Of a DNA stretch of 64,000 nucleotides, positions 1 to 64,000 are shown in pieces (within the stretch, counting starts at the first letter, position 1; the number at the start of each line of letters is the position of its first letter). The notes under the pieces were generated by a model. The model ran no database searches. It saw only the letters and a program-made list of their open reading frames with translations, and was not told the DNA's origin. Source of the stretch: Bacteroides clarus YIT 12056 (GTDB taxonomy: Bacteria > Bacteroidota > Bacteroidia > Bacteroidales > Bacteroidaceae); the NCBI RefSeq assembly GCF_900129655.1, contig NZ_FQWK01000001.1:434001-498000 (forward strand), in the 5' to 3' direction. The translations under genes and the position numbers were made by a program.

Positions 1-205
1 GCAGAATGTTGAGGCTTGCGGGCAACGGCCATTGAAAAGATACGGCGCGATCACTGACCGTAGCGCCGTTCAGCGGTGAGGGAGTTGCGCGCATTTCGTG
101 CATCAGCGTCGTATCGGAGAGTTTGATTGTGGCCTTTCCGGGAGTTTGCGCCTGTACGCAGACTGCCGAAAAAGTGAGTATGGTAATTGATAGAATCTTA
201 TTCAT
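1..205 (-). CDS. Heparinase II/III-like protein, N-terminal fragment (DUF4962-type)
   Basis: This is the first 68 codons of a gene that runs off the left edge; the ATG is at 205. The protein starts with a signal peptide (MNKILSITILTF, then a small-residue stretch ending VCVQAQ) and continues with a segment containing PSPLNGATVSDRA and FQWP. That pattern (Pro-x-Pro-x-x-Gly-Ala-Thr, then F-x-W-P) resembles the Ig-like N-terminus of DUF4962/heparinase-II-type polysaccharide lyases. It lies 42 nt downstream of a sulfatase on the same strand, so it is probably the third gene of a sulfated-glycan locus. The family call rests on a short segment plus context; the catalytic part is outside the window. 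Confidence 0.5.
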   Translation of the reverse strand, partial: MNKILSITILTFSAVCVQAQTPGKATIKLSDTTLMHEMRATPSPLNGATVSDRAVSFQWPLPASLNIL

Positions 206-247
206 ATGGAATAGTTGTTTGAGGTTAATAAAAATATGAATACGGTA

Positions 248-1615
248 TTACTCAAATTCTTTCGGAATAAACTGTAGTGTTGAAATGCGTCCGGGTAAGG
301 GGTGCTTCTTCATCCATTCCTGTAACATTTGGCGGTGTTGGAGAAGGATGTTGCGGTACTTGCTTTCAATGGCAAGATTACACATTTCTTTGCGGTCGGT
401 CTGCATATTGTATAGCATTTCACGGTTTATCCCACTTTCGTACAATACATATTTGTATTTTGGAGTACGGACTAACCAACCACGCGTACCGCCTGTTTGG
501 AAAAAATAGGTTTCACTTACCACATAAGGCTGATGGGCCTTTTGTGTGTCACCTTCCTCGACGATGGAACAGAAACTTACGCCCTGACAGTCTGCAGGTA
601 CTTGTGCTCCTGTCCATTCACAGATACTTGGCAACAGGTCTACACCGTTGTTGATGAGTTGTGGCAATACTTTGCCGGCATTCTTGCCTTTAGGTAAGCA
701 GACAATGAATGGTATGTTCGTAACTTCTTCATAGAGTACAGTCTTTTGATTCCAACGGTGCGCTGCTGCCCCGTCGCCATGATCACTGGTGAAGATAATA
801 ACAGTATTTTTCCATAGATTCTGTCTGTCTATCTCGGTAATGATTTTTCCTATTTCGATATCTATATGCTCTACAAGACGATAGTATGCATTGAGATACC
901 GCCGCCAATCGTCAGGAGTGTAGTTACCGGTTGGGTAGATACGATAGCTAAGTGCTTTTTCGCGTACCAATACATCGGCATCATAGGGAGATACATTGAA
1001 GTTTTCGGGCAAATTGGGGCAGTCTTCTATTCGGGGTTCTTTTACGGTGGCAAAAGGCAATGTCTGTTTACGTGCATATTGACAGATATTGTGGGGATTG
1101 TCAAAAGACGCAACGAGAAAGAACGGTTTGTTATGTTTGCGCTGCAGAAAATTTACGCAAGCTTCTGCCAGTCCGAAATCATTGTGACCATGAAGATTCT
1201 CGAAACCAAAAGCATATTTGCCCGGAAGCGATCCGGTATGTACATGCCACTTGCCGGCGTAGGCGGTAGTATATCCGGCTTGTTCTACAAGACTACCTAA
1301 GGTACGGGTGCGTAACGAATCGGGCATTGGAGTGCCGTTCTTGTCCAAACCTACCTCTCCGGAAGTATGTCCTGTAAACATAGCGGCCCGTGAAGGTCCG
1401 CTTAAGGGATGTGCGCAGTAAGCATTGTCGAAACGGATGCCCCGTTGCGCCAGCTTATCCATATTAGGAGTATGTAAGTCTTTGTTGCCTGCACAGCTCA
1501 TGGCCTTGGCTGTCTGCTGGTCGGTCATTATATAGATGATGTTCGGTTTTTCCTGTGCCGGAAGAGCGGCAGGAAAAACGGTACTTATCATTAAAAACGG
1601 TTTCAGTGTATTCAT
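248..1615 (-). CDS. Secreted S1-type sulfatase, serine-type
   Basis: The 455-residue protein has a short signal peptide (ending near ALPAQ) followed directly by the sulfatase core. Asp32 and Gln33 in the MTDQQ motif are expected metal ligands. L-S-G-P-S-R at residues 71-76 is the formylglycine site, with Ser72 as the modified residue, so activation would need the radical-SAM enzyme anSME rather than the Cys-dependent oxygen pathway. GKWH and SDHGDG motifs follow. The family hydrolyses sulfate esters on carbohydrates. The neighbouring sulfatase paralogue and lyase-like gene suggest a glycosaminoglycan or other host sulfated glycan. The sulfated position and sugar cannot be read from sequence here. 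Confidence 0.9.
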   Translation of the reverse strand: MNTLKPFLMISTVFPAALPAQEKPNIIYIMTDQQTAKAMSCAGNKDLHTPNMDKLAQRGIRFDNAYCAHPLSGPSRAAMFTGHTSGEVGLDKNGTPMPDSLRTRTLGSLVEQAGYTTAYAGKWHVHTGSLPGKYAFGFENLHGHNDFGLAEACVNFLQRKHNKPFFLVASFDNPHNICQYARKQTLPFATVKEPRIEDCPNLPENFNVSPYDADVLVREKALSYRIYPTGNYTPDDWRRYLNAYYRLVEHIDIEIGKIITEIDRQNLWKNTVIIFTSDHGDGAAAHRWNQKTVLYEEVTNIPFIVCLPKGKNAGKVLPQLINNGVDLLPSICEWTGAQVPADCQGVSFCSIVEEGDTQKAHQPYVVSETYFFQTGGTRGWLVRTPKYKYVLYESGINREMLYNMQTDRKEMCNLAIESKYRNILLQHRQMLQEWMKKHPLPGRISTLQFIPKEFE

Positions 1616-1682
1616 TGCGGATGTTGATGCTTTGTATTTAGCGGAATTGTACTAAGCAATTAGGAGCTGGTGATAAAAAATA

Positions 1683-3086
1683 TTATTTATACGCCGTCTG
1701 GTAATTGGCCGTTTTGGGAAGCACCTTTCCCGGTACGTCATGCAATTTGGGACGTGTCGGTCTGATTTTATACGTATTCATATACTTCTCGAGAATGTCA
1801 CGATGTTGCTGCGCCACTTTCTCGTAAGCGTTTTCCATCATCAGGTTTCTTGTTTCGCCTCTGTCGTTCTTCATGTCGAACAACTGTTCGCGGTGTCTTC
1901 CCTTATCGTACAGTACATATTTGTAGCGCTCGGTACGTACCATCCAGCCTCGTGTTTTGCTTCCGTCGAAACGCGTTTCGGTAATGACGTAATCCTGATG
2001 GGGAGCTTGTGGGTTACCTTCTTCGGCTATTTTGCGGAATGATTTTCCGGCAGCGCTTTTGGGTAGTTTGGCTCCTGTCCAGTCGCAGATGGTGGCGAAG
2101 AAGTCGACGCCGTTGCTGATAAGTTGCGGCAACTTCCCGCCTGCGTGCTTCTTGCCGGGCAGGGTTACGATGAACGGAATGTTGACCACTTCTTCGTATA
2201 AGGCCGATTTCTGATTCCAGTGGTGAGCGCCTATGCCGTCTCCGTGGTCGCTGGAGAAGATAACGACGGTATTTTCCCACAGGTTGTTTTTGTCGATGGC
2301 ATCGACAATCTTACCGATTTCACGGTCTACTTTCTCTACCAGGCGGTAGTACGTATAGCGGTACATACGCCAGTCTTCGGGAGTAAAGGTAGCGGTGGGG
2401 TACACGTTGAAGTTGTTGGCTCTTTCGTTTTCGATGACATCGGCGTCGTACGGATTCTTGGCGAAGTTGGGTGGAAGTCCCGGACAGTTACGCAGTTCCG
2501 GTGTGTCTGTATTGCCGTAAGGCAGGTTCTGGCTGCGCGCATATTCGCAGATGTTGTGCGGGTTATCGTACGAAGCTACCAGGAAGAAGGGCTTGTTGTG
2601 CTTCTTGGACAGGAATTTCACGCAAGCTTCGGCCAGTCCGTCGTCGCTGTGCTTGTATATCTGGTCGAAACCGTATTGCTTGTCGGGAATATCGAGTTCG
2701 GGCACATGCCATTTGCCGCCGTATGCACACTCGTATCCGGCATTCTTGACGAGCGTACCCAGTGTCTGTGTCTTGAGAGAGTCGGGAAGCGGAGAGCCGT
2801 TAACCGACAAACCTACCGCATCGGGATAATGCCCCGTAAACATGGAGCCGCGTGAAGGACCGCTCAGCGGTGCGGTACAGTAAGCGTTCTGGAACATGAT
2901 GCCGGCGGCAGCCAGTCTGTCCAGGTTGGGCGTGTGCAAATCCGGATTTCCGGCGCAGCTCATGGCGTTTGCCGTATGCTGGTCGGTAAAGATGTAAATG
3001 ATGTTGGGACGTTCGGCAGCGTATGCCATTGATGAGCTGAGCAGGGATAGGCAGGCTATGTGCTTCATTGAGATTTGTTTTACCAT
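1683..3086 (-). CDS. Secreted S1-type sulfatase, serine-type (paralogue)
   Basis: The 467-residue protein is a close paralogue of the sulfatase 67 nt downstream; the two align along their whole length with the same block order. It carries TDQ at residues 34-36, the formylglycine site L-S-G-P-S-R with Ser75 as the modified residue, GGKWH, and SSDHGDG. The start could be the ATG at 3086 or the internal Met at codon 7; the latter gives a cleaner signal peptide (MKHIACLSLLSS, ending AYA). It is the first gene of the minus-strand group sulfatase-sulfatase-lyase. The pair may be a tandem duplication with divergent specificity. Confidence 0.9.
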   Translation of the reverse strand: MVKQISMKHIACLSLLSSSMAYAAERPNIIYIFTDQHTANAMSCAGNPDLHTPNLDRLAAAGIMFQNAYCTAPLSGPSRGSMFTGHYPDAVGLSVNGSPLPDSLKTQTLGTLVKNAGYECAYGGKWHVPELDIPDKQYGFDQIYKHSDDGLAEACVKFLSKKHNKPFFLVASYDNPHNICEYARSQNLPYGNTDTPELRNCPGLPPNFAKNPYDADVIENERANNFNVYPTATFTPEDWRMYRYTYYRLVEKVDREIGKIVDAIDKNNLWENTVVIFSSDHGDGIGAHHWNQKSALYEEVVNIPFIVTLPGKKHAGGKLPQLISNGVDFFATICDWTGAKLPKSAAGKSFRKIAEEGNPQAPHQDYVITETRFDGSKTRGWMVRTERYKYVLYDKGRHREQLFDMKNDRGETRNLMMENAYEKVAQQHRDILEKYMNTYKIRPTRPKLHDVPGKVLPKTANYQTAYK

Positions 3087-3262
3087 ATTATTAGTTTTAT
3101 AATTGATTTCGGAGATTGTTTCCTCGATTGCTAAATTACGCCTTTTTCCATGTATCTGCGAACTCTAATGTTTTTTTTATGATGCGGAATGTTTATTTGA
3201 TTGTCAATTTTGTACAGTCAGCTTTTAAATTTGTGCTAAATGCTCTTACAGCCGCTTGAATC

Positions 3263-3364
3263 CGTCTCGTGAGATGGTTTTTTTCGTCTTGCGGGACGGT
3301 TTTATTCATCTCACGGGATGGATTTATTTATCTCGTGAGACGAATTTATTTGTCCCGCGGGATG
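3263..3364. repeat. Five 10-bp palindromic cores at exact 22-bp period
   Basis: Cores TCTCGTGAGA, TCTTGCGGGA, TCTCACGGGA, TCTCGTGAGA and TCCCGCGGGA begin at 3265, 3287, 3309, 3331 and 3353, all 22 bp apart. The 12-bp spacers are AT-rich and share TTTATT. The two bases on each side of the core often pair too: copy 2 has CG/CG and copy 3 has CA/TG, which is a compensatory change. The array ends about 9 bp before the topB -33 element and also lies upstream of the divergent sulfatase operon. It could be a set of operator sites on one helix face or a series of hairpins; its function is unknown to me. Confidence 0.85.
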
Positions 3365-3370
3365 ATTTCA

Positions 3371-3402
3371 TTTGCTTCTGCTCTCGGTTTGCATTATCTT
3401 TG
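3371..3402 (+). promoter_or_regulatory. Bacteroides-type promoter for topB
   Basis: TTTG at 3371-3374 and TATCTTTG at 3395-3402 are separated by 20 bp. They match the Bacteroidetes primary-sigma consensus (-33 TTTG, -7 TAnnTTTG). The topB ATG at 3425 would leave a leader of roughly 15 nt. Confidence 0.75.
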
Positions 3403-3424
3403 CCGCACCTAAAAAGAAAAGTGA

Positions 3425-5584
3425 ATGATAGTTTGTATTGCCGAAAAGCCTTCTGTGGCGCGTGACATAGCCGATGTACTCGGAGCGAAAGATAAGAGAG
3501 ACGGATACATCGAAGGAAACGGATACCAGGTGACCTGGACGTTCGGCCACCTCTGCACCCTTAAGGAGCCGCACGAATACACGCCCAACTGGAAATCGTG
3601 GAGCTTGGGCAGCCTGCCTATGGTTCCGCCCCGTTTCGGTATCAAGCTTATCAGCAACCCTACGTACGAACGCCAGTTTCACGTGATTGAGAACCTCATG
3701 CAGCATGCCGACATGATTATAAACTGCGGTGATGCCGGACAAGAGGGAGAGCTGATTCAGCGTTGGGTGATGCAGAAAGCCGGTGCGCGTTGCCCGGTGA
3801 AGCGTCTGTGGATTTCCTCGCTGACGGAAGAAGCCATCCGCGAGGGATTTGCCAAGCTGAGGGATGCGTCCGATTTCCAGCCGTTGTACGAGGCAGGGCT
3901 TTCGCGTGCCATCGGCGACTGGCTGCTGGGTATGAATGCCACCCGCCTGTACACCATGAAGTACGGTCAGAACCGGCAGGTGCTTTCTATCGGACGTGTA
4001 CAGACGCCTACGCTTGCGCTAATCGTAAACCGTCAGCTCGAAATACAGAACTTTGTTCCCAAACAATACTGGGAGCTGAAGACAGTGTATCGGGATACCA
4101 CTTTCTCCGCCATTCTCCGCAAAAGTGATGAAGAACTGGTATTGGAAGCGGAAAAGCAGAAAGAGGGAACCGCCGCCAAAGCCGCAAAACCCGAAGAAAA
4201 CCGGGGGATAGAACCCATCACCGACCGGGAGCGCGGAATGGCTCTGCTGGAGCAGATAAAGGATTCTCCTTTTGCCATAACGAACGTCACCCGCAAGAAC
4301 GGCAAAGAGGCTCCGCCCCGTTTGTTCGACCTGACGTCCCTGCAGGTGGAGTGCAACAAGAAGTTTGCTTTCTCCGCCGACGAAACGTTGAAAACCATAC
4401 AGTCGCTTTACGAGAAGAAAGTAACGACCTACCCGCGTGTCGATACCACTTTCCTCAGTGACGACATCTATCCCAAATGCCCCGGCATACTGAAAGGTTT
4501 GCGTGATTATCAGACATTGACCGCCCCGCTGGATGGAGCTACGCTGCCGAAGTCGAAGAAAGTGTTCGACAATTCGAAGGTTACAGACCACCATGCCATC
4601 ATTCCTACCGGCCAGCCTCCTCAGAACCTGACGGATATGGAACGTCGCGTATTCGACCTGATTGCACGCCGTTTCATTGCCGTATTCTATCCGGACTGCC
4701 TGTTTGCGACGACTGCCGTAATAGGTGAGGTGGAACAGATCGAGTTCAAAGTTTCGGGTAAGCAGATATTGGAGCCCGGCTGGCGTGTGGTGTTCGGTAC
4801 ACTCTCGGAACGGTCGCAAGAAGAAAAAGAGGAGAAAGGCGGAGAAGATGAAAACGTGCTCCCTGCGTTTGTGGTGGGAGAGAGCGGTCCTCATCTGCCG
4901 GATTTGTACGAAAAGTGGACGCAACCGCCACGCCCTTATACCGAGGCTACCTTGCTGCGCGCCATGGAAACCGCCGGTAAACTGGTGGATAACGACGAAC
5001 TGCGCGACGCTTTGAAAGAAAACGGCATCGGCCGTCCTTCCACGCGTGCCGCCATTATCGAAACGCTCTTCAAGCGTAACTATATCCGTAAGGAGAAAAA
5101 GAACCTGATAGCCACCCCTACGGGTGTGGAGCTGATTCAGATTATTCACGAGGAACTGTTGAAATCTGCCGAGCTGACCGGTATGTGGGAAAAGAAATTG
5201 CGTGAAATAGAAAAGCGTACCTACAACGCTTCGCAGTTTCTGGAAGAACTGAAGCAAATGGTATCGGAGATTGTGATGAGCGTCCTTTCCGATAACAGCA
5301 ACCGTCATATCACCATACAAGCCCCTGCGTTGGAAAAGGGCGAAAAGACATCTGCCGCATCAGCTTCCGCTGCCGGTAAACCGAAAAAAGAGCCAAAGAA
5401 AAGAGCGCCGCGAAAGTCCGCGGCAAAGAAAACGGAGCAAACGGCCGGTGAGAATCAGCCTGCCGATGCATTGGTTGGCACACCTTGTCCGCTTTGCGGA
5501 AAAGGAACGATTATTAAAGGAAAAACGGCTTACGGCTGTTCCGAATGGAAAGGCGGCTGTACATTCCGCAAGCCGTTTGAGTAG
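3425..5584 (+). CDS. topB: DNA topoisomerase III (type IA)
   Basis: The 719-residue type IA topoisomerase relaxes and decatenates DNA through a 5'-phosphotyrosine intermediate. The N-terminal Toprim domain starts IAEKPSVARDIADVL. The catalytic tyrosine is Tyr336 in T-T-Y-P-R-V-D-T. A Lys/Ala-rich linker (about residues 640-685) leads to a single C-terminal zinc ribbon with CPLCGKG and a second Cys pair near the end. The Toprim acidic motif reads D103-A-G105-Q-E107, where the classical form is D-x-D-x-E, so the second Asp is replaced by Gly. The gene stands alone and is convergent with the Nudix gene, 13 nt apart. The length fits chromosomal topoisomerase III of Bacteroidetes. Confidence 0.95.
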   Translation: MIVCIAEKPSVARDIADVLGAKDKRDGYIEGNGYQVTWTFGHLCTLKEPHEYTPNWKSWSLGSLPMVPPRFGIKLISNPTYERQFHVIENLMQHADMIINCGDAGQEGELIQRWVMQKAGARCPVKRLWISSLTEEAIREGFAKLRDASDFQPLYEAGLSRAIGDWLLGMNATRLYTMKYGQNRQVLSIGRVQTPTLALIVNRQLEIQNFVPKQYWELKTVYRDTTFSAILRKSDEELVLEAEKQKEGTAAKAAKPEENRGIEPITDRERGMALLEQIKDSPFAITNVTRKNGKEAPPRLFDLTSLQVECNKKFAFSADETLKTIQSLYEKKVTTYPRVDTTFLSDDIYPKCPGILKGLRDYQTLTAPLDGATLPKSKKVFDNSKVTDHHAIIPTGQPPQNLTDMERRVFDLIARRFIAVFYPDCLFATTAVIGEVEQIEFKVSGKQILEPGWRVVFGTLSERSQEEKEEKGGEDENVLPAFVVGESGPHLPDLYEKWTQPPRPYTEATLLRAMETAGKLVDNDELRDALKENGIGRPSTRAAIIETLFKRNYIRKEKKNLIATPTGVELIQIIHEELLKSAELTGMWEKKLREIEKRTYNASQFLEELKQMVSEIVMSVLSDNSNRHITIQAPALEKGEKTSAASASAAGKPKKEPKKRAPRKSAAKKTEQTAGENQPADALVGTPCPLCGKGTIIKGKTAYGCSEWKGGCTFRKPFE

Positions 5585-5597
5585 AGCGGTAGCCGGA

Positions 5598-6161
5598 TTA
5601 TAGTCCTTTCTCGGCTATATATTTCCACAATGGAGCGGCCATCAGCGCTTGCTTTATCTCTCCTTTTTGCAGCAGCTCCTTTACTTCTGCAAGCGTAAGC
5701 AGATGTACGCTGAGGCTTTCCGTATCTTCCAAATGCTGCTCCGAAATCTTTTCCACATCGGTAGCCAAAAAGCAATACGTAATATTGGTATGGGTACTCG
5801 GGTTGGGGGAGATTTGCATGTATTCCTGCCACGTACCGTTGCCGTAGCCGGTTTCTTCAAGCAGCTCCCGCTGTGCGGAAATCAGCGGAGAAGCATCTTC
5901 TTCCTCACATACGCCGGCACAAAGTTCATAGGATGTTTCTTGCAGACCATGTCGGTACTGGCGGATAAAAACGAATTGCCCGTCGCGCGTGATGGCGATG
6001 GTATTTACCCAATCGGGATATTCCAATATGTAATAGGAAGGGATATGATTACCGTTCGGCAAGACTACATGGTCTTTGCGTACGGTGAGCCACGGGGCTT
6101 TATGCAGGTACTCGCTGGAAATGATTTCCCAGGGGCTGTCGGAATCGTTCATAGGTTTCAT
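5598..6161 (-). CDS. Nudix hydrolase, ADP-ribose pyrophosphatase-like
   Basis: The 187-residue protein carries a Nudix core ending in R-E-L-L-E-E-T-G-Y, the metal-binding helix of enzymes that cleave nucleoside diphosphates linked to another moiety. Conserved blocks (PWLTVRKD early, then FVFIRQYRHG and ELCAGV) resemble the ADP-ribose/nucleotide-sugar pyrophosphatase subgroup. Spacing from the box Gly to the REL helix is one residue longer than the standard GX5EX7REUXEEXGU pattern, and an Asp sits where the first Glu is expected. It is the last gene of the minus-strand operon aroC-M20-anmK-Nudix, starting 5 nt after anmK. The substrate is undetermined. Confidence 0.85.
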   Translation of the reverse strand: MKPMNDSDSPWEIISSEYLHKAPWLTVRKDHVVLPNGNHIPSYYILEYPDWVNTIAITRDGQFVFIRQYRHGLQETSYELCAGVCEEEDASPLISAQRELLEETGYGNGTWQEYMQISPNPSTHTNITYCFLATDVEKISEQHLEDTESLSVHLLTLAEVKELLQKGEIKQALMAAPLWKYIAEKGL

Positions 6162-6166
6162 GATTT

Positions 6167-7246
6167 TTATACTTTGAATAATATTCCGCCTATATTGTCC
6201 ATCGACGCTCCGGTGACGGATGCAAGGCAGCCGGGTTCGTCTGCCATGTAGAGCGCACCGAGAAAGGCGAATATCAATGCTTCTTTATATTCTATAATCT
6301 GTCGGCCGGGGATTACGATTTGGCAGGGGCATAAGGCTTCAATCCGTTCTACGAGGAATTTATTGAATGCTCCGCCGCCTGTAATCAGCAGTTTGCCATT
6401 ACCCGCTGAAGACGGATTGGCGTTGATGATGCGGAATATCTGGAAAGCGGCGTGCTCGTAGAAAGTACGCAGCTTGTCTTCCAAACTCAGTCCGTATCGT
6501 TCCAGCATGGGGTAGACTTGTGTTTCCACCCACTCGCGTCCCAATGATTTAGGGCCGGACTGGTGGTAGAATTCCATTCCGTTCAGTTCGTCCAGCAACG
6601 GTCGGCAGATAGCGCCACGGCGGGCAATCTCTCCGTCACGGTCGAACTCCAGACCGATTTGGCGGCAATAGTGGTTGATTACGTAATTCACCGGGCTTAT
6701 GTCGAAAGCGATACGTTTGCCGTCTTGCTCGAACGAGATATTGGAAAATCCTCCGATGTTCAGGCAGTAGTCATAGTCGGCGAAGAGCAGGCGGTCGCCG
6801 ATGGGTACGAGCGGGGCGCCTTGCCCGCCCAGCATGATGTCCAGCCTGCGGAAGTCGGACACCGTGGGAATACGGGTTTCGGCGGCAATGGCCGCACCGT
6901 CTCCAATCTGGTACATGATTTTCCTTTGCGGTTCGTGGAAGATGGTATGCCCGTGCGATGCGATGATGTCCGGCCGTACGCCGAACTCCTGCATGAACTC
7001 GTTGACGCGCTTCCCGAGAAATGAGCCATAGGCGCTGTGAAAGGTGATGAATTCAAGCGCGCTCATATTTTGCGCGCCTGTACCCAGTTTATATTTCAGT
7101 TCTTCCGGATAGCCGTAACCTTTGGCGCAGTCGATGTGAAATGACCATTTGCCCGCTTTGCGGCGGAAGGTACAACAGCAAACGTCCAGCCCGTCGAGCG
7201 ACGTGCCGGACATAAGACCGATAGCTTGTATCTGAAAGTCGTCCAT
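6167..7246 (-). CDS. anmK: Anhydro-N-acetylmuramic acid kinase
   Basis: AnmK phosphorylates and opens 1,6-anhydro-MurNAc, returning peptidoglycan turnover products to MurNAc-6-phosphate. The 359-residue protein has the signature M-S-G-T-S-L-D-G-L-D at residues 12-21, the phosphate-binding block of this sugar-kinase-fold family, a central NIGGFSN motif, and a C-terminal ITGGGAFN block. It is cytoplasmic. Its ATG is 1 nt from the M20 peptidase stop codon, so the two are probably co-translated. A peptidase next to a muropeptide sugar kinase fits cell-wall recycling, though that link is inferred. Confidence 0.95.
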   Translation of the reverse strand: MDDFQIQAIGLMSGTSLDGLDVCCCTFRRKAGKWSFHIDCAKGYGYPEELKYKLGTGAQNMSALEFITFHSAYGSFLGKRVNEFMQEFGVRPDIIASHGHTIFHEPQRKIMYQIGDGAAIAAETRIPTVSDFRRLDIMLGGQGAPLVPIGDRLLFADYDYCLNIGGFSNISFEQDGKRIAFDISPVNYVINHYCRQIGLEFDRDGEIARRGAICRPLLDELNGMEFYHQSGPKSLGREWVETQVYPMLERYGLSLEDKLRTFYEHAAFQIFRIINANPSSAGNGKLLITGGGAFNKFLVERIEALCPCQIVIPGRQIIEYKEALIFAFLGALYMADEPGCLASVTGASMDNIGGILFKV

Positions 7247-7247
7247 A

Positions 7248-8600
7248 TCAATAGTTCAGGTGAAATTCAACAACTGCTTCAATGCCTTTGCGCAGAATAT
7301 CCAACGGGATATTTTCGTTGGGAGAGTGAATGGCGTTGGATTCCAGGCCGAAGCCCATCAGTATGGTTTTAATTCCCAATACCTGCTCGAATGTGGAGAT
7401 GATAGGAATACTACCGCCGCGACGTACTGCCAACGGTTTCTTGCCGAAAGCTTTGGTGAAGCCTTTCTCCGCCGCCTGGTATGCGGGGAGCGTGATGGGG
7501 CATACATAGCCTTGTCCGCCATGCATGGGAGTGACTTTTACCTGTACGGTATCGGGAGCGATAGCCATGATATAATCGGCAAACAGTTGCGAAATCTTAT
7601 GGTGATCCTGATGCGGAACCAGCCGGCACGATACTTTGGCATAGGCTTTGGAAGGGAGTACGGTTTTGGAACCTTCGCCCGTATAGCCGCCCCAGATGCC
7701 GCATACATCGAAAGACGGACGGCAACTGTTACGCTCCAGCGTGCTGTACCCTTTTTCTCCGAAAAGGGCGTTTACGCCGATGGCTTTTTTGTATTTCTCC
7801 TCGTCGAACGGGATGCGCGCTATCATTTCACGTTCTGCCTGCGGTACTTCTTCCACATCATCGTAGAAGCCGGGAACGGTGATGCGTCCGTCGGCGTCCG
7901 TTACTTTGCTTATCATCCGGCAAAGTACATTGATGGGATTGGCTACCGCACCGCCGAAGTGTCCGGAGTGCAGGTCGCGGTTCGGGCCGGTCACTTCTAT
8001 TTCCCAATAGGCAAGTCCGCGTAGGCCGGTAGTCAGTGAGGGGAGGTCTGCGCCCAGCATGCTGGTGTCGGAAACGAGGATTACATCGGCTTTCAACAGC
8101 TCTTTATGCTCTTGGCAGAAGCCCTCGAGGCTGGGTGAACCAATCTCTTCCTCTCCTTCAAAGATAAACTTTACGTTGTGTGTCAGCAGGTTGTTCTTTA
8201 CCAGATATTCAAACGCTTTTACCTGAATGAAAGACTGTCCTTTATCATCGTCCGCGCCACGTGCCCAGATATGGCCGTCACGTACTTCCGGTTCAAAGGG
8301 GTTGCTTTTCCAAAGCTCCAGCGGTTCGGCGGGCATCACGTCGTAATGTGCGTATATTAATACTGTTTTAGCTTCCGGGTCTACAATCTTCTGTCCGAAT
8401 ACGATAGGATTGCCCGCAGAAGGCATTACCAACGCTTCGTCCGCGCCCGCTGCGAGCAGCAGTTGGGCCCAGCGTTCTGCGCATGCCAGCATATCGTCGT
8501 GATGTTCGGGTTTGGCACTGATACTGGGAATACGGATAAGGCTGAACAGGTCTTCCAACATCCTGGACTCGTTCTCTGCAATATATTTCTTTATTTCCAT
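7248..8600 (-). CDS. M20 family metallodipeptidase
   Basis: The 450-residue zinc peptidase has the full set of M20 ligands: His85 and Asp87 in AHYDVMP, the GADDDKG bridging Asp near residue 118, the catalytic EGEEEIGS near 148-154, and a C-terminal His in AIHSPNEN. A dimerisation domain is inserted in the middle. It has no signal peptide, so it is cytosolic, like the carnosinase-type nonspecific dipeptidases. It lies 20 nt downstream of aroC and 1 nt upstream of anmK. It probably hydrolyses short peptides; the exact substrate is unknown. Confidence 0.9.
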   Translation of the reverse strand: MEIKKYIAENESRMLEDLFSLIRIPSISAKPEHHDDMLACAERWAQLLLAAGADEALVMPSAGNPIVFGQKIVDPEAKTVLIYAHYDVMPAEPLELWKSNPFEPEVRDGHIWARGADDDKGQSFIQVKAFEYLVKNNLLTHNVKFIFEGEEEIGSPSLEGFCQEHKELLKADVILVSDTSMLGADLPSLTTGLRGLAYWEIEVTGPNRDLHSGHFGGAVANPINVLCRMISKVTDADGRITVPGFYDDVEEVPQAEREMIARIPFDEEKYKKAIGVNALFGEKGYSTLERNSCRPSFDVCGIWGGYTGEGSKTVLPSKAYAKVSCRLVPHQDHHKISQLFADYIMAIAPDTVQVKVTPMHGGQGYVCPITLPAYQAAEKGFTKAFGKKPLAVRRGGSIPIISTFEQVLGIKTILMGFGLESNAIHSPNENIPLDILRKGIEAVVEFHLNY

Positions 8601-8620
8601 ATAATGTAAAGCGGTATTTA

Positions 8621-9697
8621 TTATAATTGCGTAGTACGGTCAATCAAGTAGAAATCGAGCAGGGTCATGGCGGCCATGGCTTCTACGATAGGCACGGCAC
8701 GGGGCAATACACAGGGGTCGTGGCGTCCGCGGGCTTTGAGTGTGGTGTCTATGCCGTTCATATTTACGGTATGCTGCTCCATGAGTACGGTGGCCACAGG
8801 CTTGAAAGCTACGCGGAAGTAGATGTCCTGTCCGTTACTGATGCCGCCTTGAATACCGCCGGAGTGGTTGGTATGCGTTTCGATGCGTCCGTTGTTATTA
8901 AAGAACACGTCGTTTTGTTCGGAACCTTTCATCTTCAAACCCTTGAATCCTTCGCCGTATTCAAATGCCTTTGCGGCATTGATACTGAGCATGCCGGCAG
9001 CAAGGGCTGATTGCAGTTTACCGTAAATGGGTTGTCCCAGTCCGATAGGGCATCCTTTGATTACGCAAGTCACCACGCCGCCAATGGTATCGCCTTCGCC
9101 TTTTATCTTGAAGATAAGCTCTTCCATTTCTTTCGCTTTCTCCGGGTCGGGGCAGCGTACCGGATTGGTTTCAATCAAGTCGAGATCGTAAGCGGTATAG
9201 TTTTCTTCCAGCTTGATGGGGCCTACCTGTGAAGTATATGCTGTGATGCGGATGCCAAGCTGTTTCAAAGCCAACTTGGCCAAAGCTCCCGCTACAACAC
9301 GCGAAATGGTCTCGCGCGCCGATGAACGTCCGCCGCCACGGTGGTCGCGTATTCCGTATTTTACATTATATGTATAGTCGGCGTGCGAGGGACGGTATAC
9401 TTCTTTCAGATTGTTATAATCGTTAGAGTGCTGGTTCTCGTTCCATACGATGAATCCGATGGGACATCCGGTAGATTTACCTTCGAAAATGCCGGATAGG
9501 AATTCTACTTTATCAGATTCTTTTCGTGAGGTAGTGATACGTGATTGTCCCGGACGGCGACGGTCGAGCTCCGATTGCACGAAGTCCATATCGATGGTAA
9601 TTCCTGCGGGGAATCCATCTATTACGCCGCCTATGCCTTTACCATGTGATTCTCCGAAACTGGTAAGACGGAGAATATTGCCGAATGAGTTGAACAT
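8621..9697 (-). CDS. aroC: Chorismate synthase
   Basis: AroC converts 5-enolpyruvylshikimate-3-phosphate to chorismate using reduced FMN, the last common step to aromatic amino acids, folate and quinones. The 358-residue protein has T-S-F-G-E-S-H-G at residues 12-19, R-R-P-G-Q-S in the first quarter, the G-G-R-S-S-A-R-E-T signature and a C-terminal RGRHDPC block, all at standard positions for full-length AroC. It is the first gene of the minus-strand operon that continues into the M20 peptidase, anmK and the Nudix gene. Confidence 0.97.
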
Positions 9698-10068
9698 ATC
9701 AATTGCTTTAAGAGTTTATAATGAGGTTAATGCGCCAATTTGCCTTGCTATAAGAGGCTTTGACTTTTTAAAGGTAACAATTTTTTTTGTAAAACGTTTC
9801 AAAAATGACAATAAATCTTTTATTTTCGGGCTTTTGGTTACGCCGATTATCGGTTCAAAGCATGGATTCCGCCTTAAAATACATAGAAGTATTTAAGAAT
9901 GTGAAGAAACTTTATAATTGTTCCTATCTGAAAAAAGGAACATCTATTTTATAGAAAAGACCTTGTTTAAAGGTTTTAAAAACTGTTATTTTGTGCCCTT
10001 GATAAAAAAGAGAGTATTATGTATCCCCTAACTATATGGGGAATTTATTAACTAAACAAGTACTTAGT
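9698..10068. other. AT-rich divergent intergenic region
   Basis: About 370 bp separates the divergent aroC and lipoprotein starts. It is markedly AT-rich from about 9760. I see T- and A-tracts and a TATTATG block near 10015 that could be a weak -7 for the plus-strand gene, but no convincing -33 partner. No gene or long inverted repeat is evident. Confidence 0.5.
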
Positions 10069-11907
10069 ATGAAGAAAAATTTGTTTTATTTATTTGCATT
10101 GATCTGTTCAATGAGTTTGTTTACTGCTTGTAGTGACGATGATGATACACAGAATAATTCTAAAGTAATTGAAGAAGTTGCAGGTGACTACAAAGGTTTG
10201 ATGAATGTTTACTATGAGGAACCAGATGTAGAAATAGCTAAAGATATGCAACAGAAAATAACTATCAAGAAGTCTTCTGATACTTCAATTGGTTTGGAAC
10301 TGAAGAACTTTGTGATAACAATTGCAGGTACTCCACTCCCTATTGGAGATTTAGCTATTGATAATTGCCCTTTGAAAGTTGAAAGTAATAAATATTCATT
10401 TACTGGTAGTGCTAACTTGGATTTAATTGTTGGTAAGTGTGCGGTTTCTGTTGAAGGAGCGATCAATGGTGAAGATATTGAATTGATCATCAAGGTCAAT
10501 GTGGATAATGGTTCAATGAAAGTCCGTGTAGAATATAGGGGACACAAAATGACAGGTAGTGAAAGTTCGGAAGCTTTGATTAAAGAGTTTAAGTTTGATA
10601 GTGATATTATAGCTGAACAGCCAGTAATCAACGAAGATAATACTATAACTTTCAAGGTGGTTGAAACGGCAACAGCTGATGACTTAAAGACATTGAAGCC
10701 GATAATTACAATTTCTGAAAATGCAACAGTTTCTCCTGAACCGGAGATGGCGCAAGATTTTTCTGATAATAAGGTAGTGATTTATAAGGTTACTTCTGAA
10801 GATGGTACAACGGTAACAGAGTACAAGGTTTCTGCTCGAAAGAGTTCAGATGCTTTCATTGTGAACTTTGTTTTCGAGAATAATCCTTTTGTAGTAGAAC
10901 AACCAGTAATTAATGAGGATAATACGATTACTTTTAAGGTAAAAGCTTCTGCTACAGCTGATGATTTAAGGGCTTTAGTGCCTACAATTACTTATTCTCA
11001 TAAGGCAACGGTAGTTCCTAAGCCTGGTGTGGCGCAGGACTTTTCTGATAATAAAAAAGTTGTTTATACTGTTACTTCTGAGGATGGTACAGTTATAAAG
11101 GAGTATCAAGTTTTTATTTCAGGTACTGTGGAAAATAAAGTTGTATATGATTTTGAAAAGTGGGTTGCCGGGGTAGAAGGACAAGAGCCAGAAATGACTT
11201 TTTATGAACCAGAAGGATGGGCAAGTAGTAATACTGGAGCACATTTCTTGAAGGCTTTGCAACTTGCTGATAGTTATGTTATAATGCAAACTGATAATGC
11301 TCGTTCGGGTTCTGCTGCAGCAAAAATTCAGTCTATTGATACAAAAGGGAAGGATATGTATTTTGCCAAAGCTCCTAAAGTAACTACTGGTTCTTTATTT
11401 TTGGGAAAATTTATAACTGATACGGGGAATACTTTAAATAGTACGAAATTTGGTATCCCTTATGAAGAAAAACCTATATCTTTGCGAGGGTGGTATAAAT
11501 ATGTTCCTGGTGATGTATACTATATTGTGAATACCAAACCATATAAAGATAATTGTCATAATGCTGTAATAGACAATACTAAGATTGATGAATTTATGAT
11601 TAGTGTAGTTTTATATGAAACAACCACTTATGATGAAACTGACTGGTCTGATTGTTTAACTGGTACAGATGAAGTAGAAAATAATATTTATACTTCAAGT
11701 CGCATTGCTGCTATTGGACAATTGACTGGTGGTGCTCAATCTAGTTGGAAAAAGTTTGAGTTACCTTTGGAATGGAAAAAACTGTATGATGCCAATAAGA
11801 AATATCGTATGACTATTACTTGTTCTTCAAGTAAGGATGGTGACAAGTTTTGGGGTGCTCCGGGTAGTACATTAATTGTTGATGATTTTGAATTGGTAAG
11901 AGAGTAA
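10069..11907 (+). CDS. PCMD-type surface lipoprotein with tandem DUF5018-like repeats
   Basis: I place the start at the ATG at 10069, 11 codons inside the longest frame, because it gives a proper lipoprotein signal (MKKNLFYLF, lipobox F-T-A-C) followed by an Asp run. The N-terminal third looks calycin-like (VAGDYKGLMNV). Two near-identical repeats of about 80 residues follow (PVINEDNTITFKV then ATADDL, and later TSEDGT), of the DUF5018-like kind. The C-terminal part resembles the PCMD (putative carbohydrate metabolism) domain, with STKFGIPYEEKPISLRGWYK and a terminal GSTLIVDDFEL. It is probably a surface glycan-binding lipoprotein. Codons are strongly A/T-ending, unlike aroC beside it. Confidence 0.8.
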   Translation: MKKNLFYLFALICSMSLFTACSDDDDTQNNSKVIEEVAGDYKGLMNVYYEEPDVEIAKDMQQKITIKKSSDTSIGLELKNFVITIAGTPLPIGDLAIDNCPLKVESNKYSFTGSANLDLIVGKCAVSVEGAINGEDIELIIKVNVDNGSMKVRVEYRGHKMTGSESSEALIKEFKFDSDIIAEQPVINEDNTITFKVVETATADDLKTLKPIITISENATVSPEPEMAQDFSDNKVVIYKVTSEDGTTVTEYKVSARKSSDAFIVNFVFENNPFVVEQPVINEDNTITFKVKASATADDLRALVPTITYSHKATVVPKPGVAQDFSDNKKVVYTVTSEDGTVIKEYQVFISGTVENKVVYDFEKWVAGVEGQEPEMTFYEPEGWASSNTGAHFLKALQLADSYVIMQTDNARSGSAAAKIQSIDTKGKDMYFAKAPKVTTGSLFLGKFITDTGNTLNSTKFGIPYEEKPISLRGWYKYVPGDVYYIVNTKPYKDNCHNAVIDNTKIDEFMISVVLYETTTYDETDWSDCLTGTDEVENNIYTSSRIAAIGQLTGGAQSSWKKFELPLEWKKLYDANKKYRMTITCSSSKDGDKFWGAPGSTLIVDDFELVRE

Positions 11908-11944
11908 TCTGATTTTTTTCAGTAAAAGTAATTAAAGTGTTGAA

Positions 11945-11988
11945 AATAACCAGATGATGCAATACATCAGCTGGTTATTTTATTTTTC
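11945..11988 (+). terminator. Intrinsic terminator after the PCMD lipoprotein
   Basis: AATAACCAG and TGATG on the left pair with CATCA and CTGGTTATT on the right, with one A/G mismatch and a CAATA loop. A T-rich tract with TTTT and TTTTT follows (11978-11987). It lies 37 nt after the stop codon. Confidence 0.85.
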
Positions 11989-12490
11989 GCCCACTCATCA
12001 CCTAAATATATTAATTGGCGTTTTTCTAATTCTAATCTGTCTTTTCGTGTATGCCATGATATTTTAAGGTTATGGATATAAAAAAGAAGGAGTAAATTGT
12101 TTTTCCTTAATCTGGTTTGGAAATACATGTCATAACAATGGGATAAGTTTATGTTTTTCTCATAGCTCGCTATATATAATATGCTAAAAATATAGCAATT
12201 ATTAAGTGATTATAACCGTTACCAATTTAAATAGCCAATGCGAATTTTATCTTTTGAATAGGTGTATTAGAACTTGCGCTCTACTTTCTTACTTATATAA
12301 GGAGAAGCGATTCTTCACTTCGCCCTGAATGACAGAATAATCAATTAGTTTGATTTAGGATGATACAGAAAGTGACGACCAATATTGGGTCGTCACTGCT
12401 CATATACCTTGTCGTTACTCGATAACTGTTTTATCCTTAATGCATTGAGGTGAAAAGTGACGAGTGACGATAAAAATAAGAAATTCTTGT
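11989..12490. other. Non-coding region with AGTGACGA inverted/tandem repeats
   Basis: No gene is evident in these 500 bp. A perfect 10-bp inverted repeat, AGTGACGACC / GGTCGTCACT, occupies 12371-12380 and 12388-12397. The same AGTGACGA word recurs in tandem at 12456-12463 and 12463-12470, and imperfectly inverted at 12412-12419. This looks like a degraded member of the heptamer-repeat hairpins seen elsewhere in the window. No T-run follows the hairpin on either strand, so it is not an obvious intrinsic terminator for the outer-membrane gene ending at 12491. Confidence 0.6.
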
Positions 12491-13276
12491 TTAGAACGCA
12501 TATCCAAACCCTAAATTCAGATAAATGGGGTACATGTTAAACGTTATCGTATCAAAATCTTTCTGGAAGATATTATTCAGTCCCCATGTCAGGTCGGCAT
12601 GGACGGTAAGGTGTTTGAATGCTTTCCATTCTCCACCGAGTTGTAAGCCCCATTGGAATTTTCTTAAATCATTGGAGAAGTCATAAGTCGCAATACTTTC
12701 ACCTGTGAATTCCACTTTTGAACCTGTCTGGTCGGGAGTACGCAGATGTCCTTCGTAAACGTGTCCGGAGAAGTTACCTTCCAGCAGATAGGAGAAATAG
12801 GGACCGGCGGACAATATCCAGCGTTTGCTGATATGGTAGTTTGCCAGAATAGGAATCGTCAGATAAGAGTTCTTCACTTTGGTCTTGACACCGCCTGTCC
12901 AAAGACCTGCCAATTCTCCACCGTTGGTGTTGATGATTTTCATACCGTAGTTCTTTACGGTGGCTTCGGTAGTCATATTTTTATTCTCTAACCGCAGGCC
13001 TAATGTAAGTCCCCACTTCTTGTCTTTGTCAAACCACTTGGTGGCATTACCCTCGATGGCAATGGCTATACCCGGTGCGTAACTGTCTATTTTACGTATC
13101 TCTTTAGGCAGAGGGATGGGGGATGTACCGCCGATGTTGAATCCGGCCTTTATACCGTATTCCCAACCATGCAGATAGGAGTTGATAAGACTTTTGTTTC
13201 TTTCTTCTTGTGCCTGTACGCCGGTAACCATTGCCAGCAGAACGGCTATGATGCAAATAAAATGATACTTTTTCAT
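12491..13276 (-). CDS. Outer-membrane beta-barrel protein (PorT-like)
   Basis: The 261-residue protein has a signal peptide (MKKYHFICIIAVLLAMV, ending GVQAQ) followed by alternating amphipathic strands typical of small outer-membrane barrels: repeated aromatic-ended segments such as YGIKAGFNIGG, GLTLGLRLE, ILANYHI, WILSAGPYFSYLL and a terminal YLNLGFGYAF ending in Phe. It starts 8 nt after the PCMD lipoprotein stop, so the two form a lipoprotein-barrel operon, a frequent Bacteroides arrangement. Its ligand is unknown. Confidence 0.8.
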   Translation of the reverse strand: MKKYHFICIIAVLLAMVTGVQAQEERNKSLINSYLHGWEYGIKAGFNIGGTSPIPLPKEIRKIDSYAPGIAIAIEGNATKWFDKDKKWGLTLGLRLENKNMTTEATVKNYGMKIINTNGGELAGLWTGGVKTKVKNSYLTIPILANYHISKRWILSAGPYFSYLLEGNFSGHVYEGHLRTPDQTGSKVEFTGESIATYDFSNDLRKFQWGLQLGGEWKAFKHLTVHADLTWGLNNIFQKDFDTITFNMYPIYLNLGFGYAF

Positions 13277-13284
13277 ACTTTATA

Positions 13285-14424
13285 TTAGTTGTCTTGGCTT
13301 ATAAGTTCTAATTCGTCTACATACAATGTACTGCCAACAGCTCCTTTGAAGTAAGCGCCGTCTACACTGGAAGAAAGGACAATACTTAATTTGTATTTAC
13401 CATTCTGCAATTTGCCGGTATCGATACTTTTACCGTTTACCGCTTCAAAAGGCAAGTCGAATGCTGTCCATGTATCGGTTTCTTTAGCATCTGCTTCTTT
13501 GATACGGGCGATAGACACAAGTTTGCCGGAAGTCAAATCTAAGCTGTTACCGCCATCCAGCATGAAAGTGTTATCATCGGCTTCATATAGTATGGCATAA
13601 ATATCGAAACGGTCTTTTTTGTCTTTCTGGACGACGCCTTCATCGGTATAAATCTCTCCGGCTTTGAACTTATAGTAGCCTTTTAAAGATACGGGACGCT
13701 TATAATATTGTATACCGAATTTAGTGGCGCGTAACGGGTCTTTTAAAGCATTCGCCAGGTCGAAAGAACCGATAAACAGGTTCCCTGCCGCGATATACAT
13801 TTTCACCATGGCACCGAAACTGCCGGTGTCGCAGGTTGTCAGCTTTAATCCTTTGCCGCGATAGCCGTCGGTGATTTGCTGGGTAGGATAACCGGTACGG
13901 CCGTCGGCCATGCTGGTTAGCTTGAAACCGGGGTTGCCGCTTGACCATTGCAGAACGCGTGACACGCTGGTTGAAGTTCCGGGTTCGAACTCATAAAGAA
14001 TATCGTATTCGGTATTGTTCGATGGAAGTAATTCCTCAAAATGAAAAGAACCGGGAACCTCGGTCGGTATAATCTTTACGGTATAAGTAGAGTGCCATTC
14101 GCCGTCTTCGGAAGTTACGGTAAAGGTACGTGAGCGCGACTCGTTGCTGAAGTCATAGGTATTCATTATGTCGTCCGGATAATGTTGGTCTGCGCTGAGC
14201 GTCGCACCGGCAGGCAATGTAAACGACAGTTGTTGTTTCGATAAATTCGCTCCTTTGTGCACATATATATTTATTTCTTTCGAGTCACTGTTGATGTGAG
14301 CTAATTGTACATCCGCGCCCGTACAGGCATCAATGGCTGCTTCGGAGTTAAGCGCTTCATCCTGTATACAGGACGAGACGGCTAAGGCAAGCATGAGGGC
14401 AGTAGTCCACTTCTTAAAGTTCAT
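13285..14424 (-). CDS. PCMD-type surface lipoprotein
   Basis: The 379-residue lipoprotein has a signal with lipobox V-S-S-C at residues 16-19. An N-terminal Ig-like/DUF5018-like domain (about residues 40-120, ending in TVTSEDGEWHSTYTVKI) is followed by a PCMD domain with ATKFGIQYYKRPVSLKGYYK and a terminal GSTLYVDELEL. The latter closely parallels the end of the lipoprotein at 10069-11907, so the two are paralogues in opposite orientation flanking the barrel gene. It is the first gene of a two-gene operon with the outer-membrane barrel. A carbohydrate-binding role is a family-level inference only. Confidence 0.85.
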   Translation of the reverse strand: MNFKKWTTALMLALAVSSCIQDEALNSEAAIDACTGADVQLAHINSDSKEINIYVHKGANLSKQQLSFTLPAGATLSADQHYPDDIMNTYDFSNESRSRTFTVTSEDGEWHSTYTVKIIPTEVPGSFHFEELLPSNNTEYDILYEFEPGTSTSVSRVLQWSSGNPGFKLTSMADGRTGYPTQQITDGYRGKGLKLTTCDTGSFGAMVKMYIAAGNLFIGSFDLANALKDPLRATKFGIQYYKRPVSLKGYYKFKAGEIYTDEGVVQKDKKDRFDIYAILYEADDNTFMLDGGNSLDLTSGKLVSIARIKEADAKETDTWTAFDLPFEAVNGKSIDTGKLQNGKYKLSIVLSSSVDGAYFKGAVGSTLYVDELELISQDN

Positions 14425-14553
14425 ATACTTCTTTTTTGAAAGTTGATAATTTGATATAGTTTAGTGAGTTGCAAAAATACGCTATTATTTTGTAATAACA
14501 GATTCAAGATGAAAAAAGTGCGATAAAGTCTGTTATTTATTTGTTATTCCGTC

Positions 14554-14561
14554 TATCTTTG
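14554..14561 (+). promoter_or_regulatory. Probable -7 element of the cysteine-desulfidase-family gene
   Basis: TATCTTTG matches the -7 consensus and lies 32 nt before the ATG at 14594. No clear TTTG is present at the -33 distance. Confidence 0.5.
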
Positions 14562-14593
14562 CATAAATATCGAATAAAATATATGTCTATAAT

Positions 14594-15877
14594 ATGACTG
14601 AAACAGAAAGGAAACAGATTATTGCCTTGGTGCAGCGTGAAGTAGTTCCTGCCATTGGATGTACGGAACCTATCGCCGTTGCTTTATGTGTGGCAAAAGC
14701 AACCGAAACCTTGGGCGCAAAGCCGGAAAAGATAGAAGTCCTGTTGAGCGCCAATATCCTGAAAAACGCAATGGGTGTCGGGATTCCCGGTACGGGCATG
14801 ATCGGGTTACCTATTGCCGTAGCTTTGGGAGCGTTAATCGGTAAATCGGAATATCAACTGGAAGTGCTGAAAGACAGTAACCCTGATGCCGTGAACGAGG
14901 GAAAGCGGTTTATCGGTGAAAAGCGTATCAATATATCCCTGAAAGAGGATATTACGGAGAAACTCTATATCGAAGTCTGTTGCGAGGCAGCGGGAAACAA
15001 GGCTACCGCCATTATAGCCGGAGGTCATACCACCTTTATATATATAGCCCGTAACGATGATGTCTTTTTAAATAAGCAAAATACAAGTTGCGGAGAGACG
15101 GAAGAGCAAACCGTAGATTTGACCTTGAGAAAAGTGTACGACTTTGCCATGAATGCTCCATTGGACGAAATTCGTTTCATTCTCGAGACTGCCCGTTTGA
15201 ATAAAGCCGCTGCCGAACGGTCTTTCGACGGGAATTACGGTCACGGACTGGGCAGGATGCTGCGTGGTACTTATGAACATAAGATATTGGGTGATAGCGT
15301 GTTCTCCCATATCCTCTCGTATACGTCCGGTGCATGCGATGCCCGTATGGCAGGTGCCATGATACCGGTAATGAGTAATTCGGGAAGTGGAAATCAGGGT
15401 ATCTCCGCTACATTACCCGTTCTTGTCTATGCCGAGGAGAACGGTAAATCGGAAGAAGAACTGATTCGCGCCCTGATGCTTAGTCATCTGACCGTGATTT
15501 ATATCAAACAAAGTCTGGGACGCCTGTCCGCCCTGTGCGGTTGCGTGGTAGCTGCCACAGGCTCCAGTTGCGGTATTACCTGGCTGATGGGCGGTACTTA
15601 CGAACAGGTAGCCTTTGCTGTTCAGAATATGATTGCCAACCTTACCGGAATGATTTGTGACGGCGCCAAGCCCAGTTGCGCTTTGAAAGTAACTACCGGT
15701 GTTTCTACCGCCGTTCTTTCCGCCATCATGGCAATGGAAAATCGTTGTGTCACTTCCGTTGAAGGAATTATTGATGAAGATGTAGACCAAAGTATCCGTA
15801 ACCTGACAAAGATAGGTTCTAAAGGAATGGATGAAACGGATAGACTGGTACTGGAGATAATGACGAATAAAAATTGA
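14594..15877 (+). CDS. L-cysteine desulfidase family protein (UPF0597, CyuA/YhaM-like)
   Basis: The 427-residue cytoplasmic protein matches the UPF0597 family, which is related to the alpha domain of Fe-S L-serine dehydratase and includes enzymes that degrade L-cysteine to pyruvate, ammonia and sulfide. The N-terminus has the diagnostic G-C-T-E-P at residues 22-26. Further conserved blocks are SNSGSGNQGI, a SALCGCV segment and C-D-G-A-K-P-S-C-A near the C-terminus; these cysteines are candidate Fe-S ligands. It is a single-gene unit whose stop codon lies inside the left arm of a 34-bp inverted repeat shared with convergent slyD. The substrate (cysteine or serine) is not settled by sequence. 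Confidence 0.85.
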   Translation: MTETERKQIIALVQREVVPAIGCTEPIAVALCVAKATETLGAKPEKIEVLLSANILKNAMGVGIPGTGMIGLPIAVALGALIGKSEYQLEVLKDSNPDAVNEGKRFIGEKRINISLKEDITEKLYIEVCCEAAGNKATAIIAGGHTTFIYIARNDDVFLNKQNTSCGETEEQTVDLTLRKVYDFAMNAPLDEIRFILETARLNKAAAERSFDGNYGHGLGRMLRGTYEHKILGDSVFSHILSYTSGACDARMAGAMIPVMSNSGSGNQGISATLPVLVYAEENGKSEEELIRALMLSHLTVIYIKQSLGRLSALCGCVVAATGSSCGITWLMGGTYEQVAFAVQNMIANLTGMICDGAKPSCALKVTTGVSTAVLSAIMAMENRCVTSVEGIIDEDVDQSIRNLTKIGSKGMDETDRLVLEIMTNKN

Positions 15878-15962
15878 GAATTGAGAATTAAAAATTGAGA
15901 AATAAATGCTGCGCTATATGCTGCATAGTATTTCTCAATTTTTAATTCTCAATTCTCAATTT
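15871..15962. repeat. Perfect 34-bp inverted repeat built of GAGAATT-type heptamers
   Basis: Arms 15871-15904 and 15929-15962 are exact reverse complements, with a 24-nt loop. The left arm is made of repeated AATTGAG / AATTAAAA words. The repeat includes the stop codon of the upstream gene and ends 1 nt before the slyD stop, so it sits exactly between convergent genes. A bidirectional terminator is plausible, although GC content is low. It is one of several heptamer-based hairpins in this window. Confidence 0.9.
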
Positions 15963-15963
15963 A

Positions 15964-16542
15964 TCAATGGCAGCATCCGTCTCCACATTCATGGTCGCCG
16001 CATCCGCCGCCGCAGTCTCCACAGTCGCATCCGCCACTGCATCCGCCGCCACTCATCATGCGTGCCATTTCTGACAATTCATCGTTGGTAGCCGGACGGT
16101 TTTCTGTGATTTCACCTACAAAGTTCAAGTCGCAACCTGCCAAGGGGTGATTCATGTCCATTACTACTACATCGTCTTTTACTTCTACTACACTTCCGTT
16201 GATGCGTTGACCTTCTGAGGTCATCAAAGGAATTACAGCGCCTTCTACTACACGTTCGCTATCGAACTTACCTTCTATCTCGAAAATATTCTTCGGGAGA
16301 TCGATAACGTGCTCGTCGTCATATTCGCCGTAAGCCTCTTCGGCTTTGATTGTAAAGTCGAACTTGTCGCCTTTCTTCAAATCTTTCACTTGGTTCTCGA
16401 AAGACTCCAATGTCAGGCCTAAACCGGAGATGAATTGAAACGGATGTTCTGCAGGAGCTTCTTCTGTGAATTCTTTTTCTCCGTTTTCGATTGTGTACAA
16501 CTTATATGCTAAGGTGATGTACTTGTTTTCTACTGTTTCCAT
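15964..16542 (-). CDS. slyD: FKBP-type peptidyl-prolyl isomerase, SlyD family
   Basis: The 192-residue protein has the SlyD layout: an FKBP half-domain with LTLESFENQVKDLKKGDKF, an inserted IF chaperone domain, a DMNHPLAG motif (FKBP return), and a C-terminal metal-binding tail of Cys, His, Gly and Asp (about residues 165-192). The tail contains roughly ten Cys residues in CSGGC, CDCGDC and GCGDHECGDGCCH. SlyD folds proteins and in enterobacteria delivers nickel to hydrogenase; here a role in metal storage or hydrogenase maturation is only inferred. It is cytoplasmic and monocistronic. Confidence 0.93.
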   Translation of the reverse strand: METVENKYITLAYKLYTIENGEKEFTEEAPAEHPFQFISGLGLTLESFENQVKDLKKGDKFDFTIKAEEAYGEYDDEHVIDLPKNIFEIEGKFDSERVVEGAVIPLMTSEGQRINGSVVEVKDDVVVMDMNHPLAGCDLNFVGEITENRPATNDELSEMARMMSGGGCSGGCDCGDCGGGCGDHECGDGCCH

Positions 16543-16591
16543 TAATTTTGTTATTTCTATTGGTAAATACTGTTTTTGTCTTTACAGTGTG

Positions 16592-16599
16592 CAAAGATA
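16592..16599 (-). promoter_or_regulatory. Probable -7 element of slyD
   Basis: CAAAGATA on the plus strand reads TATCTTTG on the minus strand, 50 nt before the slyD ATG. No clear -33 TTTG accompanies it. Confidence 0.5.
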
Positions 16600-16790
16600 C
16601 GAATATTTTGCTTCGAGAGGGGGAAGCGTCCCGGTAATTTTCAGATTATTAAGTGCTTTGTAATTGATTAATACCTTCCTCTGAAAGCGTCCGAATGGTT
16701 TTATCTGAAACTAATAAGTGATAAAATAAGATTTTAAGGCACGGTTTCCTTACGATTATTCATGTTTATATCTTTTTTTTCTTCAATTTG

Positions 16791-16821
16791 TTTGGAGTTT
16801 ATAAAAAAGCACTTACCTTTG
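16791..16821 (+). promoter_or_regulatory. Promoter of the ilv operon
   Basis: TTTG at 16791-16794 and TACCTTTG at 16814-16821 are separated by 19 bp, an almost ideal Bacteroidetes promoter. Transcription would start near 16828, about 45 nt before the leader peptide ATG. Confidence 0.85.
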
Positions 16822-16873
16822 CAGCATATTTATATGAAATAACAAATAAAAGAACAATAAAGATACTTTAGTT

Positions 16874-16948
16874 ATGAATTTGCATACATCTATTAACCTG
16901 GCAGTCCTGCATATTATTCGCGTCGTGGTGGTGGCATCAAGAGCGTGA
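16874..16948 (+). CDS. ilv operon leader peptide (24 aa)
   Basis: This short frame starts with ATG at 16874 and stops with TGA at 16946-16948. Its 24 residues include four Val in a row (H-I-I-R-V-V-V-V-A), three Leu and three Ile, so 10 of 24 are branched-chain amino acids, the three end products of the downstream pathway. The regulatory Val codons (GTC GTG GTG GTG, 16922-16933) come just before the attenuator. The stop codon overlaps the first bases of the antiterminator strand. Leader peptides of this kind control ilv operons in enterobacteria by ribosome stalling. The call rests on composition, position and the paired RNA structures. Confidence 0.88.
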   Translation: MNLHTSINLAVLHIIRVVVVASRA

Positions 16949-17002
16949 GAAAGGTTGTGTATGTATTCGTACGGTAAAGATATTTATAATAAGCCTTTCT
17001 CA
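16946..17002 (+). promoter_or_regulatory. Predicted antiterminator hairpin of the ilv attenuator
   Basis: TGAGAAAGG at 16946-16954 is the same sequence as the start of the terminator right arm (17009-17017). It can therefore pair perfectly with CCTTTCTCA at 16994-17002 and prevent the terminator from forming. A ribosome on the leader stop codon would cover 16946-16954 and favour termination. A ribosome stalled on the Val codons about 13 nt upstream would leave the segment free. Confidence 0.75.
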
Positions 17003-17024
17003 TTATGGTGAGAAAGGCTTTTTT
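16991..17024 (+). terminator. Attenuator terminator upstream of ilvD
   Basis: A 12-bp perfect stem, AAGCCTTTCTCA (16991-17002) with TGAGAAAGGCTT (17009-17020), has a 6-nt loop and a T-run ending at 17024. It lies 20 nt before the ilvD ATG and after the leader peptide, so it would terminate before the structural genes unless the antiterminator forms. Confidence 0.92.
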
Positions 17025-17044
17025 CATAAAAGGAGACAGATAAG

Positions 17045-18847
17045 ATGAAACATCAGTTACGCAGTTCGTTCAGTACACAAGGCCGCCGTATGGCAGGTGC
17101 CCGCGCATTGTGGGCGGCCAACGGTATGAAGAAAGAACAGATGGGTAAGCCCATAATCGCGATAGTCAATTCTTTTACCCAGTTTGTACCGGGGCATGTG
17201 CATCTGCATGAAATAGGCCAGTTTGTAAAGGCAGAGATAGAAAAGCAAGGTTGCTTTGCCGCCGAATTCAATACGATTGCCATTGATGACGGTATTGCGA
17301 TGGGGCATGACGGTATGCTGTATTCATTGCCTTCACGCGATATTATAGCCGACAGTGTGGAGTATATGGTGAATGCGCATAAGGCGGATGCCATGGTCTG
17401 CATCAGCAATTGCGACAAGATTACTCCGGGTATGCTCATGGCTGCGATGAGGCTGAACATCCCTACGGTATTCGTTTCCGGAGGTCCTATGGAAGCCGGA
17501 GAATGGAACGGACAGCACCTCGATTTGATTGATGCTATGATTAAGTCGGCTGATGAGAGCGTGAGTGACAATGAGGTTGCCAAGATTGAACAGCACGCTT
17601 GTCCCACTTGCGGATGTTGCTCGGGTATGTTTACCGCCAATTCCATGAACTGTCTGAACGAAGCTATCGGGTTGGCGCTTCCGGGTAATGGTACGATTGT
17701 GGCTACTCATAAAAATCGTAAGGAACTGTTTAAAGATGCCGCCAAACTGATTGTTGAAAACGCTTATAAGTATTACGAGGAAGGAGATGAAAGCGTACTT
17801 CCCCGCAGCATTGCCACTCGTGAAGCTTTTCTGAATGCCATGACATTGGATATTGCAATGGGCGGTTCTACCAATACGGTGCTTCATTTGCTGGCGGTAG
17901 CCCATGAAGCCGGAGCGGATTTCACGATGGATGATATCGATATGTTGTCTCGTAAGACTCCTTGCTTGTGTAAAGTAGCTCCCAATACCCAGAAATATCA
18001 TGTACAGGATGTAAATCGTGCCGGCGGTATCGTTGCCATTATGGGCGAACTTGCCAAAGGCGGCTTGGTGGATACGAATGTACGCCGTGTAGACGGAATG
18101 ACGTTGGCTGAGGAAATAGACCGGTATTGCATCACCGACCCGAATGTTTGTAAGGAAGCAATCAAGAAATATTCCAGTGCCGCTGCCGGAAAGTTCAATC
18201 TGGTACTCGGTTCGCAGGATGCTTATTATAAGGAATTGGACACAGACCGTGCCGAAGGTTGTATCCGTGACCTGCAGCATGCTTATAGCAAGGACGGCGG
18301 ATTGGCTGTACTGAAAGGAAATATAGCGCAGGACGGTTGCGTGGTCAAGACTGCCGGAGTGGACGAAAGTATATGGAAGTTTACCGGTCCTGCCAAAGTT
18401 TTTGATTCACAGGAAGCTGCCTGTGACGGTATTTTGGGTGGAAAGGTTGTCAGCGGCGATGTTGTCGTTATCACTCATGAAGGTCCGAAAGGCGGTCCGG
18501 GTATGCAGGAAATGCTTTATCCTACTTCTTATATCAAATCCCGTCATTTAGGTAAGGAGTGCGCGTTGATTACCGACGGACGCTTTAGTGGCGGTACTTC
18601 CGGGCTGAGCATCGGACATATCTCTCCTGAAGCTGCTGCGGGTGGTAATATCGGTAAGATTCAGGACGGTGACATCATCGAAATAGATATACCGAACCGC
18701 TCTATTAATGTGAAGCTGACGGATGAAGAGTTGGCTGCCCGTCCTATGACACCGGTAACCCGAGACCGCCAAGTGTCGAAAGCGTTGAAAGCGTATGCCA
18801 GTATGGTAAGTTCTGCAGATAAAGGGGCTGTAAGGCTGATAGAATAA
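17045..18847 (+). CDS. ilvD: Dihydroxy-acid dehydratase
   Basis: IlvD dehydrates 2,3-dihydroxy-isovalerate and -methylvalerate to the 2-keto acids of valine and isoleucine. The 600-residue protein has the Fe-S cluster cysteines in [12 protein letters not shown] and the [20 protein letters not shown] segment. The catalytic-site region [15 protein letters not shown] is near the C-terminus. An AGGAGA sequence 9 nt before the ATG is one of the few good Shine-Dalgarno-like sites in the window. It is the first structural gene behind the attenuator and 37 nt from ilvB. Confidence 0.97.
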
Positions 18848-18884
18848 TTTAGGAATCCGTGCCCGAAAACAATAATAAATAGAT

Positions 18885-20579
18885 ATGGAAAACTTAATAA
18901 CAGGCGCAGAAGCATTGATGCGCTCTCTGGAACATCAGGGAGTAAAGACCATTTTCGGTTATCCGGGTGGCAGCATCATGCCGGTATTCGATGCCTTATA
19001 CGACCACCGAGAGAATCTGAATCATATCCTTGTTCGCCATGAACAGGGGGCTACTCATGCAGCACAAGGCTTTGCACGTGTATCGGGCGAGGTCGGCGTA
19101 TGTCTGGTCACCAGCGGTCCGGGCGCAACAAATACCATTACAGGTATTGCGGATGCCATGATAGACAGTACACCGATCGTTGTCATTGCCGGACAGGTCG
19201 CTACGGGATTTCTCGGAACAGACGCCTTTCAAGAGGTGGATTTGGTAGGCATTACACAACCTATCACGAAGTGGAGTTACCAGATTCGTCGTGCGGAAGA
19301 CGTTGCATGGGCTGTGGCCCGCGCTTTCTATATTGCACAGAGCGGACGTCCCGGTCCGGTTGTACTGGACTTTGCCAAAAATGCCCAAGTGGATAAGACG
19401 GAATATACTCCTACCAAAGTGGATTATGTACGCAGTTATCTTCCGGTACCCGAAATGGAACAGGAAGCCATACAACAGGCTGCAGATTTGATAAATGAGG
19501 CGGAGCGTCCGTTGGTGTTGGTGGGACAAGGTGTAGAGCTCGGCAATGCGCAGAACGAATTACGTGCTTTCATTGAAAAGGCGGGTATGCCTGCCGGTTG
19601 TACTTTGCTGGGACTTTCCGCATTACCTACGGACCATCCACTGAATAAAGGTATGTTGGGTATGCACGGTAATCTGGGTCCGAATATCAATACCAATAAA
19701 TGCGATGTGCTGATTGCGGTGGGTATGCGCTTTGATGACCGTGTTACGGGTAAAATATCTACTTATGCGTCACAAGCAAAAGTAATTCATTTCGATATCG
19801 ATCCTGCGGAGATAGATAAGAATGTAAAAACGGATGTGGCTGTATTGGGTGACTGTAAAGATACTCTTGCCGCAGTAACCGAATTGCTGAAACCTGCCGA
19901 ACATAAAGAGTGGTTGGAAAGTTTCCTGCCCTACGAACAGATGGAGGAGGAGAAAGTAATCCGTCCCGAGCTGCATCCGACAGGTGATACATTGAGCATG
20001 GGAGAAGTAGTGCGTGCCGTTAGTGAGGCCACGAATAACGAGGCTGTTTTGGTAACGGATGTAGGCCAGAACCAGATGATGTCCGCTCGCTATTTTAAAT
20101 ATAGCAGGGAACGCAGTATTGTCACTTCCGGTGGTTTGGGCACAATGGGCTTCGGTCTTCCTGCCGCTATCGGTGCAACTTTCGGACGCCCCGACCGTAC
20201 GGTTTGCGTCTTTATGGGTGATGGCGGTTTGCAGATGAACTTGCAGGAATTGGGTACGGTAATGGAGCAGAAAGCTCCCGTTAAGATGATTTTGCTGAAC
20301 AATAACTTCCTCGGTAATGTTCGTCAATGGCAGGCTATGTTCTTCAATCACCGTTATTCGTTTACTCCAATGATGAACCCTGACTATATGAAGATCGCTT
20401 CCGCATACGAAATTCCGGCACGTCGGGTATTTACCCGCGAAGAGCTGATGAAAGCCATTGATGAGATGATTGCGGCAGACGGCCCGTTCCTGTTGGAAGC
20501 TTGCGTAGAAGAAGAAGGAAATGTTATGCCGATGACACCTCCGGGTGGCTCTGTGAATCAGATGTTGCTGGAATGCTAA
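18885..20579 (+). CDS. ilvB: Acetolactate synthase large subunit
   Basis: This catalytic subunit condenses pyruvate with pyruvate or 2-ketobutyrate using thiamine diphosphate. The 564-residue protein has the usual three domains: an N-terminal pyrimidine-binding domain with the catalytic Glu in VRHEQGATHAAQG, the middle FAD-fold domain, and a C-terminal pyrophosphate domain with the G-D-G-G-(x)n-N-N motif (GDGGLQMN to LLNNNFLG). It pairs with the regulatory subunit encoded downstream, after a 133-nt gap that contains a heptamer-repeat hairpin. Confidence 0.97.
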   Translation: MENLITGAEALMRSLEHQGVKTIFGYPGGSIMPVFDALYDHRENLNHILVRHEQGATHAAQGFARVSGEVGVCLVTSGPGATNTITGIADAMIDSTPIVVIAGQVATGFLGTDAFQEVDLVGITQPITKWSYQIRRAEDVAWAVARAFYIAQSGRPGPVVLDFAKNAQVDKTEYTPTKVDYVRSYLPVPEMEQEAIQQAADLINEAERPLVLVGQGVELGNAQNELRAFIEKAGMPAGCTLLGLSALPTDHPLNKGMLGMHGNLGPNINTNKCDVLIAVGMRFDDRVTGKISTYASQAKVIHFDIDPAEIDKNVKTDVAVLGDCKDTLAAVTELLKPAEHKEWLESFLPYEQMEEEKVIRPELHPTGDTLSMGEVVRAVSEATNNEAVLVTDVGQNQMMSARYFKYSRERSIVTSGGLGTMGFGLPAAIGATFGRPDRTVCVFMGDGGLQMNLQELGTVMEQKAPVKMILLNNNFLGNVRQWQAMFFNHRYSFTPMMNPDYMKIASAYEIPARRVFTREELMKAIDEMIAADGPFLLEACVEEEGNVMPMTPPGGSVNQMLLEC

Positions 20580-20583
20580 TATA

Positions 20584-20706
20584 AATGAAGAATTGAGAAT
20601 TAAGAATGAAGAATTCCGGGATGTTTCTCTTTTATTCTACATTCTTCATTAAGGAGATATATACAAAATGTAATTCTTCATTCTTCATTTTTCATTCTTA
20701 ATTAAA
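20584..20706. repeat. Imperfect heptamer-repeat hairpin between ilvB and ilvN
   Basis: The left part carries repeated GAATGAAGAATT / AATTGAGAATTAAG words (20584-20615), and the right part carries their complements such as AATTCTTCATTCTTCATT (from 20672). The arms pair imperfectly around a central region with TTCTACATTCTTCATT. It is related in style to the hairpins at 15871 and 63444. It fills the only long gap in the ilv operon and has no T-run on the plus strand. Confidence 0.7.
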
Positions 20707-20712
20707 AAAGGT

Positions 20713-21273
20713 ATGGACAAGACATTATATACAATTATCGTTCATTCGGAGAACTTTGCAGGTTTGCTGAATCAGGTAACGGCGGTATTTACCCGCCGAC
20801 AAATCAATATCGAGAGTTTGAACGTTTCGGCATCCTCCATCAAGGGGGTACATAAATATACCATTACAGCTTGGACGGACAAGGATACTATCGAGAAGGT
20901 GACAAAACAAATCACCAAAAAGATAGATGTGCTGCAGGCGCACTATTTTACGGATGATGAAATCTATCAGCATGAGATCGCGCTTTACAAGATAACGACT
21001 CCCACCTTGGAGGAGAAGCCGGAAGTATCTAAAATTATCCGTAAATACAATGCGCGTATCGTGGAGGTAAATTCCGTATTCTCTATTGTAGAGAAGAACG
21101 GCATGAGTGAAGAGATAACCAATCTCTATGAGGAGCTTCGTGCGTTGGAGTGTGTGCTCCAATTTGTACGTTCCGGCCGTGTGGCTATCACAACAAGTTG
21201 CTTTGAACGTGTAAATGAATATTTGGCGGATCGTGAAGCGAAATATCGCCGGAGTAAAGAACAACAAGAATAA
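20713..21273 (+). CDS. ilvN: Acetolactate synthase small (regulatory) subunit
   Basis: The 186-residue protein starts with an ACT domain (YTIIVHSENFAGLLNQVTAVFTRRQINIESLNV), the valine-binding feedback domain of the small subunit, followed by the C-terminal activating domain with the RSGRVAI block. Its stop codon TAA overlaps the ATG of the next gene by one base, so the thioesterase is translationally coupled to it. It is longer than E. coli IlvN (about 96 residues) and in the range of IlvH-type subunits. Confidence 0.95.
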   Translation: MDKTLYTIIVHSENFAGLLNQVTAVFTRRQINIESLNVSASSIKGVHKYTITAWTDKDTIEKVTKQITKKIDVLQAHYFTDDEIYQHEIALYKITTPTLEEKPEVSKIIRKYNARIVEVNSVFSIVEKNGMSEEITNLYEELRALECVLQFVRSGRVAITTSCFERVNEYLADREAKYRRSKEQQE

Positions 21274-22022
21274 TGAGTGAGAATAACAAAATAGGAACTT
21301 ATAGGTTTGTTGCGGAACCGTTTCATGTGGACTTTACCGGGCGCCTGACAATGGGTGTGCTTGGTAACCATCTGTTGAACTGTGCAGGGTTTCATGCTAC
21401 GGAACGCGGTTTCGGTATCGCAACCTTGAATGAGGATAATTATACGTGGGTGCTGTCGCGTTTGGCTATCGAGTTGGACGAGATGCCGTATCAATACGAG
21501 GATTTCTCTATCCAGACTTGGGTGGAAAATGTATACCGCCTCTTTACCGACCGTAACTTTGCCATTATCAATAAAGATGGAAAGAAAATAGGGTATGCTC
21601 GTTCCGTATGGGCGATGATTAGTCTCAATACCCGTAAGCCTGCCGATTTGCTGGCTTTGCATGGCGGCAGTATCGTGGACTATGTGTGCGACGAACTTTG
21701 CCCCATCGAAAAACCTTCGCGCATAAAAGTGACTTCTATGGAACCGGCTTCTTCCCTGAATGCCAGATATAGCGATATTGATATTAACGGGCACGTAAAC
21801 AGCATCCGTTATATCGAGCATATTCTTGATTTATTTCCGATAGAGTTGTATAAGGAGAGCCGTATCCGTCGTTTTGAAATGGCGTATGTAGCCGAGAGTT
21901 ATTACGGTGACGAGCTTACTTTTTATAAGGATTATGTCGGTGACGGCACGTATGATGTGGAAGTTAGAAAGAATGGTAACGAAGTGGTTTGTCGTTCTAA
22001 AGTGATATTTGTAGGAAAATAA
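21273..22022 (+). CDS. Acyl-ACP thioesterase
   Basis: The 249-residue protein is of the bacterial FatA/FatB-like acyl-ACP thioesterase type. It has a double hot-dog fold with two half-domains, the second containing the active-site signature D-I-N-G-H-V-N-S-I-R-Y-I-E (near residue 172). The family hydrolyses acyl-ACP to release free fatty acids. It sits inside the ilv operon, overlapping ilvN by one base and followed by ilvC after 51 nt. Since Bacteroides membranes are rich in branched-chain fatty acids primed from branched-chain keto-acid products, a link in supply or regulation is plausible but inferred. Confidence 0.9.
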   Translation: MSENNKIGTYRFVAEPFHVDFTGRLTMGVLGNHLLNCAGFHATERGFGIATLNEDNYTWVLSRLAIELDEMPYQYEDFSIQTWVENVYRLFTDRNFAIINKDGKKIGYARSVWAMISLNTRKPADLLALHGGSIVDYVCDELCPIEKPSRIKVTSMEPASSLNARYSDIDINGHVNSIRYIEHILDLFPIELYKESRIRRFEMAYVAESYYGDELTFYKDYVGDGTYDVEVRKNGNEVVCRSKVIFVGK

Positions 22023-22073
22023 TTTATTAATCAATTAGTTGGCGTAAGCCATAAATAAAAATTAAAACAAAAA

Positions 22074-23117
22074 ATGGCACAATTGAATTTTGGCGGTGTT
22101 ATTGAAAATGTAATGACCCGCGAAGAATTTCCTTTGGAAAAAGCACGTGAGATTTTAAAGGATGAAACAATCGCAGTTATCGGTTACGGTGTACAAGGTC
22201 CCGGTCAGGCTTGTAACCTGCGCGACAATGGTTTCAATGTAATCGTAGGCCAGCGTCAGGGTAAGACTTATGAAAAAGCTGTTGCAGACGGATGGGTTCC
22301 GGGTGAAACTCTGTTCAGCATTGAAGATGCTTGCCAAAAAGGTACTATTATTATGTGTCTTTTGTCTGATGCAGCCGTAATGTCCGTATGGCCTACCATG
22401 AAACCGTTCCTGACACCCGGAAAGGCTCTTTACTTCTCTCATGGTTTCGCTATTACATGGAGCGATCGTACCGGTGTAGTTCCTCCTACGGATATCGATG
22501 TTATCATGGTTGCTCCTAAAGGTTCGGGTACGTCATTGCGTACAATGTTCCTCGAAGGCCGCGGCTTGAATTCTTCTTACGCTATCTATCAGGATGCTAC
22601 CGGCAAGGCTTTGGACAGAACGCTTGCGTTAGGCATCGGTATCGGTTCCGGTTATTTGTTTGAAACTACTTTCATCCGTGAAGCTACTTCAGACTTGACA
22701 GGTGAACGCGGCTCTTTGATGGGCGCTATCCAGGGATTACTGTTGGCTCAATACGAGGTTTTGCGTGAAAACGGCCATACTCCGTCGGAAGCTTTCAATG
22801 AAACGGTTGAAGAATTGACTCAGTCATTGATGCCGTTGTTTGCAAAGAACGGTATGGACTGGATGTACGCCAACTGTTCTACTACAGCTCAACGCGGTGC
22901 GTTGGATTGGATGACTCCGTTCCACGATGCTATCAAACCGGTTGTACAGAAATTGTATCAGAGCGTTAAGTCCGGTAACGAAGCTCAGATTTCTATTGAC
23001 AGTAACTCTAAGCCTGATTATCGTGAGAAACTGAACGAAGAACTAAAAGCGTTGCGTGAAAGTGAAATGTGGCAGACTGCCGTAACGGTTCGTAAACTCC
23101 GTCCGGAAAATAACTGA
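22074..23117 (+). CDS. ilvC: Ketol-acid reductoisomerase
   Basis: IlvC isomerises and reduces acetolactate or acetohydroxybutyrate with NADPH and magnesium. The 347-residue protein has the nucleotide-binding segment IAVIGYGVQGPGQACNLRDNG, then a VIVGQRQGK loop whose Arg and Lys suit NADPH phosphate binding. A PKGSG block and the C-terminal knotted domain carry the metal ligands (SDLTGERGSLMG). It is the last gene of the ilv operon; an intrinsic terminator follows 27 nt after its stop. Confidence 0.97.
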   Translation: MAQLNFGGVIENVMTREEFPLEKAREILKDETIAVIGYGVQGPGQACNLRDNGFNVIVGQRQGKTYEKAVADGWVPGETLFSIEDACQKGTIIMCLLSDAAVMSVWPTMKPFLTPGKALYFSHGFAITWSDRTGVVPPTDIDVIMVAPKGSGTSLRTMFLEGRGLNSSYAIYQDATGKALDRTLALGIGIGSGYLFETTFIREATSDLTGERGSLMGAIQGLLLAQYEVLRENGHTPSEAFNETVEELTQSLMPLFAKNGMDWMYANCSTTAQRGALDWMTPFHDAIKPVVQKLYQSVKSGNEAQISIDSNSKPDYREKLNEELKALRESEMWQTAVTVRKLRPENN

Positions 23118-23144
23118 TTCCTGATATAAATCAGAGAATAATAA

Positions 23145-23179
23145 AAACCTCTTTCAATTTATGTTGAGAGAGGTTTTTT
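23145..23179. terminator. Terminator between ilvC and the convergent helicase
   Basis: AAACCTCTTTCAA (23145-23157) pairs with TTGAGAGAGGTTT (23164-23176) with one T-G wobble, followed by a T-run to 23179. The A-run before the left arm gives a weaker T-run on the minus strand, so it may serve both genes. Confidence 0.9.
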
Positions 23180-25077
23180 CATTGCTTGTCATTAATGGTT
23201 CTTACATATTCAAGCAGCCTCTTATAGAAAGTGTGGTGGCTTAGCGTCGTTGCTTCTCCCAGGATAACCAACTTCATGCGCGCCCTTGTTATTGCTACAT
23301 TCATTCTGCGTAAATCGTTCAGGAAACCGATTTGTCCTTCTTCATTGGCACGTACCAAACTGATAAAGATAACGTCACGTTCCTGCCCTTGAAACCCGTC
23401 AACGGTATTGACTGTTATCAAACTGCGGTAAGGACGTAATGAAGCGCTGCTTTTTATTTTTCCCCGCAAGTATTGTACTTGTGCCTTGTAGGGCGAGATT
23501 AGTCCGAAGTCGATTCGCTCCTCGAGAATGCGGCTACCGCCTATTCGTTGAATGTAAGCTTCCAGTTCTTTTAGTAATAAGTGGGCTTCCTCTTTGTTGA
23601 TACGTCCGAATGTTTCTCCGACAAATTCTTCCTTGAAATCCATTTCGGAGGTGTCAAGCCAAGTAATGGGTGTGTCCCAATCTAATATTCCCCGGTGGCG
23701 TATTTCGGGAGCCGCTTCCAGTGCTCCGTCATAAAACCAATCTGAGGAGAAACGCATGATATCCTCATGCATGCGATACTGCACTTTCAGTAAAGATACG
23801 ACAGACGGTTTGTTGGCTACCACCTTTTCCATTAAAGTTTGTTCCAGTCCACTACGTGCGGCTTCATAACATTTGATGGTAGGGGGGAGCTGGCAGTGGT
23901 CTCCTGCCAACACTACCCGGTCTGCCTTACGGATGGCTATCCAACAAGCGGCTTCCAAAGCCTGGGCGGCTTCATCAATGAACAGTGTACCGAAACGGCG
24001 CCCGTTTAAAAGGCGATGATTGCTGCTTACAAGCGTAGAAGCGATGACATGGGCGCTATCGAACAGTTCGGCATTGATTTGTATTTCCAGTGTTGTGGCA
24101 CGGTCGCGCAGACGGCTCATGCGGCTACGTATTCCTTCGCGTTCATCGTAACTGCCGTGGCGGGCTTTACCGCCCAATTGCCGCAGTTCTTTACGGATAC
24201 TCCATAATTCAGGATAAAGCGGATGGTTTTCAAAACGGCGTTCGTACGTAAAAGACAGCATTTTGTCATTGACACGTGTGGGGTTGCCGATTCGTAGAAC
24301 GTTTACGCCTCTGTCCACCAACTTTTCGGAAATCCAATCGACAGCCATATTGCTTTGGGCGCATACCAATACTTGAGGTTCACGATGTAGAGTTTCGTAG
24401 ATAGCTTCTACAAGCGTAGTGGTTTTTCCTGTTCCCGGGGGACCGTGTACGATGGCTGTATCGCGAGCGCATAATACTTTGTTTACGGCAGTTTCCTGAG
24501 TAGAATTCAACCAAGGGAAACGTACCGGGTAAAGTTCACGGAATCCGGCTCTGACCGTACCCAACAGAATATCCCGCAATTCTGCAAGACGATTGCCTTT
24601 TGCACGAAGGACATCTTCCAGCGCCTCGAACATCGTGCGGTAAGAGGTTTCGTCGAAATAAAGCTGAACTCCGAGATTATCGGCGGATTGTATATCCATG
24701 ATAGTTCCCGCACCGGGCATAATCACTACCATGTATGCCTCGTTTGCATAACTGACGGTGGCTGTAAAGTTAAAGTAAGTGATTTTTCCATCGGCGGATT
24801 GGCGGAAGAAACAGACGGGACGTCCGAATTCAAAGTTATGTTCTATATCGGTATTCTCGGTATGTGTAATTTCTATTACTAATTGATTCAACGAATTATA
24901 GTAACTTCGACCCGGTGAGGCAGGATACCAGCAAAGTCCCCGTTTGATTTTTCGGGCGACACCCATATTCTCTGTCTGTCGTTTGAATTCTTCTTTTTCG
25001 TATTCGTATTCCATACGTAGCAGGAGTTGCTGCCGTTGGAGATGTATAATGGGACTGTTCGTATCTTGTTCTTTCAT
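23179..25077 (-). CDS. Superfamily 1 DNA/RNA helicase, IGHMBP2/SMUBP-2-like
   Basis: The 632-residue protein is a superfamily 1B (Upf1-like) helicase. It has Walker A G-P-P-G-T-G-K-T-T at residues 212-220, Walker B D-E-A-A-Q-A-L-E-A, GDHCQLPPT (motif III), QYRMHE (motif IV), TVDGFQGQERD (motif V) and a motif VI NVAITRAR. The N-terminal 200 residues are an accessory domain with an OB-like fold. It is cytoplasmic, monocistronic, and of unknown cellular role in Bacteroides; the family unwinds 5'-to-3' in characterised members. Confidence 0.93.
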   Translation of the reverse strand: MKEQDTNSPIIHLQRQQLLLRMEYEYEKEEFKRQTENMGVARKIKRGLCWYPASPGRSYYNSLNQLVIEITHTENTDIEHNFEFGRPVCFFRQSADGKITYFNFTATVSYANEAYMVVIMPGAGTIMDIQSADNLGVQLYFDETSYRTMFEALEDVLRAKGNRLAELRDILLGTVRAGFRELYPVRFPWLNSTQETAVNKVLCARDTAIVHGPPGTGKTTTLVEAIYETLHREPQVLVCAQSNMAVDWISEKLVDRGVNVLRIGNPTRVNDKMLSFTYERRFENHPLYPELWSIRKELRQLGGKARHGSYDEREGIRSRMSRLRDRATTLEIQINAELFDSAHVIASTLVSSNHRLLNGRRFGTLFIDEAAQALEAACWIAIRKADRVVLAGDHCQLPPTIKCYEAARSGLEQTLMEKVVANKPSVVSLLKVQYRMHEDIMRFSSDWFYDGALEAAPEIRHRGILDWDTPITWLDTSEMDFKEEFVGETFGRINKEEAHLLLKELEAYIQRIGGSRILEERIDFGLISPYKAQVQYLRGKIKSSASLRPYRSLITVNTVDGFQGQERDVIFISLVRANEEGQIGFLNDLRRMNVAITRARMKLVILGEATTLSHHTFYKRLLEYVRTINDKQ

Positions 25078-25082
25078 ATCTG

Positions 25083-25090
25083 CAAAGGTA
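25083..25090 (-). promoter_or_regulatory. Probable -7 element of the helicase gene
   Basis: CAAAGGTA on the plus strand reads TACCTTTG on the minus strand, only 6 nt before the ATG at 25077. If used, the transcript would be leaderless or nearly so. Confidence 0.4.
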
Positions 25091-25213
25091 ATAAATCTCA
25101 GTCTTTAGGGGAAGAAATGCTTTATTTTGTTAAACTTTTCCTTATTTTAATTTGTTTATTATATTAATTTGTAATCTTTACAATATTGAAAAACTAAAAA
25201 AATAAGAGTGGTT

Positions 25214-27457
25214 ATGGTATATGATTTAACAATGCTCAAAACGTTTTATGCACTTTATGAGAGGAAAATAGAACGTATTCGGACTATATTGCAACGTCCG
25301 TTGACTTTAGCGGAAAAAATCTTGTATGCTCATTTGTATGATGAGAAGAATGTGAAGAACTATAAACGCGGCGAAGACTATGTAAACTTTCGTCCCGACC
25401 GTGTGGCTATGCAGGATGCAACTGCGCAGATGGCTTTATTGCAGTTTATGAATGCCGGTCGTGATGAGGCGGCGGTTCCTTCGACCGTACATTGTGACCA
25501 TTTGATTCAGGCTTACAAAGGGGCAAAAGAAGATATTGCCACTGCAACCAAAACGAACGAGGAAGTGTATAAGTTCCTTCGGGATGTTTCTTCCCGTTAC
25601 GGTATCGGTTTCTGGCAACCCGGAGCAGGTATCATTCATCAAGTTGTGTTGGAAAACTATGCTTTTCCCGGTGGTATGATGGTAGGTACCGATTCTCATA
25701 CTCCGAATGCCGGCGGTTTGGGTATGGTGGCTATCGGTGTAGGCGGTGCTGATGCGGTGGATGTAATGACCGGTATGGAATGGGAACTGAAAATGCCCCG
25801 CTTGATCGGTGTCCGTCTTACAGGAACATTAAACGGATGGGCGGCTCCTAAAGATGTTATTCTGAAGTTGGCGGGAATTCTGACAGTCAAAGGCGGAACG
25901 AATGCCATTATCGAATATTTCGGGTCGGGTACCGCTTCGCTTTCGGCTACCGGAAAGGCTACGATTTGTAATATGGGTGCGGAAGTAGGTGCCACTACCT
26001 CTCTTTTTCCTTATGACGAGCGTATGGCTGCTTATCTGAAAGCTACCGGACGTGCGGAAGTGGCGGATATGGCTACTGCCGTTGCCGCAGGGCTTCGTAC
26101 CGATGACGAGGTGGTTGCAAATCCGGAGAAGTACTATGACCGTATTATCGACATAGACCTTTCTACATTGGAACCTTATATCAACGGACCGTTTACTCCG
26201 GATGCGGCTACGCCTATTTCTGAATTTTCCGAGAAAGTTTTAAAGAACGGTTATCCTCGTAAGATGGAAGTGGGGCTCATTGGTTCCTGTACCAATTCAT
26301 CTTATCAGGATTTGAGTCGTGCGGTATCTTTGGCGCGTCAGGTAACGGCGAAACATTTACATGTGGCCGCTCCTTTGATTGTCAATCCGGGTTCGGAACG
26401 CATACGTGCGACAGCAGAGCGTGACGGTATGATTGACGCTTTTGAAAAAATAGGCGCTACAATTATGGCAAATGCCTGCGGACCTTGTATCGGACAGTGG
26501 AAGCGTGTGACCGATGATCCTACCCGCAAGAATTCTATCGTAACTTCTTTCAATCGGAATTTTGCCAAACGGGCGGACGGTAATCCGAATACATACGCGT
26601 TTGTAGCCTCTCCCGAACTGACCATGGCGTTGACTATTGCCGGGGATTTGTGTTTTAATCCGCTGAAAGATACATTGGTGAATGCCGACGGTGAAAGGGT
26701 TAAGCTCTCCGAACCCGTAGGCGAAGAACTGCCTCTAAAGGGATTTACGGCAGGAAGTGAGGGATATACCGCACCTTCCAATGTAAAGGCGGATATTGTG
26801 GTAGAGCCTCAGTCACAGCGCTTACAACTCCTTACTCCTTTCCCTGCCTGGGATGGCGCAGACTTACTGAATATGCCTCTGTTGATTAAGACGCAGGGCA
26901 AGTGTACTACCGATCATATATCGATGGCAGGTCCGTGGCTCCGTTTTCGCGGACACTTGGAGAATATCTCGGATAATATGTTAATGGGTGCTGTCAATGC
27001 TTTCAACGGAGAAACAAATAAAGTATGGAACCGCTCTACAAACACGTACGGAACAGTTTCCGGTACGGCTAAATTGTATAAATCGGAAGGGATTCCTTCC
27101 ATTGTCGTTGCCGAAGAAAACTATGGTGAGGGTTCCAGTCGTGAGCATGCTGCTATGGAACCTCGTTTTCTGAATGTACGTACTATCTTGGCTAAAAGCT
27201 TCGCGCGTATTCACGAGACGAATTTGAAGAAACAAGGCATGCTGGCGCTGACTTTTATCGATAAGGCGGATTATGATAAGATTCAGGAGCATGATTTACT
27301 GTCTGTTGTGGGCTTGAAAGATTTTGTTCCGGAACGTAACTTGACGGTGGTACTCCATCACGAGGACGGAAGTCAAGAAAGTTTTGAAGTACAACATACG
27401 TATAATGAACAGCAGATAGGCTGGTTTCGTGCCGGTTCTGCATTAAATGCACGATAG
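25214..27457 (+). CDS. Aconitate hydratase
   Basis: Aconitase interconverts citrate and isocitrate through a [4Fe-4S] cluster. The 747-residue protein (start ATG at 25214; an upstream GTG at 25208 is less likely) has the substrate-loop motif [11 protein letters not shown], the cluster ligands in IGSCTNSS and ACGPCIGQW, and a C-terminal swivel domain with [10 protein letters not shown]. It resembles the mitochondrial/AcnA-like class of Bacteroidetes more than AcnB, because the swivel domain is C-terminal. It is the first of three genes encoding the citrate-to-2-oxoglutarate branch; icd follows 3 nt later. Confidence 0.95.
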
Positions 27458-27460
27458 AAT

Positions 27461-28609
27461 ATGGAAAAGATTACTGTACCTTTTATTACAGGTGACGGAG
27501 TCGGGGCGGAGATAACCCCGTCTATGCAGGCTGTTGTGAATACAGCTCTGAAAAAAGCTTATGGAGACAGCCGGAGTATCGAATGGAAAGAAGTGTTGGC
27601 GGGTGAGCGGGCATTTAATGAAGCGGGTTCCTGGTTACCGGAAGAAACGATGGAAGCATTCCGAACTTATAAGGTTGGTATTAAAGGTCCGCTGACTACC
27701 CCTATCGGCGGAGGCATCCGTTCGCTGAACGTGGCATTACGCCAAACGCTCGATTTGTATGTTTGTTTGCGTCCTGTGCGTTGGTATAAAGGCGTAGTCT
27801 CTCCGGTGAAAGAACCGCAGAAGGTAAATATGTGTGTATTTCGTGAGAATACGGAAGATATTTATGCAGGTATCGAATGGGAAGCCGGAACACCGGAAGC
27901 CGATAAGTTCTACCGTTTCTTGCATGATGAAATGGGTGTGACTAAAGTACGTTTTCCCGAAACTTCTTCTTTTGGTGTAAAACCTGTGTCTAAAGAAGGA
28001 ACGGAGCGGTTGGTACGCGCAGCTTGCCTGTACGCACTTGAAAATAATCTGCCTTCTGTGACATTGGTGCACAAAGGCAACATTATGAAATTCACCGAAG
28101 GCGGTTTCAAGAAATGGGGGTACGAAGTGGCGGAACGTGAATTTGGCAAAGAAATAGAGGACGGGCGTCTTGTTATCAAAGATTGTATAGCTGATGCTTT
28201 TTTGCAGAATACGCTGCTTATTCCCGAAGAATACTCGGTCATTGCAACACTGAACCTGAACGGTGATTACGTTTCCGACCAACTGGCTGCCATGGTGGGC
28301 GGTATCGGTATCGCTCCGGGCGCCAATATCAATTATAAGACAGGTCACGCTATTTTTGAAGCTACTCATGGCACGGCTCCAAATATTGCCGGAAAAGATG
28401 TTGTAAATCCATGTTCTATCATTCTTTCAGCGGTGATGATGCTTGAACATCTGGGCTGGAAAGAAGCGGCTTTGCTAATAGAGAAAGCATTGGAGAATAG
28501 TTTTACGGAAGGTCGTGCCACTGCTGATTTAGCTCGCTTTATGCAGGGTGGTGTCTCATTGTCTACATCTGCTTTTACACGGGAAATTGTGGAAAGAATC
28601 GAAAAATAA
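27461..28609 (+). CDS. icd: Isocitrate dehydrogenase (NADP-type family)
   Basis: The 382-residue enzyme oxidatively decarboxylates isocitrate to 2-oxoglutarate. The substrate loop R-S-L-N-V-A-L-R-Q (near residue 88) and [14 protein letters not shown] are diagnostic. The metal-binding Asp residues lie in DCIADAFLQ and [13 protein letters not shown], and the C-terminal [12 protein letters not shown] block binds the nucleotide. It is shorter than the about 416-residue E. coli enzyme. Cofactor specificity is a guess from family. It starts 3 nt after the aconitase stop and is followed by gltA after 18 nt. Confidence 0.93.
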
Positions 28610-28627
28610 TAAAAAACATACATAATT

Positions 28628-29971
28628 ATGAAGAAGGAATATTTGATTTACAAGCTCTCTGAGGACCTGAAAGAAGCGACCAGGATTGAGAACGAACTGT
28701 TCAAGAAGTTTGATGTAAAGCGCGGTTTGCGTAATGAGGATGGAACGGGGGTATTGGTCGGATTGACCAAAATTGGTAATGTAGTAGGCTACGAACGTAT
28801 TCCGGGCGGTGGGTTAAAGCCTATTCCGGGTAAATTATTCTATCGTGGTTACGACCTTGAGGATTTGGCGCATGCCATTCTTAAAGAAAAACGTTTTGGC
28901 TTTGAAGAGGTAGCCTATCTGTTGCTTTCCGGTCGTCTTCCCGATAAGGAAGAGTTGATTTCCTTTCGCGAACTGATAAACGATAATATGCCGTTGGAAC
29001 AGAAAACGAAGATGAATATCATTGAACTCGAGGGAAACAATATTATGAACATTCTGGCACGTAGTGTGCTTGAGATGTATCGTTTCGACCCGAATGCCGA
29101 TGATACTTCCCGAGATAACCTGATGCGCCAAAGCATCGAACTGATTTCAAAGTTCCCAACTATCATAGCCTACGCCTTCAATATGCTTCGCCATGCCACT
29201 CATGGCCGTTCGTTGCACATCCGTCATCCACAGGAAAATCTTTCTCTCGCAGAAAACTTCTTGTATATGCTGAAAAAGGATTATACGGAACTGGATGCTC
29301 GTACTCTCGACCTGTTGCTGGTGTTGCAGGCAGAGCATGGCGGCGGTAACAACTCTACATTTACTGTACGTGTAACTTCTTCTACCGGGACGGATACTTA
29401 TTCTTCTATTGCAGCGGGTATCGGTTCTTTGAAAGGGCCGCTTCACGGCGGTGCCAATATTCAGGTTGCCGATATGTTCCACCATTTGCAGGAGAACATT
29501 CAGGATTGGACAAATGTGGATGAGATTGATACTTACTTTACCCGTATGTTGAACAAGGAGGTTTACAACAAGACGGGGCTGATATATGGTATCGGTCATG
29601 CCGTTTATACCATTTCCGATCCGCGTGCCATACTGTTGAAGGAACTTGCCCGCGACCTTGCTCGCGAGAAAGGCAAGGAACGTGAGTTCGCGTTCCTAGA
29701 ACTGCTGGAAGAACGTGCTATCGAAGTCTTTGGACGTGTGAAGAATAACGGAAAGACCGTTTCGAGCAATGTTGATTTCTATTCCGGCTTTGTATATGAG
29801 ATGATTGGTTTGCCGCAGGAAATCTTTACACCGCTGTTTGCTATGGCTCGTATCGTAGGTTGGTGTGCACACCGCAATGAGGAACTGAACTTCGAGGGTA
29901 AACGTATCATCCGCCCGGCGTACAAGAATGTATTGGATGATGTGACTTATATTCCTATCAAGAAACGTTAG
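28628..29971 (+). CDS. gltA: Citrate synthase
   Basis: The 447-residue citrate synthase condenses acetyl-CoA and oxaloacetate. The catalytic residues are visible: His in LQAEHGGGNNSTF, His in IYGIGHAVYTISDPR, and a C-terminal Asp in the SNVDFYSGFVY block. The protein has an extra N-terminal segment of about 50 residues relative to the small dimeric enzymes. It completes the acn-icd-gltA operon. In Bacteroides this branch supplies 2-oxoglutarate for glutamate synthesis, because much of the energy flux uses the reductive arm to succinate. Confidence 0.95.
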   Translation: MKKEYLIYKLSEDLKEATRIENELFKKFDVKRGLRNEDGTGVLVGLTKIGNVVGYERIPGGGLKPIPGKLFYRGYDLEDLAHAILKEKRFGFEEVAYLLLSGRLPDKEELISFRELINDNMPLEQKTKMNIIELEGNNIMNILARSVLEMYRFDPNADDTSRDNLMRQSIELISKFPTIIAYAFNMLRHATHGRSLHIRHPQENLSLAENFLYMLKKDYTELDARTLDLLLVLQAEHGGGNNSTFTVRVTSSTGTDTYSSIAAGIGSLKGPLHGGANIQVADMFHHLQENIQDWTNVDEIDTYFTRMLNKEVYNKTGLIYGIGHAVYTISDPRAILLKELARDLAREKGKEREFAFLELLEERAIEVFGRVKNNGKTVSSNVDFYSGFVYEMIGLPQEIFTPLFAMARIVGWCAHRNEELNFEGKRIIRPAYKNVLDDVTYIPIKKR

Positions 29972-30358
29972 AGAATAACAGTGTTCGTAATCATTTGAAG
30001 ATGGTTATGTATTTCATTTCTTTTTTCCTACGGGGAATTTGTCAGTGGTATAATTGACAAGTTCCCCGTAGAAAGTATAAGGCGGAAAGTTAGTGTATTT
30101 TGTTTGTAAATTATAAGCCTTCGGTTTCGATTATCAAAACTTTTGTTTCCGATTGGTGCAGATAATGCAATATTTCCTATTTGCTATCTGTTCTTTTCTA
30201 TATTCAAGACATCTTCTTGCGGTAATAGTATAATTAGTTGTCTATCCATATTTCCATTGTCTATATCAGAAATGGATATAATTCATTCTCTTCTTTAATT
30301 CAACGATATTTGTGATATGAGATTCGAGTTGGTCTCATGTTACAAAAGATGTTGAATT
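29972..30358. other. Intergenic region with a 17-bp stem-loop at 30028-30071
   Basis: CTACGGGGAATTTGTCA (30028-30044) pairs with TGACAAGTTCCCCGTAG (30055-30071), with one wobble and a 10-nt loop. A T-run precedes the left arm (30018-30026) but no T-run follows the right arm on either strand, so it is not a standard intrinsic terminator. The rest is AT-rich and gene-free and must hold the promoter of the fimbrial operon, which I could not place with confidence. Confidence 0.65.
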
Positions 30359-33151
30359 ATGGTGGTACAGAAATCTATAATAAATAAGAGTGTGATATTC
30401 ATTTTATTGCTGGCGGCTTTGTCCTCCTGCATAGATGAAATACATACTCATGGTATAGACGTCTCATCTATTTCTGTGAGAGGGATGGAACTTATGAATG
30501 CTACACATCCGGGTGAAGCGGATGATAATGTAGTCCGTTCTCTCCGTATCTTATCCTTTGAACGTTCCACAGGTAATCTTACTACTAATATTCGTTATAA
30601 TGCATGGTTGGGTGATATCGTTCATCATGCGGTTTCTCCGGGAGGCTACGATTTTGTGTTTTTGGCAAACGAGCCCTTACATCAGGATATTGTGAATACC
30701 TTGAACGGTATTGAGAAATATGCTGATTTGGATAGGATTGCTTATCCAGCGGAGTATTTCTCTTCGGAACAGATAATTCCAATGATACAGGAACTTAAAA
30801 ATATAACTGTCTTGTCCGGTGGAAAAGGAATCCGGTTGAGTGATGGAACGGAATTTTCCGTATTGGAACTGGCTCTTGACAGACTTGGAGTGCGGGTCGA
30901 TGTTACAGTGGAATCTGCAGATAATTTCGATGAAACATTTAATGGTATCATTTTCAGTAATGTACCGAATTCAGTTCCTCTCACTGCCGGATATAGCGGT
31001 CCTGCAATTAAACGGACAGTAATACGCGCATTTACTAAAAATGAAGATGGAAATTATTTTTCGGATGCTGTACCTGTTACGGAGGGAGCCAATTGGGCTA
31101 AGAAAGTGAAACGTATCATACTGCCTTCCAGTGGACTGATGGAACAGGATGATAAGGGAAAGGCAGTGAACTTTATTATTGATATGGGGGATAATTACAG
31201 CCCTTCTTGTGAGTTGAAGATTAGTAAAGAACCACTTGATTACAGATTGCCGCTCAATACCAAACTGGATTTGACAGCGATTATCAAGGAACCGCTTGAA
31301 GTGAATATAAAAGCCTCCGAATGGGATTACATCGCCAATGATTGGGAGATAGCGGGAAATAGGATGTTGAATGTTTCGCATACGGAAGTCAGCATAACCG
31401 ATTTTAATGGGGCACGTATTTCATTTTGGTCAAATATGCCGGTAGTGAGAGTTCTGGAAACCGTAAAAGTGAGAAGCTCCAATCGGCAGGAAGATACGAA
31501 TGTAGTATTTAATGCATTGGCATCTCAAAGTTGGAATGTGAATAATGACGAGAGATTCTTATACAATCCTCAAACGGGAGCAGGTTATATGGACATTCTG
31601 TTGGACTGGCCTAATGAAATAGGGGAGGAAACTTATGAAATAACGTTGATGGCTGCGGAAGATTATGATGGAAAGAATAAGCTTTTAAAGACTGTTACCG
31701 TACATGTAAAGCAAGAGGGGAAACGCTTTGATTTTATTGCAAACTCGGAGAAATATCCCTGGTCCCAGCCTTATGTAGGCGCTTTCTATAAGAATAATGA
31801 AACGGGAGAGAGAGTGATTAGCGGCCTGAGATATACATACTGGCATCAGTGGACGGCAAAAGTTCCTGACGCTTATAAGGATTTTATTGTATTGAGCTCT
31901 ACACCCAGTTTTGATCCGGGTATAGGTACGGCTTTACCGGGCGACCCGGAGAAATATCCGGTTATTCCCAATGAATATAGAGGTGAAACCGGAGACTTTG
32001 TACATGGAAAAGGGAGAATTTATTTCCGGATAGGACTCAAAAGTAGGAATACCGATATCGATAAACCGAGATACGGAGTCGTAGAACTTACCTATGAGGG
32101 TAATGACGATAGTGGAAACTTTCTTACCTACAAGACTAAAGTCTATGTACGTCAGGGGGAGGCTCCGGATTATCTGATGCGAAGCGGAAGTTCGGGGAGT
32201 TCTTTCGGAAGAAAGTTTTCTCCATATAACTTGACGGCTAAAGCATATAAAAACAACCCGGGTAGTATTGCCGAATGGTATGGAGTCGATATATCCAATC
32301 TCGGAAATGAAGTGGCGTTTGTGGATTATCCCACTCAAGCCGGCGCACATTTTCAATGGGGGCTTGCCAAAGGACATACCCGATTGGCTAATAGAGCCTA
32401 TCATCCTACGAATAAGAACGTATCATCCGGTTGGAGCATACCCGATTGGCCGAAATTCTATACGGATAGTCCGCCTCTTTGGGATCCTGCTACAGGATTC
32501 AAGTATAAAGATTCGTTGGAAATATGCCCTCCGGGGTATTATCGCCCCACAGATGGTCCGATAAATAAAATCGCAACTAATAGTTTTGGCTACGATCAAG
32601 TGTATCAGTCCGAATGGAGAATGTCTTTGTTTAATGAGCCGATGAAGGGAGACGGAAGCCCTACGACTGTATATCAGCCTATCGATCCGACTGTAAAGAC
32701 GGAACTGTACGTCCCTAAAATCCTGAATGAAGTGATGTATGGATTCTATGCGGATGGTTTTTTTGACAGACGTCCTATAAAAACGGAAGCAATGATAGAT
32801 GGGCTGGATAGGGCGAACGGTACTGTTACCCGATATAAGGGAGTGGCTCTGAATAGTGCCGATGCGGCTTATGGCGGAACGCTTATCGTCAATTCGGCAA
32901 CTGATGCGTCATTGTTTTTTCCATCGGCAGGAAGAAGATGGCATGATGACGGCAGTTTGGAGTTTGCCGGTGAAACAGGTTATTACTGGTCTTCTTCGGT
33001 AGCTCCGGGATGGGTGGGAAAAGATAATGAAGGTAATACGATAGGTACGCCTTATGCTAATATTTGGACTATGGAGTTCAATTATGTGGCTACCCAGGCC
33101 AAATCGGTTATAAATCAGTTTGCTCATTCAATTCGATGTGTAAAAAGATGA
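30359..33151 (+). CDS. Candidate fimbrial tip lipoprotein (DUF4906/FISUMP-like)
   Basis: The 930-residue lipoprotein has lipobox L-S-S-C (Cys at about residue 23). The N-terminal third resembles FimB/Mfa2-type subunits (VRSLRILSFERSTGNL, then GGYDFVFLANEP and LDRLGVRVDVTVE). Ig-like segments with VKQEGK and VYVRQGEAP follow in the middle. The C-terminal 200 residues resemble the Fibrobacter major paralogous (FISUMP) fold, with CPPGYYRPTDG, FFPSAGRRW, TGYYWSSS and a terminal S-I-R-C-V-K-R. Such large proteins cap Bacteroidales fimbriae as adhesins. It is the first gene of the operon and overlaps the next by 4 nt. Confidence 0.75.
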   Translation: MVVQKSIINKSVIFILLLAALSSCIDEIHTHGIDVSSISVRGMELMNATHPGEADDNVVRSLRILSFERSTGNLTTNIRYNAWLGDIVHHAVSPGGYDFVFLANEPLHQDIVNTLNGIEKYADLDRIAYPAEYFSSEQIIPMIQELKNITVLSGGKGIRLSDGTEFSVLELALDRLGVRVDVTVESADNFDETFNGIIFSNVPNSVPLTAGYSGPAIKRTVIRAFTKNEDGNYFSDAVPVTEGANWAKKVKRIILPSSGLMEQDDKGKAVNFIIDMGDNYSPSCELKISKEPLDYRLPLNTKLDLTAIIKEPLEVNIKASEWDYIANDWEIAGNRMLNVSHTEVSITDFNGARISFWSNMPVVRVLETVKVRSSNRQEDTNVVFNALASQSWNVNNDERFLYNPQTGAGYMDILLDWPNEIGEETYEITLMAAEDYDGKNKLLKTVTVHVKQEGKRFDFIANSEKYPWSQPYVGAFYKNNETGERVISGLRYTYWHQWTAKVPDAYKDFIVLSSTPSFDPGIGTALPGDPEKYPVIPNEYRGETGDFVHGKGRIYFRIGLKSRNTDIDKPRYGVVELTYEGNDDSGNFLTYKTKVYVRQGEAPDYLMRSGSSGSSFGRKFSPYNLTAKAYKNNPGSIAEWYGVDISNLGNEVAFVDYPTQAGAHFQWGLAKGHTRLANRAYHPTNKNVSSGWSIPDWPKFYTDSPPLWDPATGFKYKDSLEICPPGYYRPTDGPINKIATNSFGYDQVYQSEWRMSLFNEPMKGDGSPTTVYQPIDPTVKTELYVPKILNEVMYGFYADGFFDRRPIKTEAMIDGLDRANGTVTRYKGVALNSADAAYGGTLIVNSATDASLFFPSAGRRWHDDGSLEFAGETGYYWSSSVAPGWVGKDNEGNTIGTPYANIWTMEFNYVATQAKSVINQFAHSIRCVKR

Positions 33152-34989
33152 AGAAAGTTATAATACATATAATCCGTTTGTTCAGTTTGACTTTTCTCAT
33201 GCTGACGGCATCATGTGAACATGAGACGCTTTTGGTGGAGAACCCGGAAGGGGAGACAGTTGCGGAAGAAAAGGTACAGATTGAAATCTTTACCCGTGTC
33301 AACTCATATCGACTTCCGGCGACAAGAGGATTGGAAGATGAGGAAACCGTTGGCAAAACCCCGTGGGTATTTGTGTTTAAGGGAGCAGGCGGAAATGCCC
33401 GGCTGATAGAAGTTGTACAAGCTTTTGAGATGATAAAGAAAAGATATGTACTCCTGACGAAACAAGCTGATGATAGTAAATATCAACTATTGATATTGGC
33501 TAATCCCCAGGTGGAGTTTTATTATGGTGATGCGGTGAACGGTTATGAGTTTAATATGGAAAAACTGTTGGGAAAGATGAAGCCGGGTGTTGTGACCTTG
33601 TCTGAGGTTTGTGAGAATCTGCTGACAGAACCATTGGCAACTCCTGCGCTTGCGGTTATGCCGTTTAATTATAGTGGCGCAACTATTCCGATGAGCTATT
33701 TACTGGAAGTAGACCGAGTGGATAATACGACCCAAATAGCCAATGCTGACGGAAGTCCGTTATTGCTTGTTCGTTCTATCGCTAAAATGACAGTTACCAA
33801 TAAGGCCGTTAATTTTGAACTGAAAGGAATTACCGCAGTGGTCAATGTTCCCCGACAAGGGCAACTTCATAATTGGGGAAATTCTGTAATGGACAATACT
33901 TCTAATCTGACCGAATACAGAACTGATGCCGGCTACTCGGCTCCTTTGATAATGCCGGAAACGGTTAACGATTGGCAACAGACGGGAAACAGTCCTGTTT
34001 ATTTGTACGAGTCAGGTATGCAAAATAATACTTATCTCATTCTTCAAGGGACTTACGAAGGTAAAGATTACTATTATAAAATGGCATTGATCGGTAGCGG
34101 CAAACATATGCTGGATATACTGCGTAATCATGCTTATGCATTCACGATTAATACAGTGAACGGACCGGGATATGATACGGTAGCGGACGCCAAGGCATCG
34201 AAAGCATCCAATGTCGATATTGATTATAGCATCTTGATAGATGATAGTAATACGTATGAGGTAGTTGCCAATAACGATTACTATTTGGGAGTAAGCAATT
34301 CTGTGTTCATTGCCTATACGGATGAGAATAAAGACCATGAGGCCTTCGAGTTTATCACTGATTGTAAAACTGATTTTCCGGAGGCAAAAACAATTCGTGA
34401 TAATGAGAATATGCTGGCCGGCGGTGTATTCGGCTTGAAAAAACCGATTGACGGGCTTATACCTATCGTGAATCAAGAAACAACCGATCCGCGTAAAACG
34501 GCAGTGGAAGTATATGTTTCCAATTGGTTAAAATGGTATGAAGATACCCAATATTATCAAGGTGTGAGAAGAGATAACGCATATATAACGCTTAAGTTGG
34601 GTAATCTTGTAAAATCCGTTCATATCAGACAAAGGGATGCCCTTCCGGCAGGGGGAACGACCTTGAAATATATGCCGACCGGAAATACGGATGTTGCCGT
34701 GCATGAAATGAATTATTATTGTCTTTCAGCCTTTGTGGAGAAGGGTAGTGATAATCCGCCGGCTTGGATAAAACTCCGTCCTTCCACCGGAGCGGCAAGG
34801 GATGATACGGAAAGTATAACGGTGGATGACGGGAAGATATATATTGAAGTATTACCCAATGTAGCCTCTGCGCCGCGAACGGGTATTATATACTTGGTTA
34901 CAATAAGAGATCCTGACGGATCGGTTGGAAGCCATGTTACTCAACGGATTAAAGTAAGTGTCACCCAATTAGGGAAAAGCATTTCATAA
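33148..34989 (+). CDS. Fimbrial accessory lipoprotein (DUF4906-like)
   Basis: I choose the ATG at 33148, which overlaps the TGA of the upstream gene (ATGA), because it gives a lipoprotein signal (MKKVIIHIIRLF, lipobox T-A-S-C). A longer frame from 33064 would bury this signal. The 613-residue protein has a FimB/Mfa2-like first half (PWVFVFKGAGG, ILANPQVEF, VRSIAKMTV) and a BACON/Ig-like C-terminal half with VHIRQRDALPAGGTT and a terminal KVSVTQLGK. It is probably a minor or tip component of the fimbria, translationally coupled to the first gene. Confidence 0.7.
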   Translation: MKKVIIHIIRLFSLTFLMLTASCEHETLLVENPEGETVAEEKVQIEIFTRVNSYRLPATRGLEDEETVGKTPWVFVFKGAGGNARLIEVVQAFEMIKKRYVLLTKQADDSKYQLLILANPQVEFYYGDAVNGYEFNMEKLLGKMKPGVVTLSEVCENLLTEPLATPALAVMPFNYSGATIPMSYLLEVDRVDNTTQIANADGSPLLLVRSIAKMTVTNKAVNFELKGITAVVNVPRQGQLHNWGNSVMDNTSNLTEYRTDAGYSAPLIMPETVNDWQQTGNSPVYLYESGMQNNTYLILQGTYEGKDYYYKMALIGSGKHMLDILRNHAYAFTINTVNGPGYDTVADAKASKASNVDIDYSILIDDSNTYEVVANNDYYLGVSNSVFIAYTDENKDHEAFEFITDCKTDFPEAKTIRDNENMLAGGVFGLKKPIDGLIPIVNQETTDPRKTAVEVYVSNWLKWYEDTQYYQGVRRDNAYITLKLGNLVKSVHIRQRDALPAGGTTLKYMPTGNTDVAVHEMNYYCLSAFVEKGSDNPPAWIKLRPSTGAARDDTESITVDDGKIYIEVLPNVASAPRTGIIYLVTIRDPDGSVGSHVTQRIKVSVTQLGKSIS

Positions 34990-35005
34990 CCTAATAAAAA
35001 TATAA

Positions 35006-35578
35006 ATGAAGAAAGTATTGATATTCATATTGTTGATGTCGGGATGCTTTATCTCGGAGGGTCAAGCGCAGAAAATTGCTTTGAAGAGTAATCTTCTATA
35101 TGACTTTACCGGAACTCTGAATTTGGGAGTAGAGATAGGCTTGGGACGTAAATGGACATTAGAAGTGCCGGTTAATTATAATCCGTGGAAGCCGGATAGC
35201 GGTAGACGCCTGCGGCATTGGGGGATACAACCGGAAGCCCGTTATTGGTTCTGTGAACGTTTCAACCGCACTTTTGTAGGACTGCACGGGCATTATGCCG
35301 ATTTCAATGTCGGTGGCTGGCCGGACTGGTCTTTCATAAGCAAGAATATGCAACGTAACCGTTATCAGGGACATTTGTACGGTGGCGGTATCTCGATAGG
35401 ACATTCTTGGATATTGAAGAAACGTTGGAGTATAGAGGCTTCTTTGGGGTTGGGATATGCGCATATTGTATACGAGAAATATCCGTGTGCTACATGTGGC
35501 ACGAAGTTGAAAGATGGCAATAAAAATTATTTCGGGCCTACTAAGGCAAGTGTGGCATTGATTTATGTAATTAAATAG
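35006..35578 (+). CDS. DUF3575 family fimbria-associated protein
   Basis: The 190-residue protein has a signal peptide ending G-Q-A-Q and the DUF3575 signature: KSNLLYDFTGTLNLGVEIGLGRKW, then PEARYWFCERF, GLHGHYADFNVGG and GGGISIGHSW. The many aromatic-flanked strands suggest a small outer-membrane barrel. The family is regularly encoded directly upstream of DUF3868/Mfa-type fimbrial genes. It follows the accessory lipoprotein by 16 nt and precedes the DUF3868 gene by 9 nt. The molecular role is not known. Confidence 0.85.
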   Translation: MKKVLIFILLMSGCFISEGQAQKIALKSNLLYDFTGTLNLGVEIGLGRKWTLEVPVNYNPWKPDSGRRLRHWGIQPEARYWFCERFNRTFVGLHGHYADFNVGGWPDWSFISKNMQRNRYQGHLYGGGISIGHSWILKKRWSIEASLGLGYAHIVYEKYPCATCGTKLKDGNKNYFGPTKASVALIYVIK

Positions 35579-35587
35579 AATAAAAAA

Positions 35588-37096
35588 ATGAAGAGAAATA
35601 TACAATTTATCCTATTCGTATTCTTTGCTTTATGCTTGAGCCAAGCTGCAGCTCAGAAACGTCCTTACAGTGGAACTATAAATATAGAACCGGTGAGGTT
35701 TGAGCAGCATGGCGATTTTCTTCATATAGAAATAAATTTTATTACGGATGGTATGAAAGTGAAATCCGTACGCAGTGTGAATTTTACCCCCCAGTTGATT
35801 TCTTCGTCGGATACTTGTAATCTTCCGGAAGTCTCTTTTAAAGGGCGGAATGAGTTTTTGGCCTATGAGCGTACACTCGCCATATCGGCTAAAAAAAATG
35901 CGGACTTAAAGAAACCTTATGCTGTGCAAAGGGGCTATGGAATACGAAACGATACGCTTCGCTACCGATACGTGATACCTTATGAACCCTGGATGGCTGA
36001 CGCCCGCCTTGACATCCGGAGTGAAGAATGCGGTTGCGGAGAAACAGTATTTATGAATATGCAGACGGTTACCGATAAAGTTGTGCTTGAGCGTTTGTTG
36101 ACTCCGTATGTTGTAGTTCCTCATTTGACTTATGTGGAACCGGTAACGGAGAAAGTGAAAAACAGAGAAATACAAGTAGAGTGTTTCTTGGATTTTGAGG
36201 TGAACAAAGTGGACATCCGTCCCGAATATATGAATAATCCTGTGGAACTGACTAAGATTCATACGGCAATTGATGACTTGAAATCAGATAAAAGTATTGA
36301 AGTACAGCGTTTGGAGATAATCGGCTATGCTTCTCCTGAAGGGACATTGGCTGTAAACAAGCGGTTATCCGAGGGACGGGCGATGGCATTACGCCGTTAT
36401 CTGACTGCCCGATATGATTTTCCACGAAATCTGTATCATATCGTTTTTGGCGGTGAAAACTGGGAGGGTTTGGTCAAAGCGCTCCATACCATTGACATGG
36501 ATTATAAGGATGAGGTGCTGGAGATTATAAAGAATACGTCTGTCGAAGAAGGGCGGGAAACGAAATTGATGCGGCTGCATGGTGGAGTACCCTATCGGTA
36601 TCTCCTGAAGAACATATTTCCAGGCCTTCGTGTAGCCATTTGTAAAGTGAATTATGATATTAGGAATTTCAGTATGGATGAAGCGAAAGATATGATAAAA
36701 AAACGTCCGCAGAATCTGAGTCTGAATGAATTGTTCTTGGTAGCTGATAGTTACCCTAAAGGTTCGCAGGAATTTATAGAGGTCTTTGAAACGGCTGTAA
36801 GGCTATATCCGGAAGATGAAGTTGCCAATATTAACGCAGCTTCTGCATGCCTTCTGCGTGGTGATACGCTTTCCGCGGAGCGTTATTTGAAAAAAGTGAA
36901 ATCGAATAAGTATTTACCGGAGTATAACAATGCCGTGGGAGTACTTGCATTATTGAAAGGAGATTATGAACAGGCGGAGAAACATTTAAGGACGGCTGTA
37001 AAGCTGGGAGTGGCGATAGCCGAAGAGAATTTAAAGGAATTGGCGGAGAAAAAGGCTAATGCCATTGAGATTGAATCCCGGAGAGGGAACAGATAG
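35588..37096 (+). CDS. DUF3868-OmpA-TPR fimbrial assembly protein
   Basis: The 502-residue protein has a signal peptide (ending QAAAQ), an N-terminal DUF3868 domain (about residues 24-190, with GMKVKSVRSVNFTPQL), an OmpA/MotB-like domain (FEVNKVDIRPEY to LEIIGYASPEGT, NKRLSEGRAMALRRYL) and C-terminal TPR-like helices (NINAASACLLRGD, LLKGDYEQAEKHLRTA). It is the outer-membrane or periplasmic partner that typically accompanies DUF3575 and the Mfa/Fim subunits. The OmpA domain would hold it to peptidoglycan. Confidence 0.85.
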   Translation: MKRNIQFILFVFFALCLSQAAAQKRPYSGTINIEPVRFEQHGDFLHIEINFITDGMKVKSVRSVNFTPQLISSSDTCNLPEVSFKGRNEFLAYERTLAISAKKNADLKKPYAVQRGYGIRNDTLRYRYVIPYEPWMADARLDIRSEECGCGETVFMNMQTVTDKVVLERLLTPYVVVPHLTYVEPVTEKVKNREIQVECFLDFEVNKVDIRPEYMNNPVELTKIHTAIDDLKSDKSIEVQRLEIIGYASPEGTLAVNKRLSEGRAMALRRYLTARYDFPRNLYHIVFGGENWEGLVKALHTIDMDYKDEVLEIIKNTSVEEGRETKLMRLHGGVPYRYLLKNIFPGLRVAICKVNYDIRNFSMDEAKDMIKKRPQNLSLNELFLVADSYPKGSQEFIEVFETAVRLYPEDEVANINAASACLLRGDTLSAERYLKKVKSNKYLPEYNNAVGVLALLKGDYEQAEKHLRTAVKLGVAIAEENLKELAEKKANAIEIESRRGNR

Positions 37097-37138
37097 AATA
37101 AACGTAGATTGAACAGTATTAATTAAAATGTAGAAGAA

Positions 37139-38752
37139 ATGAGAAAAAGAAATTATTTTTTGTTAGCACTTGCATCGATGGCATTTGCTGCATGTAGTAA
37201 TGATGATTTTGTAGCGGATGTAGACAATGGAATCATTACTGAACCGACCGGTGATGCATGGGTGGCATTGAATGTCAGACCGCCGTCTTTGGCGTCTACT
37301 CGTGGATTGCACGTACCCGACCATGAAAATGGTACACCTGCCGAAACAGAGATTAAATCTGTTAGAGCCATATTTTTCACATCAGGAGCAAGCCCTACCG
37401 TGACTGCCGATATTGAACTTACTTTGTCGCAGGCGGGAGCAAACGCTTCGGGACAGCCCACCGGAAATGCCGGGGAAGCATTCAAAGTTCCGGCTGCTTC
37501 CAAACGTGTTTTGATTGTAGCCAACGCTTCCAAAGAGTTTAAAGACAAAGCGCCAAGCGGCTGGAGCGGTGGTACTCCTTACGCTACGGTTAACGATGCA
37601 CTCGTTCTTAGCACTGGGAACGGAGTTTTAAGCTTTACCGATGGTTTTATGATGTCTAATGCCAAAGGAGGCTTGGAACCTTCCAAGACCGAAGAACCGG
37701 GATTGGGCGACCCGGTAGACCTGACCCTCTATAAAAATGCGACGGGAGCGGTAGCCAATCCGTTGGTTATTAATATAGACCGTGTGGTTGCAAAAGTCCG
37801 TGTTTTCATCACTAAAGCAAGTGATGTGGCTTCCATCGAAAATGAAGGTTGGCTTTTGAACGCTACCAATACGAAGTTCTATCCGACATCGGAAAGAATC
37901 TCCACTTGGTTTGAACTGAATCCGGCCGGTGGTTTCCGTGCGCCGTTCGACCAGTATAAAAAAGGTTCTTATAGGAAAGACCCTAATTATGACGCTCCGC
38001 ATTCCGGAGTGGATTATACTTACATTACTACCGACCCCGGTACTTGGAATGTATCGAATACCAGTGAATACTGCCTTGAAAATACCCAGGATAAAGCAGG
38101 AAATGTACATGCTTATACCACCCACGTATTGTTGAGAGCCAAGTTTATACCTAAGAAATATAAGAAAGCTGATATGACGGACACCGATGTCCAGGATGCA
38201 ACGGGAGACTGGATGCTGATTGATGGCGGTTACTACACTTTTGCCACTTTAACGGAATGGATTGAAGCCGAATTGAAATATAAATATAGCAAGGCTGTTC
38301 CAACCTCGATAACTACTCCGCTTACTACTGCATATAACAAGTATTTAGGAGCGGATGGAGTAAATGTCGGTGAGGTTACTTTGCCGGATGCCGCTGATGA
38401 TACTGAAATAGGAGACTTGGTGAATAAGTTTACCGGAAAAAGGGCTTCGGTTATTGGCGTTGAGGACAGAGGGAAAACTGTAGGCAGCCTTACGTATTAT
38501 AAAAATGCCTTCAATTATTACAAGATCATGATTAAGCATGATGACACCGACCTGGCGGTGAATGAGCTGGGAGAGTTTGGCGTTGTCCGTAACTCGGTTT
38601 ACGATATTAATGTCAACAAATTCAATAATCCTGGCTATCCCGACGTGCCCAAACCGGATCCGGGTGAGGAAGATGAAGACGAGGACGGTTGGCTGTCAAT
38701 CAAGATTAATGTGAATCCTTGGACTTGGTATACTCAGACAGAGGAACTGTGA
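37139..38752 (+). CDS. Mfa1-family major fimbrial subunit
   Basis: The 537-residue pre-fimbrillin has a lipoprotein signal (lipobox F-A-A-C at residues 16-19) and an N-terminal domain with an Arg-containing site, S-T-R-G-L-H (near residues 53-58). In related Porphyromonas subunits such an Arg site is cleaved to release the donor-strand groove. The fold has the two-domain shape of FimA/Mfa1 proteins (VRAIFFTSG, VLIVANASKEF, VVAKVRVFIT). The C-terminus NVNPWTWYTQTEEL is the characteristic strand that swaps into the next subunit. It precedes the Mfa2 anchor gene in the usual order. Confidence 0.9.
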   Translation: MRKRNYFLLALASMAFAACSNDDFVADVDNGIITEPTGDAWVALNVRPPSLASTRGLHVPDHENGTPAETEIKSVRAIFFTSGASPTVTADIELTLSQAGANASGQPTGNAGEAFKVPAASKRVLIVANASKEFKDKAPSGWSGGTPYATVNDALVLSTGNGVLSFTDGFMMSNAKGGLEPSKTEEPGLGDPVDLTLYKNATGAVANPLVINIDRVVAKVRVFITKASDVASIENEGWLLNATNTKFYPTSERISTWFELNPAGGFRAPFDQYKKGSYRKDPNYDAPHSGVDYTYITTDPGTWNVSNTSEYCLENTQDKAGNVHAYTTHVLLRAKFIPKKYKKADMTDTDVQDATGDWMLIDGGYYTFATLTEWIEAELKYKYSKAVPTSITTPLTTAYNKYLGADGVNVGEVTLPDAADDTEIGDLVNKFTGKRASVIGVEDRGKTVGSLTYYKNAFNYYKIMIKHDDTDLAVNELGEFGVVRNSVYDINVNKFNNPGYPDVPKPDPGEEDEDEDGWLSIKINVNPWTWYTQTEEL

Positions 38753-38882
38753 CGACAGCTTGGTAAAGCAATCTTCATACTGTATAAAGGTAGGGAGGAG
38801 AGAACTTCTCCCATACTTTTATCTTGATGGGAAGGTTCTCGGAAGATTCTCAAGAAATTTGAAAATGGTAAAAAAGGAAAAT

Positions 38883-39842
38883 ATGAAACAGGGAATACTT
38901 GTGCGTTACATGGTTACCGGGATGCTTATCGTTACTTCGTGGATGATAACTTCTTGCAATAGCTTCAATGAACATTTGCCGGAATGCCGTTTGTTTGTCA
39001 AATTCAAATATGATTATAATATGCTTTTTACAGATGCGTTTCATACGCAGGTGGATAAAGTGGAGCTTTATGTGTTTGACAAGGAGGGGTTGTTCTTATT
39101 TAAGCAGATGGAAGAAGGTGATGCTCTGTCAACGGGTAATTACCGGATGGAAGTAGAACTGTCTGTCGGTGAGTACCAATTTATGGCATGGGCAGGCGCA
39201 CGTGGTTCGTATGATATCGTTTCTTTGATTCCGGGAGTCTCTTCTATTACAGAGTTGAGATTACAATTAAAACGGGAAGAATCCTTGATTGTTCTGCATG
39301 AGTTGGAGCCGCTTTGGTATGGTGAGATTCATAATATTGCGTTTACAGGAACAGATAATCAGGTGGAGACTATTAATTTGATAAAGGATACCAATAAAGT
39401 AAGGTTTATATTCCAGGGGTACTCGGATGATAGCTGGAAACTGAATGTGGAGGATTATGATTACGAAATCATAGAATCCAACGGGCATTTGGGACATGAT
39501 AATTCATTGTTGGATGATGATGTCCTGAGCTTCCGTCCGTATCATATGGAGCAAAGAAACCCTTCGGCGGCCGCTGTTGAGTTGAATACGATGCGATTGA
39601 TGTCGGATCGTCAAACCCGTTTTGTCGTGACTGAAAAAAATACAAGGAAAAAGGTGTTTAACATAAATCTGATTGATTATCTGGCAATGACGGATATGGA
39701 AGGCAACAATTGGGGAGTGCAAGAATATCTTGACCGTCAGGATGAGTATAAAATAGTCTTTTTCTTTTCCGAACCATGGCATGCCGTCCAAATTAATATC
39801 AATGGCTGGACTCATTATATTCAGCCGGAGGAAGAGATGTAG
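38883..39842 (+). CDS. FimB/Mfa2-family fimbrial anchor subunit
   Basis: I choose the ATG at 38883, preceded by AAAAGGAAAAT, because it gives a lipoprotein signal ending I-T-S-C. The longest frame from a TTG at 38760 adds an unlikely leader. The 319-residue protein has the Mfa2 signature: CRLFVKFKYDYN, VDKVELYVFDKEG, GEYQFMAWAG and a terminal ININGWTHYIQPEEEM. Mfa2 proteins anchor the fimbria in the outer membrane and limit its length. It is the last gene of the operon; a perfect 16-bp bidirectional terminator follows. Confidence 0.9.
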   Translation: MKQGILVRYMVTGMLIVTSWMITSCNSFNEHLPECRLFVKFKYDYNMLFTDAFHTQVDKVELYVFDKEGLFLFKQMEEGDALSTGNYRMEVELSVGEYQFMAWAGARGSYDIVSLIPGVSSITELRLQLKREESLIVLHELEPLWYGEIHNIAFTGTDNQVETINLIKDTNKVRFIFQGYSDDSWKLNVEDYDYEIIESNGHLGHDNSLLDDDVLSFRPYHMEQRNPSAAAVELNTMRLMSDRQTRFVVTEKNTRKKVFNINLIDYLAMTDMEGNNWGVQEYLDRQDEYKIVFFFSEPWHAVQININGWTHYIQPEEEM

Positions 39843-39867
39843 ATACGGGACAAGATGACTTATTGCT

Positions 39868-39905
39868 CAAAAGGGTAAACCGGCATATCCCGGTTTACCC
39901 TTTTG
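39868..39905. terminator. Bidirectional terminator after the fimbrial operon
   Basis: CAAAAGGGTAAACCGG (39868-39883) pairs perfectly with CCGGTTTACCCTTTTG (39890-39905) around a 6-nt loop. The stem ends in A and T runs on either side, so it can end both the fimbrial transcript and the convergent regulator gene. Confidence 0.9.
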
Positions 39906-39924
39906 AACGTTTATTCGAGTGCAG

Positions 39925-40887
39925 CTATAAAGTTTCGATTATCCTCCTTTGCCTTTCAAGGAAAGCGATGCGTTGTGCTTCTCCGCTTCCAGAAATAAGT
40001 GTGGAATGCCTTTTCAAAGATTGTATCCAGTCCTTTTGCATTTGGCAGATATGCGGATTTTGCGAATCCATGAAATTGATGGAATATACTCTGAAGAGAC
40101 TGATTTGGAAATCTTTTTTCGTTATATAGCTGTATGTTGCCTCAAAATTTATATTTGATAAATAGATGGAGGCTTCATGACCGTTGTTGAATTGTCCCTT
40201 GACGGACAGCCTTTCCAGTTCGGTGAGTAACTGTAACAGTTCCTCCTTTAGATGGATGCCGTCATTGGCTGAGATTAGGTTTAGTTCGGCAAAGTACTTT
40301 ATTTCTTTCACGAGTGAATGGAATATGTCCGTATCCCATATGAAATAGGTCTTTCCGCATCTTTTCATGCTGTTGCTTAACTCATTATGAGCGGCCACGA
40401 TTTTTTCCTGAACCTGCATTTCCGCTAAGGAATTCGGCGTTTTTATCTTTTCATACTGATACATCCAGTGGCATAACCTGAATTTGGAAAGATATTCATA
40501 GGAAGAGTAGAGAGTGAAAGGAATCGTGTTGGAAGCTGTATATATTTCGGTACTGCTATCTCCTTTTACGAAGTTGAAAACCTGCAGGTAATGTTCTATA
40601 ATTTCATTATAGCTTTTAAACAAGTCCGGTGAGAGTAACAAGTTTACATCGAATGTGGCGCGGTTAGGAAGGTGATTTCCTATTATCTGGTCGATGGAAA
40701 TCCCGAAATTACAGGAAATCATTGCTATCTCATCGAAAGTGAACGCGACTTCTCCGCGCAGCCTGCGGTAAACGGACTCTTTTCCCATACATAGGGTATC
40801 TGCCAGATAATTGGCCAAATTCTGTCCGTGGGGTATTCTCTCTTTCATTTCATCAATCAGGTTTGTTACAATATAGTTCTTATTCAT
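39925..40887 (-). CDS. HTH-type regulator, paralogue 1
   Basis: The 320-residue protein has an N-terminal HTH (about residues 20-70): NLANYLADTLCMGKESVYRRLRGEVAFTFDEIAMIS, followed by NFGISIDQIIG. This resembles XRE-like or Cro-like DNA-binding folds. The remaining 250 residues are helical with conserved motifs shared with the paralogue upstream (LSKFRL, WMYQ, IYLSNINFEATYSY, EWIQSLKR/KK, LISGSGE / LISESGE, QRI). The C-terminal family name is not known to me. It ends at the shared terminator with the fimbrial operon, so it may regulate fimbriae, but that is inferred from position only. Confidence 0.75.
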   Translation of the reverse strand: MNKNYIVTNLIDEMKERIPHGQNLANYLADTLCMGKESVYRRLRGEVAFTFDEIAMISCNFGISIDQIIGNHLPNRATFDVNLLLSPDLFKSYNEIIEHYLQVFNFVKGDSSTEIYTASNTIPFTLYSSYEYLSKFRLCHWMYQYEKIKTPNSLAEMQVQEKIVAAHNELSNSMKRCGKTYFIWDTDIFHSLVKEIKYFAELNLISANDGIHLKEELLQLLTELERLSVKGQFNNGHEASIYLSNINFEATYSYITKKDFQISLFRVYSINFMDSQNPHICQMQKDWIQSLKRHSTLISGSGEAQRIAFLERQRRIIETL

Positions 40888-40947
40888 AATTCACTTCCCA
40901 TATTTAGTTATTAATTCGAGACTTGGCATAAAGATTTGTGGTATCTG

Positions 40948-40955
40948 CAAATATA
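40948..40955 (-). promoter_or_regulatory. Probable -7 element of HTH paralogue 1
   Basis: CAAATATA on the plus strand reads TATATTTG on the minus strand, 60 nt before the ATG. No clear -33 element accompanies it. Confidence 0.45.
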
Positions 40956-41051
40956 GAATTAGATGATGAAACATTGGTGAACTATATCATGTATGGAGGA
41001 TGGTGTCTTTTTCTATTTGAAAGGATTGGAAGGATAAAACATTGTCGAATG

Positions 41052-41083
41052 AAAAAGACAGGTAGAAATTCTATCTGTCTTTC
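41052..41083 (-). terminator. Terminator after HTH paralogue 2
   Basis: The minus strand reads AAAGACAGATAGAA, then TTCTACCTGTCTTT, and continues into a T-run (plus-strand AAAAA at 41052-41056). The stem has one wobble pair. It lies 52 nt after the stop codon of the gene at 41135-42094, so the two paralogues are probably separate units. Confidence 0.75.
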
Positions 41084-41134
41084 ATTATCAGACACATTTG
41101 AGGTTTGGTTTTTCAGATTTCGGCAAACAGGGAA

Positions 41135-42094
41135 TTAAAGTGCGTTGATAATTTCCCTTTGCTTTTTAAAAAACAGGATACGCTGCATCTCACCGCTTTC
41201 CGATATCAGGGTGGAGAACTTCTTTAATGATTGAATCCATTCTTTGAAATCGCCGAACATTTCATTGTCTTGCGTTGTGATAGAATTAATGGCATATACT
41301 CTAATCATACTTAAGTGCATGGAAGTTGTTTCCAGATAACTGTAAGTCGCTTCAAAGTTTATATTGGATATATAGATTCTTATATCATTACCGGTCTCGG
41401 ATTTTCCCCGGCCGGCGAGTTCTTCCAGTTCGTCAATCAATAAAAGCGTCTCTTCTTTGATGTTGTCTTTATTTTCCTCTGACAGTAAATGGATATCCGA
41501 GAAATACTGAATATCGTTTACCAGATTACTGAAAATCATTTTATCCCAGATGTAATCTCTGGAATGTATGTGAGATGTCATTCGGGTAAATTCTCTTTGT
41601 ACGTTGATGAGCTTTTGGGGTATTTCCAGTTCATCGAAATGCTTGCATCTCATGCTTTCGTTTTGGTACATCCATTTGAATAGCCTGAATTTGGAAAGTA
41701 TATCGTGCTTCATTGAAAGAGTCAGTGGAATGATGTTCGATGAAGTTCCCATTTCCGAACTCGTATCCCCTTTTATGGTATGGAACAGTTTCACGTATCG
41801 GTCGAGAATTGTGAAATAAGTCTCGAAAGGGTTCTGATAGTCTACGATATTCATGTCGAATACGGCATTTTCCCGGAAACTCGTTCCTATAATGGTATCC
41901 AGGGATATACCTAATTTCCTTGATAGGATAGCCGCTTCGGCCAACGTAAAGGGTACTTCGCCTCTTAAACGGCGATAGGTGGCTTCTTTCCCTATATAAA
42001 GAATATCCATTAAAGTGTTTGCCAAATTATCTTTTTGCGGAAGTTTGGTTTTGACAGCTTCAATGATTCCTGTGCTTAGCTCGTCTGTAATCAT
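41135..42094 (-). CDS. HTH-type regulator, paralogue 2
   Basis: The 319-residue protein aligns end to end with the gene 247 nt downstream on the same strand. Its HTH region is NLANTLMDILYIGKEATYRRLRGEVPFTLAEAAILS, then KLGISLDTIIG. Shared C-terminal blocks include LSKFRLFKWMYQ, YISNINFEATYSYLE and LISESGEMQRI. The pair looks like a tandem duplication that has diverged. An array of 22-bp-spaced palindromes lies about 120 bp before its start codon and could be its own operator or that of a divergent gene. The exact family is not recognised. Confidence 0.75.
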   Translation of the reverse strand: MITDELSTGIIEAVKTKLPQKDNLANTLMDILYIGKEATYRRLRGEVPFTLAEAAILSRKLGISLDTIIGTSFRENAVFDMNIVDYQNPFETYFTILDRYVKLFHTIKGDTSSEMGTSSNIIPLTLSMKHDILSKFRLFKWMYQNESMRCKHFDELEIPQKLINVQREFTRMTSHIHSRDYIWDKMIFSNLVNDIQYFSDIHLLSEENKDNIKEETLLLIDELEELAGRGKSETGNDIRIYISNINFEATYSYLETTSMHLSMIRVYAINSITTQDNEMFGDFKEWIQSLKKFSTLISESGEMQRILFFKKQREIINAL

Positions 42095-42215
42095 GATTTT
42101 TGTGAGTTATATATTTATATGATTATCCCTGTTTATACCTCTGGATGAGAACCGGTATGATTTAGGATGTTTCCTTTGCTGCATCTGCCAAGCTCTTCCC
42201 TATGGTGATTGACTG

Positions 42216-42303
42216 TTAAAAGGCTTTTAGATTGATATTAAAAGGCTTTCAATACTATATTATAAGGCTTTTAATATCATATTGTAAGGCTTCTAATAAT
42301 ATC
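42216..42303. repeat. Four TAAAAGGCTTTTA-like elements at exact 22-bp period
   Basis: Elements beginning TTAAAAGGCTTTTAG, TTAAAAGGCTTTCAA, TTATAAGGCTTTTAA and TTGTAAGGCTTCTAA start at 42216, 42238, 42260 and 42282. Each is a short imperfect palindrome around a central G (AAG-G-CTT), and the spacers are AT-rich. The core is unrelated to that of the array at 3263, but the 22-bp period is identical. The array lies between HTH paralogue 2 (minus) and the plus-strand genes starting at 42454 or 42627. Confidence 0.85.
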
Positions 42304-42453
42304 TCAGCCGTAAGTGTATCTTATCTTCCATCTGCCTTTTTCTCGTTTAAAGGGTATTTACTGCGGAGAATCATATATGATTTATCTATTTAACACTTAT
42401 CTCATCAGTCTTGTTTCGAAATATGCAACATATCTATTAAGTCTGACGAATTA

Positions 42454-42612
42454 ATGAACTCCGGAATCAATATTCATGGAATGTTCGCTATCAGAAAAAA
42501 GAGAGGCTGGAAAGACATTCTTTTAGCCATGGAACTTTATCGGCTGTGGAGTAATTTTGCCATGCAGCCCGGAAGACCGTATAGGTGGGATGGGTATGGA
42601 AAATATCATTAA
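42454..42612 (+). CDS. Small open reading frame (52 aa), possible gene
   Basis: This ATG-to-TAA frame encodes a basic, aromatic-rich peptide with KKRGWKDILLAMELYRLW and a C-terminal RPYRWDGYGKYH. It ends 14 nt before the next gene's likely start at 42627, which is compatible with co-transcription. It has no signal peptide and I recognise no family. It could be a chance frame in a long intergenic region. Confidence 0.3.
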   Translation: MNSGINIHGMFAIRKKRGWKDILLAMELYRLWSNFAMQPGRPYRWDGYGKYH

Positions 42613-42626
42613 AGAGTGTGGTAAAT

Positions 42627-43010
42627 ATGGAGAAGATACTGAATACACCGTTTATAAAAGATATATATGATCCTTTGACAGGTTCTCACGACGGTACTAT
42701 TACCCCGAGTGCGCCTATTGTAGTGACCGGTGAGAATTTGCGTTTATCCGCTTTGGAGGAAATTGTGTTAGGACTTGCCCCGCTTGAAAATAGCGGTTGT
42801 CCGATACAAATCAGTCATGTCTGTAAATATACGGATACGCAATTGTTGGTCGTTCTTCCCAATTTGGATCCGGGTACATATTCTCCGGTGTTACAAGTAT
42901 ATGAGGCGGGGAAGCTGGTGCTTGTTTATGTTTTTCCGGTGGTATGGAGAGTTTGCAGGGAGGGTGATGTTGATTATTCGATTAGATATTACCGCAATAA
43001 GATTATTTGA
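42627..43010 (+). CDS. Small Ig-like protein, DUF4469-like
   Basis: From the ATG at 42627 (a longer frame starts at 42585) the protein is 127 residues. It contains FIKDIYDPLTGSHDGTITPSAPIVVTGENLRL, then LVVLPNLDPGTYSPVLQVYE, matching the pattern of the DUF4469 Ig-like domain found at the C-terminus of some Bacteroides HU-like proteins (D-x-x-G-x-x-x-D-G-T-I-T-P, V-x-G-x-N-L-x-L, P-x-L-x-x-G-T-Y). No HU domain is present. It has no signal peptide, so it is cytoplasmic. It lies 60 nt before the 5-alpha-reductase-like gene; a functional link is not evident. Confidence 0.55.
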   Translation: MEKILNTPFIKDIYDPLTGSHDGTITPSAPIVVTGENLRLSALEEIVLGLAPLENSGCPIQISHVCKYTDTQLLVVLPNLDPGTYSPVLQVYEAGKLVLVYVFPVVWRVCREGDVDYSIRYYRNKII

Positions 43011-43042
43011 ACGGCATTGATACCGGTTTCGTGAGTTTTCCG

Positions 43043-43050
43043 TATATTTG
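43043..43050 (+). promoter_or_regulatory. Probable -7 element of the reductase cluster
   Basis: TATATTTG lies 21 nt before the ATG at 43071, between the Ig-like gene and the cluster, suggesting the cluster has its own promoter. The -33 region (TTGA near 43017) is weak. Confidence 0.55.
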
Positions 43051-43070
43051 TTGCACTTAAATTGAATAAT

Positions 43071-43844
43071 ATGAGTCAACAAACATTTCAAGTGTTCCTA
43101 TGTGCGATGGGCTTAACGGCTCTTTTCGTTTTTATTGCGCTTTATTTCATTAAGGCCGGTTATGGAATGTTTCGTACAGCTTCGTGGGGTGTATCTATTG
43201 ATAACAAGTTAGCCTGGATATTGATGGAGTCTCCCGTTTTCTTTGTGATGTTGATTCTTTGGGCGTATAGTGGAACGGGTACTGCCGTACCGGAATTTAT
43301 TTTTCTGTTGTTATTTTTGCTGCACTATTTTCAGCGTTCGTTTATCTTTCCGCTATTATTAAAAGGTAAGTCCCGCATGCCGGTCGCCATCATGGCGATG
43401 GGTATTGTTTTTAATCTGCTGAACGGGATAATGCAGGCGGGCGGAATTTTCTATTTCACCGTAGAAGGGCAGCAATATGCTGCCGGCTGGCACTATTTCC
43501 TTTCTTTTCGGGGGATTGGGGGATTATTGCTGTTTTTCATAGGAATGGGGATAAACCTGCATTCCGATTATGTGATACGCCATTTGCGTAAGCCCGGTGA
43601 TACAAGACATTATCTTCCGAATAAAGGCCTTTATCGATATATCACGTCCGCCAACTATTTCGGTGAGTTGGTGGAATGGGTGGGATTTGCAGTGCTGACG
43701 GCTTCTCCGGCTGCCTGGGTTTTTGTGTGGTGGACATTTGCCAATTTGGTACCCCGCGCAGATGCGATTAACAAACACTATCGTGCGGAATTTGGTGTTG
43801 AGGCCGTAGGAAAAAGAAAATGTATTATACCTTTTGTATATTAA
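43071..43844 (+). CDS. Steroid 5-alpha-reductase family membrane protein
   Basis: I use the ATG at 43071 rather than a TTG 9 nt upstream. The 257-residue protein has several membrane helices and the C-terminal NADPH-binding signature of 3-oxo-5-alpha-steroid 4-dehydrogenases: DYVIRHLRKPGDTRHYLPNKGLYRYITSANYFGELVEWVGFA, then a terminal Y-R-A-E-F-G. The family saturates the delta-4 double bond of 3-oxo-steroids to the 5-alpha product. It is 12 nt upstream of an old-yellow-enzyme-like gene and in the same operon as a short-chain dehydrogenase. Homologous three-enzyme sets in gut Bacteroidales act on 3-oxo-delta-4 bile acids, so that substrate is the best guess. Confidence 0.85.
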   Translation: MSQQTFQVFLCAMGLTALFVFIALYFIKAGYGMFRTASWGVSIDNKLAWILMESPVFFVMLILWAYSGTGTAVPEFIFLLLFLLHYFQRSFIFPLLLKGKSRMPVAIMAMGIVFNLLNGIMQAGGIFYFTVEGQQYAAGWHYFLSFRGIGGLLLFFIGMGINLHSDYVIRHLRKPGDTRHYLPNKGLYRYITSANYFGELVEWVGFAVLTASPAAWVFVWWTFANLVPRADAINKHYRAEFGVEAVGKRKCIIPFVY

Positions 43845-43856
43845 AGATAAGGAATA

Positions 43857-45083
43857 ATGGGAAACTCAAAATTATTCACACCGGTCACTTTCGGACCGCT
43901 GACTTTACGCAACCGTACCATCCGTTCGGCCGCTTTTGAGAGTATGTGTCCGGGCAATGCGCCTTCGGATATGCTGCTCGACTATCATCGCTCGGTCGCG
44001 GCGGGCGGTATCGGTATGACTACCGTGGCTTATGCCGCCGTTACCCGGAGCGGCCTTTCTTTTGACCGCCAGTTGTGGATGCGTCCTGAAATCATTCCGG
44101 GACTTCGCAAGCTGACTGATGCGATACACGCGGAGGGCGCTGCTGCCGGCATTCAGTTGGGGCATTGCGGGAATATGTCGCATAAAAGTATTTGCGGATG
44201 TACTCCTGTCGGTGCAAGCGGTGGCTTTAACCTGTATTCACCCACTTTTGTACGAGGGCTGCGTGCCGATGAATTGCCGGAGATGGCGCATGCCTACGGG
44301 CGTTCGGTGAATCTGGCGCGTGAGGCGGGGTTTGATGCTGTGGAAATCCATGCGGGGCATGGTTATCTTATCAGCCAGTTCCTTTCACCCTCTACCAATC
44401 ATCGTAAAGATGAATTCGGCGGTTCGTTGCAGAACCGTATGCGTTTTATGGATATGGTAATGGAGGAGGTGATGAAGGCTGCCGGCAGTGATATGGCGGT
44501 ACTTGTGAAGATGAACATGCGTGACGGATTCCGGGGTGGTATGGAGATGGACGAAACGATGCAGGTGGCCAAGCGTCTCGAACAGTCGGGAGCGCACGGG
44601 CTGGTGCTGAGTGGCGGGTTTGTAAGCAAAGCCCCTATGTATGTGATGCGCGGGGAAATGCCGATTCGCAGCATGACGCATTATATGACGTGCTGGTGGT
44701 TGAAGTACGGAGTACGCATGGCAGGTAAGTGGATGATACCCGCTGTGCCGTTTAAAGAAGCCTATTTCCTGGAAGATGCCTTGAAGTTCCGTGCGGAGTT
44801 GAAGATGCCGTTGATATACGTAGGCGGACTGGTGTCGCGTTCCAAAATAGACGAGGTTTTGGACGATGGTTTTGATGCCGTACAAATGGCGCGTGCGCTA
44901 CTTAATGAACCGGGCTTTGTGAACCGTATGCGTGATGAGGAGAACGCGCGCTGTAATTGCAGGCATAGCAACTATTGTATAGCACGGATGTACTCCATTG
45001 AAATGGCTTGTCATCAGCATTTGGGCGAGGAGCTTCCGGCTTGCTTGAAGCGGGAGATTGAGAGAATAGAAGCGAAAGGGTGA
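43857..45083 (+). CDS. NADH:flavin oxidoreductase, old-yellow-enzyme family (5-beta-reductase candidate)
   Basis: The 408-residue TIM-barrel protein starts LFTPVTFGPLTLRNRTIRSAAFE, the FMN-binding start of the family, and has GIQLGHCGNMS, AREAGFDAVEIHAGHGYLISQFLSPSTN and the FGGSLQNRMRF block. Near the C-terminus are four Cys residues (R-C-N-C-R-H-S-N-Y-C-I, and a later one), in the place where BaiCD/2,4-dienoyl-CoA-reductase relatives bind a 4Fe-4S cluster. The protein ends soon after and lacks the C-terminal FAD/NAD domain of those relatives. Context with a 5-alpha-reductase and an SDR suggests delta-4-3-ketosteroid 5-beta-reduction; this is inference. Confidence 0.85.
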   Translation: MGNSKLFTPVTFGPLTLRNRTIRSAAFESMCPGNAPSDMLLDYHRSVAAGGIGMTTVAYAAVTRSGLSFDRQLWMRPEIIPGLRKLTDAIHAEGAAAGIQLGHCGNMSHKSICGCTPVGASGGFNLYSPTFVRGLRADELPEMAHAYGRSVNLAREAGFDAVEIHAGHGYLISQFLSPSTNHRKDEFGGSLQNRMRFMDMVMEEVMKAAGSDMAVLVKMNMRDGFRGGMEMDETMQVAKRLEQSGAHGLVLSGGFVSKAPMYVMRGEMPIRSMTHYMTCWWLKYGVRMAGKWMIPAVPFKEAYFLEDALKFRAELKMPLIYVGGLVSRSKIDEVLDDGFDAVQMARALLNEPGFVNRMRDEENARCNCRHSNYCIARMYSIEMACHQHLGEELPACLKREIERIEAKG

Positions 45084-45130
45084 TTACCGTCTTCTTGGAT
45101 TTTGTAATTTATAATTTGTAACAGATAAAC

Positions 45131-45970
45131 GTGAAACTTGCTATCATAACCGGTGCAGACGGCGGTATGGGAACGGAAATAACGCGCGCTGTGGCTAAGG
45201 CCGGATATAAGATTATTATGGCTTGTTACCGTCCGGAAAAGGCGGAGAAGGTGAGGGAAATGTTGGTGCGAGATACGGGCAATCCGCATCTTGAGGTATT
45301 GGGCGTAGACTTGTCTTCGCTTGCGTCTGTGGCGGCTTTTGCCGAAACCGTTTTGAAACGTGGCGATGCTGTCAGTCTGCTGATGAATAATGCGGGGACG
45401 ATGGAAACGTGCCGCCGTATCACGGAGGATGGTTTGGAACGTACGGTAAGCGTTAATTATGTCGCTCCTTATTTATTGACACGCAAGCTTCTTCCTCTGA
45501 TGGGAGAGGGAAGCCGTATCGTTAATATGGTATCTTGTACCTATGCTGTCGGATGTCTCGACTTTCCCGATTTCTTTCTTCAGGGAAGGAAAGGAGGCTT
45601 CTGGCGTATTCCTGTGTACAGTAATACGAAACTGGCGCTGACTTTGTTTACTCTTAATCTGGCTGCCCGTCTTAAAGAAAAAGGTATTGTGGTTAATGCG
45701 GCTGACCCGGGCATTGTTTCCACCAATATCATAACGATGCACATGTGGTTCGACCCGTTGACGGATATTCTTTTCCGTCCTTTCATCCGTACTCCCAGTA
45801 AAGGGGCCGCAACGGCTGTTCATCTGCTGCTGGATGAGGATGCGGGAAAACGTACGGGTACTCTGAATGTAAGTTGCCGTCCGAAACCGCTTTCCGGAAA
45901 GTTCACCGACCATGTGCAGATGCAGGAGTTGTGGGACAGTACGGAGAGGATTGTGGAGAAGTGGTTATAA
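45131..45970 (+). CDS. Short-chain dehydrogenase (hydroxysteroid dehydrogenase candidate)
   Basis: Translation starts at GTG (45131), giving 279 residues. The Rossmann motif is T-G-A-D-G-G-M-G at residues 8-15, followed by MNNAG, and the catalytic Tyr-x-x-x-Lys is Y-S-N-T-K. The C-terminal region has ADPGIVSTNI. The retinol-dehydrogenase-like arrangement (Arg-Pro-Glu-Lys after beta-2) suggests NADP(H) preference. It is the third gene of the operon, 47 nt after the flavin oxidoreductase. A 3-beta-hydroxysteroid dehydrogenase role is suggested by analogy with bile-acid clusters; other ketone or alcohol substrates cannot be excluded. Confidence 0.82.
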   Translation: MKLAIITGADGGMGTEITRAVAKAGYKIIMACYRPEKAEKVREMLVRDTGNPHLEVLGVDLSSLASVAAFAETVLKRGDAVSLLMNNAGTMETCRRITEDGLERTVSVNYVAPYLLTRKLLPLMGEGSRIVNMVSCTYAVGCLDFPDFFLQGRKGGFWRIPVYSNTKLALTLFTLNLAARLKEKGIVVNAADPGIVSTNIITMHMWFDPLTDILFRPFIRTPSKGAATAVHLLLDEDAGKRTGTLNVSCRPKPLSGKFTDHVQMQELWDSTERIVEKWL

Positions 45971-46016
45971 TGCAAAAGGCGCAAGATTCCACTCTTGCGC
46001 CTTTTGCATTATATTT
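45968..46016. terminator. Bidirectional terminator between the SDR gene and pfkA
   Basis: A 19-bp perfect stem (45968-45986 with 45993-46011, core GGCGCAAGA / TCTTGCGCC) has a 6-nt loop. The left arm begins within the SDR stop codon. Short T/A-rich runs follow on both sides. Confidence 0.85.
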
Positions 46017-46028
46017 TACAGGTCTTTG

Positions 46029-47009
46029 TCAAATGGAAAGTGCTCTCAATACATTGACCAAGTCTTTCTTGATAGGCTTGTCGTTCTTGATGGCTTTTGT
46101 GAAAGGTACATAAACCACTTCATCATGGTCTATACCTATCATGACATTGCGCTGTCCTTCCATAATGGCATCTACTGCCGCCGCACCCAAACGGCTGGCA
46201 AGGATACGGTCGTGCGCTGTAGGACTGCCACCACGTTGTAGATGGCCGAGGATTGTAACACGTACGTCGTATTGAGGATATTCGTTTTTCACACGTTCGG
46301 CATAGTGCATGGCGCCGCCGGTTAATTCGCTTTCGGCAACGAGTACGATACTGCTGTTCTTGGATTTGCGGAAACCGTTCTTGATGAACTCTTCCAGTTG
46401 GTCTACTTCGGTGCTGAATTCCGGGATAATGGCTGCCTCTGCTCCGGATGCGATGGCGCCGTTCAGGGCGAGGAAACCGGCGTCACGTCCCATAACTTCA
46501 ACGAAGAAAAGACGTTCGTGTGAAGTTGCCGTATCGCGAATCTTGTCCACAGCACCCAGAATCGTATTCAAGGCGGTGTCATAGCCGATGGTTGTATCTG
46601 TGCCGTAAAGGTCGTTGTCGATTGTTCCCGGTAAGCCGATGCATGGTACATCGAATTCCTGCGCGAAGATACGTGCGCCTGTCAAAGAACCGTCTCCACC
46701 GATAACTACCAAGGCGTCAATGCCTTCTTTCTTCATGTTGTCGTATGCAATCTGACGCCCTTCGGGAGTGGTGAATTCCTTGCAACGCGCTGTTTTCAGG
46801 ATAGTACCGCCCAATTGGATGATATTGCTTACATTCTGGCTTTTGAATTCTTTGATTTCACCGGTTACCAAACCTTTGTAACCTCTATATATGCCTTTTA
46901 CTTGAAGTCCGTTGTAAATAGCTGCGCGTGTCACCGCACGAATCGCCGCATTCATTCCCGGAGCGTCACCGCCCGATGTTAAAATACCGATACACTTAAT
47001 TGTTCCCAT
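46029..47009 (-). CDS. pfkA: 6-phosphofructokinase
   Basis: PfkA phosphorylates fructose-6-phosphate with ATP. The 326-residue protein has the ATP-binding [10 protein letters not shown], the catalytic T-I-D-N-D region ([14 protein letters not shown]), GGDGSL and the substrate-binding [10 protein letters not shown] block. GGD at the ATP site is the ATP-dependent, not pyrophosphate-dependent, form. The protein is standard length for bacterial PfkA. It is monocistronic, with its own -7 element 47 nt upstream. Confidence 0.96.
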
Positions 47010-47056
47010 AACAATCTCCTTGTTTAGTGTTAATAATTACCTTGAAAATCTGCTGG

Positions 47057-47064
47057 CAAAGATA
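47057..47064 (-). promoter_or_regulatory. Probable -7 element of pfkA
   Basis: CAAAGATA on the plus strand reads TATCTTTG on the minus strand, 47 nt before the pfkA ATG. It lies just downstream of the ispH stop codon, implying that pfkA has its own promoter. No clear -33 TTTG is seen. Confidence 0.5.
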
Positions 47065-47075
47065 ACAAAAGCTTT

Positions 47076-47939
47076 TTAAATTCGTGATTTTATTGCCTTG
47101 GATATTTCTTCCATTAACCATTTGGGCGTGGAAGTCGCTCCACAGATGCCAATGGACTCTGCACCAATGAGTAACTGGTTGTCTATCTCTTCTGCACTGT
47201 CAATCAGATGTGAGTTCGGATTGACTTTCTTGCATTCGTTGAACAGGATTTTTCCATTGGAACTTTTCTTTCCGCTGACAAAAAACACCAAGTCGTGGGA
47301 AGCGGCGAATTTTCGGATATGAGGAATGCGGTTGGCAACTTGCCTGCATATGGTATCGTAATATTCGAAAGTAACGTCCGGAGATATATGTTCCTTTATA
47401 TATTCCACTATCTTTTGGAACTCATCCAGTGATTTGGTGGTTTGGGAATAAAGACGGATGCTCTTGCTGAAATTTAAGCTTTTGGCTTCTTCAAGTTTTT
47501 CGATAACGATTGCTTTCCCTGTGGTTTGCCCTACCAATCCCAGTACCTCGGCATGCCCGTTTTTCCCGTATATGACGATTTGTTTTTCTTCATTATCTTC
47601 CTGAGTGTACTCCTGCTTGATTTTCTTTTGCAAGCGAAGAACTACCGGACAGGTGGCGTCGATTATTTCAATATTGTTACGTTTAGCGGTTATGTAGGTT
47701 TCGGGGGGCTCACCATGTGCCCGTAATAATACTTTAGCGTCGTGCAGGTGATTGAACTCCTCATGGTTGATGGTGATCAGCCCCATTGCTTTCAAACGTT
47801 CCACTTCACGGCTGTTATGTACAATGTCTCCCAAACAGTATAATGTTCCGCCTTTGGCCAATTCTTCTTCCGCTTTATTGATTGCGGTAACTACTCCGAA
47901 GCAGAAACCGGAACCTTCATCTATTTCAACTTTTGCCAT
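47076..47939 (-). CDS. ispH: 4-hydroxy-3-methylbut-2-enyl diphosphate reductase
   Basis: IspH performs the last step of the MEP isoprenoid pathway, giving IPP and DMAPP. The 287-residue protein has the three cluster cysteines in SGFCFGV, DATCPVV and GICGATSTPKWL, and conserved His residues in HNSREV and LRAHGEP. It is 16 nt downstream of cmk on the same strand, so the two form an operon. The cytoplasmic enzyme fits with the polyprenyl synthase gene located nearby at 49678. Confidence 0.96.
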   Translation of the reverse strand: MAKVEIDEGSGFCFGVVTAINKAEEELAKGGTLYCLGDIVHNSREVERLKAMGLITINHEEFNHLHDAKVLLRAHGEPPETYITAKRNNIEIIDATCPVVLRLQKKIKQEYTQEDNEEKQIVIYGKNGHAEVLGLVGQTTGKAIVIEKLEEAKSLNFSKSIRLYSQTTKSLDEFQKIVEYIKEHISPDVTFEYYDTICRQVANRIPHIRKFAASHDLVFFVSGKKSSNGKILFNECKKVNPNSHLIDSAEEIDNQLLIGAESIGICGATSTPKWLMEEISKAIKSRI

Positions 47940-47955
47940 ATTGCAGGTTTTAGGA

Positions 47956-48645
47956 TTATGATTTGCAAACCTTGTCGAATTGCTCGGCCAGCCATTCTTT
48001 TTGTTGAGAAATGGTCATGTGACTATTGTCCAGCAACAGCGCGTCATCGGCTTTGCGAAGCGGACTTACTTCTCTATTCTGGTCTATATAATCCCGTTGT
48101 CTCACATTTTCCAGAATTTCATCGAAACCTGCCTCTTCTCCTTTGGCTTTTAGCTCATCGTATCTGCGCTGTGCACGGATTTCGGGGGAGGCCGTTACAA
48201 AAATCTTAAGTTCGGCATCCGGAAATACGGTTGTGCCGATGTCGCGGCCGTCCATTACAATACCTTTGGCCTTTCCCATCGCCTGCTGCCGGGCCACCAT
48301 CGCTTCACGTACAAAGTCGAGAGCGGCAATGGGGCTGACGCGGGAAGACACTTCCATTGTACGAATCTTTTTTTCTACATTGGCTCCGTTCAGATATGTG
48401 TCCGGGCGTCCCGTCTCCGGGTTCAGTTGGAAAGATATATGAATATCCTTAATTTGCTTTTTCAGTTTCTCCGTATCGATGTCGTTACCTGTGAATATAC
48501 CGTTCTCTATACTATATAAAGTAACGGCACGATACATGGCTCCGCTGTCTATGTAAATATAACCTATTTCACGGGCAAGGTCTTTGGCCATGGTACTTTT
48601 TCCGCATGATGAAAAGCCGTCGATTGCGATTGTTATCTTTTTCAT
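47956..48645 (-). CDS. cmk: Cytidylate kinase
   Basis: The 229-residue P-loop kinase phosphorylates CMP and dCMP. It has an N-terminal [11 protein letters not shown] motif (residues 8-18), [10 protein letters not shown] and the [18 protein letters not shown] block. It is the first gene of the cmk-ispH operon. The CAAAGATA at 48726-48733 is a probable -7 element (TATCTTTG on the minus strand). Confidence 0.96.
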
Positions 48646-48725
48646 ATGAAATGATTTTATACTATATTTATATAGAAAAACTCTTCCTTATAGAAAATTT
48701 TGAATGTTTCATCTAAAATTCTTGC

Positions 48726-48733
48726 CAAAGATA
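48726..48733 (-). promoter_or_regulatory. Probable -7 element of cmk
   Basis: TATCTTTG on the minus strand, 80 nt before the cmk ATG. No clear -33 TTTG is present at the usual distance. Confidence 0.45.
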
Positions 48734-48868
48734 CGGTATTTTTAAAATATCTCGTTACATTTGTGGCACAAAAGCTGATGAGGGCTTTTGAAGAATTAAA
48801 AAAATGAAAATGCACTGCTTATTGTGTAAAAAAACACAGCTAAGCAAGAACAATCGTGGGAAAAGTAC

Positions 48869-48876
48869 TATATTTG
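48869..48876 (+). promoter_or_regulatory. Probable -7 element of the tonB gene
   Basis: TATATTTG lies 37 nt before the ATG at 48913. The -33 region is not clear. Confidence 0.5.
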
Positions 48877-48912
48877 CCACAAATGAGAAACACTAAAATT
48901 ATATTATAAATT

Positions 48913-49599
48913 ATGGAAATTAAAAAGACACCTAAGGCAGACTTGGAGAACAAAAAGTCAACTTGGCTGCTCGTCGGTTACGTGATTGTGCTCGCGTTTA
49001 TGTTCATCGCATTCGAATGGACCAAACGTGATATCAAGATTGATACGAGCCAGGCTATTACCGACCTTGTATTTGAAGAGGAAATCATTCCTATTACGGA
49101 ACAACCCGAGCAGGTAGCTCCTCCCCCTCCCGAAGCTCCTTCGATTGCAGAAACTTTGACAATCGTGGATGATGATGCCGATGTGGAAGAAACTACTATC
49201 GCTACATCCGAGGAAACCAATCAGGCTGTAGAAATCAAGTATGTTCCCGTAGCTGTTGAAGAGGAAGAACCGGAAGAACAGACTATCTTCGAGGTAGTAG
49301 AGCAGATGCCGGAATTCCCTAACGGTGGCATGGCTGGCTTGATGCAGTATTTGAGCAAGAATATCAAATATCCTACTATCGCTCAGGAAAACGGAACTCA
49401 AGGCCGTGTAACCGTACAGTTCGTTGTTAACAGAGACGGTAGTATCGTAGATGCTAAAGTGCTTAGAGGTGTTGACCCGTATTTGGATAAGGAAGCTATC
49501 CGCGTGATTAGCTCAATGCCGAAATGGAAACCGGGCATGCAACGTGGTAAGGCAGTACGTGTGAAGTATACGGTGCCTGTAATGTTCCGATTGCAGTAA
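48913..49599 (+). CDS. tonB: TonB-like energy transducer
   Basis: The 228-residue protein has a short cytoplasmic N-terminus (about 16 residues), one membrane helix (WLLVGYVIVLAFMFIAFEW), a Pro/Glu-rich periplasmic segment with PPPPEAPS, and a C-terminal TonB domain with MPEFPNGGMAGLMQYLSKNIKYP, GRVTVQFVVNRDGSIVDAKVLRGVDPYLDKEAIRVISSMPKWKPG. The TonB domain contacts outer-membrane receptors and passes energy from the ExbB/ExbD motor encoded at 52.5-54.9 kb. It is monocistronic with an intrinsic terminator. Confidence 0.92.
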   Translation: MEIKKTPKADLENKKSTWLLVGYVIVLAFMFIAFEWTKRDIKIDTSQAITDLVFEEEIIPITEQPEQVAPPPPEAPSIAETLTIVDDDADVEETTIATSEETNQAVEIKYVPVAVEEEEPEEQTIFEVVEQMPEFPNGGMAGLMQYLSKNIKYPTIAQENGTQGRVTVQFVVNRDGSIVDAKVLRGVDPYLDKEAIRVISSMPKWKPGMQRGKAVRVKYTVPVMFRLQ

Positions 49600-49617
49600 T
49601 AAAATTATTTATAGCGT

Positions 49618-49647
49618 AAAGAGGCTGCCTAAAAGCAGCCTCTTTTC
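49618..49647 (+). terminator. Terminator after tonB
   Basis: AAAGAGGCTGC (49618-49628) pairs with GCAGCCTCTTT (49635-49645) around a 6-nt loop, followed by TTTT overlapping the right arm. Confidence 0.88.
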
Positions 49648-49677
49648 ATTCTCCACCACTCCTAAATTGAAATACTT

Positions 49678-50652
49678 ATGTTTACAGCTTCCGAGCTTCT
49701 CGAAAAAATAAATTCTCATATTGCGGATTTGCGATTTGTTCGCAGCCCGAAGGGCTTGTATGATCCTATCACCTATGTTTTGTCAATGGGTGGGAAAAGA
49801 ATTCGTCCCGTACTGATGTTGATGGCTTATAATCTTTATAAGGAGAATGTTGAACCTGCGTTCTCATCGGCAACAGGTATTGAAGTATATCATAATTATA
49901 CATTATTACATGATGACTTGATGGATCGTGCCGATAAACGTCGTGGAAAAGAAACCGTACATAAGGTATGGAATGATAATGCGGCTATTCTTTCGGGGGA
50001 TGCAATGTTGGTATTGGCCTATCAGTTCATGGCGCAGTGTCCGGTAAAGCATTTGAAAGAAGTAATGGATTTATTCAGTTTGACTGCATTTGAAATATGC
50101 GAAGGACAGCAAATGGATATGGAGTTTGAACAACGGAATGATGTAAAAGAGGAGGAATATCTGGAGATGATTCGCCTGAAAACATCCGTGTTGTTGGCTG
50201 CGAGCTTGAAAATCGGCGCATTGTTGGGAGGAGCTTCTGCGGATGACGCGGCACGTTTGTATGATTTCGGAATGAATATGGGAGTGGCTTTTCAGCTGAA
50301 AGATGACTTGTTGGATGTGTACGGTGATGCTGCTGTCTTTGGGAAAAATATCGGTGGAGATATTCTGTGCAATAAGAAAACCTATATGTTGATTAAAGCT
50401 TTGGAGCATGCGAGTCAGGAGCAGGCAAGCCGGTTACAACACTGGATAACTGTTGTGGATTTTAATCCGGCCGAGAAGATTACAGCTGTAACCGATTTGT
50501 ATAATCAGATAGGGGTTAAAACTCTTTGTGAGAATAAAATAACGGAATACAGCAATAGGGCGATGGATAGTCTGGTGGCTGTGAATGTAGCGGATGAAAA
50601 GAAAAAAGAGCTTGAGAAGCTTATAAAAGAGCTGATGTACCGGGAAGTGTAA
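49678..50652 (+). CDS. Polyprenyl (trans-prenyl) diphosphate synthase
   Basis: The 324-residue all-helical enzyme extends isoprenoid diphosphates by adding IPP. The first Asp-rich motif is H-D-D-L-M-D (near residues 78-83) and the second is K-D-D-L-L-D-V near residue 205. RIRP is near the N-terminus and GKETVHK follows the first motif. The protein fits long-chain (octaprenyl/solanesyl-like) synthases that make the menaquinone side chain, but product length is not readable from sequence. It is the first gene of a group with an unknown gene and tatD. Confidence 0.9.
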   Translation: MFTASELLEKINSHIADLRFVRSPKGLYDPITYVLSMGGKRIRPVLMLMAYNLYKENVEPAFSSATGIEVYHNYTLLHDDLMDRADKRRGKETVHKVWNDNAAILSGDAMLVLAYQFMAQCPVKHLKEVMDLFSLTAFEICEGQQMDMEFEQRNDVKEEEYLEMIRLKTSVLLAASLKIGALLGGASADDAARLYDFGMNMGVAFQLKDDLLDVYGDAAVFGKNIGGDILCNKKTYMLIKALEHASQEQASRLQHWITVVDFNPAEKITAVTDLYNQIGVKTLCENKITEYSNRAMDSLVAVNVADEKKKELEKLIKELMYREV

Positions 50653-50674
50653 CTGATATTAATCCGATTAGCAA

Positions 50675-51388
50675 ATGCCTTATAGGAGATTACCAAATAC
50701 AGACCAAGCAAGAATACGGGCGTTAAAGGCCGTAGTTGCGAAAGGTGATATATATAACGTATATGATTTGGCAGTGTCTTTAAAGACTCTTACGGATGCC
50801 CGGAACTTCTTGATGAAATTTGAAGCTGCACAGGCTTATTATGCGGAATGTTTTGAACGTCAGGCAAAGGCGGGACGTAAGCATCAGTCGAATGTAAAGA
50901 TTGCCCGTCTTTATATTTCGCATTTCATTCAAGTCCTGAACCTGGCCGTGATTCGTTCGGAAGTGCGTACCGCTCATAAAGAATATTACGGATTGGATAT
51001 TAAAAATCATAGTGTTCCGGATTTATCTACAGAGACAGCTTTGGCGGAATGGGGACGTAAGGTCGTTGACGGTGAGAATAGACGTACTTCTCAAGGGGGG
51101 ATTCCTATCTATAATCCTACCATTGCTAAAGTCAGAGTTCATTATGATATTTTTATGGAGAGTTATGAGAAACAGAAGAATTTGCAGGCTTTGACAGCTC
51201 GCAGTCTGGAAACTCTTGCTTCCATGCGAGACGAGGCCGATACTCTGATTTTAGATATCTGGAATCAGGTAGAACGGAAGTATGCCGAGGTGATGCCGAA
51301 TGAAAAACGCTTGGATTTGTGTCGCGGCTATGGTTTGATTTATTATTACCGTACCGGTGAAAAAACGAAAGAAGAGATAGCGAAATGA
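50675..51388 (+). CDS. Conserved hypothetical protein, helical
   Basis: The 237-residue protein has no signal peptide or membrane segment and is predicted to be mostly helical (MPYRRLPNTDQARIRALKAVVAKGDIY, then AARNFLMKFEAAQAYY-like helices and YNPTIAKVRVHYDIF). I recognise no known fold. It is flanked by polyprenyl synthase (23 nt upstream) and tatD, whose ATG overlaps its TGA by 4 nt, so it is probably translated together with tatD. Role unknown. Confidence 0.75.
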   Translation: MPYRRLPNTDQARIRALKAVVAKGDIYNVYDLAVSLKTLTDARNFLMKFEAAQAYYAECFERQAKAGRKHQSNVKIARLYISHFIQVLNLAVIRSEVRTAHKEYYGLDIKNHSVPDLSTETALAEWGRKVVDGENRRTSQGGIPIYNPTIAKVRVHYDIFMESYEKQKNLQALTARSLETLASMRDEADTLILDIWNQVERKYAEVMPNEKRLDLCRGYGLIYYYRTGEKTKEEIAK

Positions 51389-52164
51389 GGTTAGTAGATT
51401 CACATTCCCACCTTTTTCTGGAAGAATTTCAATCTGATTTGCCGCAAGTAATGGAGCGTGCTCAGGCAGCGGGAGTAAGTCATATCTTTATGCCTAATAT
51501 CGATAGTACGACCATAGAGCCGATGCTTCGTGTTTGTTCGGACTATAAAGGTTATTGTTACCCGATGATGGGATTGCATCCGACATCTGTGAATGCCGAT
51601 TATGAGAAAGAATTGGCCGTTGTGTCCGAATATTTGGTAATGCCGAACGACTATGTGGCAATTGGTGAAATCGGAATGGATCTGTATTGGGATAAAACAT
51701 TTTTGAAGGAACAACAAATCGTTTTTGAGCAGCAGATACAATGGGCCTTGGAGTATAAGTTACCTATAGTCATTCATTGTCGTGAGGCATTCGATTATAT
51801 ATATAATGTGTTGAAACCTTATAAGGCCTCTCCTTTGGCAGGCGTCTTTCATAGCTTTACGGGAACATTGGAGGAGGCCCTTCGGATATTGGAGTTTTCT
51901 AATTTCTTTATTGGTGTCAATGGTGTGGTAACATTCAAAAAATCGGGCTTACCGGAAGTTTTGCGAAATATTCCTTTGGAACGGATTGTTCTCGAAACCG
52001 ATTCTCCCTATCTTACTCCTGTGCCGAATCGGGGGAAGAGAAACGAGAGCGCAAATGTAAAGGATACTCTGTTAAAAGTAGCGGAAATATACGGTAAGTC
52101 GCCTGAGGAAGTAGGTTGTATCACTTCTGAAAATGCCTTAAAAGTGTTTGGAATACTCAAATAA
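51385..52164 (+). CDS. tatD: TatD family metal-dependent hydrolase
   Basis: The 259-residue TIM-barrel protein belongs to the TatD-type DNase family. Metal ligands are visible in D-S-H-S-H (residues 4-8), GEIGMDLYWD, VIHCREA, GVFHSFTG and ETDSPYLTPVPNRGKRNE. Members act as 3'-5' exonucleases in DNA repair. It overlaps the upstream hypothetical gene by 4 nt (ATGA). Confidence 0.93.
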   Translation: MRLVDSHSHLFLEEFQSDLPQVMERAQAAGVSHIFMPNIDSTTIEPMLRVCSDYKGYCYPMMGLHPTSVNADYEKELAVVSEYLVMPNDYVAIGEIGMDLYWDKTFLKEQQIVFEQQIQWALEYKLPIVIHCREAFDYIYNVLKPYKASPLAGVFHSFTGTLEEALRILEFSNFFIGVNGVVTFKKSGLPEVLRNIPLERIVLETDSPYLTPVPNRGKRNESANVKDTLLKVAEIYGKSPEEVGCITSENALKVFGILK

Positions 52165-52326
52165 CGTTCCAAAGATTTTAAAGTTTATTAATTTTGAGAT
52201 TTTATTGAGGATAAAACTTTGAGAATGCTGTGGAAGAACAAAAAAAAGAATACATTTGTAGCTGAAAACGCTTGTGGTTCGCATTTTTTTTGTAATTTGC
52301 ACCCGATTTCAAGGAAGGCGTAGATT

Positions 52327-52414
52327 GGAGAGATGCTCGAGTGGTTGAAGAGGCACGCCTGGAAAGCGTGTATACTCCTAAAGGGTATCCGGGGTTCGAA
52401 TCCCCGTCTCTCCG
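52327..52414 (+). tRNA. tRNA-Ser (GGA)
   Basis: The 88-nt tRNA has acceptor stem GGAGAGA (52327-52333) pairing with TCTCTCC (52407-52413) and discriminator G at 52414. The anticodon stem CACGC / GCGTG flanks the loop CTGGAAA, so the anticodon is GGA (52361-52363), reading UCC and UCU. The long variable arm (ACTCC / GGGT) is typical of serine tRNA. The T arm contains GGTTCGAATCC. CCA is not encoded. It lies 79 nt before exbB. Confidence 0.97.
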
Positions 52415-52493
52415 CAAGATTTAAGATAAGAGAAAAACAATAAATAAACATAATAAGTAATTTAATTAATTAATCTTAAAAATTAGACACACA

Positions 52494-53306
52494 ATGAAAA
52501 AGTTATTTGCAATTGTTGCTGTGATGGGAGTCTTAACATTTGGCTCAACTCAACTTGCTCAGGCTCAAGATGCTCCTGCTGCTGAACAAACAGAACAAGC
52601 TGCTCCCGCAGCACAAGCAGCTCCTGCTGACGAAGCTGCAGCTCCTGCTGTTGTAGCTGAAGAGGGCGGTATTCACAAAGAAATCAAGACTAAATTTATT
52701 GAAGGTACTGCATCTTTCATGAGTTTGGTTGCTATCGCATTGGTTATCGGTCTTGCTTTCTGTATTGAACGTATCATTTATTTGAGCTTGGCTGAAATCA
52801 ACACTAAGAAATTTATGGCTGCTATTGAAGCTGCTTTGGAAAAAGGTGACGTTGAAGCTGCCAAAGACATTGCGCGCAGCACAAGAGGTCCTATCGCTTC
52901 TATCTATTATCAAGGTTTGATGAGAATCGACCAAGGTATCGATGTTGTTGAAAAATCAGTTGTTTCTTACGGTGGTGTACAAGCCGGTTATCTGGAAAAA
53001 GGCTGTTCTTGGATCACGCTGTTTATCGCAATGGCTCCGTCATTAGGATTCTTGGGTACTGTAATCGGTATGGTGCAGGCATTTGATAAGATTCAACAAG
53101 TAGGTGATATCTCTCCGACGGTTGTTGCAGGCGGTATGAAAGTTGCCTTGATTACAACTATCTTCGGTTTGATCGTTGCTTTGATTCTGCAGGTATTCTA
53201 TAACTATATCTTGTCTAAGATCGAAGCTTTGACCAGCGAAATGGAAGATTCTTCTATCTCTCTGTTGGATATGGTTATCAAATATGACTTGAAATACAAA
53301 AAATAA
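52494..53306 (+). CDS. exbB: MotA/TolQ/ExbB proton channel family protein
   Basis: ExbB is the pentameric part of the proton-driven motor that powers TonB. The 270-residue protein starts with a signal peptide and then an Ala/Pro/Glu-rich segment (about residues 22-60). The membrane-channel domain follows, with FMSLVAIALVIGLAFC, IALFIAMAPSLGFLGTVIGMVQAFDKIQ-like TolQ signature and GGMKVALITTIFGLIVALILQ. The N-terminal APE-rich segment is outside the usual core and frequent in Bacteroidetes ExbB. It is the first of four genes: exbB, a small membrane protein, exbD and exbD. Confidence 0.9.
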   Translation: MKKLFAIVAVMGVLTFGSTQLAQAQDAPAAEQTEQAAPAAQAAPADEAAAPAVVAEEGGIHKEIKTKFIEGTASFMSLVAIALVIGLAFCIERIIYLSLAEINTKKFMAAIEAALEKGDVEAAKDIARSTRGPIASIYYQGLMRIDQGIDVVEKSVVSYGGVQAGYLEKGCSWITLFIAMAPSLGFLGTVIGMVQAFDKIQQVGDISPTVVAGGMKVALITTIFGLIVALILQVFYNYILSKIEALTSEMEDSSISLLDMVIKYDLKYKK

Positions 53307-53311
53307 GTAAA

Positions 53312-53797
53312 ATGGCTAAGTTATCATATAAAGTATCATACTACGTACTGTACGTAATGTTCGCTGCCATCTTGGTAGTGTTGGGCTTATTCTACTTCGG
53401 TGGAGATGCTCAAGGCGATGCAGTACTTATGAGCGTTGACTCTGAAATGTGGCAACCTGCCCAAACTGATGCCTTGATCTATTTGATGTATGGCCTGTTT
53501 GGTATAGCTGTCGTTGCTACAGTGGCTGCTTTCCTGTTCCAATTCGGAACTGCCTTGAAAGATAATCCCGGAACTGCATTAAAGTCTTTAATCGGTGTAA
53601 TCGTATTGGTTGCTGTTGTTGTTATAGCATGGGCTATGGGTAGTGAAGAACCTCTCAATATCCCGGGTTATGATGGTACAGACAATGTTCCGTTCTGGTT
53701 GAAGATAACTGATATGTTCCTTTATTCTATCTATATTTTGTTTGCGGCAACAGTGCTTGCAATCATCTTTAGTAGCATTAAGAAGAAATTATCATAA
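53312..53797 (+). CDS. Small membrane protein of the exbB/exbD operon
   Basis: The 161-residue protein has about four hydrophobic segments (YYVLYVMFAAILVVLGLFYF, LIYLMYGLFGIAVVATVAAFLF, LIGVIVLVAVVVIAWAMG, and a C-terminal YSIYILFAATVLAIIF). It lies between exbB (5 nt) and the first exbD (35 nt). I recognise no family name. Position suggests a role in the TonB-energising complex or its assembly, but this is inference. Confidence 0.8.
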   Translation: MAKLSYKVSYYVLYVMFAAILVVLGLFYFGGDAQGDAVLMSVDSEMWQPAQTDALIYLMYGLFGIAVVATVAAFLFQFGTALKDNPGTALKSLIGVIVLVAVVVIAWAMGSEEPLNIPGYDGTDNVPFWLKITDMFLYSIYILFAATVLAIIFSSIKKKLS

Positions 53798-53832
53798 TCA
53801 ATTGAGATAACTCAATTTAAAGAGTAATTACA

Positions 53833-54423
53833 ATGGCAAAAGGAAAAAGAAAAGTTCCTGATATTAACTCAAGTTCTACGGCGGATATTGCTTTCCTGTT
53901 GTTAATCTTCTTCTTGATTACAACGTCTATGGATACTGACCGTGGTTTGGCAAGACGTTTGCCGCCTCCACCGGAACAGAACCAGAAAAATGACGATATT
54001 AAGTTGAAAGAGCGCAACGTATTGCAGGTCTTCCTGAATATGAACGACCAGTTGATGTGCGGAAACGACTATATCACAACAGAACAGTTACGTGCTAAAG
54101 CAAAAGAATTTATTGCTAATCCGTATAATGATGAAGCCAAACCTGAGAAATATGCAAAAGATATTCCTTTCTTTGGCAACATGATGATTACGGAAAAGCA
54201 TGTAGTTTCTTTGCGCTGTGACCGTGGCTCTTCTTACAAAGCATATCTTGCTGTTCAAAATGAGTTGGTAGCGGCTTATAATGAGTTGCGTGATGAATTG
54301 GCTCAGGAAAAATGGCAAAAGAAATATGCTGAATTGAACGATGAGCAACAAAAGGCAATTCGTGATATTTATCCTCAGAAGATCTCTGAGGCAGAACCTA
54401 AAAAATACGGAGATAAGAAGTAA
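53833..54423 (+). CDS. exbD: ExbD/TolR family protein (first copy)
   Basis: The 196-residue protein has a single N-terminal membrane helix with the motor Asp in S-S-T-A-D-I-A-F-L-L-L-I-F-F-L-I-T-T-S-M-D (Asp near residue 15). A periplasmic C-terminal half carries a disordered, charged tail. The Asp is the proton-carrying residue of ExbD/TolR. Its stop TAA overlaps the ATG of the second exbD by one base. Confidence 0.9.
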   Translation: MAKGKRKVPDINSSSTADIAFLLLIFFLITTSMDTDRGLARRLPPPPEQNQKNDDIKLKERNVLQVFLNMNDQLMCGNDYITTEQLRAKAKEFIANPYNDEAKPEKYAKDIPFFGNMMITEKHVVSLRCDRGSSYKAYLAVQNELVAAYNELRDELAQEKWQKKYAELNDEQQKAIRDIYPQKISEAEPKKYGDKK

Positions 54424-54887
54424 TGGGAAAATTTAATAAGACTGGTAAAAAAGAAATGCCGGCGTTGAACACTTCTTCTCTGCCTGACCTTATCTTCACT
54501 CTGTTGTTCTTCTTTATGATTGTAACAACTATGCGTGAGGTAACATTGAAGGTTGAGTTTAAGGTTCCGCAAGCTACAGAGTTGGAAAAACTTGAAAAGA
54601 AGTCTTTGGTTACGTTTATCTATGTAGGAAAACCTACTGCTGAATTCCGTAAGAAATTAGGTAATGAAAGCCGTATCCAGTTGAATGACAGCTATGCTGA
54701 AGTTGCTGCAATCCAAGACTATATTATTGGTGAACGTGCCAGTATGAAAGAAGAGGATCAGCCGCAAATGACAGTGTCTTTGAAAGTTGACCAAGATACA
54801 AAGATGGGTATCGTAACAGATATCAAAGAGGCTCTTCGTAAAGCTTATGCATTGAAGATTAACTATTCTGCGCAACCGCGTCAGTAA
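54423..54887 (+). CDS. exbD: ExbD/TolR family protein (second copy)
   Basis: The 154-residue protein has the motor helix with Asp in S-L-P-D-L-I-F-T-L-L-F-F-F-M-I-V-T-T-M-R near the N-terminus and a periplasmic TolR-like domain. Tandem exbD copies are usual in Bacteroidetes and may form a heterodimer in the motor. It overlaps the first exbD by one base and is the last gene of the operon. Confidence 0.9.
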   Translation: MGKFNKTGKKEMPALNTSSLPDLIFTLLFFFMIVTTMREVTLKVEFKVPQATELEKLEKKSLVTFIYVGKPTAEFRKKLGNESRIQLNDSYAEVAAIQDYIIGERASMKEEDQPQMTVSLKVDQDTKMGIVTDIKEALRKAYALKINYSAQPRQ

Positions 54888-54910
54888 GAAGTTAATTCAG
54901 ACTATATAAA

Positions 54911-54945
54911 TAAAGGCCGTTTGTAACAAGCGGCCTTTATTTTTT
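54911..54945. terminator. Terminator between exbD and the GNAT gene
   Basis: TAAAGGCCGTTTG (54911-54923) pairs with CAAGCGGCCTTTA (54927-54939), with one wobble and a 3-nt loop, followed by TTTTTT. It lies between convergent genes; the A-run on the left is short, so it acts chiefly for the exb operon. Confidence 0.88.
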
Positions 54946-55477
54946 ACTGTACATTGTATACTTCCCGATAAATACGTTCTTTTACGTATTCAAAATCCTT
55001 TTCGCACTCCAGATTGCCATAAGCCATTAACAGCATGGGAAGATAGCCATCTCCGGGTTTATAGGGAGGTTGCATATATGGTTTCTCCCATAAGGTAAAG
55101 CCATGCCGTTTATAGAAATTAATACGGCGTATTGCCATTTCCTCTTCCGGTGCCTCTACTTCCAATATGATAGGTTTGTTTATCTGTTGGCACAAATGGC
55201 TTAGAACATTCTTGCCATGACCGCCATTGCGTTGGGACGGATCGATAGCAAAGTGCTCTACATAATAGAAATGTCCGAAATCCCAGTATGTAATCAAACC
55301 GATTGGATTGTCATCATGGAGAATGATATTGCAATAAAAATGCGGTTTGGCATCTGTATAATTACGTAGTTCTGCCAATGAGCGATATTCTTCCGGAGGA
55401 AAAGAGGTTGTCATCAGTTTTTCCATGTAATCATACAAGGCTGTATCCGAAGTTGCGATACGTTGAAATTTAATCAT
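54944..55477 (-). CDS. GNAT family N-acetyltransferase
   Basis: The 177-residue protein has the acetyl-CoA-binding motif A (HFAIDPSQRNGGHGKNVLSHL) and a following ILEVEAP strand and INFYKRHGF. Substrate unknown. It is monocistronic and cytoplasmic. The C-terminal third (LPMLLMAYGNLECEKDFEYVKERIYREVYNVQ) is beyond the minimal GNAT core. Confidence 0.85.
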   Translation of the reverse strand: MIKFQRIATSDTALYDYMEKLMTTSFPPEEYRSLAELRNYTDAKPHFYCNIILHDDNPIGLITYWDFGHFYYVEHFAIDPSQRNGGHGKNVLSHLCQQINKPIILEVEAPEEEMAIRRINFYKRHGFTLWEKPYMQPPYKPGDGYLPMLLMAYGNLECEKDFEYVKERIYREVYNVQ

Positions 55478-55506
55478 AGGGTCAGTCTTTTGAAGTTTGA
55501 TTATTG

Positions 55507-56790
55507 TTATTCGGTATAAAATTCGATTATTCTACGCAGGGCACGTTGGCACACGGGACAGAAAGTAGGGTATTCGTTGGTACGCATGCGGCAATCATCG
55601 GCAGGACGGTAAATGCCCTTTGCCGAATAGCCGCCACCCTCATACACTCCAACCGGATATTTCTCACTGTTACCGGTTGGAGTAGGGATGGGAGTATCTT
55701 TGGCAAGCATATCTTTCCATTTTGATGTAAAATTCACTTGCGTACTGATATTTTGTTCCCATGATTCTACATCCAGAGGATAGGTATCTGTCATAACATC
55801 ATTGTCATAGAAGTATTCATCGGCAAGTCCGCCGAAGCTATGTCCGAATTCATGTACCACTACCGGGCGGAACATCGGATGATGGGCCGTAGTGAGGGTA
55901 TATGAGTTATAGATACCGCCACCGCCATATTCTTTTGTGTTGGCCAATATGATAATGTGTTCATAGGGTATTCCGGCTAAAGCATCATGAATTGTTTTTA
56001 CGCGCGATGTAGTTAAATAACGATCGGAATAGAACGTACTGAAATGAGAACCGAAGGCGGTGTGTTTCCATTCGTTCAGCCTTGGTACGCTGACTCCGCT
56101 GTCGATGGAAGGGCTGGCTACAGCTACGATATTGAACCGCTCTTTCATAGATTTGAAAGGCTCATGCGCAAAAAGACTTTCACAGGCAATGCCGGCGTCT
56201 TCATAGAATGTCTGCATTTCTTGAGGAGTATATCCCTCTGCAAGAATGGCTACGTCAATACATTTTCCCGGGTTGCCATTTTGTAGCAGATACTTGTGCG
56301 GAGTGATATGCGAGATACCTTTTTGCGCTATTAAAACATCATCCGGGCGCACAATGTGCTTCATAGAGGCACGAACATTACGGCGTGGGTCGAGTAGGGT
56401 TATTTCTATTTCCACCGGCTGAAGCGGATAGGGAAGAAGGAACGTATTTTCAAATCCCTTGGTTATACTTTTGGCTTCATCGGTTTCCAGCCATTCCTGA
56501 AAGAGCGAAGAGAAGGATGTGGTATAAATAATCTTTCCATCGGCTATATTACGCATAACAATCTGTCCGTTGCCTTGCAATGGAAGCTCTGCCAGATGAT
56601 GCTTTCGTCCTGCCCAGGCGGGAAGAGAAGATAATCCGTCCAGGCAGATACTTTGTTCGGATGCATTGCCGTTAAAGATATAATCTATACGAAGAGTTTT
56701 ATCAGCAAAAAGGTCGGTGAAGACCTGTGCGTAAATGGGCACGACAGTTATTAAACAGAGTAAGAGTACAATATACTTTTTCATATCCAT
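55507..56790 (-). CDS. Secreted M64-family metallopeptidase
   Basis: The 427-residue protein has a signal peptide (KYIVLLLCLITVV, ending IYAQ), an N-terminal domain and a C-terminal peptidase_M64 domain. The zinc site reads H-E-F-G-H-S-F-G-G-L-A-D-E-Y near residue 310, matching the HExGHxxGGLxDEY of the M64 (IgA-peptidase-like) family. A CPVC motif is close to the C-terminus. M64 enzymes are secreted in gut Bacteroidales and some cleave immunoglobulin A; this one's target is not evident. The -7 element CAAAGATA lies at 56809-56816. Confidence 0.9.
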   Translation of the reverse strand: MDMKKYIVLLLCLITVVPIYAQVFTDLFADKTLRIDYIFNGNASEQSICLDGLSSLPAWAGRKHHLAELPLQGNGQIVMRNIADGKIIYTTSFSSLFQEWLETDEAKSITKGFENTFLLPYPLQPVEIEITLLDPRRNVRASMKHIVRPDDVLIAQKGISHITPHKYLLQNGNPGKCIDVAILAEGYTPQEMQTFYEDAGIACESLFAHEPFKSMKERFNIVAVASPSIDSGVSVPRLNEWKHTAFGSHFSTFYSDRYLTTSRVKTIHDALAGIPYEHIIILANTKEYGGGGIYNSYTLTTAHHPMFRPVVVHEFGHSFGGLADEYFYDNDVMTDTYPLDVESWEQNISTQVNFTSKWKDMLAKDTPIPTPTGNSEKYPVGVYEGGGYSAKGIYRPADDCRMRTNEYPTFCPVCQRALRRIIEFYTE

Positions 56791-56808
56791 TATAATTTAA
56801 TCATTTCA

Positions 56809-56816
56809 CAAAGATA
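56809..56816 (-). promoter_or_regulatory. Probable -7 element of the M64 peptidase gene
   Basis: TATCTTTG on the minus strand, 19 nt before the ATG. No clear -33 TTTG. Confidence 0.5.
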
Positions 56817-56906
56817 CGATTTTTGTCTGTATAACCCGGTATATGCGATTATTCTCTTTTTAGCAAGAAAAGTTATAATTCGTATTTTTATTGGAGAAAA
56901 AATGGC

Positions 56907-56914
56907 TAACTTTG
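56907..56914 (+). promoter_or_regulatory. Probable -7 element of the Lrp-family gene
   Basis: TAACTTTG lies 60 nt before the ATG at 56974. The -33 is not clear. Confidence 0.45.
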
Positions 56915-56973
56915 CACATTGCCGTAGCGGAATACGGTGAAATCATTCATTTAATTAATTATTGAGATTAGAA

Positions 56974-57450
56974 ATGGGACATCATCAATTGGATACTTTA
57001 GACGAGCAAATACTGCAGTTGATCGCCGATAATGCGCGCATTCCTTTCCTTGAAGTAGCCAGAGCCTGCAATGTCTCTGGAGCGGCTATTCACCAGCGCA
57101 TCCAGAAACTCACCAATCTGGGAATATTGAAAGGCTCGGAATACGTTATAGATCCGGAGAAGATAGGATATGAAACTTGTGCATATATCGGAATCTATTT
57201 AAAAGATCCCGCTACTTTTGATGCCGTAACAAAAGCGTTGGAGGCTATTCCCGAAATCGTGGAGTGCCACTTTACTACAGGTAAGTACGATATGTTTATT
57301 AAACTGTATGCACGGAATAATCATCACCTGTTGAGCATTATTCATGATAAGCTGCAACCGTTGGGATTATCACGTACGGAAACGCTGATTTCATTCCATG
57401 AAGCGATTAAACGTCAGATGCCGATAGTAATAGACGATGAGGAAGAATAG
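56974..57450 (+). CDS. Lrp/AsnC family transcriptional regulator
   Basis: I use the ATG at 56974 rather than a TTG 12 nt upstream. The 158-residue protein has an N-terminal winged HTH (LDEQILQLIADNARIPFLEVARACNVSGAAIHQRIQKLTNLGILKG) and a C-terminal RAM effector domain (CHFTTGKYDMFIKLYAR). This family senses amino acids and controls amino-acid and surface genes. It is divergent from the M64 peptidase gene, a possible target, and convergent with folA 2 nt away. Its own terminator appears to lie inside folA. Confidence 0.93.
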   Translation: MGHHQLDTLDEQILQLIADNARIPFLEVARACNVSGAAIHQRIQKLTNLGILKGSEYVIDPEKIGYETCAYIGIYLKDPATFDAVTKALEAIPEIVECHFTTGKYDMFIKLYARNNHHLLSIIHDKLQPLGLSRTETLISFHEAIKRQMPIVIDDEEE

Positions 57451-57452
57451 TC

Positions 57453-57941
57453 CTATCGGCGGATATAATCGACAAAAGCATAAGGGCAGGGATGCTTCTC
57501 GTCTATCGGATGAGCATCCCTGCTTTTTTCTTGCCAGATTTCGAGGTCTACGTCCGGGAAGTAAGCGTCCGCCCGGGGAGCTTCAGCATCTATTTCAGTA
57601 AGACAGAGTGCATCTGCCAGAGGGAGCGCCTGACGGTACACGCTGGCTCCGCCCATGATATAGACTTGCTCATCCTGCTCGCAGTTTTTCAAGGCTTCCT
57701 CAAGAGAGGGGAACACTTCTGCTCCCGGACATTGGGTGTCGGGATGCGTAGACAAGACGATATTGCGGCGGTTTGGCAAGGCGCCTTTGGGGAGTGACTC
57801 AAACGTTTTTCGTCCCATGATGATTGTATTTCCCGTGGTAAGCGCTTTGAAGCGTTTCAGGTCATTGGGGAGCCAGAATAATAACTTGTTTTCATAACCG
57901 ATACCCATGCGGCGGTCTACTGCGGCAATAATGCTAATCAT
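57453..57941 (-). CDS. folA: Dihydrofolate reductase
   Basis: The 162-residue protein reduces dihydrofolate with NADPH. It has G-I-G-Y-E-N-K-L-L-F-W-L-P-N-D-L (residues 13-28), with Trp and Asp at substrate-binding positions, followed by IMGRKTFES, NIVLST and YIMGGASVY. It is cytoplasmic and lies 45 nt after thyA, the enzyme that generates its substrate. The C-terminal coding sequence contains a hairpin that reads as a terminator for the convergent Lrp gene. Confidence 0.96.
   Translation of the reverse strand: MISIIAAVDRRMGIGYENKLLFWLPNDLKRFKALTTGNTIIMGRKTFESLPKGALPNRRNIVLSTHPDTQCPGAEVFPSLEEALKNCEQDEQVYIMGGASVYRQALPLADALCLTEIDAEAPRADAYFPDVDLEIWQEKSRDAHPIDEKHPCPYAFVDYIRR
57486..57529 (+). 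terminator. Plus-strand terminator embedded in folA
   Basis: GCAGGGATGCT (57486-57496) pairs perfectly with AGCATCCCTGC (57513-57523), with a 16-nt loop and TTTTTT at 57524-57529. It is 36 nt after the Lrp-gene stop and lies wholly inside the convergent folA coding sequence. Confidence 0.85.
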
Positions 57942-57986
57942 ATATCTAATATAATCAAATGGTTTTCAATGATAAAGGACATCTTT

Positions 57987-58781
57987 TTATACCGCTACCT
58001 TTCCGGCGATATGCGGATGCGGGTCATAATTTACTAATTCGAAGTCCTCATACGTAAAGTCGAAGATACTCTTCACATCCGGATTGATTCTCATTTGCGG
58101 GAGCGTTCTCGGCTCACGGCTCAGTTGGAGTTTCACTTGTTCCAAATGGTTCAGATAGATATGCGCATCTCCTAAAGTATGTACGAAATCCCCCGCTTTC
58201 AGTCCGGTCACTTGCGCCACCATTTGCAGGAGCAATGCGTACGATGCGATATTGAAAGGCACTCCCAAGAAAATATCAGCGCTGCGCTGGTAAAGTTGCA
58301 GGCTGAGCCGTCCGTTGGCTACATAAAACTGGAAGAATGCGTGGCAGGGCGGCAGATTCATGTTGTCCAAATCACCGACGTTCCAGGCGCTCACTATAAT
58401 ACGGCGTGAGTCTGGATTGTGTTTGATTGTTTCCACCGCTTCACTGATTTGGTCAATTGTTCCGCCTTTGTAATCCGGCCACGAACGCCATTGGTAACCG
58501 TAGATATGTCCCAAATCCCCATTTTCATCAGCCCATTCATTCCAGATACGTACCCCGTTCTCTTGCAGGTACTTTACATTCGTATCCCCCTTTAAGAACC
58601 ATAGCAGTTCATGGATAATAGATTTCAAATGGAGTTTTTTGGTTGTCAGACAAGGAAAACCTTCGTCCATATTAAAACGCATCTGATGTCCGAATACGCT
58701 GATGGTACCCGTACCCGTGCGGTCGCTTTTCTCTATGCCTTCAGTCAGCACGCGGTTGAGCAAGTCTAAATATTGTTTCAT
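57987..58781 (-). CDS. thyA: Thymidylate synthase
   Basis: ThyA methylates dUMP to dTMP with methylene-tetrahydrofolate. The 264-residue protein has the expected E. coli-like length, R-T-G-T-G near residue 22, the catalytic Cys in [10 protein letters not shown], the [20 protein letters not shown] block and a terminal P-H-I-A-G-K. It is upstream of folA in one operon. CAAAGGTA at 58805-58812 is a probable -7 element. Confidence 0.97.
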
Positions 58782-58804
58782 GGGTTATTTATTAAACGCT
58801 TTGC

Positions 58805-58812
58805 CAAAGGTA
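58805..58812 (-). promoter_or_regulatory. Probable -7 element of thyA-folA
   Basis: TACCTTTG on the minus strand, 24 nt before the thyA ATG. No clear -33 TTTG. Confidence 0.45.
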
Positions 58813-58864
58813 GACAAAGTTCTCGGGAAATTAAAGATTCGGGATTAAAAAATAGTGGAACGGC

Positions 58865-60094
58865 TTATAGGAACGGGGTCAGCAAATTACCCACCCAACC
58901 GATAAACTTTTTCCAGCCGGAACGCTTCTTCCATATTTCGGGAGTAAGCAGAGTACTGTTCTTCTTGTCCCTTTCGAACATGCCGTTCAGTTGATGCGTT
59001 GTCAGCGGGTCGAAGATGAAAGCGTTTGTCTCATAGTCGTAGCGTAAACTGCGGCTGTTAAGGTTTGCCGTGCCTACTGTGCAGAAAGAGCTGTCCACCA
59101 TCATTACTTTGGAATGGTGGAATCCGTCTTTGAACAAGTAGATTTTTGCTCCCCGCTTCATCAGTTTGTGTGCGATGTAGAACGAAGCTTCGGGAGTAAA
59201 AGGAATGTCCGATACTGCCGGTATCATTATCTCCACTTCCGTACCTTTCTTTAACGCTTTCTTGATGGCTTTACGAATGGATTTCGTCGGCACGAAATAA
59301 GGATTTACTATCTGGATGTTTTTCCGGGCGGCTTCTATTGAAACGGCGTAGGCATGGCTGATGGAACGGGGCGTTTCCCGCGGAGTACGGTCTACTATCG
59401 AAATCTCCTCGGCTATGCTGTCCGGAAATTGGGGCAGGTCGGGGAAGTAGGCCGGACCGCCGATGTGTTGTCCGGTTTCCTGATTCCACATCGTCAGGAA
59501 GATACCTTGCAGATAGCGTACCGCATCTCCTTCTATGTGCATGTGTATATCGTGCCATTTACCGATTTTGGGCAGACCGTTGATGTAATAGTCGGCAATG
59601 TTCATTCCGCCTGTATAACCGATTTTCCCGTCGATGACGACAATCTTGCGGTGGTCGCGGTGCATGGCGTGGTTGATATAAGGAAAGGTGATAGGGTCGA
59701 ATTTGACAATTTCGATGCCGCGTGCCTTTATCGCTTGCAAATGACGCTTTTTCAGCGGTTGGTTGTTCGACCAGTTACCGAACGCATCGAACATGGCACG
59801 CACTTCTACACCCTCTTTTACCTTTTCCGCCAGTAAGTCAAAGAGAGCGTTGGCGATAGAGTCGTTACGGAAATTGAAATATTCCAGGTGGATGTGATGC
59901 CGGGCATGGCGAATCGTTTCAAATAAATCGGTGAATTTGTCACGGCCGGTCATTAACAGTTCAACTTTATTGTTGCAGGTCAGGGGGATTCCCATTTCCC
60001 GCATATAGCCCATTACAAGAGAGTCGCTGGTACTTTGCGCCCGGATGCTTCCAAAGAATAAAGTAAATAATATGATGAATAGAACCTGTCTCAA
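58865..60094 (-). CDS. Secreted phospholipase D / cardiolipin synthase-like protein
   Basis: The 409-residue protein has a cleavable-looking signal peptide (VLFIILFTLFFGSIRAQS) in place of the two N-terminal membrane helices of typical cardiolipin synthases. Two HKD motifs are present: H-R-D-H-R-K-I-V-V-I-D-G (with following GYTGGMNI) and H-H-S-K-V-M-M-V-D-S (with GTANLNSRS). The family transfers phosphatidyl groups or cleaves phosphodiesters. It could be a periplasmic cardiolipin synthase or a secreted phospholipase D. A -7-like CAAATATA lies at 60128-60135. Confidence 0.88.
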   Translation of the reverse strand: MRQVLFIILFTLFFGSIRAQSTSDSLVMGYMREMGIPLTCNNKVELLMTGRDKFTDLFETIRHARHHIHLEYFNFRNDSIANALFDLLAEKVKEGVEVRAMFDAFGNWSNNQPLKKRHLQAIKARGIEIVKFDPITFPYINHAMHRDHRKIVVIDGKIGYTGGMNIADYYINGLPKIGKWHDIHMHIEGDAVRYLQGIFLTMWNQETGQHIGGPAYFPDLPQFPDSIAEEISIVDRTPRETPRSISHAYAVSIEAARKNIQIVNPYFVPTKSIRKAIKKALKKGTEVEIMIPAVSDIPFTPEASFYIAHKLMKRGAKIYLFKDGFHHSKVMMVDSSFCTVGTANLNSRSLRYDYETNAFIFDPLTTHQLNGMFERDKKNSTLLTPEIWKKRSGWKKFIGWVGNLLTPFL

Positions 60095-60168
60095 AACTTT
60101 GTAAGTTTATTTAGTTTTATGAGTTGGCAAATATACAATATATCATTGAGATATGTTCATTCGTTTAT

Positions 60169-60211
60169 AAAAAATTAGCCCTTGCCTTACTGTAAATAAG
60201 GTAGGGGCTAA
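60169..60211 (-). terminator. Terminator of the ECF sigma operon
   Basis: On the minus strand a 15-bp stem (60197-60211 with 60175-60189, wobble pairs included) is followed by TTTTTT (60169-60174). It lies about 70 nt after the stop of the last gene of the DUF6249-sigma-DUF5056 operon, past a two-copy repeat. Confidence 0.8.
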
Positions 60212-60219
60212 GTACATTA

Positions 60220-60251
60220 TCCTGCGGGGAAGTTTATTTATCCTGCGAGGA
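60220..60251. repeat. Two TCCTGCGRGGA palindromes 21 bp apart
   Basis: TCCTGCGGGGA (60220-60230) and TCCTGCGAGGA (60241-60251) are separated by GTTTATTTA-containing DNA. The second is a perfect 4-bp-arm palindrome around GCG. Arm style (TCC...GGA) and spacer resemble the array at 3263-3364. It lies between the stop of the DUF5056 gene and the operon terminator, so it is transcribed. Confidence 0.7.
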
Positions 60252-60278
60252 AAATACGGTTCGCAATAACCGCGGCGT

Positions 60279-60611
60279 TTAAGCCAGCGAACATATTTTG
60301 CGATAGAGCAGGAAAAGCAACACTATGCCTGCGACCAATAGAGATTTGGGGCTGGCTTCGGTAACTCCGCTTTGGGCGGCAACGGTAAATGTTTCACGGA
60401 GCGTGCCCAGTACCAGTTGCAGACCGTCGAAAGCAAAGAACAGCACTAACGCCAGTGTGAAACAAAACGTTGCCCATAATTGTGAAATCCGTCGGGTACG
60501 GTCGGGCAGATGGCGCATCACACGGCGGGTGAAACCATTGTCCGGTATTTCCTGCCGGTTTTCGTCAAAGAAAGCAACTAAGAGTTTATCATCGTTTTCC
60601 ATCATAACCAT
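60279..60611 (-). CDS. DUF5056-like putative anti-sigma partner
   Basis: The 110-residue protein has a soluble N-terminus with NGFTRRVMRHLPDRTRR and two hydrophobic segments (LWATFCFTLALVLFFAF, then LLVAGIVLLFLLYRKI). It overlaps the 3' end of the ECF sigma gene by about 20 nt, the usual position for an anti-sigma factor. Two further in-frame Met codons (60605, 60602) could be the start. The role as anti-sigma is inferred from context and layout. Confidence 0.75.
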   Translation of the reverse strand: MVMMENDDKLLVAFFDENRQEIPDNGFTRRVMRHLPDRTRRISQLWATFCFTLALVLFFAFDGLQLVLGTLRETFTVAAQSGVTEASPKSLLVAGIVLLFLLYRKICSLA

Positions 60612-61137
60612 TTTGTTTTAAGTAAGTAGCCATTTTTTCTTTGGCCCGTGACAGGTGGCTTTTTACAGTTCCTGCGGGGCAACCGGTAATACCTGCAATT
60701 TTCTCGATACTCTGGTCTTCCATGTAAAAGAGAGTGATGCAGGTTCGTTCCATTTCTTTCAGCATACTCAGCGCACGGTAAATATCCATGCGCCGTCCTA
60801 TGTCGTTTTGCAGCGTACTGCATTGAGCATCCACTTGGCGCGTTTCCAGGCAGTCTGTCTCTTTACGGGTGCGAAGATAATCATAAAATACATTATAAGC
60901 AATACGGTAGAGCCAGGTAGAGAAACTGGATAAGTTTTTGAACGAGGCCAGGTTGGTGTACGCTTTAATGAATGTATCCTGCGCCAAGTCGTCGCTCAAT
61001 TCGCTGTCGCCGCAGGTCAGGTGCAGAAAGAATCGCCGTACGGACGACTGGTACTTTCCTACCAACTGGTCGAAGGCCCTGGTGTTGCGAAACACCACGA
61101 CCTGTGCGACTAACGATATATCATTGAGCTGACTCAT
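60589..61137 (-). CDS. ECF RNA polymerase sigma factor
   Basis: The 182-residue protein has a sigma region 2 (SELSDDLAQDTFIKAYTNL, FSTWLYRIAYNVFYDYLRTRK) and region 4 (LSMLKEMERTCITLFYMEDQSIEKIAGITGCPAGTVKSHLSRAKEKM). It belongs to the group IV extracytoplasmic-function sigma factors. Its ATG overlaps the stop codon of the upstream DUF6249 gene (ATGA), and the downstream DUF5056 gene overlaps its 3' end, so all three are translationally coupled. Confidence 0.93.
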   Translation of the reverse strand: MSQLNDISLVAQVVVFRNTRAFDQLVGKYQSSVRRFFLHLTCGDSELSDDLAQDTFIKAYTNLASFKNLSSFSTWLYRIAYNVFYDYLRTRKETDCLETRQVDAQCSTLQNDIGRRMDIYRALSMLKEMERTCITLFYMEDQSIEKIAGITGCPAGTVKSHLSRAKEKMATYLKQNGYDGKR

Positions 61138-61817
61138 TTTTCTTCAATCTTTTCCGGAAAGGCCGTCCTCGCAGTATCGGCTTTCTCCTTGTTTCTAGGC
61201 GCTCTGTCCTGCTGCGTGTAGTAGATAACGAGCTGTCCGAAGCCTGTGAACATTATAAGCAGACCGATGCAGCCCAGTCCGAATTCGTCGGTAATGGCCC
61301 AAAGGAAGATGAACAGTCCGATACCGACAAACACATTTTTGATTCCCTTGCTGCGGATATCTATCGAGTCGGTCTCTTTAAACAGGTTTTCCGGTAGCGG
61401 TTGCCCACTGGCCAGCGCTTGCTCTACCAGGCGGTACTTGGCTTTCCGGTTTTTATAGCGGAAGAAGAATATGATGAATACAATCACCAGAGGGAATCCG
61501 AATACGAACACGATGGCCGTAATGGCGATAGCCGCCTCTTTGGCGTCATGACCAAGGTTCCAGCCGAAATCGTAAGCACTGCTGTGGTGCTTGTAATCCT
61601 TATGGCTTTCCGTGCCGCTGCTTGGGCTGTTTTCGTAAGTCATGACGCTAAGGGTGTCCGTAACGGCTTTTCCGTCAATCATGGTGTCCCTCAGTTCTAT
61701 AACTCTCTGCTTGTTTCCCAGACTGTCGTTTTCCGTAACGGTTCTGTTCTTTCCCTGTGCCAACGTGCAGAGCATCATGGCTGCCATTAATGCGAAGATG
61801 ATACGTTTCATAATCAT
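61134..61817 (-). CDS. DUF6249-like membrane protein
   Basis: I use the ATG at 61817 (or 61811), which gives a signal peptide (MKRIIFALMAAMMLCTLAQG). A longer frame to 61922 is less likely. The 227-residue protein has a periplasmic stretch, a first helix (IAITAIVFVFGFPLVIVFIIFFF), a cytoplasmic segment with LVEQALASGQPLPENLF, and two further helices. The RxxLVEQALASGxPLPExL motif and layout fit DUF6249 proteins. It is the first gene of the sigma operon and overlaps the sigma start by 4 nt (ATGA). It may sense or transmit an envelope signal; this is inference. Confidence 0.75.
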   Translation of the reverse strand: MIMKRIIFALMAAMMLCTLAQGKNRTVTENDSLGNKQRVIELRDTMIDGKAVTDTLSVMTYENSPSSGTESHKDYKHHSSAYDFGWNLGHDAKEAAIAITAIVFVFGFPLVIVFIIFFFRYKNRKAKYRLVEQALASGQPLPENLFKETDSIDIRSKGIKNVFVGIGLFIFLWAITDEFGLGCIGLLIMFTGFGQLVIYYTQQDRAPRNKEKADTARTAFPEKIEEK

Positions 61818-61933
61818 GTTATTTTTGTTTTTATTGGTTTCTTTGTGTGTTAGACGCATCCGGATATCCGGAAAGTTGCAAAGAGACGATATTTTTTTTA
61901 GAATAGCTACTATCGGCCGCAAAATATTTATGT

Positions 61934-61941
61934 TACCTTTG
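61934..61941 (+). promoter_or_regulatory. Probable -7 element of the rRNA methyltransferase gene
   Basis: TACCTTTG lies 23 nt before the ATG at 61964. The -33 region is not clear. Confidence 0.5.
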
Positions 61942-61963
61942 CCGGCATAAAACAGTACGACAC

Positions 61964-63451
61964 ATGGAACTACCCGCTTCTTTCATAGACTATACCCGCG
62001 CCCTGCTGGGAGATGAGGAGTATACGGAATTAGTAACCGCTTTGGAGTCGGAGCAACCCGTCAGCATCCGGTTGAACCCGTTAAAGCCTTTTGGCTTTCA
62101 GTCCGGGGAGAGCGCGGTTCCCTGGTGTACTTCCGGCTTTTATCTTAAAGAGCGCCTGACGTTCACTTTCGACCCTTTGTTTCATGCAGGATGCTATTAT
62201 GTGCAGGAAGCCTCGTCCATGTTTGTGGAACAGGCCTTAAGACAATATGCGGGCGAAGAACCGGCAGTGATGCTCGACCTCTGTGCCGCTCCGGGCGGTA
62301 AGTCGACGCATGTCCGCGGTATCCTTCCGGAAAATAGCTTGTTGGTAGCGAACGAGGTTATTCGCAACCGTTCCCAAATACTTGCCGAGAACCTGACTAA
62401 GTGGGGACATCCCGACGTTGTGGTTACTAACAGCGATCCGTCGGACTTTACACCGTTGGAAGAGTTCTTTGATGTGATATTGACGGATGTACCCTGTTCC
62501 GGTGAAGGCATGTTCCGTAAAGACCCTGTCGCCGTGAGCGAGTGGAGTTCGGAGAATGTGGAAATCTGCCGACAGCGGCAACGGAGAATTATTTCGGATA
62601 TCTGGCCTTGTCTGAAACCGGGTGGGCTATTGATATATAGCACCTGCACGTATAATACGAAAGAGAATGAAGAAAACGTCCGTTGGATAAAGGACGAATT
62701 CGGCGCGGAAGTACTCCCGCTCGATGTGGCGGAAGATTGGAATATAACGGGTAATTTATTGCAGGGAGAGCGGTTTCCGGTTTACCGCTTTTTGCCTCAT
62801 AAGACAAAGGGTGAAGGCTTCTTTCTGGCTGTTCTCCGCAAGCCGAGGGCGAGCGTCCGTAAGCCCGGGGCTGAACAGGCGTTTGCCCTGGGCAAAGCTT
62901 CTGAAACTCCGGCTGTGAGAGGAGAAAAACCCAGGGGAAAGGGAAGGAAACCCCAGGGGAAAGGGATGAAAACTCCGGGGCTTTCTAAAGAGCAGCTTTC
63001 GGTATTGGCGGAATGGCTTCTTGCTCCGGATATATATGAGTTTATTCAAAAAGGCGGTAGTGTCAGCGCTTTCCCTAAACGCTATCTTCCGGAACTATCG
63101 GCATTGCAGTCGTCTGTGCGCATTGTGCAGGCCGGATTGGAGATTGCCGGACAGAAAGGTAAAGACTGGATTCCCGCTCATGCGCTGGCTGTGAGCCATG
63201 CATTGGCACCGGATGCTTTCCCTCGCGAAGAAATATCCTATGAACAGGCCGTTGCCTATTTACGAAAAGAGGCTGTCACCCTTTCGGATGCAGCCCCTCG
63301 CGGAGTGGTTTTACTCACGTATAAGAATATGCCTCTTGGTTTTGTTAAGAATATCGGTAACCGTGCCAATAATCTTTATCCGCAGGAATGGCGCATTCGC
63401 AGCGGCCACTTGCCGGAAAAACCAAAAATAGTTATAAGTTATGAGTTATGA
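61964..63451 (+). CDS. RsmF-like rRNA m5C methyltransferase (NOL1/NOP2/Sun family)
   Basis: The 495-residue protein has an N-terminal region with SIRLNPLKP, the SAM-binding C-A-A-P-G-G-K-S-T-H motif (near residue 107), the motif IV D-V-P-C-S-G-E-G-M-F-R and the catalytic Cys in S-T-C-T-Y. The family methylates cytosine in 16S rRNA. A basic, repetitive insert (KPRGKGRKPQGKGMK, about residues 285-345) precedes a C-terminal domain. Its 3' end, including the final S-Y-E-L and the stop codon, lies inside the start of a heptamer-repeat hairpin. Confidence 0.9.
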   Translation: MELPASFIDYTRALLGDEEYTELVTALESEQPVSIRLNPLKPFGFQSGESAVPWCTSGFYLKERLTFTFDPLFHAGCYYVQEASSMFVEQALRQYAGEEPAVMLDLCAAPGGKSTHVRGILPENSLLVANEVIRNRSQILAENLTKWGHPDVVVTNSDPSDFTPLEEFFDVILTDVPCSGEGMFRKDPVAVSEWSSENVEICRQRQRRIISDIWPCLKPGGLLIYSTCTYNTKENEENVRWIKDEFGAEVLPLDVAEDWNITGNLLQGERFPVYRFLPHKTKGEGFFLAVLRKPRASVRKPGAEQAFALGKASETPAVRGEKPRGKGRKPQGKGMKTPGLSKEQLSVLAEWLLAPDIYEFIQKGGSVSAFPKRYLPELSALQSSVRIVQAGLEIAGQKGKDWIPAHALAVSHALAPDAFPREEISYEQAVAYLRKEAVTLSDAAPRGVVLLTYKNMPLGFVKNIGNRANNLYPQEWRIRSGHLPEKPKIVISYEL

Positions 63452-63496
63452 GTTATAAGTTACGAATCATAACTCATAACTTATAACTCATAACTC
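63431..63496. repeat. AGTTATG/AGTTATAA heptamer hairpin
   Basis: AGTTATGAGTTATAAGTTA (63444-63462) pairs perfectly with TAACTTATAACTCATAACT (63477-63495) around a 14-nt loop that itself contains more of the same words. The left part extends back to 63431 with further heptamer copies and includes the 3' end of the methyltransferase gene. It lies 1 nt from the convergent TolC-family stop. Confidence 0.85.
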
Positions 63497-64000
63497 CTAC
63501 AACCTGCTCTTATATATCCGTGCCATTGCTTTTTGGTATTGATTTTCCAATTGCAAAAGGTTGGTTTTGCTTTGGAAAACAACGGAAACCTCTACGAAAT
63601 ACTCTATCATGCTGATTTGTCCGCCTGTAAGAGCCTGTTTCAGCAACGTCAAATCCTGTTGATCTTGGAAGGTCTGTTTGTATTCTTGCATGGAGGCGTC
63701 CAGGTTGCGGGCTTCTTCATAGAGCTGCCATAGTTCGGAGCTTGCTTTTACTTTTGCGTTGTCTTTCTGGAAGTCGATGTTCATAGCCTGCGCTTTGGCT
63801 ATCTTTACCTTTCCTTTATTTGCAAACAGAGGGAAGGAGAAGCCTACGACAACGCCGTTCAGCGGATGTCCTGACTCTGTATTGCGGCGATAGCCCAACT
63901 CCAGTTTCGGTAACCAGCCCTGCTTGCTTGCCGAAATAAGTTTGCGGGCTGCCGCACTCTCGTTGTCGAACGATTGCAGGGAAGGGTCGGCTGCCAATAG
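63497..64000 (-). CDS. TolC-family outer-membrane efflux protein, C-terminal part
   Basis: This is the last 167 or so residues of a gene that runs off the right edge. The segment has long amphipathic helices and the motif G-K-V-K-I-A-K-A-Q, followed by SELWQLYEEARNL, QALTGGQISMIEYF and LLQLENQYQKAMARIYKSRL. This is typical of the alpha-helical barrel and end of TolC/OprM-type proteins, with GVVVGFSFPLF as a beta-strand segment. It would be the outer-membrane duct of an RND or ABC export system, possibly metal (CusC-like); partner genes are outside the window. Confidence 0.8.
   Translation of the reverse strand, partial: LLAADPSLQSFDNESAAARKLISASKQGWLPKLELGYRRNTESGHPLNGVVVGFSFPLFANKGKVKIAKAQAMNIDFQKDNAKVKASSELWQLYEEARNLDASMQEYKQTFQDQQDLTLLKQALTGGQISMIEYFVEVSVVFQSKTNLLQLENQYQKAMARIYKSRL

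Follow-up and report, generated by a model that had tools for sequence, protein, structure and literature searches.

A probable Bacteroides copy of the Bacteroidota 5α-reductase, 5β-reductase and 3β-HSDH steroid cluster in Bacteroides clarus YIT 12056

Described steroid clusters of gut bacteria

Work by Li et al. in 2021 is said to have dealt with the Bacteroidota cluster of Parabacteroides merdae that comprises a membrane steroid 5α-reductase (5AR), a 5β-reductase (5BR) and a 3β-HSDH. Passages of a review describe the P. merdae 5AR gene as clustered with those of a predicted 3β-HSDH and an NADH:flavin oxidoreductase, report that disruption of the 5AR gene left no alloLCA derivatives, and call the role of the flavoprotein as 5β-reductase hypothesised. 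According to other excerpts from the literature, Bacteroidetes clusters of 5β-reductase, 5α-reductase and 3β-HSDH convert 3-oxoLCA to isoalloLCA, B. dorei (Bacteroidaceae) is reported to form isoalloLCA from 3-oxo-Δ4-LCA, and 5α-reductase activity was shown in B. uniformis (in a paper citing Sato 2021). A review table places B. thetaiotaomicron under 5AR and not under 3β-HSDH, and credits P. distasonis with 3α- and 3β-HSDH activity. The flavoproteins BaiP and BaiJ, which also give allo (5α) bile acids as products, are stated in one such excerpt to be encoded only in Firmicutes and to be distinct from the membrane 5ARs of Bacteroidetes; in another, enzymes of the Old Yellow Enzyme (OYE) family carry out the 5β-to-Δ4 step in bile-salt degraders. 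The text of a Clostridium steroid-reductase paper (PMC12238238) contains no word with the stem Bacteroid-.

IsoalloLCA and other flat secondary bile acids are reported, in the passages at hand, to promote regulatory T cells and inhibit C. difficile, and gut 5α-reductase genes to be linked statistically to the DHT/T ratio of women. Judging from the same passages, the interpretation of the three-gene set described below is largely in print already for related gut bacteria; the passages made no mention of four details, namely Met-Glu-Tyr 5ARs, an altered Fe-S motif, a recombinant 5AR allele and the several operon forms. The locus is one more carrier, and it adds testable points in the triad, the Fe-S ligand and the exchange of 5AR alleles. 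Knowledge of which Bacteroidota have the full set or part of it, and of the residues unlike those of the human drug target, opens the link between species and product to direct testing.

Gene layout and the membrane 5α-reductase

We analysed a 64,000-nucleotide stretch of the B. clarus YIT 12056 genome (the window; contig NZ_FQWK01000001.1, positions 434,001 to 498,000), in which three plus-strand open reading frames lie in line with intergenic gaps of 12 and 47 nt. The first (43071..43844, ATG start, 257 aa) encodes a membrane reductase of the SRD5A family, the 5AR; a program-made list of reading frames begins it 9 nt earlier, at TTG. The second (43857..45083, ATG start, 408 aa) encodes a single-domain FMN Old Yellow Enzyme, the '5BR', and the third (45131..45970, GTG start, 279 aa) a short-chain dehydrogenase (SDR, type 2) that is a putative 3β-HSDH. 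A terminator-like hairpin (45966..46013, no strand assigned) stands between the SDR gene and a convergent phosphofructokinase gene on the minus strand (46029-47009, PF00365). It has a 21-bp stem, a 6-nt loop and an energy of −35.2 kcal/mol (z = −8.65), equalled by 0 of 200 shuffles. The coordinates and this strong hairpin agree with the initial annotation, which had described the genes as encoded together, with these gaps and a common terminator.

Upstream of the 5AR, a match to TAnnTTTG, the Bacteroides −7 promoter motif, ends 20 nt before the start codon (TATATTTG, 43043..43050, plus strand). At 39 of 57 loci the motif occurred within 60 nt upstream of the 5AR, and none of the 57 had it in an equally long control segment within the gene; the count took plus-strand loci with a 5AR match from residue 1 and at least 90 nt of upstream sequence. 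By itself, TAnnTTTG is frequent across the window, with 60 matches against 53 expected.

The 5AR matched Pfam Steroid_dh (PF02544) at 1.6e-34 and 119.5 bits (cut-off 22.6), and was the sole match to this profile in the whole genome. The PF02544 family is broad, with some overlap from DUF1295. Closest homologues among fatty-acid or prenol reductases had been named at the outset as evidence against a steroid role; the closest solved structures were steroid 5α-reductases (PbSRD5A, 7c83, 1.4e-47; human SRD5A2, 7bw1, 1.1e-37), an enoyl-CoA reductase reached only 1.8e-05, and no prenol reductase was among the structures listed. Beside the family profile, the protein shares with 7bw1 and 7c83 the catalytic Glu/Tyr pair (Glu53 and Tyr86, corresponding to human E57 and Y91) and several conserved Arg, Asn, Asp and Glu positions. 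It differs from them in the QEY triad, whose Gln (human Q56) is absent and replaced by Met52.

All 121 distinct Bacteroidales 5ARs compared carried Met-Glu-Tyr, whereas the human and proteobacterial enzymes have Gln-Glu-Tyr. Met also occupied the triad position in 12/12 more distant 5ARs of Bacteroidales, five weak PF02544 loci (L020-L024) being left out of the Met count or not classifiable. The Gln has been described as highly conserved across the enzymes studied (PMC7815742). We do not take it as defining for SRD5A, because a Bacteroidota 5AR of such a cluster is active as judged by gene disruption. Residue counts here and below took at least 200 (5AR), 330 (OYE) or 220 (SDR) aligned residues and identical rows once, by which 165, 179 and 85 matches became 121, 136 and 84 distinct rows; as the sequences were collected by Bacteroidales queries or adjacency, we claim no invariance beyond the Bacteroidales. 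To judge from a comparison of gene trees, in which L016 is missing from the SDR tree with its SDR cut off at the fetched end, the window 5AR is a recombinant allele; a second allele is of the B. propionicigenes type.

The flavoprotein and its Cys motif

The OYE matched Pfam Oxidored_FMN (PF00724) at 1.3e-54, again as the sole match in the genome, and its predicted model (mean pLDDT 83) had Old Yellow Enzymes as best PDB matches. The FMN barrel is present with its His/His/Tyr site: His165, His168 and Tyr170, presumably with the roles of that site, were kept in 136/136 distinct sequences. We regard the protein as a putative 3-oxo-5β-steroid Δ4-dehydrogenase/5β-reductase. Its last residue is 408; as had been noticed initially, it stops shortly beyond a Cys-rich motif and lacks the C-terminal FAD/NAD part. 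BaiCD-type models match its barrel only.

The motif (C-x-H-x3-C-x10-C, codons Cys368 to Cys385, 44958..45011, plus strand) is a non-canonical one. Cys368, Cys374 and Cys385 are present, while Ser371 takes the place of the second Cys, with His370 next to it. The earlier suggestion of a candidate 4Fe-4S Cys cluster thus holds for a Cys-rich motif and fails for a four-Cys site, the motif having three Cys with His370. Among 131 distinct Bacteroidales OYEs, the three Cys occurred in all 131, Cys371 in none and His370 in 129, and position 370 was Cys in two, both from one genus. The 136 rows counted above include five from outside the Bacteroidales (L191-L195), and the motif varies among those five. 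Since the second Cys is absent and His370 lies beside its position, a 3Cys/1His Fe-S site is possible on sequence grounds. Two points speak against such a site: a Nocardia relative has this His and also Cys at 371, and the predicted model falls below pLDDT 50 at residues 372-379, within the motif. The five alignments shown among the matches listed in a PDB profile search stop short of the motif.

BaiCD, BaiH and 5β-Δ4-KSTD1 are large OYEs with FMN, FAD and Fe-S; the window OYE resembles them in the barrel, a remnant Fe-S motif and the proposed A-ring chemistry, but lacks their C-terminal FAD/NAD part. The motif predicted for KSTD1, as given in an excerpt, is C-x2-C-x2-C-x11-C, compared to C-x2-S-x2-C-x10-C with an adjacent His in the window OYE. 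Orthology to BaiCD was rejected on a score of 184.9 bits against a cut-off of 825, the missing C-terminal part and the altered motif. For many Old Yellow Enzymes of the single-domain kind, NAD(P)H is the direct hydride donor. The different electron donor proposed initially is not established; we keep it as a possibility because of the altered Fe-S motif and because a related 5β-dehydrogenase is described, in part of a published text, as NAD-independent.

A broader proposal makes the OYEs of such clusters a distinct subclass, with one domain, FMN and a 3Cys/1His Fe-S site, which would exchange electrons between the 5β/Δ4 steroid step and an external carrier instead of NAD(P)H. They would be paired with a Met-Glu-Tyr 5AR of altered carbonyl grip, maybe with a changed response to finasteride-like drugs, whose gene would be exchanged among species as an allele that sets the substrate. 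We consider this unlikely, and the Nocardia relative, in which that His coexists with the usual second Cys at 371, makes it less likely.

Distribution among relatives and proposed function

Across 295 Bacteroidales genomes, an OYE (E ≤ 1e-60) was present in 34 of the 35 that had a 5AR of at least 350 bits, and in 29 of the 35 the 5AR lay 6-506 nt upstream of the OYE on the same strand. The pairing is not due to chance. A lower-scoring 5AR was found in 28 of the 63 genomes with a 5AR, and adjoined an OYE in 0/28. Among the OYE loci of named genomes (80 kept out of 588 relatives), 53 of 80 had the order 5AR-OYE-SDR with an SDR of the window type. The same order was seen at 17 of 20 Parabacteroides 5AR loci, fetched with 1.5-kb flanks in which the SDR is cut short after its first part; the remaining three either end at contig ends (L146, L161) or have the 5AR alone (L151/L212). 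Gene make-up, order, co-occurrence, the conserved promoter motif and the catalytic residues are features of the DNA as observed. Related operons vary, with several forms, some of them with an additional SDR of a different type.

The window set is probably a Bacteroides copy of the Bacteroidota 5AR-5BR-3β-HSDH steroid cluster, which would flatten 3-oxo steroids at their A/B ring junction, taking it from the bent 5β to the flat 5α form. The OYE would interconvert a 3-oxo-5β-steroid and its 3-oxo-Δ4 form, the 5AR would reduce the Δ4 bond with NADPH to give the 5α form, and the SDR would turn the 3-oxo group into a 3β-hydroxy group. With lithocholic acid derivatives as input, isoalloLCA would be the end product. 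These are most likely the reactions of the three enzymes, by analogy with what is in print on relatives. Support comes from the family matches, the Glu/Tyr pair, the presence and adjacency of the OYE, the shared gene order and the genome's own bile-salt-hydrolase-family gene (PF02275), as well as, in the excerpts cited above, from the P. merdae disruption, the Bacteroidetes cluster descriptions, the B. uniformis activity and the OYEs of bile-salt degraders. We counted against it the Met for Gln in the Bacteroidota enzymes compared, the entry of B. thetaiotaomicron under 5AR but not 3β-HSDH, the lack in the OYE of a FAD domain and of one of KSTD1's four Cys, the hypothesised status of the 5β-reductase role in the review, and the 28 genomes whose 5AR never adjoins an OYE. 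The cluster of P. merdae (Sato et al. 2021), known here from review descriptions and compared by description, has the same three enzyme families and clustering; the window comes from another genus and has a recombinant 5AR allele. The bile-acid/steroid reduction trio of the initial annotation is borne out in its make-up, its Parabacteroides gene order and its closeness to SRD5A relatives, and its bile-acid role itself is argued by analogy.

The same three enzymes might have host steroid hormones or other Δ4-3-keto steroids (testosterone, progesterone, cholestenone) as main natural substrates, with bile acids secondary. This is possible though somewhat unlikely: published passages state that PbSRD5A, the closest solved bacterial relative, prefers progesterone and name B. 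uniformis as one of the three species with the strongest association to the 5α-reductase gene, whereas the Bacteroidota gene probed by disruption works on bile acids, and the hormone evidence consists of associations and not of assays on enzymes of this type. The cluster may also accept both kinds of substrate.

The window SDR matched adh_short (PF00106) at 4e-32, so that the three profiles uphold the families originally assigned to the 5AR, the flavoprotein and the SDR. It has the Gly-rich TGxxxGxG of classical SDRs, as TGADGGMG, plus Ser-Tyr-xxx-Lys, and Ser135, Tyr163 and Lys167 were present in 84/84 distinct sequences. Two SDR types, 22-26% identical to each other, occur across related operons; we call the second, found in some of them, SDR1. 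If SDR1 were the bile-acid 3β-HSDH of the two-SDR forms, the window type would reduce another position or substrate. The existence of two such dissimilar types, seven OYE-SDR1 genomes that all lack a 5AR, and the review-table entries for P. distasonis (whose loci L027 and L107 have the OYE-SDR1 form) and B. thetaiotaomicron fit this idea. It is weakened, and in our view quite unlikely, because a window-type SDR follows the OYE at the 17 Parabacteroides 5AR loci (first part seen), and because review passages describe the P. merdae 5AR as clustered with a 3β-HSDH and B. dorei as forming isoalloLCA. A non-steroid role, with a polyprenol, enoyl or plant compound or some such lipid of bacterial or dietary origin as the substrate, to which the breadth of PF02544 with its DUF1295 overlap and the Met in the steroid-carbonyl triad could point, is very improbable given that steroid reductases match far better than an enoyl-CoA reductase does, that the Glu/Tyr pair is conserved and that a phenotype of 5AR disruption is in print for a relative with such a cluster.

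Viral contigs searched for the cluster gave no match. A plasmid-borne cluster was rejected because both Bacteroidales matches in a plasmid collection appear to be contigs of chromosomes. In P. distasonis, the record includes gltB, pth and a gene for a ribosomal protein, and the gene set of the unannotated P. massiliensis record is also found on a 3.1-Mb scaffold of P. massiliensis (L079).

The three-gene cluster and its proposed pathway

The initial annotation had likened three genes to a bile-acid or steroid reduction pathway (5-alpha-reductase, 5-beta-reductase and 3-beta-HSDH) with a common terminator. Their positions in the window, part of a 3.75 Mb genome, were borne out: a 257-aa SRD5A-family membrane reductase (5AR, 43071-43844), a 408-aa flavoprotein (OYE, 43857-45083) and a 279-aa short-chain dehydrogenase (SDR, 45131-45970) are encoded on the plus strand. 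The ORF coordinates gave the claimed gaps of 12 nt (5AR/OYE) and 47 nt (OYE/SDR), and a hairpin was found at 45966-46013. A TAnnTTTG motif, which we take to be the Bacteroides -7 promoter element, lies at 43043-43050; the 60 nt preceding 5AR contained such a motif at 39 of 57 loci, against 0 of 57 for control stretches taken within the gene. Because the trio has one promoter and one terminator, we predict that it is likely a single transcription unit.

5AR matched Pfam family PF02544 (1.6e-34). Among solved structures, steroid reductases (PbSRD5A, 1.4e-47; human SRD5A2, 1.1e-37) led, with enoyl-CoA reductase well behind (1.8e-05), so that fatty-acid reductases were not the closest homologues there. 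In the pathway we propose, OYE would most likely interlink 3-oxo-5beta and 3-oxo-delta4 steroids, 5AR would most likely convert delta4 to 5alpha steroids using NADPH, and the SDR would most likely form the 3beta-alcohol.

The review PMC10382948 reports production of isoalloLCA from 3-oxo-delta4-LCA by P. merdae, Odoribacter laneus and B. dorei strains. It adds that disruption of 5AR in P. merdae prevented formation of alloLCA derivatives, and that 5AR clusters with genes for a predicted 3beta-HSDH and for an NADH:flavin oxidoreductase, the latter hypothesised to be a 5beta-reductase. Other sources credit this enzyme trio with making isoalloLCA out of 3-oxoLCA, and PMC12589954, citing Sato 2021, gives 5alpha-reductase activity for B. 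uniformis. Given this published cluster and these activities, the kind of cluster is already known and the window is one further carrier; the steroid-pathway reading, backed by the family matches and the P. merdae cluster, was largely right but not new. The genome also holds one bile-salt-hydrolase-family gene.

Conserved motifs of 5AR and OYE

Human SRD5A2 has a Gln-Glu-Tyr triad, of which E57 and Y91 are backed by mutation in PMC7591894. Their counterparts in the window are Glu53 and Tyr86, and the Gln position is Met. Excluding five weak PF02544 loci (L020-L024), Met occupied this position in all 121 distinct Bacteroidales sequences and in 12 of 12 more distant 5ARs of the order.

OYE, the only one in its genome, is a single-domain FMN enzyme whose predicted model (mean pLDDT 83) best matched TsOYE/YqjM-type Old Yellow Enzymes. 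The closest OYE from a named organism among the matches listed, which possibly leave out own-species records, was that of B. propionicigenes (97%). In the OYE-family enzyme 5beta-delta4-KSTD1, C375, C378, C381 and C393 are predicted to bind the 4Fe-4S cluster. Burkholderia and Sphingobium relatives of similar length (L193, L194) have four Cys with the same spacing, whereas the second Cys position of the window OYE is Ser371, flanked by His370. Across 131 distinct Bacteroidales OYEs, Cys368, Cys374 and Cys385 were kept in every sequence and Cys at 371 occurred in none; residue 370 was His in 129 and Cys in two, both from one genus (L046, L048). This His/Cys exchange hints at residue 370 as a candidate Fe-S ligand. 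Counting against the ligand reading, this His also occurs in relatives from Nocardia, where residue 371 is Cys, and from Rhodococcus, where it is not (L191, L192); His370 may thus predate the loss of the second Cys. The Cys-motif region of the predicted model is too uncertain to bear on this question. If both hold in the laboratory, the Met-Glu-Tyr triad and the three-Cys, one-His motif are more interesting than the cluster itself.

Some gene sequences are interrupted. One OYE of the same order (L044, genome G237) has one in-frame TGA, that of B. fragilis S82 (L114, 4001-5207) lies in two reading frames with a break near the start, reflecting a broken gene or a sequencing error, and the 5AR of L085 is also in two pieces.

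Operon forms and distribution

All 84 distinct SDR sequences carry the Ser-Tyr-Lys set. We counted operon forms on 80 loci from named genomes, chosen by OYE from 588 relatives. The window's form, 5AR-OYE-SDR, accounted for 53, and 5AR-OYE-SDR1-SDR for 10, with records of Odoribacter, Sanguibacteroides, Barnesiella and Alistipes among them. SDR1 is a distinct SDR that shares 22-26% identity with the one in the window, and its best match in the window's genome reached only 33%. Four loci had 5AR-OYE with neither SDR type found, three lacked 5AR in records beginning <1 kb from OYE, and three were arranged otherwise. The remaining seven, all Parabacteroides (L105, L107, L108, L111, L112, L116, L122) and one of them P. 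distasonis An897, had OYE-SDR1 without 5AR. Searches of these seven genomes with a 5AR query that did match in other genomes found none (0/7). PMC12589954 names P. distasonis, by association, as a probable origin of the 5AR genes in the gut, a claim that these 5AR-less genomes fit poorly. A second P. distasonis contig (L027) likewise showed OYE-SDR1 in its neighbourhood. Among the chicken Bacteroidetes isolates of PMC6069880, the 5AR gene was found in all but P. distasonis and two from Odoribacter.

Among 295 genomes of the order, 5AR (cut-off 1e-30) was present in 63 and OYE (1e-60) in 49. Where 5AR scored at least 350 bits (35 genomes), OYE was also present in 34 and directly downstream on the same strand in 29; with lower-scoring 5AR (28 genomes), OYE was present in 12 and adjacent in 0. 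Within the window's own genus, taken as Bacteroides, PF02544 was found in 16 of 25 genomes, five of the nine others being <90% complete, and both 5AR and OYE were absent from two further near-complete genomes (G083, G189). A Bacteroides gallinarum scaffold bears this locus as well. The genus of G129, taken as Parabacteroides because its locus L144 agrees in coordinates and identities with a contig named Parabacteroides (L106), had 5AR in 20 of 38 genomes. Seventeen of these 20 loci were 5AR-OYE-SDR with the window's SDR type, two were cut by contig ends, and one (L212, in the 6.8 Mb genome G331) had 5AR alone within 10.5 kb. A review table enters P. goldsteinii under 5AR only.

Probable exchange of the 5AR allele, and the surroundings

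The window and the B. propionicigenes locus (L058) were 94% identical at the DNA level in OYE, 92% in SDR and 71% in 5AR, with third-position identities of 0.86, 0.83 and 0.47, respectively. Per 100 nt, identity was 63-77% in 5AR (43071-43844 against L058 3184-3951) and jumped at the 5AR/OYE junction, mostly exceeding 90% beyond it (lowest later blocks, 83-89%). In quick trees under a simple model, a 5AR clade of the window and L058, a pair chosen after the identities were known, was rejected (AU test, p-AU 0.0004), and the window's 5AR grouped with that of genome G022 (support 99, starred). The SDR tree, which lacked the G022 locus (L016), united the window with L058 (support 99, starred). 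For OYE this pair had an unstarred support of 86, and pairing the window with L016 was not rejected (p-AU 0.44), so this gene is compatible with either grouping. The drop in 5AR identity, with a rejected 5AR clade against a supported SDR clade, makes it most likely that recombination replaced 5AR in one of these lineages.

A convergent phosphofructokinase gene lies downstream of the cluster and has an aligned counterpart in L059, L061, L077 and L114. A gene that is presumably citrate-synthase-like directly precedes 5AR in L058, L077, L079, L088 and L114; in this genome it lies at 28628-29971, separated from 5AR by ~13 kb (29972-43070) holding a fimbrial gene set (Fimbrillin_C/FimA, Mfa2, DUF3575, DUF3868). 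On the minus strand, 39925-40887 and 41135-42094 encode 319-320 aa proteins that have no Pfam match and look alike by eye. The 141-aa ORF at 42585-43010, which carries a DUF4469 domain and lies immediately 5' of the TAnnTTTG motif of 5AR, is possibly a truncated gene.
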